The notes beneath the pieces are model-generated. The model was not told the origin of the DNA. It searched no databases and was given only the letters and a program-made list of their open reading frames with translations. DNA of 37,614 nucleotides from a virus: positions 1-37,614 of IMG/VR virus record IMGVR_UViG_3300035145_000392. One strand, 5' to 3'. Below are positions 1-37,614 of the stretch, piece by piece (the stretch's first letter is position 1; each line of letters begins with the position of its first letter). A program made the translations under genes and the position numbers.

Positions 1-2
1 CA

Positions 3-2858
3 TATACTCCGCCAGACCTTTCTACTTATTTGACATCGGGCGATCTTCCTGCAGAAACAGATCCTGTCTTTAGTGCATGGACTGGTTCAAGTATTACAGA
101 TGGTACAGGTTTCTTGCGCAATGACGGTTCTGGTAACTGGTCATACGATGCAAATACTTTCCTAGATGATGCTGGAGTTCAGTTAATCATTAATGGTCAC
201 TTAAATACAGGTACTGCAGGTAACAACCAAGTTCTTTCTTGGGATGCGGAAAATGAAGATTTCTACTGGGCAGCAGCAGGAGGGGGTAGTGGTGGAATCG
301 ACTTTACGGATCTTTCTGTTACCGTCAACCCCGCATCTGGCGGCGGAAATCTTACATATGATGATTTGGGTACTTTTACATATACCCCACCAGATTTTTC
401 TTCGGTAACAGGTAACTTCACAGTCGGTGACAACCTTAACATTCAGGGTTCTGCATCTGATGGTGGCATCATTGTTCTGAATGCTGCACAAACAGGATCT
501 CCAACGCCATCAAACACAAACTGGTCATATCTGACAGTGGAAAGAGGTACACAACCTAATGTTCACATTCGTTGGAACGAGGGTAATGATGTTTGGGAAT
601 TTACTAATGATGGTACTAACTACAGTGGACTAGGTGGCGATACACCTACTTTAGATGAGATATTAGGTGCATCTGCAACTTCTAACGAATCAAACGATGT
701 TTTAACACTATACAGAAACACTGATGGTAATATTGGTACTGGCACTCTAAGATTCGAATCTCGTGATACGACACCAAATCCAAATCAGTCCATGGGCGAT
801 ATTACATTCTATATGGATAACGATGCAAGTATTTCAACAAGTACTCTTGGTGAATATGCACGTATTTCTGCAAAAGGACAGCAAGTTACATCTGGTACAC
901 CAGCTAATAACACTGGTTACATAGACTTCCAAACTTCAACAAAAGATGGTTTGGAAAGTTTGATGAAGGTCGGATTCGATCCATTTTCAGCAAGTAATAA
1001 CTCGTCTGGGGCACAGATTGGTACGGTGATGACCAACAATGCGTATGTCAATGGGGGTTTCTATGTTTACGAAGAGGTCGATACTGCCGGCGATCTTACA
1101 TCGGACGCAAATATTGCAATGTACCTTACTGCGTATGATTCGCAAACAAATACCACACAAAATCGGGTTGAGATTAGTCACCAAAACGGCGTGATGCGTA
1201 TCATTCACAGGAACCGTAACAACACATCTGAGTTTGGTCAGTTAACAATTCCACATTCGGAACCAACTCCACTAAGAATATATTACGCAGATACTGCCAC
1301 TTCCTACGATATTGTTTCAGATCAAAACTTCGATACCAAGTTCAACACTAGAATGTTGGATGATGATAATCTTGTAAGATTCAACTCGTATGCAAACACC
1401 GAAGTAATGTCCGATAGATCTGACTTTGGTGGGTTTAACGGTGGGGCATCAAACAACGCAGAGATTGTCCCAGGCAATGAAGGTTATGGTGCAGTTGCGT
1501 TCTTCACGTTTAATGATGCGAACAACGGTACTGCGTCACAGCATAGTTATATTCCTGAAGGACACGCAGAAGAAGTTCCACACGGTATGGGTATTCTTCG
1601 TGACTCTAGTCAACATATTAGTGGAACGCCAAGATGGGATCCGTTTGGTGGACCAGACTTCCGTATGACTTTGAATTCTACTGCTAGAGATGCTTCTTAC
1701 TTCTTTGGGGCGACAACTACATTTAACCAATCACACCCAACCAACCTTATCCTCACAAACTCAGACTACACTCCTGAAGATGGCACAACAATTGCCCGCA
1801 TTCTTTTTAGGGCTGGTGAGTCCACATACACAGGTTATAGAGACTATGGTGCAATTGTATGCACTGCTGAAGATACCACTGCAGGTGCGTATGATGGTAG
1901 AGCGTCTATATATGTCACTGGTAGTGGAAGTACTGGTAATGATGCTCAAATTGGTACTACATGGCAAGCTTCTCAGTCGAAGATAATGAACAGAGCAACG
2001 CTCCATTATTTTGGTCAGTTTACTGGATATCAAGTTCATAGTTCAAGTACTGCAAACATTGACCAATATATTAAGATGTATGCTGAAACAGGTGTAGACT
2101 ATCAGATGATAGCCAGTTCAGATAAGCTGCAGATTAGAGCGGGTGAAGATAGCGGCATCGGTGACTTTAGGTTCTTTGGACCATCAGCAGATTATCGTTT
2201 TGAGAATGATACATCAAACAACTCATCGGCTCCAACGCTTGTAATTGCGGATGTTAATACCGCACAGAACGCAAACAATGATGTAATAGGTACAATTGAC
2301 TTCCAAAGAGGCACTGCATCCTTCGCCCTCATTTCCGCAAAGAACGTATCAAATGATGGGACAAACTTTGAAGGTTCATTAAGGTTCCAAGTTACAAGTA
2401 CCACTGCAACACCAGACTATCCTGATATGATATTAGACGGCGATACTGGTCTTTCAATAAATGATGGACTTGGTCTTACTGTCGATGGTGTGACAACACT
2501 TAAAACAACTACAGAGGTCACTTCCGCATTAACTGGTGCGACTGGTACTGTCACTCACGATTTAGACAATGGTGCAATATTCGATCATACAAGTTTGGCT
2601 GCAGACTTTACTGCAAACTTCACGAATGTTCCTACAACAGTAAGTAGAACTATTGGAGTTGCATTGATTCTAGATCAAGGTGCTACTGCATATATGCCTA
2701 CTGCAGTTCAGATTGATGGGGCGGCACAGACCATTCTATGGCAAGGTGGATCTGCACCAAGTGGTACTGCAAGTGGAACTGATATTGTAAGTTTCACTTT
2801 GATTAGATCTTCAGGCGGTGCGTGGAAAGTTATTGGTTCAGCAACGAGTTATTCATAA
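3..2858 (+). CDS. Large tail fibre protein, 5'-truncated by window edge
   Basis: The frame is open to the left edge and begins inside the protein with a Tyr-Thr-Pro-Pro-Asp-Leu segment typical of marine-phage fibre repeats. The first start codon in the window, TTG at 30, is therefore probably internal. The roughly 950 visible residues are rich in Asn, Thr, Ser, Gly and Asp, with beta-strand-like repeats and almost no Cys, as expected of a trimeric fibre shaft. The last 110 or so residues form a distinct C-terminal domain with Arg-Thr-Ile-Gly-Val and a Trp-Gln-Gly-Gly-Ser-Ala-Pro motif; I recall similar endings in T4-like marine phage fibres. Its role would be host recognition at the distal tail. 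Its stop overlaps the next start (TAATG), which suggests coupled translation with the adhesin. Which fibre (gp34/36/37-like) cannot be decided. Confidence 0.8.
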   Translation, partial: YTPPDLSTYLTSGDLPAETDPVFSAWTGSSITDGTGFLRNDGSGNWSYDANTFLDDAGVQLIINGHLNTGTAGNNQVLSWDAENEDFYWAAAGGGSGGIDFTDLSVTVNPASGGGNLTYDDLGTFTYTPPDFSSVTGNFTVGDNLNIQGSASDGGIIVLNAAQTGSPTPSNTNWSYLTVERGTQPNVHIRWNEGNDVWEFTNDGTNYSGLGGDTPTLDEILGASATSNESNDVLTLYRNTDGNIGTGTLRFESRDTTPNPNQSMGDITFYMDNDASISTSTLGEYARISAKGQQVTSGTPANNTGYIDFQTSTKDGLESLMKVGFDPFSASNNSSGAQIGTVMTNNAYVNGGFYVYEEVDTAGDLTSDANIAMYLTAYDSQTNTTQNRVEISHQNGVMRIIHRNRNNTSEFGQLTIPHSEPTPLRIYYADTATSYDIVSDQNFDTKFNTRMLDDDNLVRFNSYANTEVMSDRSDFGGFNGGASNNAEIVPGNEGYGAVAFFTFNDANNGTASQHSYIPEGHAEEVPHGMGILRDSSQHISGTPRWDPFGGPDFRMTLNSTARDASYFFGATTTFNQSHPTNLILTNSDYTPEDGTTIARILFRAGESTYTGYRDYGAIVCTAEDTTAGAYDGRASIYVTGSGSTGNDAQIGTTWQASQSKIMNRATLHYFGQFTGYQVHSSSTANIDQYIKMYAETGVDYQMIASSDKLQIRAGEDSGIGDFRFFGPSADYRFENDTSNNSSAPTLVIADVNTAQNANNDVIGTIDFQRGTASFALISAKNVSNDGTNFEGSLRFQVTSTTATPDYPDMILDGDTGLSINDGLGLTVDGVTTLKTTTEVTSALTGATGTVTHDLDNGAIFDHTSLAADFTANFTNVPTTVSRTIGVALILDQGATAYMPTAVQIDGAAQTILWQGGSAPSGTASGTDIVSFTLIRSSGGAWKVIGSATSYS

Positions 2859-3724
2859 TGCCTAAAATAACAAGATTAACAACACAAACATTACTAGGTT
2901 TGGGCGTTACACGAGAGACACCTATTGATCCTGGCGAACATGTATATACTGTTACAGGAAGTCACACTTGGACTGCGCCGACAGGTGTTACAAAAATAAG
3001 TGTGGTTTGTGTTGGTGCGGGTGGTAATGGTGGAGATCATGGCGGCGGTGGCGGTGGTCTTGGTTATAAAAACGATATTGATGTAGTGCCAGGCAACACT
3101 TATACTGTTTATGTTGGTCCTAAAGGAGTATATTCTGACACTGGTAATTCAGGTGATAGTTATTTTATAAACACAACCACTGTTAAAGGTGGTGGCGGTG
3201 GTCACTCTCAAAACACTGGTACTGGTGGTTCTGCAGGAACTTATACAGGTGACGGCGGAGGCAATGGTGGTGCAGGCGGTGGAACTGCAGGGGGTAATTA
3301 CGGCGGTGGCGGCGGCGCAGGCGGATATAGTGGCGCAGGTGGTGCAGGCGGAATTGCTAGAAACACAGTTACTGGTAGTACAGCGGGTGGTGATGGCTCA
3401 GGCGGTGGCGGTGGCGGCGGCAGTGGTGCAAGAACTGTAGGCGGCGGTGGTTATCCCGGCGGTACTGGGGGTGGCGTAGGTCTTTATGGTCAAGGTACAA
3501 ATGGTACTGGTGGAGCAAGTGCGCCAGAACAATCTAATAGTGTCGCAGGCACCAATGCAACTGCAGGATCTGGTGGTAGTGGTAAATTATATGGCGCAGG
3601 TGCAGGCGGTGGTGGTAATTATCAAAGTGATGGTGCAGTGCGTATCATCTGGGGCACAGGACGATCCTTTCCATCAACAAACGCAGACGAATCTTCTTCA
3701 AACGGAAATGTTTCAACAAATTAA
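2858..3724 (+). CDS. Glycine-rich tail fibre adhesin-like protein
   Basis: A 288-aa protein starting at the ATG that overlaps the fibre stop; an upstream in-frame extension to 2822 lies inside the fibre gene and is rejected. Residues about 30-57 form a short beta domain (His-Thr-Trp-Thr-Ala-Pro-Thr-Gly-Val-Thr). Residues about 53-255 are dominated by Gly runs (GGGGG, GGAGG, GAGGGG) with a few Tyr, Asn and Ser. Known phages with such regions, for example the S16/T2-type gp38 adhesins, fold them into polyglycine-II helix sandwiches that present receptor-binding loops. Position after a long fibre suggests a fibre-tip adhesin. The alternative is a non-adhesin virion protein with the same repeat chemistry. 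The gene ends just before a strong promoter. Confidence 0.7.
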   Translation: MPKITRLTTQTLLGLGVTRETPIDPGEHVYTVTGSHTWTAPTGVTKISVVCVGAGGNGGDHGGGGGGLGYKNDIDVVPGNTYTVYVGPKGVYSDTGNSGDSYFINTTTVKGGGGGHSQNTGTGGSAGTYTGDGGGNGGAGGGTAGGNYGGGGGAGGYSGAGGAGGIARNTVTGSTAGGDGSGGGGGGGSGARTVGGGGYPGGTGGGVGLYGQGTNGTGGASAPEQSNSVAGTNATAGSGGSGKLYGAGAGGGGNYQSDGAVRIIWGTGRSFPSTNADESSSNGNVSTN

Positions 3725-3726
3725 GG

Positions 3727-3755
3727 TTGACAACCCCTCACACATCTGATATAGT
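3727..3755 (+). promoter_or_regulatory. Sigma70-type promoter before the nuclease gene
   Basis: A consensus -35 box TTGACA at 3727-3732 and TATAGT at 3750-3755 are separated by exactly 17 bp, starting 3 bp after the adhesin stop. It would drive the 3785 nuclease and the small genes after it. Unlike the other early promoters of this window it lacks an upstream A-tract. Confidence 0.75.
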
Positions 3756-3784
3756 ACACAAAGAATAACGAGTTAGGTTAGATT

Positions 3785-4453
3785 ATGTTTACCCATGTAG
3801 ATCATGGTATTGAGTTACCGAATATAACAAGGGAAACGACAGAGAAGGGACGGAAGTACTTCACTCCCGAAGGCAATGCGTATCCTTCCGTCACTACTGT
3901 CCTTTCCATACTAAATAAGGAAGCAATCCTCGCATGGAGAAAACGTGTAGGGGATGCAGAAGCAAATAAGATTTCGAGTCAAGCGAGCAAACGTGGGACT
4001 GCAGTTCATAAACTCTGTGAGGACTATATTGACAATGTCCCAGAGTACACTGCAAAACATATGCCCGCCAACATTATGACTTTCAACACACTTAAAGCAA
4101 TTCTTGATAAAAATCTAGATAACGTCTGGTTTCAAGAAGCATTTCTTTACAGTGACATTTTGAAGTGCGCAGGACAAGTAGACTGCATTGCAGAGTGGGA
4201 TGGTGAACTATCCATCATCGACTTTAAGACTTCTAAGCGTGTAAAGAAAGAAAAAGACATTCTAAATTACTTTATGCAAATGAGTTTTTACGCAGCAGCG
4301 TTTTATGAGAGAACTGGTATCCCAGTTAAACAAGGTGTGATCGTGATGTCTGTGGATGACTCCGAACCACTAGTGTTCAAGATCGGTACATACGATTACT
4401 TGCAACACTTCAAAGCGGTAAGGGAAAGCTATGGAGAACTCTACGAAAGATGA
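3785..4453 (+). CDS. PD-(D/E)XK nuclease (RecB/Cas4-type exonuclease)
   Basis: A 222-aa protein with the ordered motifs of the PD-(D/E)XK superfamily: a helix with Arg-Gly-Thr-Ala-Val-His (His75), Glu118, Asp133 in Gly-Gln-Val-Asp, Asp146-x-Lys148 in Ile-Ile-Asp-Phe-Lys-Thr, and Gln165 in the Met-Gln-Met-Ser-Phe-Tyr helix. This matches the RecB-C/Cas4 nuclease core with no helicase domain and no iron-sulphur Cys cluster. The likely role is metal-dependent processing of DNA ends in phage replication, recombination or host DNA degradation. The upstream promoter at 3727 suggests early expression. The Shine-Dalgarno site before the ATG is weak (AGGTTAG). The next small ORF starts inside its 3' end. 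Confidence 0.8.
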   Translation: MFTHVDHGIELPNITRETTEKGRKYFTPEGNAYPSVTTVLSILNKEAILAWRKRVGDAEANKISSQASKRGTAVHKLCEDYIDNVPEYTAKHMPANIMTFNTLKAILDKNLDNVWFQEAFLYSDILKCAGQVDCIAEWDGELSIIDFKTSKRVKKEKDILNYFMQMSFYAAAFYERTGIPVKQGVIVMSVDDSEPLVFKIGTYDYLQHFKAVRESYGELYER

Positions 4454-4514
4454 AACCCCATCACGATGGGACGATCCGTGTGACGACTGCACACATTGGA
4501 TCGGTAAAATGTAA
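4431..4514 (+). CDS. Tiny 27-aa CxxC protein
   Basis: An ATG at 4431, overlapping the nuclease 3' end in another frame, opens a 27-codon frame to a TAA at 4512. A GGGAAAG stretch just upstream can serve as ribosome binding site. The peptide contains Asp-Pro-Cys-Asp-Asp-Cys-Thr-His-Trp, a CxxC-x-His pattern that could bind zinc, and ends in Ile-Gly-Lys-Met. It fills the otherwise empty gap between 4453 and 4530, which favours a real gene. No function can be named; it may also be chance. Confidence 0.4.
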   Translation: MENSTKDETPSRWDDPCDDCTHWIGKM

Positions 4515-4529
4515 AGAAAGATAGTTGTT

Positions 4530-4739
4530 ATGATTGAGTATGATGAAAGACACGGCGGACCATTCGATAGAGGTAGCGCAGATAGTTATTATCGACGTGG
4601 GTTTGATCCACACTACTATGATGGTGCAACCTATCAGTCTACACGTATCGAAAAAGAACAGATGACTGAGGAAGAGATTGAAGCATATGCTGCAGGTTAT
4701 TTCGAGAATCAAGAACGAGGCGATTTTAAAGAGTGGTAG
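4530..4739 (+). CDS. Small conserved-looking hypothetical protein
   Basis: A 69-aa acidic protein, very rich in Tyr, Asp, Glu and Arg, with a His-Gly-Gly-Pro-Phe-Asp-Arg-Gly-Ser-Ala-Asp-Ser-Tyr-Tyr segment and a C-terminal helix containing Met-Thr-Glu-Glu-Glu-Ile-Glu-Ala-Tyr. I recall similar small proteins in T4-like marine phages but know no function. There is no membrane segment. The next gene starts 7 nt before its stop. Confidence 0.6.
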   Translation: MIEYDERHGGPFDRGSADSYYRRGFDPHYYDGATYQSTRIEKEQMTEEEIEAYAAGYFENQERGDFKEW

Positions 4740-5122
4740 GTAAAACAAGATACGTTATTGTAGATAAAGAAAACGGTGTCTTTTTAGGCACCTATTCTCT
4801 TGCGGATGTCCAAGGTAAAATCGAAGAACTTTTTTTGAACGTTGGAGAGAGAATCGCAGATAAAGATCTTGACAGATCTTTTGCGTTGTTTGCAAAGGAT
4901 AACCCTTTTGGTGTACCACGTGCATGTTCCTTCAAGACAAAAGTCGAGGCAGGAATGTTTATCTACGAGAACTTCAAGAAAGGTGAATTTCAGTTCTCTA
5001 TAGAGGGTGTCAAATGTGTAACCCCTTATCCAGATGTCGTCGAACTGATCAAATCTGGATTAGGAGACTCGACGTTTGACATGATGGATTGTCTCGAAAC
5101 CATATCAGAAACTGTTCACTGA
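4733..5122 (+). CDS. Hypothetical protein, GTG start
   Basis: A 129-aa soluble protein beginning with GTG inside the 3' end of the preceding gene, so its translation is probably coupled. It is mixed alpha/beta, with an N-terminal strand-rich segment (Arg-Tyr-Val-Ile-Val-Asp) followed by helices. No catalytic motif is evident and I do not recognise the family. The frame closes just before an A/T-rich stretch carrying the next promoter, so this is probably the last gene of the 3727 unit. Confidence 0.6.
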   Translation: MVGKTRYVIVDKENGVFLGTYSLADVQGKIEELFLNVGERIADKDLDRSFALFAKDNPFGVPRACSFKTKVEAGMFIYENFKKGEFQFSIEGVKCVTPYPDVVELIKSGLGDSTFDMMDCLETISETVH

Positions 5123-5152
5123 AAAAAATTTAAAAAAAATACAAAAAAGTGC

Positions 5153-5181
5153 TTGACTTTTGTTTTCAAATCATTTATAGT
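5153..5181 (+). promoter_or_regulatory. Sigma70-type promoter for the DUF932 gene
   Basis: TTGACT at 5153-5158 and TATAGT at 5176-5181 with a 17-bp spacer. An A-rich tract (5122-5149) lies directly upstream and may act as an UP element. The -35 box follows the motif A(6)-GTGC shared in form with the promoters near 10174, 16702 and 17011. Confidence 0.8.
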
Positions 5182-5224
5182 ATACAAGTAAATTGAATTG
5201 AACATCCTAATGAGGAGAAGACAT

Positions 5225-6181
5225 ATGTCACATGAATTAGAAATTATCAACGGTCAAGCACAAATGGCATACCGTGAATCCAAAGGTCGTCCATGGCATG
5301 GACTAGGTACACCAGTATCAGACGATATGACACCACAAGAAATGATGGTCGCTGCAGGTCTGGATTGGGAAGTCGAGAAAGTCGACACATTCTATCGTTA
5401 CAAAGGCGATAATCACGCAACAGGACAACAAGCACTAGTGCGTTCTAATGACGGTAAGATCCTTACCCAAGTAGGACCAGGCTGGAATCCTGTACAGAAC
5501 TCAGAAGCGTTTGAGTTCTTCACTGACTTCGTATCCAACGGTGATATGGTTATGGATACTGCAGGTTCACTGAAGGACGGTCAGATCGTCTGGGCACTTG
5601 CAGACGTTCAAGAAGGTTTTGATCTCTTCAATGGTGATGAAGTCAAAGGTTACCTTCTGTTCTCAAACCCTCACCAGTATGGTAAAGCAATCGACGTGAA
5701 GTTCGTAATGGAACGTGTCGTCTGCAACAACACATTGACTGTTGCATTGAACGAAAAAGGTATGCCTGGCGTCAAGATCAATCACCGTTCACAGTTTGAT
5801 CCAGAAATGGTGAAACAGACTCTTGGTATTTCACATCAACGTATTGAGAAGTTCAAAGAAGCTGCACAGTTCCTTGGTTCGAAGAACTACCAGAAACAAG
5901 AACTACACGACTTCTTGAAAACAGTCTTTGGTGAGTCCACCAAAGAAGGTAAAGAACTGTCTCGTACTGCAGAACGTGCACTAGAAGTTGTTGAGAACCA
6001 GCCTGGCGATCACTTCCGTCCTGGCACATGGTGGAATGCATACAATGCAGTCACCTACATGACAGACCACGAGTTGGGTCGTTCTGCAGACACTCGTATG
6101 ACTTCTGCATGGTTTGGTGTCAATGCGAAACGTAAAGTCGATGCGTTGAACGTTGCACTTGAATTTGCAGACGCTGCATGA
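5225..6181 (+). CDS. DUF932 phage/plasmid-like protein (TIGR03299 type)
   Basis: A 318-aa protein. The start is the ATG at 5225, preceded by a strong GAGGAG at 5212-5217; a TTG at 5198 in frame is rejected. The N-terminus carries Arg-Pro-Trp-His-Gly-Leu-Gly, the signature of the DUF932/TIGR03299 family found on phages and plasmids. The Phe-Val-Met-Glu-Arg-Val-Val-Cys-Asn-Asn motif and the later Thr-Trp-Trp-Asn-Ala-Tyr-Asn-Ala-Val-Thr motif are also family hallmarks. Its biochemical role is unknown. It has its own strong promoter and ribosome binding site, which suggests high early expression. A G6/C6 hairpin follows the stop. Confidence 0.85.
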   Translation: MSHELEIINGQAQMAYRESKGRPWHGLGTPVSDDMTPQEMMVAAGLDWEVEKVDTFYRYKGDNHATGQQALVRSNDGKILTQVGPGWNPVQNSEAFEFFTDFVSNGDMVMDTAGSLKDGQIVWALADVQEGFDLFNGDEVKGYLLFSNPHQYGKAIDVKFVMERVVCNNTLTVALNEKGMPGVKINHRSQFDPEMVKQTLGISHQRIEKFKEAAQFLGSKNYQKQELHDFLKTVFGESTKEGKELSRTAERALEVVENQPGDHFRPGTWWNAYNAVTYMTDHELGRSADTRMTSAWFGVNAKRKVDALNVALEFADAA

Positions 6182-6186
6182 GGATA

Positions 6187-6204
6187 GGGGGGATCATTCC
6201 CCCC
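6187..6204 (+). other. G6/C6 intergenic hairpin
   Basis: Six G (6187-6192), a six-base loop and six C (6199-6204) form a perfect stem between the DUF932 stop and the epimerase ribosome binding site. There is no T-run after it, so it is not a standard terminator. It could stabilise the DUF932 transcript 3' end or attenuate readthrough. Confidence 0.5.
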
Positions 6205-6224
6205 AAACTTATTATGAGGTAGAT

Positions 6225-6986
6225 ATGAGAGTCTTACTTACAGGGCATAAGGGGTTCATAGGAACTCATCTTCACCAAAGACTTAACGATAGTGGATATG
6301 AAGTCATTGGGATTGACTTGAAAGATGGGTGGGATCGTGATGGAATAAATAATTCACAAGACTTATACGATTGTCCCCTTCCCCAAAATGTTGATTTGGT
6401 AATTCACCTTGCAGGTAAGTCTGGTGTTCGTGAGAGCATGGATGATCCTGCAGGTTATTGGCGAAACAACGTAGAAGTCAGTAAACGGATCTTCAAACGA
6501 TATCCACGAACACGTGTGATGTATGCAAGTTCTTCTAGTATCTACGAACCAGAATTAAATCCCTACGCAGCGAGTAAACTGATTGTAGAAGAAGCTGCAG
6601 TAAGACATCCAAACAATCTAGGAATGAGATTCCATACAGTTTATTCTGGTCAACCACGTGAGGGTATGTTCCTTCAAAAACTTTTAGATGACGAACTAGA
6701 ATACGTCACAACACATAGACGAGATTTCATACATATAGAGGATCTATGCGATGCAATAGAACTTCTTATTGAAAATGCAATTGGTGGGTTCACTGATATT
6801 GGTACAGGTGATCCAGTCAAAATTTCAGAACTTGTGACTTGGAAGTCTCTTCCTGTCAGATTGACCACACCGAATGAACGTGAGTTTACTTGCGCTGATA
6901 TAACCAACCTAAAAGAGTTGGGTTGGTCACCACAACATGATGTGAGAGATATGATCTATGGTAACCAAAAGAACCGCACAGACTGA
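6225..6986 (+). CDS. NAD-dependent sugar epimerase/dehydratase (extended SDR)
   Basis: A 253-aa Rossmann protein starting at the ATG at 6225 after a GAGGT site; the upstream in-frame extension to 6153 lies in the DUF932 gene. It shows the Gly-x-x-Gly-x-x-Gly dinucleotide motif at residues 7-13, Asp31 for ribose binding, Leu-Ala-Gly at 62-64, catalytic Ser in the Ser-Ser-Ser-Ser run at 102-105, and Tyr114-x-x-x-Lys118. These are the signatures of NAD(P)-dependent epimerase/dehydratases acting on nucleotide sugars. It is shorter than the usual 300-340 residues, so part of the substrate domain is reduced. It may serve glycan remodelling together with the sugar module at 35.1-37.6 kb. The exact substrate cannot be told. 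Confidence 0.8.
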   Translation: MRVLLTGHKGFIGTHLHQRLNDSGYEVIGIDLKDGWDRDGINNSQDLYDCPLPQNVDLVIHLAGKSGVRESMDDPAGYWRNNVEVSKRIFKRYPRTRVMYASSSSIYEPELNPYAASKLIVEEAAVRHPNNLGMRFHTVYSGQPREGMFLQKLLDDELEYVTTHRRDFIHIEDLCDAIELLIENAIGGFTDIGTGDPVKISELVTWKSLPVRLTTPNEREFTCADITNLKELGWSPQHDVRDMIYGNQKNRTD

Positions 6987-7599
6987 TGTACGAGAAAAGT
7001 TTGATCGTGCACTTATACAAGAGATCTTAGAATTCCCAGGCGGTGCACTGTATGCAATTACGGTCCCTTTGAAGAATGGTCGGAACTTGATGTCATACTC
7101 GACTATGACTAGCGACTGGCATATTCTATATGACAGTAGATACAATGATACATCAAAACAGTGGGATAGTAAGGTTTCTTTGTGGAAAAGATGTCGTAAA
7201 GAAGCGGGACTATCAGAACGCATTCCGAAACTGACACAGAAAGTCTGGGACAAACTAGACGAAAAGTGGAAGAAAGATCTTGCGAACTCAAAACGCAGAG
7301 CGGCTGCAGCAGACAAAAAGATTGCTGCAGAGATGAAGAAACGTCAAGAGGAAGAAAAGTTACTTGCGGAAAAACTTGCAAAAGAAAAAGAAAAGGAACG
7401 TAAGGAACGTGAAAAGGAACTTGCACGGTTAGAGGCTGAAGAAGAAAAAGCGAAAAAGAAGAAAACTCGCAAACCTCGTAAAACCACCAAACCAAAAACC
7501 ACTCGTGCGACAACAAAATCAAAAACAACAGGTCGCAGAACTAAATGGAGAGACATGAAAGCAAAGATGGAGAAAGATACTCTTGATGCATTCATGTAA
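6958..7599 (+). CDS. Lysine-rich coiled-coil protein with histone-like tail
   Basis: A 213-aa protein whose ATG lies 29 nt inside the epimerase gene. Residues 1-105 form a compact domain with Trp and Tyr residues that I do not recognise. Residues about 106-168 are a highly charged helix (repeats of Glu-Lys-Glu-Arg-Lys-Glu) predicted to be a coiled coil. Residues 168-196 are Lys/Arg/Thr/Pro-rich (Lys-Pro-Arg-Lys-Thr-Thr-Lys-Pro-Lys), resembling histone H1-type or nucleoid-protein tails. The basic tail suggests nucleic acid binding; this is inference. A good AAGGAG follows at its stop for the next gene. Confidence 0.65.
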   Translation: MVTKRTAQTDVREKFDRALIQEILEFPGGALYAITVPLKNGRNLMSYSTMTSDWHILYDSRYNDTSKQWDSKVSLWKRCRKEAGLSERIPKLTQKVWDKLDEKWKKDLANSKRRAAAADKKIAAEMKKRQEEEKLLAEKLAKEKEKERKEREKELARLEAEEEKAKKKKTRKPRKTTKPKTTRATTKSKTTGRRTKWRDMKAKMEKDTLDAFM

Positions 7600-7608
7600 G
7601 GAGAGAAA

Positions 7609-7968
7609 ATGGCAATTATCCACAACCCAGTTGCAAATACAGAAGCAATTATAAATCATTTTTCTGATTGGAATACCACCGTAACTTATGTTTGCACGAG
7701 AGATCTATATCGTGCTGAAGAGGACATCAATATCCACGTAGATATTTTTCACCAATGGCCTAAAGATCCTGTCAAACTGAATACTTATTTTGGATATTGG
7801 AATGCAAACAATCAAGGATGGTACTGTGACGCAGATAACATCGAAGATTATACATTCGCAATGGTTCCGAATGCTAATGGAGACCTAGAATATTCTCAGA
7901 CAGACACCCCACTCACAGGCGATGTTCGTTATTACAGAATTTCTAATGGTGAATTTCAAGAAGTATGA
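7609..7968 (+). CDS. Hypothetical protein
   Basis: A 119-aa protein with start ATG at 7609 behind a clear AAGGAGAG site. It is rich in aromatic residues (Trp, Tyr), Asn and Asp with predicted beta strands and no membrane segment or signal peptide. No known motif is seen. It overlaps the next gene by ATGA, so the two are translationally coupled. Confidence 0.6.
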   Translation: MAIIHNPVANTEAIINHFSDWNTTVTYVCTRDLYRAEEDINIHVDIFHQWPKDPVKLNTYFGYWNANNQGWYCDADNIEDYTFAMVPNANGDLEYSQTDTPLTGDVRYYRISNGEFQEV

Positions 7969-8174
7969 AATATGCATTTATAGTAAATCTCACTGAAAAT
8001 AGTGAAGACAGAAGAGAAGATTACATCTATCTCACCGAACCCACAGGAAATGGGTTCGAAGTTAAACCCAAAATCTTTGACACCATTTACGAAGCCAGAA
8101 CAGAAAGATTGAAATGGAAACTCAACGAAAGTTGTCGTTATCACATAGTAGAAGTGCCATCAGATGACACTTAA
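7965..8174 (+). CDS. Small hypothetical protein
   Basis: A 69-aa soluble protein overlapped on both sides: ATGA with the gene before and 11 nt with the ClpP-like gene after. It has a beta-beta-alpha-beta appearance, with the helix containing Tyr-Glu-Ala-Arg-Thr-Glu-Arg. The function is unknown. Confidence 0.55.
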   Translation: MKYAFIVNLTENSEDRREDYIYLTEPTGNGFEVKPKIFDTIYEARTERLKWKLNESCRYHIVEVPSDDT

Positions 8175-8829
8175 CAAAGAGGAACTTTATTTGAAAAAGA
8201 AAAATGACATTTTAGATCTGTTTAAACCGCCGATCAATCAAAATCAACGAATGATCACAAAACAAGCAGTCAATATCCACGAGTTTTATCTTAGTGGTGA
8301 AGTCGAAAGTCCAGAAGAGTATATTGAATGGTTCGACACAATCCGTAATGCAAGTGAGAACGATGTTTTAAAATTTTATATCAACTCGCCAGGCGGGGAT
8401 CTATTCACTGCAATCCAGTTCATGCGTGTACTCGGTGACACAAACGGCAACGTAATTGTGTCAGTAGAAGGCGCATGTATGTCTGCAGCAACCCTGATCT
8501 TCTTGATGGGACACCAGTTCGAAGTATCATCACACTCTATGTTTATGTTCCACAACTATTCCAGTGGAGTTGTAGGTAAAGGTGGTGAAATGTATGATCG
8601 TCTTGTCCATGAAAAAGGATGGTCAGAAAAGTTGATGCGAGATGTTTATGCTGATTTCTTAACAGAAGAAGAGATCAGTGCTATCTTGAACAACAAAGAT
8701 ATTTGGATGGATGGCGATGAAGTTGTTAAACGTCTAAAGGATAAGATTGCAAAAATTGAGAGTGCAGAAAAAGAACAGGAAGAAGAAAAACCTGCACCGA
8801 AAAAAAGAGGTCGTCCACGAAAGTCATGA
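8164..8829 (+). CDS. ClpP-like serine protease with AT-hook-like tail
   Basis: A 221-aa protein of the ClpP/crotonase fold. The Asn-Ser-Pro-Gly-Gly-Asp segment (74-79) matches the ClpP oxyanion/substrate strand. Ser107 in Cys-Met-Ser-Ala-Ala-Thr is the nucleophile, His130 in Met-Phe-His-Asn-Tyr the base, and Asp179 or Asp183 the likely acid. ClpP normally needs an ATPase partner; a phage version may borrow host ClpA/X or act alone. It is not the head maturation protease, since a gp21 is encoded at 24912. After residue 200 the protein has an acidic-then-basic tail ending Lys-Lys-Arg-Gly-Arg-Pro-Arg-Lys, an AT-hook core (Arg-Gly-Arg-Pro). The tail is not part of standard ClpP. Confidence 0.85.
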   Translation: MTLNKEELYLKKKNDILDLFKPPINQNQRMITKQAVNIHEFYLSGEVESPEEYIEWFDTIRNASENDVLKFYINSPGGDLFTAIQFMRVLGDTNGNVIVSVEGACMSAATLIFLMGHQFEVSSHSMFMFHNYSSGVVGKGGEMYDRLVHEKGWSEKLMRDVYADFLTEEEISAILNNKDIWMDGDEVVKRLKDKIAKIESAEKEQEEEKPAPKKRGRPRKS

Positions 8830-9044
8830 CGGTACTTAAATGGTTATCAACTACACTGTTCTTGTGTGCAGGGTTGATATTAGCGTTGAACTTACCTTTC
8901 TCTAAGGTAGGTTTCATCCTTTTCTTTATTGGTCATATTGTGCTCTTGGGCGTGTTTGTACGTGCAAGAGACTGGCCAATGATTACACAAAATGGTTTCT
9001 TCATTCTGATAGATCTCATTGGGATCTACAGGTGGTTTTTATAA
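8826..9044 (+). CDS. Small membrane protein
   Basis: A 72-aa, mostly hydrophobic protein coupled to the ClpP-like gene by an ATGA overlap. Hydrophobic segments at about residues 5-22, 27-46 and 53-70 suggest two or three membrane spans, with Arg-Ala-Arg-Asp-Trp between the last two. The last segment has the pattern Gln-Asn-Gly-Phe-Phe-x(6)-Gly-Ile-Tyr-Arg-Trp. The function is unknown; its placement might suit a membrane partner of the protease. Confidence 0.6.
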   Translation: MTVLKWLSTTLFLCAGLILALNLPFSKVGFILFFIGHIVLLGVFVRARDWPMITQNGFFILIDLIGIYRWFL

Positions 9045-9054
9045 AGAGGAATAT

Positions 9055-10134
9055 ATGACTGAATTTATTTTTACAAGCGAAAGTGTAAGTGACGGACATC
9101 CAGACAAAGTTGCGGATCAAATCTCAGATGCATTGGTTGATGCAGGACTGAAGAATGGTGATGAGACAACTCGTGTTGCGGTAGAAACACTTGTAACTAC
9201 TAACCACGTGACGTTGGCGGGCGAAGTAAAAAACTTTAATGTCGGACCGTTGGATGTTAAACAAATCGTCCGTGATAAAGTAAAAGAGATTGGATATGAA
9301 CAAGATGGGTTCCATTGGGACAACTTGAAGATCTACAATGAAATCCATTCGCAGAGTGCAGATATTGCATTGGGTACGGATGATTTTGGTGCGGGTGACC
9401 AAGGGATCATGTTTGGTTATGCGTGTAACGATAACGATGCATTCATGCCTGCACCTATTCATTTTTCTCATGAAATCTTACGCAAACTGAAAACGATGCG
9501 TGAGGATGTATTGGGTCCAGATGCAAAATCGCAAGTGAGTGTCCAGTATGAGGGCAACAAAGTCAAACGGATTGATCAAGTCGTTATCTCAACTCAACAT
9601 GAAGAGGGAAAGATTAGTCAAGCGAAAAGTATCGCACATGCTGCTGCCAACTATGTACTAGGAGATCTTGTAGACGGAAATACTATATTCCATTTAAACC
9701 CTACTGGTAACTTTGTAATTGGTGGTCCAGATGGTGACGCAGGTGTCACTGGTCGTAAGATCATCGTCGACACTTATGGTGGTTATGCACCACATGGTGG
9801 CGGTGCGTTCTCTGGTAAAGATCCGACGAAGGTAGATCGTAGTGCTGCATACATGGCACGATGGTTGGCGAAGAACGTAGTCGCAGACGACATGGCAGAC
9901 TGGTGTCAGATTCAGTTGTCTTATGCAATCGGTGTAAAGGAACCCACATCAATCTACGTCGACAGTAACGGACACAATCGATCAATCGAACGCTTCATTC
10001 GAGAGAATATCGATCTGACTCCAAAAGGAATCATTGATAGATTTGATCTGTTCAATTTTACTGACTACAGCAAGAACTGTGTGTACGGACACTTTGGTAA
10101 CAAGGATGTTCCATGGGAAAAGATTGGATGGTAA
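9055..10134 (+). CDS. metK: S-adenosylmethionine synthetase
   Basis: A 359-aa protein aligning end to end with bacterial MetK (E. coli 384 aa). It makes SAM from methionine and ATP. Visible signatures are Ser-Asp-Gly-His15-Pro-Asp17-Lys, Gly-Ala-Gly-Asp-Gln-Gly-Ile-Met-Phe-Gly-Tyr (112-122), Gly-Gly-Pro-x-Gly-Asp (223-228), Thr-Gly-Arg-Lys (232-235) and Gly-Gly-Gly-Ala-Phe-Ser-Gly-Lys-Asp (248-256). All main catalytic and ATP-binding residues appear kept, so an active enzyme is likely. It is shorter at the flexible loop and C-terminus. Start chosen at ATG 9055 after AGAGGA; the in-frame extension to 9019 overlaps the previous gene. Possible SAM users in the window are the 20363 methyltransferase and the FkbM protein. 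Confidence 0.95.
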   Translation: MTEFIFTSESVSDGHPDKVADQISDALVDAGLKNGDETTRVAVETLVTTNHVTLAGEVKNFNVGPLDVKQIVRDKVKEIGYEQDGFHWDNLKIYNEIHSQSADIALGTDDFGAGDQGIMFGYACNDNDAFMPAPIHFSHEILRKLKTMREDVLGPDAKSQVSVQYEGNKVKRIDQVVISTQHEEGKISQAKSIAHAAANYVLGDLVDGNTIFHLNPTGNFVIGGPDGDAGVTGRKIIVDTYGGYAPHGGGAFSGKDPTKVDRSAAYMARWLAKNVVADDMADWCQIQLSYAIGVKEPTSIYVDSNGHNRSIERFIRENIDLTPKGIIDRFDLFNFTDYSKNCVYGHFGNKDVPWEKIGW

Positions 10135-10140
10135 AAAAAG

Positions 10141-10164
10141 TGAAAAAAATTTGATTTTTTTTCA
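10141..10164. other. A/T-only near-palindrome upstream of promoter
   Basis: A TGA7T arm at 10141-10150 pairs with AT8CA at 10154-10164 around a short loop, just after the metK stop. It is followed by A7-GG-CTTGACT of the next promoter. It may be a weak terminator for metK transcripts or an UP element; similar A/T palindromes precede the promoters at 17011 and 17678. Confidence 0.5.
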
Positions 10165-10173
10165 AAAAAAGGC

Positions 10174-10202
10174 TTGACTTTCTCTTGTAGAAGCATTATA
10201 TT
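10174..10202 (+). promoter_or_regulatory. Sigma70-type promoter
   Basis: TTGACT at 10174-10179 and TATATT at 10197-10202, 17-bp spacer, preceded by the A-tract A7GGC. It would drive 10237 to 11785. Confidence 0.8.
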
Positions 10203-10236
10203 ATATATGTAACGTGATGAGAAAGAGAGATTGACT

Positions 10237-10545
10237 ATGAATATGAACCAAGCGATTGAAAAACTTCTGACTGCAATCAAAGACGATTACCGTGAAGGTA
10301 GTTGGCAAGACTTCATGATCGAAAGATTTGAGAACGGACTGTCTTTTCAAGAAGGTCGTAAGTACATCAAAATTCTTAGTGGTGGAAGCGTTTGGGGTTT
10401 CATCGTCAAAGGCGAAGACAAAAAGTTCGCAGTTGGTGATATTCTGAAACCTGCGGGTTGGGCGACACCAACACGTAATGCAGCACGTGGTAACATCTTT
10501 GGTGATTACATCATCCGTTGGACTGGTCCTGAGTACTTGCGTTAA
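10237..10545 (+). CDS. Conserved-type phage hypothetical protein
   Basis: A 102-aa soluble protein. ATG 10237 is chosen because AAGAGAGA lies 6-7 nt upstream; TTG at 10231 and ATG at 10243 are alternatives. The second half contains Gly-Arg-Lys-Tyr-Ile-Lys-Ile, Gly-Ser-Val-Trp-Gly-Phe and Ala-Arg-Gly-Asn-Ile-Phe, then Trp-Thr-Gly-Pro-Glu-Tyr-Leu, a pattern I recall from marine T4-like phage small proteins. It is beta-rich. No function is known. First gene of the 10174 unit, so probably early. Confidence 0.65.
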   Translation: MNMNQAIEKLLTAIKDDYREGSWQDFMIERFENGLSFQEGRKYIKILSGGSVWGFIVKGEDKKFAVGDILKPAGWATPTRNAARGNIFGDYIIRWTGPEYLR

Positions 10546-10555
10546 GGAGTTCGTA

Positions 10556-10774
10556 ATGAATAGTGTTTTTAATTTTCCAAATATGATCATGTCTGTTATG
10601 ATAGGGTCGTTGATCTTCGTTCTATCTTACGCAGTTCTGTCTTCTGCAGAACTACCCGATGTTTGGTTCAGTTACTCTACTGGTGACTGCGTCAAGGTGT
10701 TGAATTACGCTGAGGGTGATACATACTCTTGCGAGAATATGCCTCCTCGTTATTATCATGTGTGGACTGAATAA
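10556..10774 (+). CDS. Membrane-anchored small protein with two Cys
   Basis: A 72-aa protein starting at ATG 10556 after AAGGAG; an open extension to 10478 overlaps the previous gene and is rejected. Residues 8-32 are a hydrophobic N-terminal anchor or uncleaved signal, so the C-terminal 40 residues probably face the periplasm. That part has Gly-Asp-Cys-Val-Lys-Val and Tyr-Ser-Cys-Glu-Asn-Met-Pro-Pro-Arg-Tyr, which could form a disulphide. The function is unknown. Confidence 0.6.
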   Translation: MNSVFNFPNMIMSVMIGSLIFVLSYAVLSSAELPDVWFSYSTGDCVKVLNYAEGDTYSCENMPPRYYHVWTE

Positions 10775-11061
10775 TGAGTAGAACAAAAAGAACATCAGAT
10801 TCGGATCTGTGGGAACAGAGTATTGCAGATAATCCATCGTACTACTCTGTCATTGCGTTCACTCCTCAAAAGGGAACTAGGTCAATGCCTGAGATCCCTA
10901 CATTTGAGGAAGCATATGAATACGCAAAAGAAGTTTTAACGCTTGACAATCGTGTCAGATCGTGTATGATATATGCAGTGAATGAATATCGAAACCATGC
11001 ACTTGTCGGTACGATAGGTAGACATGACTTACAATTCAAAGAAGTGGTGAGAAAAGTATGA
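10774..11061 (+). CDS. Hypothetical protein
   Basis: A 95-aa soluble protein sharing one base with the previous stop (TAATG) and overlapping the next start by ATGA. It looks alpha/beta, with Phe-Glu-Glu-Ala-Tyr-Glu-Tyr-Ala in a helix. No motif is recognised. A sigma70-like promoter lies inside its 3' half. Confidence 0.6.
   Translation: MSRTKRTSDSDLWEQSIADNPSYYSVIAFTPQKGTRSMPEIPTFEEAYEYAKEVLTLDNRVRSCMIYAVNEYRNHALVGTIGRHDLQFKEVVRKV
10943..10970 (+). promoter_or_regulatory. Possible internal sigma70 promoter
   Basis: CGC-TTGACA (-35 at 10943-10948) and TATGAT (-10 at 10965-10970) with a 16-bp spacer inside a coding region. It could give separate expression of the 36-aa protein and the 2OG oxygenase. 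It lacks the upstream A-tract of the intergenic promoters. Confidence 0.4.
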
Positions 11062-11168
11062 GTAACTATAATAAAGAATCAGTTGAACGTGCAATCAAGA
11101 CTTCACGCAAACCAATCTCTGGTAAAGAAGCTAAACTAATCCATGCATTGTTGAAAGGTCGGGGATGA
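11058..11168 (+). CDS. Tiny 36-aa basic protein
   Basis: A 36-codon frame linked by ATGA overlaps to both neighbours (11058-11061 and 11165-11168), a strong sign that it is translated. The sequence is Lys/Arg-rich and contains Lys-Pro-Ile-Ser-Gly-Lys-Glu-Ala-Lys-Leu-Ile-His-Ala-Leu-Leu-Lys. I recall this kind of short protein from T4-like marine phages. The function is unknown. Confidence 0.6.
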   Translation: MSNYNKESVERAIKTSRKPISGKEAKLIHALLKGRG

Positions 11169-11785
11169 GCGCAGCAGTATTTCGTGCATTCGGTACACCT
11201 CTTTACAGAGATAAAATTGCATTAGACAAGAAGATAATCAATCCTATCTTGTCGTCTATCGAACTACGCAGACTACCTTCCGATGATGGTTGGACTAGTG
11301 AAGATACATATGTTCTTGAAAATGATTTTGAGGTGTTAAAACCAATTGTCCAAAAACATTTGGACGATTTTGTATTCAATCATTTTAAACTTATGGACAA
11401 GTATGATGTTGAGATCCAAAATAGTTGGATAATGAAACATAAAAAGGGAGATCACTCTGCGTTACACTGGCACTCCAACAGTCTAATCTCTGGAATATTG
11501 TATTTACAAACAGACGATCATTCAGGAGATCTTGCATTTGTAAATCAATTGAATTGGTGTAACAATATGTTTGAATTTGATTACAAAGAAGATAATCCTT
11601 TGAATCAAAATACAGTAGTACATACACCACGTGATGGAGAAATTATTCTATTCCCATCAAAAACGTATCATACTGTTACCCCATCTCAATCAGATGATAT
11701 GAGATTCTGTCTAGCTTTTAATGCATTCATTCGTGGAGATGTTCAAAAACAATTTGAAAAAAGTATGTCACAATTAGTCTTGTGA
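11165..11785 (+). CDS. 2-oxoglutarate/Fe(II)-dependent oxygenase (TIGR02466 type)
   Basis: A 206-aa double-stranded beta-helix protein. It has His101-x-His103 in the Leu-His-Trp-His-Ser-Asn strand, then Ser-Gly-Ile-Leu-Tyr-Leu, a distal His169 in Phe-Pro-Ser-x(3)-His-x-Val, and Arg180 which would hold 2-oxoglutarate, followed by Phe-Asn. This is the layout of the TIGR02466 family of putative 2OG-Fe(II) oxygenases common in marine phages. The usual His-x-Asp is His-Ser-Asn here, so metal binding may differ. The substrate is unknown. It is the last plus-strand gene of its unit and converges on the minus-strand operon. Confidence 0.8.
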   Translation: MSAAVFRAFGTPLYRDKIALDKKIINPILSSIELRRLPSDDGWTSEDTYVLENDFEVLKPIVQKHLDDFVFNHFKLMDKYDVEIQNSWIMKHKKGDHSALHWHSNSLISGILYLQTDDHSGDLAFVNQLNWCNNMFEFDYKEDNPLNQNTVVHTPRDGEIILFPSKTYHTVTPSQSDDMRFCLAFNAFIRGDVQKQFEKSMSQLVL

Positions 11786-11935
11786 TTTACTTTTAAGAAG
11801 GTGTCCACTCCACAACCTCTCTTTCTCTCTTACTGTCGCTGGATTTGAATATCCAGTATGTGGGACAAAGTGGATACCTTCTTTTCTTATCTCTTCTTCG
11901 GTGTATTCAAACTGTACTAGATTCACCTTTTGCAT
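11774..11935 (-). CDS. Small 53-aa hypothetical protein
   Basis: A minus-strand ATG at 11935 opens 53 codons to a TAA at 11774, overlapping 12 nt of the convergent oxygenase gene. AAAGGCGATAGG lies just upstream. The peptide is charged, with Tyr-Thr-Glu-Glu-Glu-Ile-Arg-Lys-Glu-Gly and a centre with His-Thr-Gly-Tyr-Ser-Asn-Pro-Ala-Thr. It follows in line with the Cys-rich gene upstream and would be the last gene of the late operon. No function is recognised. Confidence 0.5.
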   Translation of the reverse strand: MQKVNLVQFEYTEEEIRKEGIHFVPHTGYSNPATVREKERLWSGHLLKSKSQD

Positions 11936-11947
11936 CCTATCGCCTTT

Positions 11948-12121
11948 CTATCTAAAATAACCATTCCAAGAGCGAGCGTCTGTCTCCTGTAGGGATGGTT
12001 TTTTTATTTCTTCCTTACAATCACATCTAGTGCATACATCGTTTACACAGTCTTTGCAGTCTGGTGCGTAACAATGACAATCATGACCACAACTCTTACA
12101 AGTTCTTTCTGGTCCGATCAT
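11948..12121 (-). CDS. Small Cys-rich (zinc-binding-like) protein
   Basis: A 57-aa protein with a strong GGAGG just upstream of its ATG. In residues 8-35 there are nine Cys and two His: Cys-x-x-Cys-Gly-His, Cys-His-Cys, Cys-x-x-Cys and Cys-x-x-Cys-x-Cys. Such density suggests one or two zinc clusters. The C-terminal 20 residues are polar. It sits 9 bp after the coiled-coil gene of the late operon. A plus-strand terminator hairpin is embedded in its last third. The function is unknown; the binding role is inferred from spacing. Confidence 0.65.
   Translation of the reverse strand: MIGPERTCKSCGHDCHCYAPDCKDCVNDVCTRCDCKEEIKKPSLQETDARSWNGYFR
11959..12005 (+). terminator. Rho-independent terminator inside an antisense gene
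   Basis: On the plus strand AACCATTCC (11959-11967) pairs with GGGATGGTT (11992-12000) with one G-T pair, and seven T follow. It would stop plus-strand transcripts that leave the oxygenase gene. The loop is long (24 nt). The same DNA codes for the C-terminal third of the Cys-rich protein on the other strand. Confidence 0.55.
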
Positions 12122-12130
12122 AGTGCCTCC

Positions 12131-12772
12131 TTAGTTTGCTAATGGATTGTCTAACGCCCTCTGTAGTTTAGAATTCAATTTTTGTTCTAGTTCGTTCAGA
12201 TCTCTTTCAACTTTACCTTCGAGATCAGTCATACGATTGTCGTTAGACTCTCTGAGTTGAGATGCTTTGTTGTCGTACTGATTCTGTAGTGCATCTCTTT
12301 TATTATCAAAACGTTCTTCTGCGTTTTGGATAATCTGTCTTACGTCCGCTTCTGTGTCACGAACTAGTTTTTCGACACGACGAACCTGCGAGTCCATTTG
12401 ATTAAGTTGATCACGAGTATCAACCTTGTTCTCACGGACACGTTTTTCTAAATCGTCAATTTGTTTTTGAATGGAATTAATTTGAACTTCGAGTTCTGAC
12501 TTGACGTTACCAACGAGAACTTCAATCTCATTGTTGCGAGTTTCAATCGCACCCACATCAATATTTTCTACAATCTCTTTCATTCCCATGTAATCATCAT
12601 ACACTTGGAATGCACCGTAGAGACCACCTATGATAGTACTGAGAATTGCAAACGCTGCACCAATTGTTGTTGGGGTCATTGTGATCCCAAACAACTTCAT
12701 CTTGGTGTTTTTAAGTTTCTCTACTTCTTCTTCGAAGTTTTCGGTGAGTTCACCGAGATCTTTGTCTGACAT
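12131..12772 (-). CDS. Membrane-anchored long coiled-coil protein
   Basis: A 213-aa protein using ATG 12772, with AAGGAA about 9 nt upstream; the longer in-frame form to 12844 has an extended overlap with the previous gene. Residues about 28-55 are a hydrophobic segment (Ile-Gly-Ala-Ala-Phe-Ala-Ile-Leu). Residues about 75-210 are an almost continuous charged coiled coil with heptads of Leu, Val and Ile. The short N-terminus before the membrane span is charged. The layout fits an inner-membrane protein with a long cytoplasmic or periplasmic rod. I do not recognise a family. It overlaps the small membrane protein before it by 52 nt. Confidence 0.65.
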   Translation of the reverse strand: MSDKDLGELTENFEEEVEKLKNTKMKLFGITMTPTTIGAAFAILSTIIGGLYGAFQVYDDYMGMKEIVENIDVGAIETRNNEIEVLVGNVKSELEVQINSIQKQIDDLEKRVRENKVDTRDQLNQMDSQVRRVEKLVRDTEADVRQIIQNAEERFDNKRDALQNQYDNKASQLRESNDNRMTDLEGKVERDLNELEQKLNSKLQRALDNPLAN

Positions 12773-13044
12773 TTTTCGAGTTCCTTGATACGATCTTCTA
12801 GTTCGTCGATCTTCTTTGTTACTTTCGGATAACGCTTTCGCCACGCTTCTGGGTCATCTTGTAGGAAGTCCCATCCAAAACGATCAACTAAATGATCCAT
12901 AGATCTATCAAATAAACTCATCAACCAAAGGGCTGCGTGTGTGTTTCTAAACCATGCAAGAAATGCGGCACCAATTAAAGATCCACCAATCGCTGTGTAA
13001 ATCCACAACGTATCGCCGAACATTCTTTGTACCATTTCCCACAT
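12721..13044 (-). CDS. Small membrane protein with C-terminal helix
   Basis: A 107-aa protein with an N-terminal hydrophobic span at about residues 14-33 (Ile-Gly-Gly-Ser-Leu-Ile-Gly-Ala-Ala-Phe). A region with Asp-His-Leu-Val-Asp-Arg-Phe-Gly-Trp and Asp-Pro-Glu-Ala-Trp-Arg-Lys follows, then a short coiled coil (about 78-92) and a Lys/Ser-rich end. ATG at 13044 comes one base after the lipase stop; in-frame ATGs at residues 4 and 8 are alternatives. Shape and position next to a lipase allow a membrane or lysis role, but nothing proves it. Confidence 0.6.
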   Translation of the reverse strand: MWEMVQRMFGDTLWIYTAIGGSLIGAAFLAWFRNTHAALWLMSLFDRSMDHLVDRFGWDFLQDDPEAWRKRYPKVTKKIDELEDRIKELEKCQTKISVNSPKTSKKK

Positions 13045-13045
13045 A

Positions 13046-13759
13046 TTAGTAGTCCAACTTCTTTGTTGCTTTTATGTAGTTAGGCATGTTGTGATCTGCA
13101 ACACTATCAAGAATTCCAGATCTCCAACCACGCCATCTATCTTTAAGTAATTGCCAACCTGTCATCTTACGGACATTACCGTAAAAGTTAATATACTGCA
13201 ATGTACCGTGATGTTTGTATCCCATCAATGCGAGTGGTACACGACATACGATATCGTTGTTATTAACGAATCTGTAGTGAGGTGTTGTAATGTTCTTTAC
13301 AAATTTACGTGTTCCTACTCGTGGAGAACCGAACGTAGTCAATTGATGTACTGGTCTGATCTCTTCTAGTCTGGATGCACAAATGGTTGCCATCGCTCCG
13401 CCTAGGGAGTGTCCAGTGATGTAGACACGTTTTCCTTCAGCGAATTCTTTGGAGTGTCTTAGAAGCGCAGCCCAGATTTTGTCTACCTCACCTTTGAAAC
13501 CTGAGTGGACTAGTCCATGTGTCATTGCGCCTGCAGGCCACGCATTTAGATCTGCAAGAACGTCTGATAGTTCATCTGGTTCTGTTCCTCTAAATGCAAT
13601 GACATATTCTTCTTTATTATATGCGACATGACATTGTGCGCCGTCATGTTCGAAGAATTTGTGATATGTGTATCCCAGAGACTTAACTGACTCTTTTGCT
13701 TCTTTCCCATCGAAATATGCAAGTGCGGCAAGTTGTGCCATTTTGTGACATACGGACAT
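13046..13759 (-). CDS. Class 3 lipase / alpha-beta hydrolase
   Basis: A 237-aa protein with the complete signature of class 3 lipases. The nucleophile elbow is Thr-Gly-His-Ser118-Leu-Gly-Gly; Thr-Phe-Gly-Ser-Pro-Arg-Val-Gly follows at 142-149; the acid is Asp169 in Asn-Asn-Asn-Asp-Ile-Val; the base is His223 near the C-terminus (Asp-His-Asn-Met-Pro). Arg-Gly-Thr at 57-59 is the usual oxyanion-region motif. There is no signal peptide, so it acts in the cytoplasm unless released at lysis or packed in the virion. It sits in a late operon behind four exported proteins and before two membrane proteins. AAGGAG lies 6-7 nt before the ATG. The substrate may be host phospholipid or another ester. Confidence 0.85.
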   Translation of the reverse strand: MSVCHKMAQLAALAYFDGKEAKESVKSLGYTYHKFFEHDGAQCHVAYNKEEYVIAFRGTEPDELSDVLADLNAWPAGAMTHGLVHSGFKGEVDKIWAALLRHSKEFAEGKRVYITGHSLGGAMATICASRLEEIRPVHQLTTFGSPRVGTRKFVKNITTPHYRFVNNNDIVCRVPLALMGYKHHGTLQYINFYGNVRKMTGWQLLKDRWRGWRSGILDSVADHNMPNYIKATKKLDY

Positions 13760-13768
13760 CTTTACTCC

Positions 13769-14203
13769 TTAGTTTTCGAACTGTTCTTCCACTGGTTGTT
13801 GTGCGTTCAATCTTCTCAAGGCGTTCAATTCTTCTTGAAGTTTTAATACTTCAAGTCTTTTCTTTCTCAGTTCTAATTCATAAAGAGTATTACAATTAAT
13901 ACGTTGTGCGGGTTTATCTAAAGGAATAGTAATCCTTGCATAAACACCAACATCTTTCTCAGAATCAAAACCTCTGTCACTACCAAATGGACTTTGTGCA
14001 TTGTTGATAACCCCAGTCAATCCAAACTCTAAATTAGTAGCACCACCAATAGAGTTTTGACAGTCAACACCATCTTGGGTTCGGATACTATCAGAACCAT
14101 ATGCACTTCCCATACCAGGCAAGGACAAGTTTAAAGAACTGGAATCTGCATGTGCAAATGTTCCAGTCATTAAAAAACAAAAGATCATCATATAATTTTT
14201 CAT
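13769..14203 (-). CDS. Exported hypothetical protein with C-terminal helix
   Basis: A 144-aa protein. ATG 14203 is chosen over an in-frame GTG at 14215 since it starts exactly at a Sec signal peptide: Met-Lys-Asn-Tyr, a hydrophobic core, and Phe-Ala-His-Ala before Asp. The mature part begins with Ser-Leu-Asn-Leu-Ser-Leu-Pro-Gly-Met-Gly and carries two Cys. A charged helix (residues about 108-135, Tyr-Glu-Leu-Glu-Leu-Arg-Lys-Lys-Arg) with heptads lies near the end. It would be periplasmic or outer-membrane facing. No known family is recognised. It shares the late operon with other exported proteins. Confidence 0.65.
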   Translation of the reverse strand: MKNYMMIFCFLMTGTFAHADSSSLNLSLPGMGSAYGSDSIRTQDGVDCQNSIGGATNLEFGLTGVINNAQSPFGSDRGFDSEKDVGVYARITIPLDKPAQRINCNTLYELELRKKRLEVLKLQEELNALRRLNAQQPVEEQFEN

Positions 14204-14211
14204 GGTATAAC

Positions 14212-14595
14212 TCACTTCTCAATGATCTTTGAACAAATCCGTGATGAAACGGCAGTTCTAGTTAAATCTTCTTTCCGCAATTTGGAACGTGAACAAATAT
14301 AAACTGCTTCCTTTGCGGATTCTTTTCTCATATAAATTTCAACAGTAACCGTACTCAAATACGGTATCTTCCATATCTTATATTTAGACACAAATGGGAT
14401 TGGTTTCCAGTCTTCGGTGAATACTGAAAACTCATAGTATTCTACTTCAGGCCGTTTATTAAACATAGTCATTGTAGTCATGACTAGATTTTCACCCATG
14501 TAAGATGGAACCAACTTTGGGTATGTTGGAACCATCTCATGTGCATGTGCATTAGTTGTAAATAATGCAAATAATAGTATTAACAAATATTTCAT
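14212..14595 (-). CDS. Exported Ig-like protein, possibly PapD-like
   Basis: A 127-aa protein with a clean Sec signal peptide (residues 1-18, ending Asn-Ala-His-Ala). The mature 109 residues are beta-rich. A Met-Thr-Met-Phe-Asn-Lys strand is followed by Tyr-Tyr-Glu-Phe-Ser-Val, Pro-Ile-Pro-Phe-Val, Ile-Pro-Tyr-Leu-Ser-Thr-Val-Thr-Val, and Val-Tyr-Ile-Cys-Ser-Arg-Ser. The order recalls the N-terminal domain of periplasmic pilus chaperones, but only one such domain would fit and the resemblance is weak. Two Cys could pair. Its neighbour at 14611 is pilin-like, which makes the idea more attractive. It could equally be an unrelated beta-sandwich. Confidence 0.6.
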   Translation of the reverse strand: MKYLLILLFALFTTNAHAHEMVPTYPKLVPSYMGENLVMTTMTMFNKRPEVEYYEFSVFTEDWKPIPFVSKYKIWKIPYLSTVTVEIYMRKESAKEAVYICSRSKLRKEDLTRTAVSSRICSKIIEK

Positions 14596-14610
14596 AATCT
14601 ACAATCTAAT

Positions 14611-15120
14611 TTACTGTGCGATACATTCAGCCGTTACAAGTGCGGTGTAGTTACCGCCTGGGAATGCTTTTGAACCACCCATGACTGCAGATGATGATGT
14701 CTTAAACCAAGTGGAACCAGTTGCAGTCATATCATAACGATCTGTCAGTCCTAGTTCTACTTTGTTTGTCTCATAATCGCCCATGTTGGTTGCATCACTT
14801 ACTGTATCAACTTCAGTATCGCCAGTCCACGCAACGATGTCTGGAAGATTTGGTGAAGATGAAAACTCAGTAGGTGGAGTGATTTCTACGTAGTATGCAT
14901 CTGCAAGAGATACATCTACACGAATACGTGCATCTTCCCCACCATCTGTAGAAGATGTTGTAAGGGTGTATGCGTTGGGGTTTGCGTAAGTACCTGCAGT
15001 GTCTGTTGTGATAATACAACGTGACTGCACTGTACCATTAATTGGTGTTTCCGATGCATTTGCAGAGATTACTGAACTCATTAACGCTCCTGCAACGAAG
15101 ATAGATAATTTTTTAAACAT
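14611..15120 (-). CDS. Exported pilin-like / spore-coat-U-like beta protein
   Basis: A 169-aa protein with a Sec signal peptide (Met-Phe-Lys-Lys, core, Ala-Asn-Ala-Ser). The mature chain begins with a strand holding Cys35 and ends with Phe-Pro-Gly-Gly-Asn-Tyr-Thr-Ala-Leu-Val-Thr-Ala-Glu-Cys. The two Cys near the ends, Thr/Ser/Gly-rich strands, and the Gly-x-Tyr-Thr-x-x-Val ending resemble chaperone-usher pilins and spore coat U proteins. No membrane span is found in the mature part. AGAGGT precedes the ATG at 15120. The role could be a surface or virion fibre; only the shape is seen. Confidence 0.6.
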   Translation of the reverse strand: MFKKLSIFVAGALMSSVISANASETPINGTVQSRCIITTDTAGTYANPNAYTLTTSSTDGGEDARIRVDVSLADAYYVEITPPTEFSSSPNLPDIVAWTGDTEVDTVSDATNMGDYETNKVELGLTDRYDMTATGSTWFKTSSSAVMGGSKAFPGGNYTALVTAECIAQ

Positions 15121-15136
15121 TAGTTTTACCTCTGTT

Positions 15137-16093
15137 TTAGTTTCCTAAGTTATATTGCGAGTCAACCATTTGTTGATGCAAAAGTTGTTGCGCCAATCCA
15201 TTTCTCAAACCTCTTTTGGAATCGGGCAACTGTTTGTCATTCAACGTTACTGTATCATTGTATACGCCGCCATCAATAGATTTTGCATAATAACTATTCA
15301 TATTAATCTGAACATTGTCTTTCAATTGAGACATTGCAAGCGCTTCTGCAAAAAGTGCTGCACGTCCTGCTTCAAAAAGTGCCTGTTCCAATCGCATTTC
15401 ACGGTCTTCCTTTTCCTCGTCTTCTAACTTCTGCCTTTCTTCTTCAGTTAGTTCGTCGTCTGAGGATTCCTCATCAATTTCTGCATACTCAACCATATCG
15501 GCATGTCCCGATGCAACTGCATCATATATTACGATATCAGATCCATCATAGATATCTGGTATCTGTAATTTGTAGCCAGGACAATTCGGATCGAACTGTG
15601 GATCATAACAGGGTTCTACACGATAAGTGTAAACCACATTAGTATCATATACAGATCCATCTCCTTCAACGTCGATTCCTCCGTCTCCGAATACATCCCT
15701 ATGTAACCTTCCCAATGGAACGATCTTTGTTACCTGTGTTCCCGCAAGACTGCCTGATTTCCAGTCGTCTCTTTCTCTGAATATATAACCAGTTCCGTCT
15801 GCATTCTCATTGTAGACATACACAGTAACCAAATCGTCCGTTTCTTTGTCTATCCTATACTGATATAGAACGTTGTCTATATAGACGCCTGGCGGGTCTG
15901 GAAGGATATCACCCATAGCCCACCTAAGCGCATTATCTGCTGCTGCATTCCCTGTATAACCGTAATAGGGAACAATACTCTCAGAGTAAGAGGAAGAGGG
16001 CCAACAGACCACCACCAATAACAGGAGCAGCCTGTTGAGGTGATTGGAACAACGGTCCCATTCCATCCAGTTCTTTTTGTGTCTCTTCGACAT
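15137..16093 (-). CDS. Large exported protein with acidic coiled coil
   Basis: A 318-aa protein with a long basic n-region and a hydrophobic core (Leu-Leu-Leu-Leu-Leu-Val-Val-Val) before Ser-Ser-Tyr-Ser, a Sec signal peptide. ATG 16093 gives a 22-residue n-region; ATG 16066 gives a more usual one, so the start is uncertain. The mature part has a Tyr/Asp/Gly-rich domain with a Cys pair (about 187 and 195), an acidic helix at about 215-240 (Glu-Glu-Arg-Gln-Lys-Leu-Glu-Asp-Glu), and a C-terminal region with Leu-Arg-Asn-Gly-Leu-Ala-Gln-Gln-Leu-Leu. Its first 113 nt overlap the previous gene in another frame. The function is unknown. Confidence 0.65.
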   Translation of the reverse strand: MSKRHKKNWMEWDRCSNHLNRLLLLLVVVCWPSSSYSESIVPYYGYTGNAAADNALRWAMGDILPDPPGVYIDNVLYQYRIDKETDDLVTVYVYNENADGTGYIFRERDDWKSGSLAGTQVTKIVPLGRLHRDVFGDGGIDVEGDGSVYDTNVVYTYRVEPCYDPQFDPNCPGYKLQIPDIYDGSDIVIYDAVASGHADMVEYAEIDEESSDDELTEEERQKLEDEEKEDREMRLEQALFEAGRAALFAEALAMSQLKDNVQINMNSYYAKSIDGGVYNDTVTLNDKQLPDSKRGLRNGLAQQLLHQQMVDSQYNLGN

Positions 16094-16553
16094 GTGTTTC
16101 CCATCCTAGTTTTGCTGCATCACCGATAGATCCGTTGTAAGGACAAGGTGTTCCAGCGTGCATCATTGCATCGAATACTTTTTCATCCTGACACATGACG
16201 GATACTGCAGCAACCTTCATGCCCATGTCATATAATACTTTTGCATTTTTTAAACGTTGACAGTTTTCTTCAGTGAATGTTCCACCCGCAGAGATACCAA
16301 GTATCTGAGTTTGAACTGCACCCGCAACACCAATAGTACACAGGTCACTATTGTTACCCGCACTAAACGATGGCGAAATTGCAGAAGGGGGTGGTTGGTT
16401 GATATTAGTTGTCATCTCACCATTAGTGGTGACAGTACTATTTGTATCCGATTTAGTACAAACATAACCCTCTGGACACTGAGCTTCTTGTGCGAGTACA
16501 GGAGAGGCGAACCCCATCAATAACACAACACACACGAACAGATATCTAAACAT
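15981..16553 (-). CDS. Exported Cys-rich protein with hydrophobic C-terminus
   Basis: A 190-aa protein. ATG 16553 with GGAG 8-9 nt upstream is chosen over an in-frame TTG at 16565. A Sec signal peptide ends Val-Leu-Ala-Gln. The mature protein has six Cys, likely disulphides, with Cys-Pro-Glu-Gly-Tyr-Val-Cys near the start. A Pro-Pro-Pro-Ser-Ala-Ile-Ser-Pro region and a C-terminal hydrophobic stretch of about 15 residues (Val-Ile-Gly-Gly-Gly-Leu-Leu-Ala-Leu) follow. That tail could be a membrane anchor. It is first in the late operon, 41 nt from a TATAAATA promoter. The family is not recognised. Confidence 0.7.
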   Translation of the reverse strand: MFRYLFVCVVLLMGFASPVLAQEAQCPEGYVCTKSDTNSTVTTNGEMTTNINQPPPSAISPSFSAGNNSDLCTIGVAGAVQTQILGISAGGTFTEENCQRLKNAKVLYDMGMKVAAVSVMCQDEKVFDAMMHAGTPCPYNGSIGDAAKLGWETHVEETQKELDGMGPLFQSPQQAAPVIGGGLLALFLLL

Positions 16554-16593
16554 AATATTCTCCAATTTAGAAAAGTCAATACACGATTACCTT

Positions 16594-16601
16594 TATTTAT
16601 A
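16594..16601 (-). promoter_or_regulatory. T4-type late promoter (TATAAATA)
   Basis: TATAAATA read on the minus strand, 41 nt before the ATG of the 16553 gene. No other late promoter was found down to 11774, so this one probably serves the ten-gene operon. Confidence 0.75.
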
Positions 16602-16616
16602 ACACAGATCTCTTCG

Positions 16617-16672
16617 TCAAAAATTTGACAACTTAGAAAATTTGACAATGTTCGCAAATCAAATTTTTGACA
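16617..16672. repeat. AATTTGACA repeats with a perfect inverted pair
   Basis: TCAAAAATTTGA at 16617-16628 and its exact reverse complement at 16659-16670 flank a third related copy at about 16637-16647. Each copy contains TTGACA (16625, 16642, 16667). They lie between the divergent late (minus) and early (plus) promoters, where an operator would be placed. Confidence 0.55.
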
Positions 16673-16701
16673 AAAAAATTAAAATAATTTCAAAAAAGGG
16701 C

Positions 16702-16729
16702 TTGTAATTCCTGCCAGAATGATTATATT
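16702..16729 (+). promoter_or_regulatory. Sigma70-type promoter
   Basis: TTGTAA at 16702-16707 and TATATT at 16724-16729 (16-bp spacer), preceded by TAATTTC-A6-GGGC. It drives the 76-aa gene at 16761. The upstream 16 nt are repeated at 16991. Confidence 0.65.
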
Positions 16730-16760
16730 AATAGTGTAAGACAGAGAAAAGGAATCAGTT

Positions 16761-16991
16761 ATGAAAATGTTTATTAGTGCAGAAGACGGTTTTGTTAAAG
16801 TGTACAAAGGTGTTGATAACATCGTAGGTGGTGCAAAGACTGCGAAAGGTCTTGCGAATATTCTTGCGACTCACAAAGTTGACAACTATGATGTCTACTT
16901 CACTAGCAGCATGGACTTTGCTGATGAGTATGGGTTTGACCACTACAATGGTGCGAAGAACCTTTGGGACGAAGCGATGAAATTAATTTAA
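16761..16991 (+). CDS. Small hypothetical protein
   Basis: A 76-aa soluble protein with ATG 16761 after AAAGGAA. It has a beta-hairpin start (Met-Phe-Ile-Ser-Ala-Glu-Asp-Gly-Phe-Val-Lys-Val) and two helices; no motif is recognised. It is the only gene between two promoters and is thus probably expressed as a monocistronic early message. Confidence 0.6.
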   Translation: MKMFISAEDGFVKVYKGVDNIVGGAKTAKGLANILATHKVDNYDVYFTSSMDFADEYGFDHYNGAKNLWDEAMKLI

Positions 16992-17010
16992 AATAATTTC
17001 AAAAAAACGC

Positions 17011-17039
17011 TTGACATTCCTTGTAAAGTGTACTATATT
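17011..17039 (+). promoter_or_regulatory. Sigma70-type promoter
   Basis: Consensus TTGACA at 17011-17016 and TATATT at 17034-17039, 17-bp spacer. GAAATTA (16979-16985) and TAATTTC (16994-17000) form an A/T hairpin directly upstream, then A7CGC. Confidence 0.85.
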
Positions 17040-17066
17040 AATAATGTAACAAAGAGAGGTTAACAC

Positions 17067-17327
17067 ATGTTTCGAATTCCTGAGTACTTCAAAATGGATA
17101 TGACCCTAGAAGATGCGTGGAAAACAATCCAAGGTATTGGTAAGGGTGATGCTCTTGCTGGTATGGAGTTTCTCGCCGACGAATGGGATGCGTATGCCCG
17201 AGGTGACCAAGACGACTGTTACGATGGTGACAGTGATTGGTTCGAAAACTGGATCTATGAAGCGAACGCATACAACGTTGTGTTCGAAGGAATGTCTAAA
17301 TTGCTTGGACCAAAGGAGAATGTGTAA
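17067..17327 (+). CDS. Small acidic hypothetical protein
   Basis: An 86-aa acidic protein rich in Asp, Trp and Tyr (Asp-Asp-Cys-Tyr-Asp-Gly-Asp-Ser-Asp-Trp). It starts at ATG 17067 after AGAGAGG and shares one base with the next start. Strong negative charge is also found in phage DNA mimics, but the fold cannot be judged here. Confidence 0.6.
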   Translation: MFRIPEYFKMDMTLEDAWKTIQGIGKGDALAGMEFLADEWDAYARGDQDDCYDGDSDWFENWIYEANAYNVVFEGMSKLLGPKENV

Positions 17328-17653
17328 TGACTAATTCAGTTGAGAAAATCGTATCAGACGTAGCGGACTTCCTTGTCTATGTACAAGACTTCTACGGTCC
17401 TGGCGGGATCTATGATATGGGTGCGACACCCACGCAGATCATCGAAGCTACAAAACAGTACATCGATCAAGTTGGTACAAATCCAGAAGATAGTCTTTCT
17501 TTCTGTGGAGATTCACTAGATCGTGAGAAAGTACGTGATATCATGATCAATAAGTTTGGTCTGAAATTCCCAGAGGGTGGAATCAAGAACATCGATGACT
17601 ACGTTGCGAGACTTGAAACCGCTACTTCTAAAGAAGAACTAAGATGGAATTAA
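17327..17653 (+). CDS. Hypothetical protein
   Basis: A 108-aa acidic, mainly helical protein preceded by AAGGAG. It holds one Cys and a Gly-Pro-Gly-Gly-Ile-Tyr loop. No family is recognised. A perfect 9-bp A/T hairpin (17647-17667) covers its stop codon and precedes the next promoter. Confidence 0.6.
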   Translation: MTNSVEKIVSDVADFLVYVQDFYGPGGIYDMGATPTQIIEATKQYIDQVGTNPEDSLSFCGDSLDREKVRDIMINKFGLKFPEGGIKNIDDYVARLETATSKEELRWN

Positions 17654-17667
17654 TTTGTAATTAATTC
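17647..17667. other. Perfect 9-bp A/T hairpin
   Basis: GAATTAATT (17647-17655), loop TGT, AATTAATTC (17659-17667). It spans the stop codon of the 17327 gene and stands 10 bp before a perfect promoter. No T-run follows. Confidence 0.5.
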
Positions 17668-17677
17668 GAAAAAGGGG

Positions 17678-17706
17678 TTGACATTCCCTACGAAATGTCA
17701 TATAAT
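17678..17706 (+). promoter_or_regulatory. Perfect-consensus sigma70 promoter
   Basis: TTGACA (17678-17683), 17 bp, TATAAT (17701-17706). Both hexamers match the bacterial consensus exactly. It is the last clear promoter before 22455 and so probably drives about 17 small genes. Confidence 0.9.
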
Positions 17707-17734
17707 ACATAGGTAATCAAGAGAGAGATATATC

Positions 17735-18046
17735 ATGACACAAGTTGCAGTAATCCACACCGCTTTCGAAGACACACCACGCACTGTTGCGTTTGTTGAA
17801 GTCGGTGATCGTACTGGTAACGATGCTCTAGAGTATGCGTATCGTTGGACACAGAACATCTTTGATAGTTGGTCTTTGAAAGTGGATGGGTATCAAGACG
17901 GTAACGACGATGTTACTGTTGTCGGTGAACTTCCTGTTCACGATGGTCAAACATACGGTTTACGTTCAACAGCAACAGGTGACCACATGTTGTTGGGAAA
18001 TACGAAGTACAAAGTATCAATGATTGGTTTTGAGGAGCTAGTATAA
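17735..18046 (+). CDS. Hypothetical protein
   Basis: A 103-aa acidic protein, beta-rich, with a Trp-Thr-Gln-Asn-Ile-Phe-Asp-Ser-Trp helix in the middle. AGAGAGA precedes the ATG. It shares its last base with the next start. No motif is recognised. As first gene behind a perfect promoter it is expected to be among the strongest early products. Confidence 0.6.
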   Translation: MTQVAVIHTAFEDTPRTVAFVEVGDRTGNDALEYAYRWTQNIFDSWSLKVDGYQDGNDDVTVVGELPVHDGQTYGLRSTATGDHMLLGNTKYKVSMIGFEELV

Positions 18047-18477
18047 TGTTTGTTATTGAAACTCAGTGTTATGAAGACTACGGCACACGCATCAAAGCAA
18101 AGGGTGGACGTTCTATCTGTTGCGAAGTCGACACCATCGAAGAGGCGGAAGCAATCGCATCTATGATTGAGGATGAGTGGGAACACATCCTTGGTATTCA
18201 CGAAGAGTCAGACGATTGGGAGTCTTGGTATGTCCAGTCTCAAAAAGAGTATGATGACGGTGTCCTGTATTTGGATCCTGTTGTTCGTCGTTCTGCAAAG
18301 AGTGGTAAATACTACTTGAAGCGTGGGTATCAACTTAATCGTACCACCAATCCCGATTTTGAACATCTTGTAGGTAAGTTCATTGGTTGGATTGACAATG
18401 TCTCTGAAGGGGGATGTGTCATGAAAATTGAGGGCGATCAACGTACATACGTTGATGACAACTTGGAGGCAGCGTAA
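18046..18477 (+). CDS. Hypothetical protein
   Basis: A 143-aa acidic protein preceded by GAGGAG. Glu-Ala-Glu-Ala-Ile-Ala in a helix and Trp-Glu-Ser-Trp-Tyr-Val follow an N-terminal strand with Cys. No family is recognised. It is coupled to both neighbours by TAATG overlaps. Confidence 0.6.
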   Translation: MFVIETQCYEDYGTRIKAKGGRSICCEVDTIEEAEAIASMIEDEWEHILGIHEESDDWESWYVQSQKEYDDGVLYLDPVVRRSAKSGKYYLKRGYQLNRTTNPDFEHLVGKFIGWIDNVSEGGCVMKIEGDQRTYVDDNLEAA

Positions 18478-18707
18478 TGGATATGTCAATTGATGGTATG
18501 AACAGTTATCAGATCAAAATTCTTGATGAACTATGGGCGTGCGATACTGTCGAAGAAATGCAACGGTTCCTAGAATCAAAAACTGAAGAAGAGTTACAAG
18601 AGATTGCAACTCTGCGTGAGATGTTGGTTCTTGCACACATTGATGAAGAAGTTTCTCAGATGAAAGAATTTCCAGAAGTGCTTGCCATGTTGAAAGGTTT
18701 GGTGTAA
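18477..18707 (+). CDS. Small helical protein
   Basis: A 76-aa, almost entirely helical acidic protein (Val-Glu-Glu-Met-Gln-Arg-Phe-Leu-Glu-Ser; Glu-Glu-Leu-Gln-Glu-Ile-Ala). It starts within the previous stop. The function is unknown. Confidence 0.55.
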   Translation: MDMSIDGMNSYQIKILDELWACDTVEEMQRFLESKTEEELQEIATLREMLVLAHIDEEVSQMKEFPEVLAMLKGLV

Positions 18708-18708
18708 T

Positions 18709-18837
18709 ATGTATATCGTGAAAATCAAAGGTGGTCAAACTGTGGCCATCTGTTCTCGCAAGGTTGATGCAATGGCGTATCTATCGGGTCAATCTTTGGA
18801 TAAGACAATCTATGAAATCAAAGAGGTGTCAAGATGA
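18709..18837 (+). CDS. Tiny 42-aa protein
   Basis: ATG 18709 opens 42 codons to TGA at 18835, one base after the previous stop and overlapping the next ATG by ATGA. The peptide begins Met-Tyr-Ile-Val-Lys-Ile-Lys-Gly-Gly and looks like beta-beta-alpha-beta. The exact fit between two genes supports it. Confidence 0.55.
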   Translation: MYIVKIKGGQTVAICSRKVDAMAYLSGQSLDKTIYEIKEVSR

Positions 18838-19049
18838 GTAATCAACGTGGTGGTAAGTGGAAGTCTGCAACATTGAATGATGGTGGTAAGATCGACGCAA
18901 TGGTTCTTACTACATTCTTCAAGTCTGCGAAAGAATCGTTGGAACGTGCAGGTAAAGAAGACGCTGCATTTTATTTTGAACAGTGTGAAGATTGGATGCG
19001 TGAAGGCGGGTCTATTAATTCTAACGCTGCAAAGGTTCTCGGACTATGA
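18834..19049 (+). CDS. Small basic hypothetical protein
   Basis: A 71-aa protein with a Gly-Gly-Lys-Trp-Lys-Ser N-terminus and two helices (Phe-Phe-Lys-Ser-Ala-Lys-Glu; Phe-Glu-Gln-Cys-Glu-Asp-Trp). ATGA overlaps at both ends. The function is unknown. Confidence 0.55.
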   Translation: MSNQRGGKWKSATLNDGGKIDAMVLTTFFKSAKESLERAGKEDAAFYFEQCEDWMREGGSINSNAAKVLGL

Positions 19050-19138
19050 TGACTTTCAGTGAGCTCGTGGAAGAGTTGAAACGCCGTCAAGAAGAGGAAG
19101 AGAAACAAGAAAGGGAAACACAAAAGGAAGAGTCATGA
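19046..19138 (+). CDS. Tiny 30-aa charged helical peptide
   Basis: ATG 19046 opens 30 codons to TGA 19136, tied to both neighbours by ATGA overlaps. After Met-Thr-Phe-Ser-Glu-Leu-Val the peptide is a run of Glu, Lys, Arg and Gln, a single charged helix. Real translation is likely from the overlaps; the function is unknown. Confidence 0.45.
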   Translation: MMTFSELVEELKRRQEEEEKQERETQKEES

Positions 19139-19587
19139 TCGAAGTGGGTGATAAAGTATATGTGTGGGAAGAAGATAATTTCTTCGCACGTGAATGGGAT
19201 AACGTTATGGGCGATGTCGTGTCAGTCGATGGTCGTGACGTTGTAATTGATTCTATCATAGATGAGTGTCAGTACACATTTGATATAGATAGTGTTTATC
19301 TTGTTGGTACTGGTCCTATCATGAACACACGTATTACTGATTTTCCTGCCGATGAAATCTTTGAAGACATTCCCGACGATCCAGACAATGTGGTCATGAA
19401 AATTCCACGTCCTATTTGTGCTCAACTAGGTATTGACATTGGGGATGTTATTGTGGTAGAATCTGAAGGTGAAGGTTTGGTACTTCGTAAAAAAGAACCC
19501 GCATTCACAAAAGAGTATGAAGATGCTCGTGCGCAGGCTATTGAAGATACCGAACCATATGATCCAGATAATCCAGAGGGGTGTTGA
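19135..19587 (+). CDS. AbrB/MazE-like protein with N-terminal SH3-like segment
   Basis: A 150-aa acidic protein. Residues 86-119 (Val-Val-Met-Lys-Ile-Pro-Arg, Leu-Gly-Ile-Asp-Ile-Gly-Asp-Val-Ile, Gly-Leu-Val-Leu-Arg-Lys) match the swapped-hairpin SpoVT-AbrB fold of transition regulators and MazE antitoxins. Residues 1-58 resemble a KOW/SH3-like barrel (Val-Gly-Asp-Lys-Val-Tyr-Val). A Glu/Asp/Pro-rich tail follows 120. The AbrB hairpin commonly binds DNA as a dimer, so a phage regulator is one possibility. No toxin gene is visible beside it. Family recognition is by pattern only. Confidence 0.6.
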   Translation: MIEVGDKVYVWEEDNFFAREWDNVMGDVVSVDGRDVVIDSIIDECQYTFDIDSVYLVGTGPIMNTRITDFPADEIFEDIPDDPDNVVMKIPRPICAQLGIDIGDVIVVESEGEGLVLRKKEPAFTKEYEDARAQAIEDTEPYDPDNPEGC

Positions 19588-19588
19588 T

Positions 19589-19768
19589 ATGTCTAAGATG
19601 GGACAATGGGTTTTTGAAATGCAGGAAGATGCATACGATATGACGGAAGCAGAGTTTGTGAAGAAACATGGTAGAATTAATCGTGATATCTGGAAACAAA
19701 TAAATGGTCCTGACTATGCTGATGATCCTACTTCATTTGATCCAGAAGATTATTATTATGAAAATTGA
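19589..19768 (+). CDS. Small hypothetical protein
   Basis: A 59-aa protein from ATG 19589, one base after the previous stop; the longer upstream frame to 19469 lies within the AbrB-like gene. It contains Trp-Val-Phe-Glu-Met-Gln-Glu-Asp-Ala and ends in a Tyr-Tyr-Tyr-Glu-Asn acidic tail. The next gene starts 11 nt before its stop. The function is unknown. Confidence 0.55.
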   Translation: MSKMGQWVFEMQEDAYDMTEAEFVKKHGRINRDIWKQINGPDYADDPTSFDPEDYYYEN

Positions 19769-20087
19769 CATACCACATCCAGATGAAATCGATAGCGTTG
19801 GAACACAAATAGTAATCCATCCTTGGGATACTTGGAGTGTAGACGTTACTCTGTCTTATGTTATTGTTCCTTTACTCACTAAGTTAAAAGAAACAACACA
19901 TAGTTATCCAAGTAATTTAGGTTCAATGGATGAATGGCATGAGATTTTAGATGAAATGATTTGGGCGTTCACATATAAGCGTGATAACTTTGATACACTT
20001 ATGGATGAAGACCACATATCAACACAAGAACGTATGACAAATGGTTTTAGATTGTTTGGAAAGTACTACGAAAACTTATGGGACTAA
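19758..20087 (+). CDS. Conserved-type phage hypothetical protein
   Basis: A 109-aa protein from ATG 19758; an upstream frame to 19704 is an overlap artefact. It has His-Pro-Trp-Asp-Thr-Trp-Ser, a hydrophobic helix (Pro-Leu-Leu-Thr-Lys-Leu-Lys), Asp-Glu-Met-Ile-Trp-Ala-Phe and Arg-Leu-Phe-Gly-Lys-Tyr-Tyr near the end. I recall similar proteins in T4-like marine phages. No function is known. Confidence 0.6.
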   Translation: MKIDIPHPDEIDSVGTQIVIHPWDTWSVDVTLSYVIVPLLTKLKETTHSYPSNLGSMDEWHEILDEMIWAFTYKRDNFDTLMDEDHISTQERMTNGFRLFGKYYENLWD

Positions 20088-20101
20088 TAAAGGAGAAATA
20101 A

Positions 20102-20350
20102 ATGTCATTTGATATTCCACGAGTTCACAAATGGGAAGAAAATATTGAACGTGAAGTAACAGACGAACTTTATAGTTATGTCTGTGAATACTATGGTGTA
20201 GATGAGATTGCGGATCTCACTGAAGAACAGATGAATGAAGTTGAAGAGTATCGTGATAACGATCTTAACGAGTATTCACCACTGCAAATCGGTTTCAGCA
20301 ACATTATACAAAATTGGGAATCAGAAACTTGGGAGCGTGAAAACTCATGA
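20102..20350 (+). CDS. Small acidic hypothetical protein
   Basis: An 82-aa highly acidic helical protein with ATG 20102 after AAAGGAG. It carries Tyr-Gly-Val-Asp-Glu-Ile-Ala-Asp-Leu-Thr-Glu-Glu-Gln and several Trp. The function is unknown. Confidence 0.55.
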   Translation: MSFDIPRVHKWEENIEREVTDELYSYVCEYYGVDEIADLTEEQMNEVEEYRDNDLNEYSPLQIGFSNIIQNWESETWERENS

Positions 20351-20362
20351 CGAGTATTATTC

Positions 20363-20884
20363 ATGGGTAAGAGAAGTGACTTTGAAAGAGTTCCACGTGA
20401 CTTCTATCCGACACCTTATGCTGCAGTAGAACCACTATTTCCACACATTGGGGATTGGTACACATTTACAGAACCCTGTGCGGGGGATGGAAGACTCATA
20501 GATCACCTAGAAAACAATGGTGGTCTATGCACGGCGGCATATGATATCGAACCTCATGATAATAGAGTTTCAGAGTGTGATGCGTTTTCATTAGAACAAG
20601 TAAAATCAAAATACATCATCACGAATCCACCATGGGACCGAAAAATACTTCATCCCATGATTAATCATTTTTCGGACATGGCTCCAACGTGGTTATTGTT
20701 CGACGCAGACTGGATGCACACTAGACAGTCTGCACCATATCTATCAAGACTTAAAAAAGTTGTTAGTATTGGTAGAGTAAAATGGATCGAAGACAGTAAG
20801 ATGACAGGTAAAGATAACTGTTGTTGGTACTTATTTGACAAAACACCGCAGGTTGCACCAATAGAATTTTGGGGTAGAAGGTAA
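20363..20884 (+). CDS. Short N6-adenine DNA methyltransferase-like protein
   Basis: A 173-aa protein with the SAM-binding motif Glu-Pro-Cys-Ala-Gly-Asp-Gly-Arg-Leu (37-45), Asp61 and Glu63 after strand 2, and the catalytic Asn-Pro-Pro-Trp (88-91) of N6-adenine methyltransferases. The N-terminal Phe-Tyr-Pro-Thr-Pro is also typical of phage and plasmid enzymes of this class. It lacks a visible separate target-recognition domain, so it is a minimal enzyme. No restriction endonuclease is seen beside it. It may modify phage DNA against host restriction, or act on another substrate. Its SAM could come from the phage MetK. Confidence 0.75.
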   Translation: MGKRSDFERVPRDFYPTPYAAVEPLFPHIGDWYTFTEPCAGDGRLIDHLENNGGLCTAAYDIEPHDNRVSECDAFSLEQVKSKYIITNPPWDRKILHPMINHFSDMAPTWLLFDADWMHTRQSAPYLSRLKKVVSIGRVKWIEDSKMTGKDNCCWYLFDKTPQVAPIEFWGRR

Positions 20885-20902
20885 GAAAAGGAGATAAATA
20901 TT

Positions 20903-21190
20903 ATGAGTGATTTGCCGTCAACAATTACAAGTGCAGATCGTAAAGAGATTAAGAAAGCACTGCAAGAAATGTCAGACTCTTTCTACCAAATCGAAGCGCA
21001 AAAAGATTTACAGAAAGACATTGCGCAAAAGATGCTTGATGATTTGGGAATTCCTAAACGAGACTTCAATCGCCTCGCAAAGATTTTCCACGCTTCAAAC
21101 TTGGTGGAAGAAGCTGCACGTAACGAAGAATTCATGGAGTTTGCAGAAGCAATTCTGATCGACCCTGAGAAACAGATCGAAAGTCAGTAG
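20903..21190 (+). CDS. dsbA: DsbA-like double-stranded DNA-binding protein
   Basis: A 95-aa helical protein with strong GGAG upstream. Its layout of a first helix (Asp-Arg-Lys-Glu-Ile-Lys-Lys-Ala), a long charged coil, then Leu-Gly-Ile-Pro-Lys-Arg-Asp-Phe-Asn-Arg-Leu-Ala-Lys and an acidic end resembles the T4 DsbA family. T4 DsbA is known as a double-stranded DNA-binding protein linked to late promoters. Homology is by recollection of pattern and length, not alignment. The other view is a generic phage helical protein. Confidence 0.6.
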   Translation: MSDLPSTITSADRKEIKKALQEMSDSFYQIEAQKDLQKDIAQKMLDDLGIPKRDFNRLAKIFHASNLVEEAARNEEFMEFAEAILIDPEKQIESQ

Positions 21191-21191
21191 A

Positions 21192-21389
21192 TTGACTCCT
21201 GCAGAACAAGCACAGAAACAAGCCGAAGAAGCAATGGATGGTTTCATCCTTTGGAGTAAACGAGCTACTCTGTGGTCAGCATTCTTTTTATGTCTAGTTG
21301 TATTTGCTTGCAATAGTGGAGTAGATGGAACTGGTAGTGGTTATAATGGCGAACAGTATGATCCAACAAACTTGAATGTAAAGGAATGA
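21192..21389 (+). CDS. Small putative lipoprotein
   Basis: A 65-aa frame from TTG 21192, one base after the previous stop. An ATG at 21234 would give a better lipoprotein signal: Met-Asp-Gly-Phe, Lys-Arg, a hydrophobic core and Val-Phe-Ala-Cys at residues 23-26 of that form. The Cys is followed by Asn-Ser-Gly and a Gly/Tyr/Asn tail. Neither start has a strong ribosome binding site. A short lipoprotein may sit in the inner or outer membrane. Outer-membrane spanin or exclusion roles are possible but unproved. Confidence 0.5.
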   Translation: MTPAEQAQKQAEEAMDGFILWSKRATLWSAFFLCLVVFACNSGVDGTGSGYNGEQYDPTNLNVKE

Positions 21390-21856
21390 GAACAAAAGAT
21401 TTCACCGATCAATCATTTTGTTGGCGAGGACTTGACGATTTTAACGTGAGAAGATGGGAATCGCTCTACAAAAAATACCAATCTGAAAATCCTGAACTCG
21501 TTGAAATATTTTCAGTAGATCACGAAAATGGATTTTTTACTATGGAAGATATAAATGGATTTGTTCTATCGGACACTCTACGTGTTAGAGATCTTGAAAT
21601 ATCAGAAAAAAGAAAGATCACAACGGATGTTATAGTATTATGGGGTAAGATGCAAAGTTGGTCAGTTGATGGACAAAAGGTATTTGTTCATAGAGATTAT
21701 TGTATTAATAATATAATGTATGACGTTGATAGGAAACATATAAAATTAATCGATCCAGATTCTTTTTGTTATGACTATCCCCATATGATGACTCCTAGAT
21801 GGCATGGGACTTTCATAGATACTATTTACAATATGAGAAACTGGGAGTTTGTTTAA
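21386..21856 (+). CDS. Small kinase-fold / phosphotransferase-like protein
   Basis: A 156-aa protein with His102-Arg103-Asp104, Asn108 or Asn109, and Asp123-Pro-Asp125, spaced as the catalytic loop and metal-binding motif of protein-kinase-like and aminoglycoside/choline kinase folds. The Trp-Gly-Lys helix before it fits the C-lobe. No clear Gly-rich loop or Lys strand is seen in the short N-terminal part, so ATP binding may be degenerate. ATGA overlaps on the left and TAATG on the right. Activity is uncertain; similarity rests on the motif spacing. Confidence 0.6.
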   Translation: MRTKDFTDQSFCWRGLDDFNVRRWESLYKKYQSENPELVEIFSVDHENGFFTMEDINGFVLSDTLRVRDLEISEKRKITTDVIVLWGKMQSWSVDGQKVFVHRDYCINNIMYDVDRKHIKLIDPDSFCYDYPHMMTPRWHGTFIDTIYNMRNWEFV

Positions 21857-22077
21857 TGTGGTTTATTGTTTTCTTCATGGCGGGTATGGAACCCTTCGCA
21901 GTCAAGACGTTAGAGTTCGATGTGAGATACGAGTGTGTTGATTATGTAAATGATCCTGCGAACTCTAATCGTCTTGCGATTGAAGTCATTGCGAAAGCAG
22001 GGTTCAATGATGAAATCCTTGCAGTCGTTTGTCTACCCGAAACTGATATCCCAGAACCAGAAAAGGAAAGTGCATGA
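21856..22077 (+). CDS. Small protein with hydrophobic N-terminus
   Basis: A 73-aa protein from ATG 21856 within the previous stop; the in-frame extension to 21799 is rejected. Residues 1-15 (Trp-Phe-Ile-Val-Phe-Phe-Met-Ala-Gly-Met) look like a short signal or anchor without an n-region charge. Cys residues at about 26 and 61 could pair if exported. The function is unknown. Confidence 0.55.
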   Translation: MWFIVFFMAGMEPFAVKTLEFDVRYECVDYVNDPANSNRLAIEVIAKAGFNDEILAVVCLPETDIPEPEKESA

Positions 22078-22241
22078 TACGTTGGTATGATTATGCAGCC
22101 GCAATACTATTTGCATATGGTCTATACGGTCTACTGTTCTTTCCATTCTTTGGATTTGTAATGGCGTGGGCTGGTTACGAAATAGGATGGAAGAACGGTT
22201 ACTGCGAGTATCGTAAGGATCAAGAAGATGTTCACCGTTGA
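22074..22241 (+). CDS. Small 55-aa membrane protein
   Basis: ATG 22074, ATGA-coupled to the previous gene, opens 55 codons to TGA at 22239. Residues 7-35 are hydrophobic and aromatic (Ala-Ile-Leu-Phe-Ala-Tyr-Gly-Leu; Phe-Phe-Pro-Phe-Phe-Gly-Phe), one bent or two short spans. The C-terminus is charged. The next gene starts 14 nt before its stop. Confidence 0.55.
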   Translation: MIRWYDYAAAILFAYGLYGLLFFPFFGFVMAWAGYEIGWKNGYCEYRKDQEDVHR

Positions 22242-22455
22242 ATTTGATCACGATGATATTCAGATCCAGATTGTTGATGAGGAAGCAAACCACGAAGATC
22301 TTGTCGTCAATGCATTTGATGATATAGTTTTTATCCGACAATGGAATGAAGAGTTGAATAGGTTTGAAGTGGTGTCTATTAGTCCTAGTCAATGGGAAGA
22401 ACTGATCTCTGCGATAGACTCACCCGAAGGTTGTTTTATTGTAGAACGCAAATAA
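22228..22455 (+). CDS. Small acidic hypothetical protein, last of its operon
   Basis: A 75-aa acidic protein with alternating strands (Phe-Thr-Val-Glu-Phe-Asp; Ile-Gln-Ile-Gln-Ile-Val) and a C-terminal helix. It ends directly before the terminator pair at 22456-22522. The function is unknown. Confidence 0.55.
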   Translation: MFTVEFDHDDIQIQIVDEEANHEDLVVNAFDDIVFIRQWNEELNRFEVVSISPSQWEELISAIDSPEGCFIVERK

Positions 22456-22480
22456 AAAAAGGGAGATCCGAAGATCTCCC
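22456..22480 (-). terminator. Terminator for the gp23 transcript
   Basis: GGGAGATC (22461-22468), loop CGAA, GATCTCCC (22473-22480) form a perfect 8-bp stem. Read on the minus strand it is followed by a run of seven T. It lies 46 nt past the gp23 stop. Confidence 0.8.
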
Positions 22481-22496
22481 AGTTTGGTAGTAAGTG

Positions 22497-22522
22497 GGGC
22501 GGTTGATCCGCCCTTCTTTTTA
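22497..22522 (+). terminator. Terminator for the plus-strand small-gene operon
   Basis: GGGCGG (22497-22502), loop TTGAT, CCGCCC (22508-22513), then TTCTTTTTAT on the plus strand. It stands 42 nt after the last plus-strand stop and abuts the gp23 stop codon. Confidence 0.8.
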
Positions 22523-22525
22523 TTA

Positions 22526-23815
22526 TTAGAACAAGTTTGTAACTCGTACACGGCGGTAGTAGTTGTTTGAATTTTGATCCAAATCACCGTTACCTGCAGT
22601 TGTACCTTCCGCAAATGGATTCGCAACCATACCGTAGCGAGTTTTAAATCCGATTTTTGGTTGGAATGAGTTCTCACCCACTGCACGGACCATCTGTAGT
22701 GGTACGTATGGGCAGTAGAACAGACCTGCGTCGAATGCTGATGCACCTTTGTAACCAACTACTAGGTAGTTAGAACCCGCATATGGGTCAATGTACACAC
22801 GATAACGACCATTTAGTACACCTGCGAAAGTGTTACCTGTTGAGTCAACTTCTAGTGAGTTGCTGTTCAACGCTGGTGCGTAATCTAGTACACCCGCCAT
22901 TTGTAGTGCAGATGCAACGTCTGAAGAACAGATTACGATGTTACCTTTACCACGGCGTGTCTGTTTTGCGATCTCGTTTGCTTCAGTTTCGATCTGGAAC
23001 ATTAGACCTTTGAACTTCTCAACTGACCAACGACCATTTGCGTCTACGTCTAGGTCAAAGATACCTGCTGATGCAGTACCCTGTGCACCTGGCTTCGCAG
23101 TTGCATAGATGTTACGTACTACTTCACGGTTGATCTCTGTCAGAATTTCTGCTTGCAGGATGTTTGCAAGTTCTGTTTCTGCGTCTAGACCGTGTACCGC
23201 TTTAAGGTCTTGTGCAAGTTCAGTTGTGTACTCTGCTTTCAGTGCACGTGTTTTCGCAGCAACAGTTACTTTCTCAATTGAGAACGCCATTTCTGCAAAG
23301 TTGGTTCCGTTACCGTCACCTAGTGCTTCACCTTCTGCAGTTGTCATACCTGTACCTGTATCGAATACAGATGTGTTAGGTACTGCGCCACCCATATCAC
23401 CAGTGTCAGTACCTGCACCAGAGAATGTAGTGTCTGCTTCATTGTAGAACGCTTCTGTTCCCGCTTGTGAAGTCTGACGTGAACGCATTGCGAAGATCAG
23501 ACCAGTTGGTCCAGTCATTGGTTGTACACCAGCGACATCATATGCGATCAGATTTGGCATAGAACGACGAATCAGTGAAATCAACACTGGATCGTAGTTG
23601 TCAACACCAGCACCAGTTGCGTTTGCAGGTGCCTCAGAAAGCAATGATGACATGTTTACAGATGCATCACCTTCTTGACGTAGCGCAATTTCTGTGTTTT
23701 CCAGAATCGACGCTGTTACAGACTTACGATGTTGGTCTGCGATTGGTGAAAAAGATTCGTGCTCAAGGATTGGGCCCCACTTTTCCACAAGTTTTTGATA
23801 GTTTGACTCAGTCAT
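22526..23815 (-). CDS. 23: Major capsid protein gp23
   Basis: A 429-aa HK97-fold major capsid protein of T4 type. Typical parts are the N-terminal helical propeptide, Ile-Ser-Leu-Ile-Arg-Arg-Ser-Met-Pro-Asn-Leu-Ile-Ala-Tyr-Asp followed by Gln-Pro-Met-Thr-Gly-Pro-Thr-Gly-Leu, and the long I-domain and C-terminal part with Gly-Tyr-Lys-Gly-Ala-Ser. Leu-Leu-Ser-Glu61/Ala62 looks like the prohead protease cleavage site that removes the propeptide. It is shorter than T4 gp23 (521 aa). It is last in the head block with its own late promoter and terminator, as fits the most abundant virion protein. AAGGAG precedes the ATG. Confidence 0.97.
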   Translation of the reverse strand: MTESNYQKLVEKWGPILEHESFSPIADQHRKSVTASILENTEIALRQEGDASVNMSSLLSEAPANATGAGVDNYDPVLISLIRRSMPNLIAYDVAGVQPMTGPTGLIFAMRSRQTSQAGTEAFYNEADTTFSGAGTDTGDMGGAVPNTSVFDTGTGMTTAEGEALGDGNGTNFAEMAFSIEKVTVAAKTRALKAEYTTELAQDLKAVHGLDAETELANILQAEILTEINREVVRNIYATAKPGAQGTASAGIFDLDVDANGRWSVEKFKGLMFQIETEANEIAKQTRRGKGNIVICSSDVASALQMAGVLDYAPALNSNSLEVDSTGNTFAGVLNGRYRVYIDPYAGSNYLVVGYKGASAFDAGLFYCPYVPLQMVRAVGENSFQPKIGFKTRYGMVANPFAEGTTAGNGDLDQNSNNYYRRVRVTNLF

Positions 23816-23853
23816 TTTTTCTATCTCCTTAGTGTTATTTTAATTACTGAATG

Positions 23854-23861
23854 TATTTATA
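23854..23861 (-). promoter_or_regulatory. Late promoter for gene 23 (TATAAATA)
   Basis: TATAAATA on the minus strand, 39 nt before the gp23 ATG, in the A/T-rich gap between genes 22 and 23. Confidence 0.85.
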
Positions 23862-23883
23862 AATTTTATTTTTTCAGTTTAAA

Positions 23884-24852
23884 TTATCTAGATTTTCTTG
23901 AGTTGAGAGCCTCAACAAGAGCATTGATTGAAGGATTTTCAGATGCAGGTTGTACAACTGTTTCCTCTTCGATCATTACTTCGTCTTCCTCGTCAACAAC
24001 ATCTTCTTTTGGAGAAACATTAGTTTCTTTGAAGAAAGACTCTTTGATTGTCTGTAGATTCTCTTTGTAAGAGTCTAGATCAGATGAATCTAGATTCTCT
24101 GAAAGAGTCTTCAGACGTTCACGTTGTGACATATTCAGTTCACCTGTCATTTCTTCGAAGATCGCACCCGCTTTTAGATCCGCCACTTCTTTTGCCAAAC
24201 GAATGTTTTCGTTGACAACGTTATTTGACTTTTCTTCTAACGATTTCATTTCTTCTTCAAGATCAGAAACTACGTCATATGTTTCTTCGTCAACTTTGAT
24301 GTTGTGTTCTGAGAACAAATCTTTCAAACCGTCCATCAAAGAATCCGCCATCTCTACCTTGATACCAGCTTCGATTGCGACTTCATTTTCTTCCATCCAT
24401 TCTGAAACGACATAATCAAGATATGCATCCAAGTTTTCGACCATTTCTGAAACCTTAGATTCAACCGCTTCCGCTAACTCAGTTTCCAGTTTGGTGTTAA
24501 GTTCTTCTTCGATCTTTTCCACTTTACCTTTAACTGCTTCAGTGACTGCAGCTTCAAAAACAACTGTTACCTTGCCCTTGAATTCTTCTGAAAGATCCAT
24601 CCCTTCGAAGATGTCTGCGATAGACTCTTCAATGACGATCTCTTCTACAACTTCCACTTCTTCGGCTTCTGCTACAACTTCTTCAGATGCATCTACATCT
24701 GCGTCTTCTTTGTAACCAGCCTTCAGAGTTTCAGGTGACTTATCACCTTTGGCGCTGTCTTTTCTTTTCTTATTTGTCCCACCCTCTGGCGTAACAGGCG
24801 CAGCCGCTGTTGAAACACCATCGTCAGAGACAATTTTCTTTTCATCTGCCAT
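23884..24852 (-). CDS. 22: Prohead core scaffold protein gp22
   Basis: A 322-aa, strongly acidic, almost wholly helical protein between gp21 and gp23, as in T4. Residues 1-50 are a Lys/Gly/Ser/Pro-rich tail; 55-290 are Glu-rich helices (Glu-Glu-Val-Val-Ala-Glu-Ala-Glu-Glu) with coiled-coil heptads. Leu-Asn-Met-Ser-Gln-Arg-Glu-Arg-Leu near residue 240 is a typical segment of T4-like gp22. It makes the internal scaffold of the prohead and is normally degraded by gp21. AAGGAG precedes the ATG and a TATAAATA promoter lies 46 nt upstream. Confidence 0.93.
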   Translation of the reverse strand: MADEKKIVSDDGVSTAAAPVTPEGGTNKKRKDSAKGDKSPETLKAGYKEDADVDASEEVVAEAEEVEVVEEIVIEESIADIFEGMDLSEEFKGKVTVVFEAAVTEAVKGKVEKIEEELNTKLETELAEAVESKVSEMVENLDAYLDYVVSEWMEENEVAIEAGIKVEMADSLMDGLKDLFSEHNIKVDEETYDVVSDLEEEMKSLEEKSNNVVNENIRLAKEVADLKAGAIFEEMTGELNMSQRERLKTLSENLDSSDLDSYKENLQTIKESFFKETNVSPKEDVVDEEDEVMIEEETVVQPASENPSINALVEALNSRKSR

Positions 24853-24897
24853 TGTTTTTCTCCTTAAATCTAATTATGATTTATTTATTACAAAAAG

Positions 24898-24905
24898 TAT
24901 TTATA
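24898..24905 (-). promoter_or_regulatory. Late promoter for gene 22 (TATAAATA)
   Basis: TATAAATA on the minus strand in the gap after the gp21 stop. A second, weaker AATAAATA lies nearer the gene at about 24880. Confidence 0.8.
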
Positions 24906-24911
24906 AAAAAT

Positions 24912-25598
24912 TCATTTTCTTAACGAACTAACAAATGTTTCAAACATTCTAGCTGCTGTTGATTCGTCAATACGTTTAGTAATAGTTCTGTATTGCTTCT
25001 CAACAGTTTCTTGAATTTCCTCAATTACTTCCTCGACTGGTTGCTGTGCAATCCAGTTACCAGACGCAACATCGTAGTAGAACTCTGTATTTTCCATAAT
25101 ACCATTTACAAACGCATTAGGCGCAGATGGGTCTGTAACGATGTCTACTGTTGCAAGATGAAAGTCCGATTGAACTTCCATTACGCCATTTCTGTTTTTC
25201 ACAGAACCTAGTCCACGTGTGGATACTCCGCAACGTACACCTTCGTCGATGAATGTCTTAACGATTTCTCCCATTGGTGTGCCAAGGATCTTTGCCTTAC
25301 CATGGAAGTTGTCGCCTTCTCTATGCATTGAAGTGATCAAGTGTGATACACGATCACCGTTAATCTGTGGTCCGTCTGGGTGACCAAGTTCACCAAGCGC
25401 ACGTTTCGTATCGATGAATTCTCTCTGATAACGACTCATTTCTTTATCAAGAACTTCACTAGGATAGATACGTCCGTTGCGGTTCTTTAGGTTACCTTGC
25501 ATAAAGATACCTTCGATAAAGAAACTCTTCTTACCAGTCTCTTCATTCAGTTCGGTAGAGATACCGATATCTTCTGTAATTTCTGAGATCAGTTTCAT
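24912..25598 (-). CDS. 21: Prohead core protease gp21
   Basis: A 228-aa protein of the T4 gp21 / herpes-assemblin-like serine protease family. Asn-Arg-Asn-Gly-Arg-Ile-Tyr-Pro (39-46), Gly-Glu-Leu-Gly-His73-Pro and Gly-Val-Ser126-Thr-Arg-Gly are the family signatures; His73 and Ser126 are the candidate catalytic pair. It cleaves the prohead scaffold and the gp23 propeptide after Glu. A charged C-terminal tail after residue 185 (Glu-Glu-Val-Ile-Glu-Glu) may serve core assembly. Its ATG is 31 nt from a TATAAATA promoter. Confidence 0.95.
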   Translation of the reverse strand: MKLISEITEDIGISTELNEETGKKSFFIEGIFMQGNLKNRNGRIYPSEVLDKEMSRYQREFIDTKRALGELGHPDGPQINGDRVSHLITSMHREGDNFHGKAKILGTPMGEIVKTFIDEGVRCGVSTRGLGSVKNRNGVMEVQSDFHLATVDIVTDPSAPNAFVNGIMENTEFYYDVASGNWIAQQPVEEVIEEIQETVEKQYRTITKRIDESTAARMFETFVSSLRK

Positions 25599-25628
25599 TG
25601 TTCTCGTTTCCTCTCGAATATTTTCTTT

Positions 25629-25636
25629 TATTTATA
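25629..25636 (-). promoter_or_regulatory. Late promoter for gene 21 (TATAAATA)
   Basis: TATAAATA on the minus strand, 31 nt before the gp21 ATG, in the gap after the 76-aa gene. Confidence 0.8.
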
Positions 25637-25646
25637 ACTTTTCAGA

Positions 25647-25877
25647 CTATTGCGCATCATAGTAGTTCTTGGAAAGTTCGCTCCAAGGACCAGTATTGTT
25701 CCCATCTCCTACTTTCCTACACTTTACATATGTGTACTGAGTGTTACCACCAGTAGGTGTGAACGTTCTAATACCATTAGTGACTGTACCGTTTGCGTCT
25801 TCGTAATAATCTCCGGCAGATGGATCATTTCCATACTCCCACAAACCGTTAGATCCTGGCACAGTTACCCAAGCCAT
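25647..25877 (-). CDS. 76-aa virion-block protein, unknown
   Basis: A 76-aa beta-rich protein whose ATG shares bases with the previous stop (TAATG). It contains Gly-Leu-Trp-Glu-Tyr, Gly-Ile-Arg-Thr-Phe, and Tyr-Val-Lys-Cys-Arg-Lys-Val followed by Thr-Gly-Pro-Trp-Ser-Glu-Leu. The last part recalls the final strands of Ig/FnIII-like domains. T4 has gp68 at about this place, but no likeness is claimed. Placement in the head block suggests a small head or decoration protein. Confidence 0.6.
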   Translation of the reverse strand: MAWVTVPGSNGLWEYGNDPSAGDYYEDANGTVTNGIRTFTPTGGNTQYTYVKCRKVGDGNNTGPWSELSKNYYDAQ

Positions 25878-26401
25878 TAGTCATCACTCTCTACCGATTC
25901 ACCATAACCATAAGATGCAGCGTAGTAGTCATAATCGTCTGAGTCGTTGTAAGAACCACCCATCATACGTTTCGAACCCTCTGCATATGCGTGTAGAGTT
26001 TTCATCTGGTTGAAGACGTATGCGAGTTTATTCTGATACCACTCTTCAGGATCGTCAACCATTTCTAGGTAGTCCATGACTTCTTCTGCAGCATAACAGA
26101 TGAATTCAAGTTGACGTTGCATCATAGGGACTTCTTCTGAAGGGTTCTCTTGCAGATCTTCTGAAGTCTCTTCTACATCAACGTCTTCTTTGTACGCAAC
26201 ATCATATGCTTTTTCGTCTTCGCCTGCGACATAGTCGGAAAGACGTTTGATTCGAGATTTACCTTGAATCTCACCTGAGAACTGTTCTGGTTCCGCAACA
26301 GGGTGATCAAATACTTCCACCGAATGTTGGTTCCAGTGTTTTAGTTCTTCTGGGTTGTTTGGCATTGCAACCTCTGAAACTAAGTCTTTAAACGATTTCA
26401 T
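25877..26401 (-). CDS. Putative prohead core protein (gp67-like position)
   Basis: A 174-aa very acidic protein between the portal and the protease, where T4 has prohead core gp67 (80 aa) and gp68. It starts Met-Lys-Ser-Phe-Lys-Asp-Leu-Val-Ser-Glu. Residues 75-100 are Glu-rich; a helical part follows (Phe-Ile-Cys-Tyr-Ala-Ala-Glu-Glu-Val), and the end is Tyr/Asp/Gly/Ser-rich. The core role is inferred from place and charge only. It is twice as long as T4 gp67. Confidence 0.6.
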   Translation of the reverse strand: MKSFKDLVSEVAMPNNPEELKHWNQHSVEVFDHPVAEPEQFSGEIQGKSRIKRLSDYVAGEDEKAYDVAYKEDVDVEETSEDLQENPSEEVPMMQRQLEFICYAAEEVMDYLEMVDDPEEWYQNKLAYVFNQMKTLHAYAEGSKRMMGGSYNDSDDYDYYAASYGYGESVESDD

Positions 26402-26433
26402 TGTTCTGTTCCTATTACATTTAGTTGTAAGTT

Positions 26434-26441
26434 TATTTATT
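26434..26441 (-). promoter_or_regulatory. Variant late promoter (AATAAATA)
   Basis: TAATAAATAA on the minus strand just after the portal gene stop, 33-40 nt before the next ATG. One base differs from TATAAATA, so it is probably weaker. Confidence 0.5.
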
Positions 26442-26442
26442 A

Positions 26443-27966
26443 CTATTCGAATTCGTCTTCGGCGTTACCGAACTCATCCTTCTCAACTTCGATCTGTTCA
26501 CGTTCTTCTTTGAACTCATCTTCTGACATTTGAAGGATGTTCTTTACCACCCATTGACGTGAGTAGTACACACCAACATGTTCTTCAACATCACGAAGAG
26601 TGTTCATGCGTTCACGGATAATCTCAGTCTGTTTTAGTTCTTCGAAGTAGTTATCCTTGACAAAGTCATAACGGATCCTGTTTTTGATTTCTGCAAATTC
26701 TTCTGGGCCCATGATACCTTTAAGAATCAATTGTTTTTCTAGGATTGTATTAAACAAACCAGAGAAACGTGCACGTACACGACGAATGAACTTACCGAAT
26801 TTCAACTCGTCACGTGTGATCTCAGAGACACGACCAAAAGTCGCCATTGTTTCTGGTTCAAGTCTTGAAATCGGAACTTTCAAAGACTTATAAACTTTCT
26901 TTAGGAAGTATTGCATGTTCTCATCTGTAGATAGAACCTGTGCACCACCGCCCGCAAGAGTATCGACTTCAGTTGAACGTTCCCCACCTCTACGTGGGAA
27001 CCAGAAGTCTTCTGTCATCGTCATCATCTTCTTCGCATCTGTGATCTCACCAGTACCAGAGTTATATTGCAGTTTGTTCTTATGACGAACCATCATATCA
27101 CGTAGGTATTGTTCTGCCTTCGCTTTTGGAAGGTTACCCACGTCAATATAGAAGATTCTGCGTTCTGGTGCACGAGTAAGTGCGTAGATGATTGTTGCGT
27201 CTTCCAACATACGAAGTTGGTTCAAGGGTTTGATCGCAGGGTGCAAGTGACCAAGAACCATAGAGTTAGATTCATTCATAATACCAGAAGTGACACGTGC
27301 AACAGCGTCTTTCGAAATACGGTGTTGATTCTGAGAACCATTTCCACCCAAACTACTTGAAGAGTTTCCGAAACCCTGTTCTGAGTACAAGAAGTATTCG
27401 TTCTTTACTCTTTTGGTTGGGACACCAGAAGCGTCCTTTGCATTCTTGTCAACTTCTCTAACAAGTTTGATCTTGCGTGGATCTACGTAACGTAGTTCAA
27501 CAACGCCTCGTTTTAGATCTTCTTCGTCAATAATAATATGAAAGTTTAGTCTACCATCGACATAGAATTTACTGAACAAATCGTATGCGGTGTTGGTAAA
27601 GTCAAGAAGAGAAAGAACCTTGTCAAACTCTTCTACAATTCTTTCTTTTACTTTATCTGGGACATCTTCAATTTCATCTAGTACACACTCTACAACTTTA
27701 TCGTAGACATCAACAGAAATTGCTTCGTTGATTACCTCATCCAATGCCTGAGCGATCTCAGGTTGCATTGCCATATTACGATATTTGGTTACCAGTTCGG
27801 ATTCAGATTTCGCCGTCTCCTCAACATTGATGCCAGTGCCATAAAAATTACCCAGCGCATTACCGACTGTAATTGCACCGTCATCGTTTGAGGGTTCGAC
27901 GAAAGAAACAACTTGTTGTTGTTCCTCGCCGTTATCCCTCTTAATTTCAAAACCAAATAATTTCAC
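26443..27966 (-). CDS. 20: Portal vertex protein gp20
   Basis: A 507-aa portal protein of T4 type (T4 gp20 is 524 aa). Motifs are Thr-Lys-Tyr-Arg-Asn-Met-Ala, Ile-Ala-Gln-Ala-Leu-Asp-Glu-Val-Ile-Asn-Glu-Ala, Arg-Tyr-Val-Asp-Pro-Arg-Lys-Ile, Pro-Glu-Arg-Arg-Ile-Phe-Tyr-Ile-Asp-Val-Gly and Trp-Phe-Pro-Arg-Arg. It forms the dodecameric ring at one vertex, docks the terminase and starts head assembly. The start is GTG 27966 with AGGAT about 9 nt upstream. The C-terminus is acidic. It comes 18 nt after gp19 with no promoter of its own. Confidence 0.97.
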   Translation of the reverse strand: MKLFGFEIKRDNGEEQQQVVSFVEPSNDDGAITVGNALGNFYGTGINVEETAKSESELVTKYRNMAMQPEIAQALDEVINEAISVDVYDKVVECVLDEIEDVPDKVKERIVEEFDKVLSLLDFTNTAYDLFSKFYVDGRLNFHIIIDEEDLKRGVVELRYVDPRKIKLVREVDKNAKDASGVPTKRVKNEYFLYSEQGFGNSSSSLGGNGSQNQHRISKDAVARVTSGIMNESNSMVLGHLHPAIKPLNQLRMLEDATIIYALTRAPERRIFYIDVGNLPKAKAEQYLRDMMVRHKNKLQYNSGTGEITDAKKMMTMTEDFWFPRRGGERSTEVDTLAGGGAQVLSTDENMQYFLKKVYKSLKVPISRLEPETMATFGRVSEITRDELKFGKFIRRVRARFSGLFNTILEKQLILKGIMGPEEFAEIKNRIRYDFVKDNYFEELKQTEIIRERMNTLRDVEEHVGVYYSRQWVVKNILQMSEDEFKEEREQIEVEKDEFGNAEDEFE

Positions 27967-27984
27967 TTTAATTCATCCTATAAT

Positions 27985-28518
27985 TTAAGAAGTAGAAATA
28001 CCAGTCGCACCCTCAACTCGCCAGAAGTCGTATTGGAATGTAACGGTAAATTCTTCGATTTGATCCGTAGAAGACCAGTCCATTGCAATTTCACTTACGT
28101 TAATTGGGTACATACCCTCAAACACATAAGTTCTAAGTGCAGAACCATCTTTCGAATATTGTGTAATCAAACCGTTTGATTTGTAATCTTGTGGAAGTGT
28201 ACGAACGTTCGCATCGTGTGCTGCAATACTGTTCATCCATGATTCCATTGCGTTACGAACCAAGAAGTCTTCATCGTTAATGATTGTCACTGTCCAGTCT
28301 GCGAATGTTCTATCGCCTGCATATTTGACCTCACGTCCAAAGTAAGGTACGGTGTATGCTCCGATTGTCGATTCGGGGATACCCGCTGCCCTTACCATGA
28401 AAGGTACTTTGAAGTCTGCTGCAGGTACGACTGGGTTTGTAATCTGACACTGGAAGAGGGTAGGACGTGCGCCACCCCCTGTCAGTTCGGATTTAAACTC
28501 GTTGATGTTAAAAGCCAT
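27985..28518 (-). CDS. 19: Tail tube protein gp19
   Basis: A 177-aa protein, near the T4 gp19 length (163 aa). It starts Met-Ala-Phe-Asn-Ile-Asn-Glu-Phe and contains Leu-Phe-Gln-Cys, Ala-Ala-Gly-Ile-Pro-Glu-Ser, Pro-Tyr-Phe-Gly-Arg, Gly-Asp-Arg-Thr-Phe and the strand Trp-Thr-Val-Thr-Ile-Ile-Asn-Asp-Glu-Asp-Phe, all typical of T4-like tube proteins. It stacks as hexameric rings inside the sheath. AGAGGT precedes the ATG. It is 13 nt after gp18 and likely on the same late message. Confidence 0.95.
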   Translation of the reverse strand: MAFNINEFKSELTGGGARPTLFQCQITNPVVPAADFKVPFMVRAAGIPESTIGAYTVPYFGREVKYAGDRTFADWTVTIINDEDFLVRNAMESWMNSIAAHDANVRTLPQDYKSNGLITQYSKDGSALRTYVFEGMYPINVSEIAMDWSSTDQIEEFTVTFQYDFWRVEGATGISTS

Positions 28519-28531
28519 ATCTTACCTCTCC

Positions 28532-30538
28532 TTATGTCAACTGTCCAACGATCTCGTCGAATTCGACACCAGATCTTGTTGCAACAAATGTAAGTTCGAT
28601 TGTATTAATTGAACGTGCAGGTTTGATGAAGATACTCGCTTTGAACATGTTCGAATCAATGACCTGTGGTGTATTGACTGTTCCGTCTGAAACTACACGG
28701 AAGTCGATGATACCACGTCTACCTTGAATCTCACGCAAGAACGGTTCAACAATGTTGCGGAACTGTGTCTGCGTAAACTCATCATTTAGTTCGAACAAGA
28801 ACGATTGCGCTGCAGTTGCGATTGATTTCTCTACTGCGATAAACAATCTACGAACATTGATGCGATCAAATGCACTTGCGAAACCTTGACCAGTCTTGTC
28901 ACCAAACAACAGAATACCTTGACCTACTTGCGAGATAACTGGGTTGATGTCTGAACTGTACAGTTGATCTCTTTGGTCCTTGTTCGGGTTGAATGCAAGT
29001 TTGATAACATTCTTGATTACACCCTTACGATAACCTGCAGGAGATTCAAATGGTTGTACTCGTGAACACAGACCTGCCATATCACCGTTCAATGGAGTCC
29101 AACGGTATACATCGTTATATTTGTCATAACGATATTTATAACCAGAGTCCAGAACCATGTAAGAACTTGCTGTCAGTTTGTTACGATATGCAATTGCGTT
29201 TGTTAGTTTCGCATTTGTTTTAACTTCGTCTACAACTGCTTCTTTAGATGGTGAAACGAATGCAACGCAGTCTCTACGACTATCTGCAATGTTACCAATG
29301 ATGTAGTTTGCAATCTGTCCGTTGTCGTCACCCTTACCTTGTAGGACAAACGAGATGTCAATTTCGTTTGCATTTGCGAAGTTGTCATATGCAAGAGCAG
29401 TTGGTCCAAACGAAGCAGAACCTTCTGCAGTACCATCTGCACCACCTGATAGAGATTCGTATTCAGATGTTGCTGCAAGGAAGTGTGCAGTGTTTGCAAC
29501 ATTTACCCAAGAACTTAGATTCTCAATTACTGTTGCATAGTAGTTTGTTCTACCGTCTGAAAGTGTTGCACCTGCAGTTGTCGAAACGTCTTCGAATTTT
29601 TCTAGGACAGTTCCTTTAGTACCTGTGATTCCACCATCTGCGTCAATAACTGCAACATGATAGTTGTCTGTAGTTGGCGCCTTACCAAAGATACTTGCAT
29701 GTTTCCACTTGCGTGTCATTGATAGTGCACTCAGTGAAGATTCTGCAAGAGTAAATTTAGTTGCAAGAACTGCTTTGTACTCATAAACACCAATACTATT
29801 CGCAGGATCGAAAAGTGCAGAGTTGGCGGCATCTTCGTCTGACAAATACAGACCAGTTGCACCGACTTTGTTTTCGGTCCAAGTTGATAGTACGATATTT
29901 TGATATCCTACTGAGTCGTTACCTATAGTTACAAGATCATTCGCAGCAACGTTATCATATTGTGTTCTTGTCTGGAACTGGAATGTTGTCGATGCAAATT
30001 CTATATCTTGATCATATTGTGTATCTCCCACATCTGTGTTAGCGCCAAATAGAATTGATGATACTGGAATATCGCCTGCATCAAAAACATCTGCTTCAAA
30101 CGATCCAGATTTTACATATGCAACATCAATGTTGTTACCCAATTCACCAACATATTTTGCTTCGAATGCACCGAATGTAGAGTTTGCAACATCCAGAGTA
30201 CCACTCACGTCTGTGTTTGCGATGATTGTATTCGCTGGGTAGAACACATAATCATATGAGTCTGCCTTTGCAGATCCTGTAGTTTCTGCACGATGTACAA
30301 ACAATGCATTTGAATATGCAAGATAGTCTGCCGCAGTGAACCATGTTTCGTAGTTTGAATCTGATGGTTTACCAAAACGGTCTACTAGTTGGTTTTCTGA
30401 AGTAATAAGAATTGTTTCGTCGGTTGGACCCCAACCAAATACCCCCGCAATTGCAGCAGGAGGCGTTGCAATGGCTGGGACGACTTGGCTTGCGTCTACT
30501 TCACGAACTATTACGGAAGGACTTACGGAAAAAGCCAT
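28532..30538 (-). CDS. 18: Contractile tail sheath protein gp18
   Basis: A 668-aa sheath protein (T4 gp18 659 aa). The N-terminus (Ser-Pro-Ser-Val-Ile-Val-Arg-Glu-Val-Asp; Val-Phe-Gly-Trp-Gly-Pro) and the C-terminal conserved domain (Val-Arg-Arg-Leu-Phe-Ile-Ala-Val-Glu-Lys-Ser-Ile; Ile-Asp-Phe-Arg-Val-Val; Ile-Glu-Leu-Thr-Phe-Val-Ala-Thr) are family hallmarks. The middle is variable and exposed, and many Ala/Asp/Thr residues are seen there. AAGGAG lies before the ATG and TATAAATA 52 nt upstream. Confidence 0.97.
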   Translation of the reverse strand: MAFSVSPSVIVREVDASQVVPAIATPPAAIAGVFGWGPTDETILITSENQLVDRFGKPSDSNYETWFTAADYLAYSNALFVHRAETTGSAKADSYDYVFYPANTIIANTDVSGTLDVANSTFGAFEAKYVGELGNNIDVAYVKSGSFEADVFDAGDIPVSSILFGANTDVGDTQYDQDIEFASTTFQFQTRTQYDNVAANDLVTIGNDSVGYQNIVLSTWTENKVGATGLYLSDEDAANSALFDPANSIGVYEYKAVLATKFTLAESSLSALSMTRKWKHASIFGKAPTTDNYHVAVIDADGGITGTKGTVLEKFEDVSTTAGATLSDGRTNYYATVIENLSSWVNVANTAHFLAATSEYESLSGGADGTAEGSASFGPTALAYDNFANANEIDISFVLQGKGDDNGQIANYIIGNIADSRRDCVAFVSPSKEAVVDEVKTNAKLTNAIAYRNKLTASSYMVLDSGYKYRYDKYNDVYRWTPLNGDMAGLCSRVQPFESPAGYRKGVIKNVIKLAFNPNKDQRDQLYSSDINPVISQVGQGILLFGDKTGQGFASAFDRINVRRLFIAVEKSIATAAQSFLFELNDEFTQTQFRNIVEPFLREIQGRRGIIDFRVVSDGTVNTPQVIDSNMFKASIFIKPARSINTIELTFVATRSGVEFDEIVGQLT

Positions 30539-30589
30539 ATTTTTCTCCTTTGTATAAATTTATTTTTTATCAGTTCATATCACTGTTTT

Positions 30590-30597
30590 TATTTATA
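30590..30597 (-). promoter_or_regulatory. Late promoter for gene 18 (TATAAATA)
   Basis: TATAAATA on the minus strand in the gap after the gp17 stop, 52 nt before the gp18 ATG. It probably also covers genes 19 and 20. Confidence 0.8.
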
Positions 30598-30608
30598 AAA
30601 ACAAAAGT

Positions 30609-32237
30609 TTAAAATATCCAGTCGTCTTCACGCTTCACAGGTTGGAATCCACCTTGGGGTAGATCCTCACCTACATCGATGAACCCAAAGGGCAATAAAT
30701 CTTCTTCAATTTGTTCATCTGTCTTCTCCCTCAACATCATCATCGTGTTAATATCAGTCATATCTTTGAAATACATCTGATCTGTTAACCACGAGAAAAT
30801 TACCAAATTCATTACCAAATCATCATGTGAACCAGATTCCGCCTCGTAAGAGTTACCTTTTTTAGAAAACCGTGATAATTCCTGAATTGTATTAAAATCT
30901 TGTAAAATCAGTTGGTTCTGTTCTACCAACATTTTCAAAATAGAACATCCAACAGATTTTACACTCTTCGTTGTTCTTATGCCATTGTCTACGTTTTTGC
31001 CGAATCCTGCCGAAATCCTCTTTCCCATCCGACCTGCGTTTTCTGTATACAGAATGTTTTCATATCCATAATCCATCAGTAACACATCAGACACCTGTTC
31101 TCCTATATCGTTAATCTCGACAAGAACAGCTGCCTCGTGGTACAACATTCCTACTCTATATATAATAGATGCGAAATCAACTGGCCCTACCATATTGTCT
31201 CTGAACGTGCAGACTTGTTTATATGGCATCTCAGTGATATCAATTACTGTAAACGTTGAATAGTCCAATCCTTTACCACGAGAAACGTCGACTGTCATCA
31301 CATAAGTCCGATCTCTATCGGGTCTCTCATATTGAAAAAGGTTGTCTTGTTCTGCAATCGGACGTGAGGGTGCAAGTTCTTTCAGCTTTGCACCGTTGAC
31401 CAATGTACCAGAACTTCCCAGAAACTCACAACAGTATTCCTGTCTGAACTTCTGTTCATCATAATCAAGTGCGGCCAAGGTTTCTTGTCGCCACTTCTCA
31501 TCTCTGCCAGGCACGTCATTCCACATGACCTTGACAAATTCGTATCCGTTTGTTTTTTCTTCTGCGCCCTTACAGGTTTTCCAAAAGTGGTTCAAACCAT
31601 TTGGTGTTGATGTCATTAATAGTTTTGTAGAGTCACCTGATGAGATTGTAGGATATACAGATGCGAAGAACTCATCATATCCTTCAATAAATGCAACCTC
31701 ATCCAAGTACAGGAAGTTAACAGACTTACCACGAATTGCACTGGAAGATGTTGTACCCGCAAGGATCTGACAACCGTTCTCTAATGCAATGTTACCCTTG
31801 TTCCATTCTTCAACGCCTTGCTGCAACCATTTAGGCAATGCTTCAAATGCTAATTTAACACGAGACATAACCTCACGAGATGCATCACCTTTGTTTGCAA
31901 GGATTGCAACTGTCTTGAATTCATTGAATAGAATATAATGAAGAATGACTGCAACTGCAGTTGTTGTCTTACCAGACTGTCGTGCAGTCAAAACTGCAAC
32001 ACGTCTGTGATTTGTAATTTTTTTAGTGATGTCTTCTTGATAATCATACATCTTAAAGGGAACGAGTCCCTTGTCCACGTGTACAATTTTAATATATTTC
32101 TTTGCGAAGTAAATAGGATCTTCTGCACACTTCATATACTCCTTGAGCATTTGTTGTGTGTATTCTATTTGTTCTCCAACCCTCTTTAGGTTGTTATTAC
32201 CAAGATATCCCCTAGTTAGTGGATCAACTATTGCCAT
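30609..32237 (-). CDS. 17: Large terminase subunit gp17
   Basis: A 542-aa packaging ATPase/nuclease (T4 gp17 610 aa). Walker A is Ala-Arg-Gln-Ser-Gly-Lys-Thr (85-91), Walker B Phe-Leu-Tyr-Leu-Asp-Glu (about 175-180), followed by the Thr-Ser-Thr-Pro-Asn-Gly coupling motif. The C-terminal RNase H-like nuclease shows Asp-Val-Ser-Arg-Gly-Lys-Gly and His-Asp-Asp-Leu-Val. ATG 32237 with GAGG upstream is preferred to an in-frame GTG at 32246. It overlaps the gp16 gene by 14 nt, as is usual in T4-like phages. It drives headful DNA packaging. Confidence 0.97.
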   Translation of the reverse strand: MAIVDPLTRGYLGNNNLKRVGEQIEYTQQMLKEYMKCAEDPIYFAKKYIKIVHVDKGLVPFKMYDYQEDITKKITNHRRVAVLTARQSGKTTTAVAVILHYILFNEFKTVAILANKGDASREVMSRVKLAFEALPKWLQQGVEEWNKGNIALENGCQILAGTTSSSAIRGKSVNFLYLDEVAFIEGYDEFFASVYPTISSGDSTKLLMTSTPNGLNHFWKTCKGAEEKTNGYEFVKVMWNDVPGRDEKWRQETLAALDYDEQKFRQEYCCEFLGSSGTLVNGAKLKELAPSRPIAEQDNLFQYERPDRDRTYVMTVDVSRGKGLDYSTFTVIDITEMPYKQVCTFRDNMVGPVDFASIIYRVGMLYHEAAVLVEINDIGEQVSDVLLMDYGYENILYTENAGRMGKRISAGFGKNVDNGIRTTKSVKSVGCSILKMLVEQNQLILQDFNTIQELSRFSKKGNSYEAESGSHDDLVMNLVIFSWLTDQMYFKDMTDINTMMMLREKTDEQIEEDLLPFGFIDVGEDLPQGGFQPVKREDDWIF

Positions 32238-32823
32238 TATCCTCACCCTTCAACATACTTAGTAAGTCTGCAGTAGAGACGATTAGGTTATTGTTCGTCA
32301 CATTCGTTTCTGGTTTACCGAATGCATCCTCATCTTTAACCATTTTCTTTTTAGAAGAAATTTCTACATACTCTTTGTTTGCATCTAGGAGTGTCTTCAT
32401 AAGTGTGGAAACCACCTCGAATGCACGAGGTGATTCCGATTGTTTTGCGATCTCAACCATTTCTCTCACTGCATCATCACCTAAGTTGATGATATTTGCA
32501 ACATTAGATCTGGCCAATTCGAGATCCTTTAGGTTCTCATCGCTGGCCTCATTTGAGGTAGCGAGTGATCGTACCTCTCCTTCAACAACTTGCAGATCGT
32601 TCGTCTGCGTCTGCGATCCTTCTGTTTGCGAATTTTTCTCCAATTGAGGTTTCGCCAATACCCCTTCGTTCGATTGTCTATCCTCGTCAGTTTGACTTTG
32701 TTCTCCACTAGATCCGAGTCCTCGTAGAGATCCAACATTCTCATGTGGTTCTGTAGTGTCTTCTGCTTGAGTTTCTGCAAGTGAACGTACCCCCATTGAT
32801 TGTGAAATTTTATCATCTATCAT
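32224..32823 (-). CDS. 16: Small terminase subunit gp16
   Basis: A 199-aa protein from ATG 32823, which overlaps the gp15 stop and has AGAGGT upstream; the longer frame to 32859 is rejected. The central part (Leu-Glu-Leu-Ala-Arg-Ser-Asn-Val-Ala-Asn-Ile-Ile; Ala-Phe-Glu-Val-Val-Ser-Thr-Leu-Met-Lys-Thr-Leu) matches the oligomerising coiled-coil of T4-like gp16. The first 85 residues are polar, Gln/Glu/Ser-rich and look disordered; T4 gp16 is 164 aa. It recognises phage DNA and stimulates gp17. Confidence 0.88.
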   Translation of the reverse strand: MIDDKISQSMGVRSLAETQAEDTTEPHENVGSLRGLGSSGEQSQTDEDRQSNEGVLAKPQLEKNSQTEGSQTQTNDLQVVEGEVRSLATSNEASDENLKDLELARSNVANIINLGDDAVREMVEIAKQSESPRAFEVVSTLMKTLLDANKEYVEISSKKKMVKDEDAFGKPETNVTNNNLIVSTADLLSMLKGEDNGNS

Positions 32824-33641
32824 TCTGTATTCACCTCTACAATATTGATGACGCCCCAATCGTCGTCAAATTCAATTTGTCCAAATGGTATAGTTTCGTC
32901 AACGTCTGTAGTTGGTTGACCATTAGCGGTCAAACCAGGCTGTGTTGTAAATCTGGATTCCCAGACTTCATCAATATCGGCGGTTGGACTTGTATTTTGT
33001 GTTAACTTTACATCTACAAATTTGATGACTGGTTTTGATCTATTTGGTCCAAAGTACCACGCTTTCATAGTAAACCCTAAAGTATAAAGAACACTTTGTC
33101 TTTCAGTAAAGTCTCCCTCATACACTTCTTCTGTTGTTACACTATTTAACACCAGAGGAATATCAATTGGTTCTAGATTATCCATCAACTTAACTGTCGA
33201 TGTGAAATCTGGATTAAAGAAAGGAACAATCTGTTCCATAATTTTTGCAGCATCTTCTGAGTACTTAGTCATGATGTACAAAGAGAATTCCAAATTATAT
33301 GGAACACCCGCATAAACAAACCCACGACCAATTGCACCATCTTCAATGGTTGCTTTACGGATTTTGGTTGTAGGATTAATCTTACGTTCACCATCATATG
33401 TCATACTGTTCAACTCGAATGACATTCGAGGCAACGTAATTGCAGTCGGACGATCAAGATCTGGATCTTGGGTCACACGTGCAAGAATCTTTTGAAAGGG
33501 CGCATAAGAAATCGGAACTATCATTTCCTGTTCTGTGTTAGAATCGATAGTTCTTTTGATTTTAAGTTGATTGAAATACGTCCCAAAGATTGCGACATAC
33601 TTTCTAGTTGTTTCGTTATAAAAATAATTTGCTATAGCCAT
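32820..33641 (-). CDS. 15: Tail terminator / sheath stabiliser gp15
   Basis: A 273-aa protein in the gp15 position and of the right size (T4 272 aa). The N-terminus with Tyr-Phe-Tyr-Asn-Glu-Thr-Thr-Arg-Lys-Tyr, Phe-Gly-Thr-Tyr-Phe-Asn, Arg-Met-Ser-Phe-Glu-Leu and Pro-Tyr-Asn-Leu-Glu-Phe-Ser-Leu are typical. It caps the tail tube and sheath. ATG overlaps the gp14 stop (TAATG) and its stop overlaps the gp16 start. Confidence 0.93.
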   Translation of the reverse strand: MAIANYFYNETTRKYVAIFGTYFNQLKIKRTIDSNTEQEMIVPISYAPFQKILARVTQDPDLDRPTAITLPRMSFELNSMTYDGERKINPTTKIRKATIEDGAIGRGFVYAGVPYNLEFSLYIMTKYSEDAAKIMEQIVPFFNPDFTSTVKLMDNLEPIDIPLVLNSVTTEEVYEGDFTERQSVLYTLGFTMKAWYFGPNRSKPVIKFVDVKLTQNTSPTADIDEVWESRFTTQPGLTANGQPTTDVDETIPFGQIEFDDDWGVINIVEVNTE

Positions 33642-34351
33642 TAGGTGTTCGCCTCAGGTGGTTCATCATCGTCAAAATTGATCGTCTCACTAAACGGATC
33701 CATTTCCGTGAAGTCGATGATGTCGTCTGCAGTTTTTTCGAAGAAGAAGTTGTCAGCAATTGGATCTGCGTTTGCAAGTGCCTCCAATGTATTTGTATTT
33801 GAAGTACCACCCACTGTCGTTTGATAATCTTTAAGAATATCATCAAGATGACTAAATCCAGTTTCAATTCTTTCATTACTATATTCTAACAACTCACAAC
33901 GTAAGTCATACACTTGTAGTGCACCGCTCTGATAGAACACACTCTCATGTTCGACGTACATGACTTTAAACAATTTACCATTGATTGGGAAGTAAATAAT
34001 ATCTCCCTCTAATGGACGTGTTCTTGTGGCGACTTCTTTGGTGACATATCTTTCAAATGTTCTAATCGCTACTGTGAAAGTAACTTGGTCTCTAATCTGC
34101 AAACCAAACTTAGATAGGAAGTCACCCTCTCCCTCAAATCCATCAACACTCTTGACGTACATCTCCATCTTATATACACTATTGTATAGAGGAGTATCGT
34201 CTTCATTAAGAATGTTATCCACCGAACCTGCAGTACGTGGTAAGTATTCAATGTCAACACCATAAATCTTGATCGACTCAATAACTAAGTCATCAATGAG
34301 TTGTTGTTCATTGAAATGTTTGGTTTGGTTGAAGAAGGTTGAAGTTGCCAT
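33641..34351 (-). CDS. 14: Neck protein gp14
   Basis: A 236-aa neck protein (T4 256 aa). Segments include Phe-Phe-Asn-Gln-Thr, Ile-Tyr-Gly-Val-Asp-Ile-Glu-Tyr-Leu-Pro-Arg and Lys-Phe-Gly-Leu-Gln-Ile-Arg-Asp. Together with gp13 it joins head and tail. The C-terminal third is acidic. It begins 3 nt after the gp13 stop, with only a weak ribosome site, so translation is probably coupled. Confidence 0.93.
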   Translation of the reverse strand: MATSTFFNQTKHFNEQQLIDDLVIESIKIYGVDIEYLPRTAGSVDNILNEDDTPLYNSVYKMEMYVKSVDGFEGEGDFLSKFGLQIRDQVTFTVAIRTFERYVTKEVATRTRPLEGDIIYFPINGKLFKVMYVEHESVFYQSGALQVYDLRCELLEYSNERIETGFSHLDDILKDYQTTVGGTSNTNTLEALANADPIADNFFFEKTADDIIDFTEMDPFSETINFDDDEPPEANT

Positions 34352-34354
34352 GTT

Positions 34355-35098
34355 TTAACCAATGAAGTTATAGGTTAGTGGTTGAAGACTTTGAATTGCA
34401 TCTTCTTCCATCTTTTCTCTCTCTGCACGTGCTTCTTGTAGAATTTGTTCTCCGTTGAACTGAACTCCGCCAACAAGTTGCATCTGAGTGAATTTAGTTA
34501 AATTCAACCCCCACTGTTCACGCACCAATACAGATGCGTAGTTTTGCAACCAACGATCTCCCCATACATCAGGGTACGTACCCGCATCAATCACATCGTA
34601 TGCTTCTATCACAATGTAGTCACCTACGACAAACATTTCTTTCGTAACATCGATGTGGAGTCTGTTTACATGTTTGTTGTATCTGACCATTGGTTGTCCG
34701 ACCAACATGTCTTGCAAAAGTTCTAGGTGTGACATTGTCATGTAATAGTTGGCAACATCGTAACCTGTAATGTCTTCGACGTTGTTTAGGACATATTGAT
34801 ATGACACATTAAATGCACCCGATCCTGCTGAGATGGATGACTTTAGATCAAATACTTTTGAGATACCAAGTATGTTTGCAGGAAGGGGAAAGTATCCGTT
34901 ATCAATATCATCTTGTGTGATTTGATGTTTCAGATATACAAGTTGGCTACCATTATAGTGATAGTCACGCCAGAAAGAAACCGCTTCATCAACACGATCT
35001 TCGACCTGTTCATCTGAAACGTTTACTTCGATAACTGGCGCACCAATTTTTCTTAGGATGTATTCTATAAATTCTTGTCTAGTTACTGGCTGTGCCAT
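34355..35098 (-). CDS. 13: Neck protein gp13
   Basis: A 247-aa neck protein (T4 309 aa). Family segments are Phe-Ile-Glu-Tyr-Ile-Leu-Arg-Lys-Ile-Gly-Ala-Pro-Val-Ile, Val-Asp-Glu-Ala-Val-Ser-Phe-Trp-Arg-Asp-Tyr and Trp-Gly-Asp-Arg-Trp-Leu-Gln-Asn-Tyr. It completes the head and prepares it for tail joining. AGGGA precedes the ATG; TATAAATA lies 38-45 nt upstream and probably drives genes 13 to 17. Confidence 0.93.
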   Translation of the reverse strand: MAQPVTRQEFIEYILRKIGAPVIEVNVSDEQVEDRVDEAVSFWRDYHYNGSQLVYLKHQITQDDIDNGYFPLPANILGISKVFDLKSSISAGSGAFNVSYQYVLNNVEDITGYDVANYYMTMSHLELLQDMLVGQPMVRYNKHVNRLHIDVTKEMFVVGDYIVIEAYDVIDAGTYPDVWGDRWLQNYASVLVREQWGLNLTKFTQMQLVGGVQFNGEQILQEARAEREKMEEDAIQSLQPLTYNFIG

Positions 35099-35135
35099 GA
35101 CGTGTTCCCTGTGAACTTTTTATTAGATTTATAGA

Positions 35136-35143
35136 TATTTATA
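35136..35143 (-). promoter_or_regulatory. Late promoter for gene 13 (TATAAATA)
   Basis: TATAAATA on the minus strand, abutting the stop of the nucleotidyltransferase gene, 38-45 nt before the gp13 ATG. Confidence 0.8.
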
Positions 35144-35908
35144 TCATCTGCGCTCTATGTCTTCTTCAGTCAGTTCGTCGCCCATCCATACTTCAATAAC
35201 CTTTACAGGTTTGTCTCCAACGTTCGTCGCTTTGTGCCACGATCTTTTTGGAATATCAATACTATCACCAGTTACATAAACACCAGATGTTTTATATCCA
35301 TTTGCAAATTCTAAATCCATTTGCAGTTTTCCATCGACGATGTGCCAATGTTCAGATCTTTGAAAGTGTCTCTGATCTGATAGAGACTTGTCTGGATCAA
35401 TAGAAAGTTCTTTGACTTTCCAGTGTCCATTCTGATCTAGTTCTCTGTATTTACCCCAGAGTCTTTGAGTGGTAGGTTTCTCCCATTCTTTTAAAATCCA
35501 AGACGAAGAGTTCTTTTTATCTTCCCCACCCACTCCGAATTTGAAAGATAGATTCGAAGACGCAACTTCCATTTCAGGTATGTTATCAGAATTTCTATCT
35601 CCACCATTAGCAAAAATAATCTGATCTTCCGTATATTTACCACAAAGTTCCTCCAAAAAGTTTTTACAACTGTTATCTTCGTCGTGGTGTGGTTTAAAAG
35701 GAACAACCTGATCTACGACATCCAACGACCCAATAATTGTTGCACGTTCGGTGAGGGGCATGAAATGACGCCCCTTCTTTCTCGCAAGCCACTCATCACT
35801 ATTAACACCAACGATGAGTCGATCACCCAACATTCTCGCACTTTCAAAGTATGCAATGTGACCACTATGTAAAGGATCAAATCCGCCAGACACCACAACA
35901 ATCTTCAA
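35144..35908 (-). CDS. Nucleotidyltransferase-cupin fusion
   Basis: A 254-aa two-domain protein. Residues 1-125 are a cytidylyltransferase-like domain: Gly-Gly-Phe-Asp-Pro-Leu-His14-Ser-Gly-His17, with Gly-Gly-Asp-Arg-Asn at 102-106 as in HldE/glycerol-3-phosphate cytidylyltransferases. Residues 148-250 are a cupin resembling the C-terminus of type II mannose-6-phosphate isomerase/GMP enzymes: Leu-Trp-Gly-Lys-Tyr, Val-Lys-Glu-Leu, Arg-His181-Phe-Gln-Arg-Ser-Glu-His187-Trp, Ile-Pro-Lys-Arg-Ser-Trp-His225. Likely activity is making or modifying an activated sugar or polyol phosphate. The start is TTG 35908 with AGGAG upstream. Known ManC enzymes pair this cupin with a different nucleotidyltransferase. 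Confidence 0.8.
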   Translation of the reverse strand: MKIVVVSGGFDPLHSGHIAYFESARMLGDRLIVGVNSDEWLARKKGRHFMPLTERATIIGSLDVVDQVVPFKPHHDEDNSCKNFLEELCGKYTEDQIIFANGGDRNSDNIPEMEVASSNLSFKFGVGGEDKKNSSSWILKEWEKPTTQRLWGKYRELDQNGHWKVKELSIDPDKSLSDQRHFQRSEHWHIVDGKLQMDLEFANGYKTSGVYVTGDSIDIPKRSWHKATNVGDKPVKVIEVWMGDELTEEDIERR

Positions 35909-35910
35909 AT

Positions 35911-37134
35911 CTACACTCCTTTGTTACTCATCATATAATCCCAAAACAAATTCTTCTCATTACTCTTATAGAGTTGCGGGGGAATATTTTCTAGGATATC
36001 TCTATGAACATACCAATCTTCGTATTCTGTATCGGGTCTAAAACACAGATTTTGACATACAAGTTCATAACCTGCGTCTTTTAAAATCTGTCTTGACTCT
36101 TGTCTAATACTATTATCTAGTCGATAAGCATCATGTTCAAATTGAATAACATTAAATTTAAACCTATGGAAAGGCATATTTCTTAAAACTTGAATTGATG
36201 TTTCATCAGTATCGATCTGTAGAAAGTCAATCGTGTTTTCCATACAATGTTTCACCAAAAGATCTTCAAAGTCGATCTCTAACGCATTTGCATTAAGGAT
36301 AGTGTTTGTACGTTTCTGAGAAAACTCATATGCAAGGTGAGCAGACCATTCAATAGAAATACCTCTCCACCCAAATTGAGTTTCTAGTAGTGCAGTATTA
36401 TTATGAGTGAATGGATTTCCTGCACCAATCTCTAAGTAAGTACCGTTGCGTTTACCATTCAGACATGCAAGTACAAACATGTCTTGAAAATGTTTTGAAT
36501 AATTTTTATCGACATTTTTAATACCGTCAAAAGGTGCGGTAAACTTAACTGCATCACCTCTTTCATAAGGGACCGCATCTGGCCAACCAATTTTATTCAA
36601 AAGACTTCTTACGTAATCAACGTAACCCGCTGTCGCTTCAAAAGGTCTGCGATAAAGGATATCAAAGAACATTCGTCTACCACTCTCCACACCAGAGATC
36701 TGCCAAGTTCCTAGTGCTCGTAAGAAATATAGTTCACTTATGCCTGGCCATTCAATACCAATATCTTCTTTCTCAATAAACTCCAAACCCAATTTCGCAT
36801 GATTAAGACAAAGTCTCCAATCGTTCACTTTCTCACCGTGTTTTGCAAGAAAGTAATGTGCTTCTGGTCTCGTTGGTATAAGTCCCAACGCATGTTGAAA
36901 TAGACCAGTAACAGTGTAATTACGACCACCCTGTCTATCATATGCAAGTCCTGCATAAATCATACATTTATATTGAAGTTCTAGATCCTCTTCTTCGATG
37001 TCTGCACAACGAATGTAGAAAGAGATTGCAGCTGCACCTTGTTCTAGTTTATCATACTCACGTGCAAGGTCAAACATTTTATAAGTGTTCTTAGGATCTA
37101 AGATATGTTCATTCAATAGTTCTTGTAAATTCAT
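35911..37134 (-). CDS. TPR-like repeat plus FkbM-type methyltransferase
   Basis: A 407-aa protein. Residues 15-170 are helical repeats of TPR type (Ala-Gly-Leu-Ala-Tyr-Asp-Arg; Ala-His-Tyr-Phe-Leu-Ala-Lys). Residues 215-385 are a class I SAM methyltransferase of FkbM type: Tyr-Leu-Glu-Ile-Gly-Ala-Gly (233-239), Gly-Ile-Ser-Ile-Glu-Trp (258-263) and Phe-Leu-Gln-Ile-Asp-Thr-Asp-Glu (304-311). FkbM enzymes methylate hydroxyls of sugars and polyketides. The gene reads with its neighbours; its 3' end holds the ribosome binding site of the next gene. GAGG lies before its ATG. It would use SAM, possibly from the phage MetK. Confidence 0.82.
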   Translation of the reverse strand: MNLQELLNEHILDPKNTYKMFDLAREYDKLEQGAAAISFYIRCADIEEEDLELQYKCMIYAGLAYDRQGGRNYTVTGLFQHALGLIPTRPEAHYFLAKHGEKVNDWRLCLNHAKLGLEFIEKEDIGIEWPGISELYFLRALGTWQISGVESGRRMFFDILYRRPFEATAGYVDYVRSLLNKIGWPDAVPYERGDAVKFTAPFDGIKNVDKNYSKHFQDMFVLACLNGKRNGTYLEIGAGNPFTHNNTALLETQFGWRGISIEWSAHLAYEFSQKRTNTILNANALEIDFEDLLVKHCMENTIDFLQIDTDETSIQVLRNMPFHRFKFNVIQFEHDAYRLDNSIRQESRQILKDAGYELVCQNLCFRPDTEYEDWYVHRDILENIPPQLYKSNEKNLFWDYMMSNKGV

Positions 37135-37135
37135 C

Positions 37136-37612
37136 CTATCCTCGCATCAAAAATTCTTGGAATACTTCATTCGGTATTTCCAAAACATAGGTTGCGTTAT
37201 CCTGCAAACCATAAGAAATATAAACAGCGTTTTTACCAAACATCAAACCAGTTGCAAATTCAATATGAAATTGATTTCCTGTTACTGGATCTGTCTGAGT
37301 TCCCATGAAATGAAACTCTTGTGTGTGATGAACAATATTCCAATCATTGTCCCAAATAATTGCACGATGTACATAGTGACCATCTTTGCGTCCAAAAGTA
37401 TCACGCCCCAAATCAACTTCGTGAGTGATTGCGATTCTGCGTTCACCATTATCGATAGGAAGGATCTGTGTACCGCCACGAATGTCCCTAGGCATAGGGA
37501 TCTTCTTACTTTCATCTAGAACGACAGTTTCTGTTGTTCCTTCATCAATATTAAACTTAATAACTTCTGTGGGGTTAGTCCACTTAACGAAGTGGTAAGG
37601 CATGTCCAGAAC
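37136..37612 (-). CDS. GH130-like / beta-propeller glycan enzyme, 5' end missing
   Basis: The frame stays open upstream of Met codon 37603 to the window edge, so this is the C-terminal part of a longer protein. Visible motifs are Gly-Gly-Thr-Gln-Ile-Leu-Pro, His-Arg-Ala-Ile-Ile-Trp, Ile-Glu-Phe-Ala-Thr-Gly-Leu and Ile-Ser-Tyr-Gly-Leu-Gln-Asp-Asn-Ala-Thr. The phrase Ser-Tyr-Gly-x-x-Asp-Asn recalls the last blade of GH130 mannoside phosphorylases and propeller proteins fused to glycosyltransferases. It stands in one line with the FkbM and nucleotidyltransferase-cupin genes. Function by analogy only. Confidence 0.6.
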   Translation of the reverse strand, partial: VLDMPYHFVKWTNPTEVIKFNIDEGTTETVVLDESKKIPMPRDIRGGTQILPIDNGERRIAITHEVDLGRDTFGRKDGHYVHRAIIWDNDWNIVHHTQEFHFMGTQTDPVTGNQFHIEFATGLMFGKNAVYISYGLQDNATYVLEIPNEVFQEFLMRG

Positions 37613-37614
37613 TG

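Follow-up and report, generated by a model that had tools for sequence, protein, structure and literature searches.

Gene content and conservation of the locus

The window, i.e. the whole stretch of DNA analysed here, corresponds to positions 1 to 37,614 of the IMG/VR virus record IMGVR_UViG_3300035145_000392 and is 37,614 nucleotides long. Ten open reading frames lie in a row on its minus strand, from position 16553 down to 11774; the preferred starts were 16553 for p01, 14203 for p05 and 12772 for p08. The features are as follows:

16594..16601, minus strand: T4-type late promoter octamer TATAAATA, read in the sequence
15981..16553, minus strand: p01, 190 aa, core; signal peptide, conserved domain, short hydrophobic C-terminal tail; phrog_20531 (8.6e-14)
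15137..16093, minus strand: p02, 318 aa, core; signal peptide, conserved domain, acidic coiled stretch, conserved C-terminus
14611..15120, minus strand: p03, 169 aa, core; exported, predicted Ig-like and pilin-like; phrog_25895; 78/78 loci
14212..14595, minus strand: p04, 127 aa, core; exported single domain, predicted PapD-type chaperone N-domain fold; 79/79 loci
13769..14203, minus strand: p05, 144 aa, core; exported, conserved domain, C-terminal helix; phrog_37374 (6.6e-11)
13046..13759, minus strand: p06, 237 aa, optional; class 3 lipase (PF01764, 6.4e-23; GHSLGG), no signal peptide
12721..13044, minus strand: p07, 107 aa, optional; hydrophobic segment followed by a coil; 21/55 loci
12131..12772, minus strand: p08, 213 aa, core; one N-terminal membrane segment (hydrophobic at 36-54), long coiled coil; 62/62 loci
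11948..12121, minus strand: p09, 57 aa, Cys-rich, optional; tblastn matches in 16/56 loci
11774..11935, minus strand: p10, 53 aa, optional; tblastn matches in 4/56 loci

The original prediction placed a single late promoter ahead of all ten genes. The octamer lies 48 nt upstream of the p01 ATG. Of 52 homologous loci, 42 carry TATAAATA no more than 150 nt ahead of p01, compared with 2.8% of random 150-nt stretches. Upstream of p02-p08 it occurred only once in the same locus set. Its presence at p01 is therefore not a matter of chance, and the promoter assignment stands.

The predicted ten-gene operon was upheld only in part. Among 82 distinct viral loci, the conserved unit consists of six genes, namely p01-p02-p03-p04-p05 and the membrane/coiled-coil gene p08, whose order is strictly conserved. 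Wherever the contig was long enough, p01 (71/71 loci), p02 (73/73), p03, p04 and p08 were always present (62/62 to 79/79), and p05 alone was found in over 550 IMG/VR stretches. The remaining genes (p06, p07, p09 and p10) are optional and vary in order. The lipase and p07 occur in about a third of the loci; with 18 occurrences in 57 loci, p06 is not a fixed part of the cassette. As predicted, it is nevertheless a complete class 3 lipase, scoring 81.6 bits against PF01764 (cut-off 22) with GHSLGG as its GxSxG motif. The two proposed membrane/coiled-coil proteins, p07 and p08, both have hydrophobic segments, and a home-made scan recovered a single hydrophobic N-terminal segment and a coil in most p08 homologues.

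Export of the first five products was also expected from the original prediction. In the window, all of p01-p05 have signal-peptide-like N-termini, as called by a simple home-made scan rather than SignalP, and so do nearly all homologues (p01 41/42, p02 44/44, p03 44/44, p04 45/46, p05 44/45). The start of p02 overlaps the end of p01, by at least 62 nt in 53/53 loci. Alignments revealed four invariant cysteines in the p01 domain (72, 98, 121 and 137) and three invariant or near-invariant acidic/Cys motifs in that of p05. The cassette genes are under purifying selection (dN/dS of about 0.05-0.26 where not saturated), and their products mostly lack annotation in the phage records examined. A megablast search of the cassette region against phages gave no match, nor did tblastn of p03.

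Predicted folds of p03 and p04

Profiles built from p01-p05, and from p03 and p04 of the Vibrio phages, gave no significant match to PDB sequences. Structure prediction returned beta-sandwich folds for p03 and p04. With these folds and the conserved gene order, neither outcome named as counting against the original prediction was seen (models lacking a beta-sandwich, or homologues in unrelated orders that do not co-occur). The p04 model (pLDDT 84) had FaeE, DraB and Caf1M as its top Foldseek matches (E 3e-4, probability 1.00), and VIA gave Z scores of 8-9.4 over residues 5-116 or so of FimC/PapD. The alignment spans the whole chaperone N-domain and ends where that domain ends. A second chaperone domain is missing, homologues measure 116-135 aa, and C101 and C121 are invariant. 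With good confidence, p04 is thus predicted to be a PapD-type chaperone reduced to its N-terminal domain. In VIA, MSP domains and a domain of CsxA (Z 10.2) were similar to it as well. In a viral fold library, one clear match was an unnamed 133-aa protein, and the rest were general Ig folds.

The p03 model (pLDDT 85.7) is an Ig-like sandwich whose best Foldseek matches include FimF, FimG, the PapG pilin domain and CsuE/CsuA-B, with weak scores and staphylococcal adhesins mixed in. Its N-terminus carries alternating invariant residues (27-29-31-(33)-35). We regard p03 as Ig-like and pilin-like, although its predicted model is placed less clearly than that of p04. The proposed pilin and chaperone likeness is thus partly supported, by the p04 fold and by the pilins among the p03 matches, whose scores are weak. 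A spore-coat-U likeness of p03 found no support: neither SCPU (PF05229) nor PapD_N (PF00345) gave a Pfam hit, and hhalign comparisons of p03 and p04 with small sets of bacterial members were null.

Relatives in phages and bacteria

Homologues of p03-p04-p05 in the same order were present in the seven Vibrio phages examined, so the trio is not limited to marine T4-like phages. There, two large genes with a fibre-like layout come before it, and a gene for a small lipoprotein comes after it. In Klebsiella and Erwinia phages, homologues of p05 alone were detectable; the main text of the Klebsiella Kp24 paper contains no virion proteomics for the cassette-related genes. Relatives of p01 and p08 occur in Pelagibacter/Roseobacter-type phages, some next to holin genes; for p08 these include HTVC115P, ctXG6705 and CRP-207. 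No p02 homologue was detectable in Pelagibacter phages (E 0.26), where position alone is shared. Neighbouring jumbo-phage genes had been candidate p03/p04 homologues, but after signal-peptide removal this was unsupported (first weak match 61%, against 64% from signal peptides alone).

In 84,980 prokaryote genomes, the p05 profile gave only four hits, all in metagenome-assembled contigs. One of the genomes with a hit had nine matches to T4-type capsid proteins, which makes contamination likely there. A bacterial origin was rejected on these grounds.

Secretion and lysis genes around the cassette

In accordance with the original prediction, no usher was recognised: PF00577 was absent from all 19 records searched (nine are deposited phage genomes and several IMG/VR records are fragmentary), while the E. 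coli positive control was recovered. A gene next to the trio in Vibrio phages, with a product of 770-860 aa, was considered as a candidate usher and dismissed, as it has no signal peptide, belongs to phrog_10818 and its record contains no PF00577. The curli pore CsgG (PF03783) was found in 0/9 cassette-bearing records. It is present in Melnitz and HTVC008M, and p05 was not found in the two CsgG-bearing phages tested.

Lysis genes lie close to cassette genes in several phages. Mosig has a GTA-type holin with three transmembrane segments (PF11351, over the cut-off) ahead of p01; ctXG6705 has p01, a long gene, p08, a holin-like gene and a lysozyme in this order; in pVp-1, a T holin (PF11031, 1.6e-46) and an endolysin follow the trio. 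Within 8 kb, 30 out of 45 long marine loci had a gene for an endolysin or a holin-like protein, a raw count without matched background, and 15 had none nearby. The holin-like families are weak, with PF11351 (0.0039) and PF07332 (0.012) both under the cut-off. No holin or endolysin was recognised among the window proteins scanned. By eye, p01-p05 showed no lipobox, and none of the cassette proteins was recognised as a lipoprotein of the o-spanin type. In the Vibrio phages K251 g3 and vB_VhaS-tm the trio sits amid head and tail genes, distant from lysis genes, and no annotated lysis gene adjoins the homologue locus in Klebsiella and Erwinia phages.

Possible function of the cassette

Judging by sequence and predicted models, the locus is probably a module that is switched on late, encodes exported proteins, among them a PapD-type N-domain, and does without an usher. 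For its function we tentatively favour a phage-specific, envelope-targeted module that acts most likely at or around release (probability of roughly 0.35). PapD-type chaperones fold subunits by lending them a beta strand. In the same manner, p04 would fold p03 in the periplasm. Since p04 is a single domain and the search for an usher was negative, p03 would presumably not be threaded out through a classical usher and could remain in the envelope alongside p01, p02 and p05. p08 would have its anchor in the inner membrane and extend its coil into the periplasm, a predicted topology of the inner-membrane spanin type. This assembly would alter the host envelope late, most likely aiding rupture and progeny release, and the lipase, where present, may be active after holins open the inner membrane. 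This suggests an undescribed viral route to remodelling the host surface ahead of release.

The restriction of the late promoter to p01, the co-conservation of six genes, the p03 and p04 folds with the invariant p04 cysteines and p03 N-terminal residues, the absence of an usher from the 19 records searched, the spanin-type layout predicted for p08 and the nearby lysis genes in unrelated phages and two thirds of the long marine loci (30/45) speak for a release-linked function. Against it count the K251 g3 and vB_VhaS-tm loci away from lysis genes, the Klebsiella and Erwinia loci with none annotated alongside, the 15 marine loci without one, the weak holin-like families, and the lack of a recognised o-spanin-type lipoprotein in the cassette and of a holin or endolysin among the window proteins scanned.

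A close rival, in itself also doubtful, is a surface shield or fibre. Together with p05, p01 and p02, p03 would be displayed at the outer membrane, either on it or beneath it, and would stop further adsorption, guard progeny from binding debris or make cells clump, resembling in action the T5 Llp exclusion lipoprotein or pelagiphage curli genes. The pilin-like p03 with its donor-strand-like N-terminus fits this, as do the fibre-like and lipoprotein genes flanking the Vibrio trio, although the large ones (phrog_10818) have no assigned function. There is also precedent: the T5 Llp gene adjoins the receptor-binding gene and its product blocks re-infection (PMC9586334), and a role in exclusion or in the capture of siblings has been proposed for the curli genes of T4-like relatives (PMC9599517); CsgG and the cassette were never found together in the records tested. 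However, with neither an usher nor another outer-membrane pore recognised, p03 would have no known route to the surface. Moreover, exclusion genes are usually early, and the cassette genes are late.

It is rather unlikely that the Ig folds are coincidental and that p03 and p04 are unrelated small periplasmic beta-sandwich proteins of a module that, e.g., binds sugars or seals the envelope. The weak, mixed p03 matches, the proximity of p04 to CsxA and MSP domains and the null PapD_N and SCPU profiles would agree with this. On the other hand, two separate predictions for adjacent genes gave partner folds of one pathway, p04 matches exactly one full chaperone N-domain, and both genes occur together in unrelated phages. 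Least probable is a virion role, in which the proteins decorate the particle or assist tail-fibre maturation. The late promoter and the adjoining structural genes in the window, or fibre-like genes in Vibrio phages, are compatible with it, but tailed phages assemble in the cytoplasm, whereas signal-peptide-like N-termini in nearly all homologues point to the periplasm.

Comparison with known systems

Only a few models show how the outer membrane is remodelled or breached by phages as infection ends, and how they manage the infected-cell surface. The cassette is widespread, its gene order is conserved and its proposed chaperone-subunit pair is testable. If the proposed reading is true, pilus-assembly folds operate in lytic phages without an usher, and phrog_20531, 25895 and 37374, recurrent families of unknown function in marine and Vibrio phages, gain candidate roles.

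Like spanin and holin/endolysin modules, the cassette is expressed late, often has lysis genes nearby, and includes in p08 a predicted inner-membrane anchor with a periplasmic coil; unlike a spanin pair, it has six strictly conserved genes and no recognised lipoprotein partner. As in T5 Llp exclusion, small exported proteins are encoded next to genes of the fibre or receptor-binding type, here by the trio and the lipoprotein gene of the Vibrio phages, but the window cassette has a late promoter, several proteins and no recognised lipoprotein. T4-like marine phages are known to carry curli genes, for envelope or fibre assembly, which are absent from their hosts (PMC9004378, PMC9599517). The cassette resembles these pelagiphage/Melnitz curli (T8SS) genes in kind, yet the folds are unrelated and the cassette-bearing records tested have no CsgG.

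As in chaperone-usher pili (Fim/Pap, FGL-type Caf1, archaic Csu), a gene for a predicted pilin-like Ig protein lies next to one for a PapD N-domain fold, both products being exported, and p04 may have an F1/G1-type cysteine pair like that of Caf1M. Unlike those pili, the cassette has a single-domain chaperone, no usher and no PapD_N or SCPU profile match; it has four further conserved genes and was found only in phages. The literature searched described no phage pilin/half-chaperone module. It is conceivable, if doubtful, that the cassette is an usher-independent pilin/half-chaperone machine with no bacterial counterpart, building a donor-strand-assembled late envelope structure found only in phages, namely in unrelated ones that infect marine bacteria, Vibrio and perhaps enterobacteria.

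Organization and conservation of the cassette

Matches to the major head protein, portal, sheath and terminase identify the window, a virus record of 37.6 kb, as that of a T4-like phage. Its capsid protein is closest to its counterparts in Methylophilales phage Melnitz and in Sinorhizobium phages (69%). As the original prediction had it, a late promoter stands ahead of ten minus-strand genes:

16601 down to 11774, minus strand: late-promoter octamer TATAAATA, then the ten genes p01–p10

The cassette is not fixed in position. In the window its distance to the capsid gene is 6–7 kb, whereas a relative of 119 kb has it ~10 kb away and two larger relatives ~77 kb and ~112 kb away. Adjoining it on the plus strand (5198-11785) are genes for a DUF932 protein, an NAD-dependent epimerase, a ClpP-like protease, an S-adenosylmethionine synthetase and a 2OG-Fe(II) oxygenase, possibly host-metabolism genes. 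Two further plus-strand stretches gave weak matches: 21386-21856 resembles the APH phosphotransferase family (1.2e-5), and 19135-19587 falls slightly short of the cut-off for a MazE-type antitoxin domain (4.2e-5).

Scanning with p03 yielded 56 viral loci. A p05 profile matched no fewer than 551 stretches, and 80 of these were retained. Pooled (four loci came from bacterial assemblies) and freed of near-identical copies, the two sets make up 82 distinct loci, which are the closest relatives of the query; more distant ones may differ. Wherever the locus was long enough, the core genes were present: p01 in 71/71, p02 in 73/73, p03 in 78/78, p04 in 79/79 and p08 in 62/62. The order and strand of p01–p05 never vary, which answers the proposed gene-order check in relatives. 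The lipase, rightly placed in the operon of the window, is no fixed part of it (18/57 loci), and p07 is likewise optional (21/55). Of 52 loci, 42 have the late-promoter octamer ahead of p01 (background 2.8%); it precedes an inner gene only once.

The coding sequences are under purifying selection. Signal-peptide-like N-termini were recognized by a simple scan in nearly all homologues of p01–p05, in agreement with the clear or probable export signals originally noted among the first five products. The DNA for the hydrophobic tail of p01 also encodes, in a different frame, the p02 signal peptide (15981-16093, minus strand); the two genes overlap by at least 62 nt in all 53 loci measured, mostly by exactly 62 nt. 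Two loci (L145 and L147, genome G010) belong to the assembly 'Rhodobacteraceae bacterium Water_Bin34', where nine T4-type major head protein matches make it probable that contigs of phages ended up in the same bin.

Predicted folds of p03 and p04

Sequence tests of p03 and p04 for PapD_N and SCPU were negative. The likenesses described below are those of predicted structures. The p04 model (mean pLDDT 84) has PapD-family chaperones as its top Foldseek matches (E 3e-4, probability 1.00) and aligns with FimC/PapD in VIA-align at Z 8–9.4 over ~97 residues, spanning residues 5–116, which corresponds to the N-domain only; the second chaperone domain is absent. Because a CsxA domain gives a slightly better score (Z 10.2) and those of MSP domains are similar, the PapD-type assignment of the model is a statement about fold. 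In FGL chaperones such as Caf1M, a cysteine link joins the last two strands. C101 and C121 of p04, invariant in 41 sequences, could form such a link in the model.

For p03, an Ig-like sandwich is predicted (pLDDT 85.7). Its best Foldseek matches include FimF, FimG, the PapG pilin domain, CsuE and CsuA/B (E 2e-3 to 5e-2), with staphylococcal adhesins interspersed and VIA Z of at most 7.2; the pilin likeness is thus weak and mixed, and the spore-coat-U likeness found no sequence match. The N-terminal segment has low model confidence and lies outside the predicted fold. In this segment, invariant positions (27, 29, 31 and 35) and a nearly invariant one (33) alternate with variable residues, a pattern that looks like a donor strand without proving one.

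Homologues in other phages

In 7/7 Vibrio phages examined, including the T5-like pVp-1 and a Queuovirinae member, three consecutive genes match the p03, p04 and p05 profiles built on the window clade (E 5e-9 to 2e-3, 1e-6 to 0.1 and 9e-13 to 4e-9, respectively). When mature-region profiles of the two groups were compared, the matching pairs scored 94.5%, 33% and 98.4%, and non-matching pairs below 1%. By sequence, p04 thus has the weakest link of the three, and gene position is also a basis for it. In unrelated Vibrio phages, a large phrog_10818 gene lies 5′ of the trio and a small lipoprotein, phrog_16916, 3′ of it:

L153:99-6055, L155:1148-6049, L061:2515-6651: trio with phrog_10818 and phrog_16916, Vibrio phages

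In Klebsiella, Erwinia and other large phages, homology could be detected for p05 only. In the Erwinia and Klebsiella phages the p05 homologue sits between two exported-looking genes (~115 and ~165 aa), which have no detectable sequence homology to p03 or p04; one carries a p04-like ICS...C end:

L149:3643-4866, L150:3643-4893, L151:3517-4789, L157:4631-5942, L158:2637-3934: p05 homologue with flanking genes, Erwinia/Klebsiella phages

Additionally, p01 and p08 co-occur in HTVC115P, CRP-207 and ctXG6705, separated by a long gene, as are p01 and a marginal p08 match in Mosig. Two annotations are likely erroneous: the 'putative lysozyme' CRP207_gp73 (L062:3292-3873) matches the p08 coiled-coil profile (1e-6), and the 'transport protein tonB' of ctXG6705 (L060:6227-7333) occupies the p02 position.

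Possible roles: envelope remodelling or surface shielding

We slightly favour envelope remodelling linked to phage release, in which p04 would stabilise p03 through strand complementation and the product would remain in the envelope. The layout of p08 is that of an inner-membrane spanin. Several unrelated cases show lysis genes close to cassette genes: in Mosig a 3TM holin gene precedes p01, in ctXG6705 holin-like and lysozyme genes follow the p01/p08 block, and in pVp-1 a T holin and an endolysin follow the trio. Among 45 long marine loci, 30 have a gene for a holin-like protein or an endolysin within 8 kb. This proximity is suggestive only, because support for the holin-like families is weak and the marine count has no matched background.

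Against a link to release, the trio of two Vibrio phages lies among head and tail genes. Shielding of the cell surface, for which T5 Llp (PMC9586334) and the curli of pelagiphages (PMC9004378, PMC9599517) serve as precedents, would fit the fibre-like genes and small lipoprotein that adjoin the Vibrio trio, and it comes only slightly behind release-linked remodelling.

Relation to known systems

The lack of an usher, noted at the outset, held, with no PF00577 found in the 19 records searched. CsgG was not found in nine cassette-clade records and is present in Melnitz and HTVC008M, both without p05; in this small sample CsgG and the cassette were not seen together. The papers searched, chiefly outside subscription journals, yielded no prior description of such a module. 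The cassette is not curli and, lacking the two defining features tested, is by definition no chaperone-usher system, although part of its working may resemble that of one. We regard it as a late system of phages that is targeted to the envelope and made of fibre-assembly folds.
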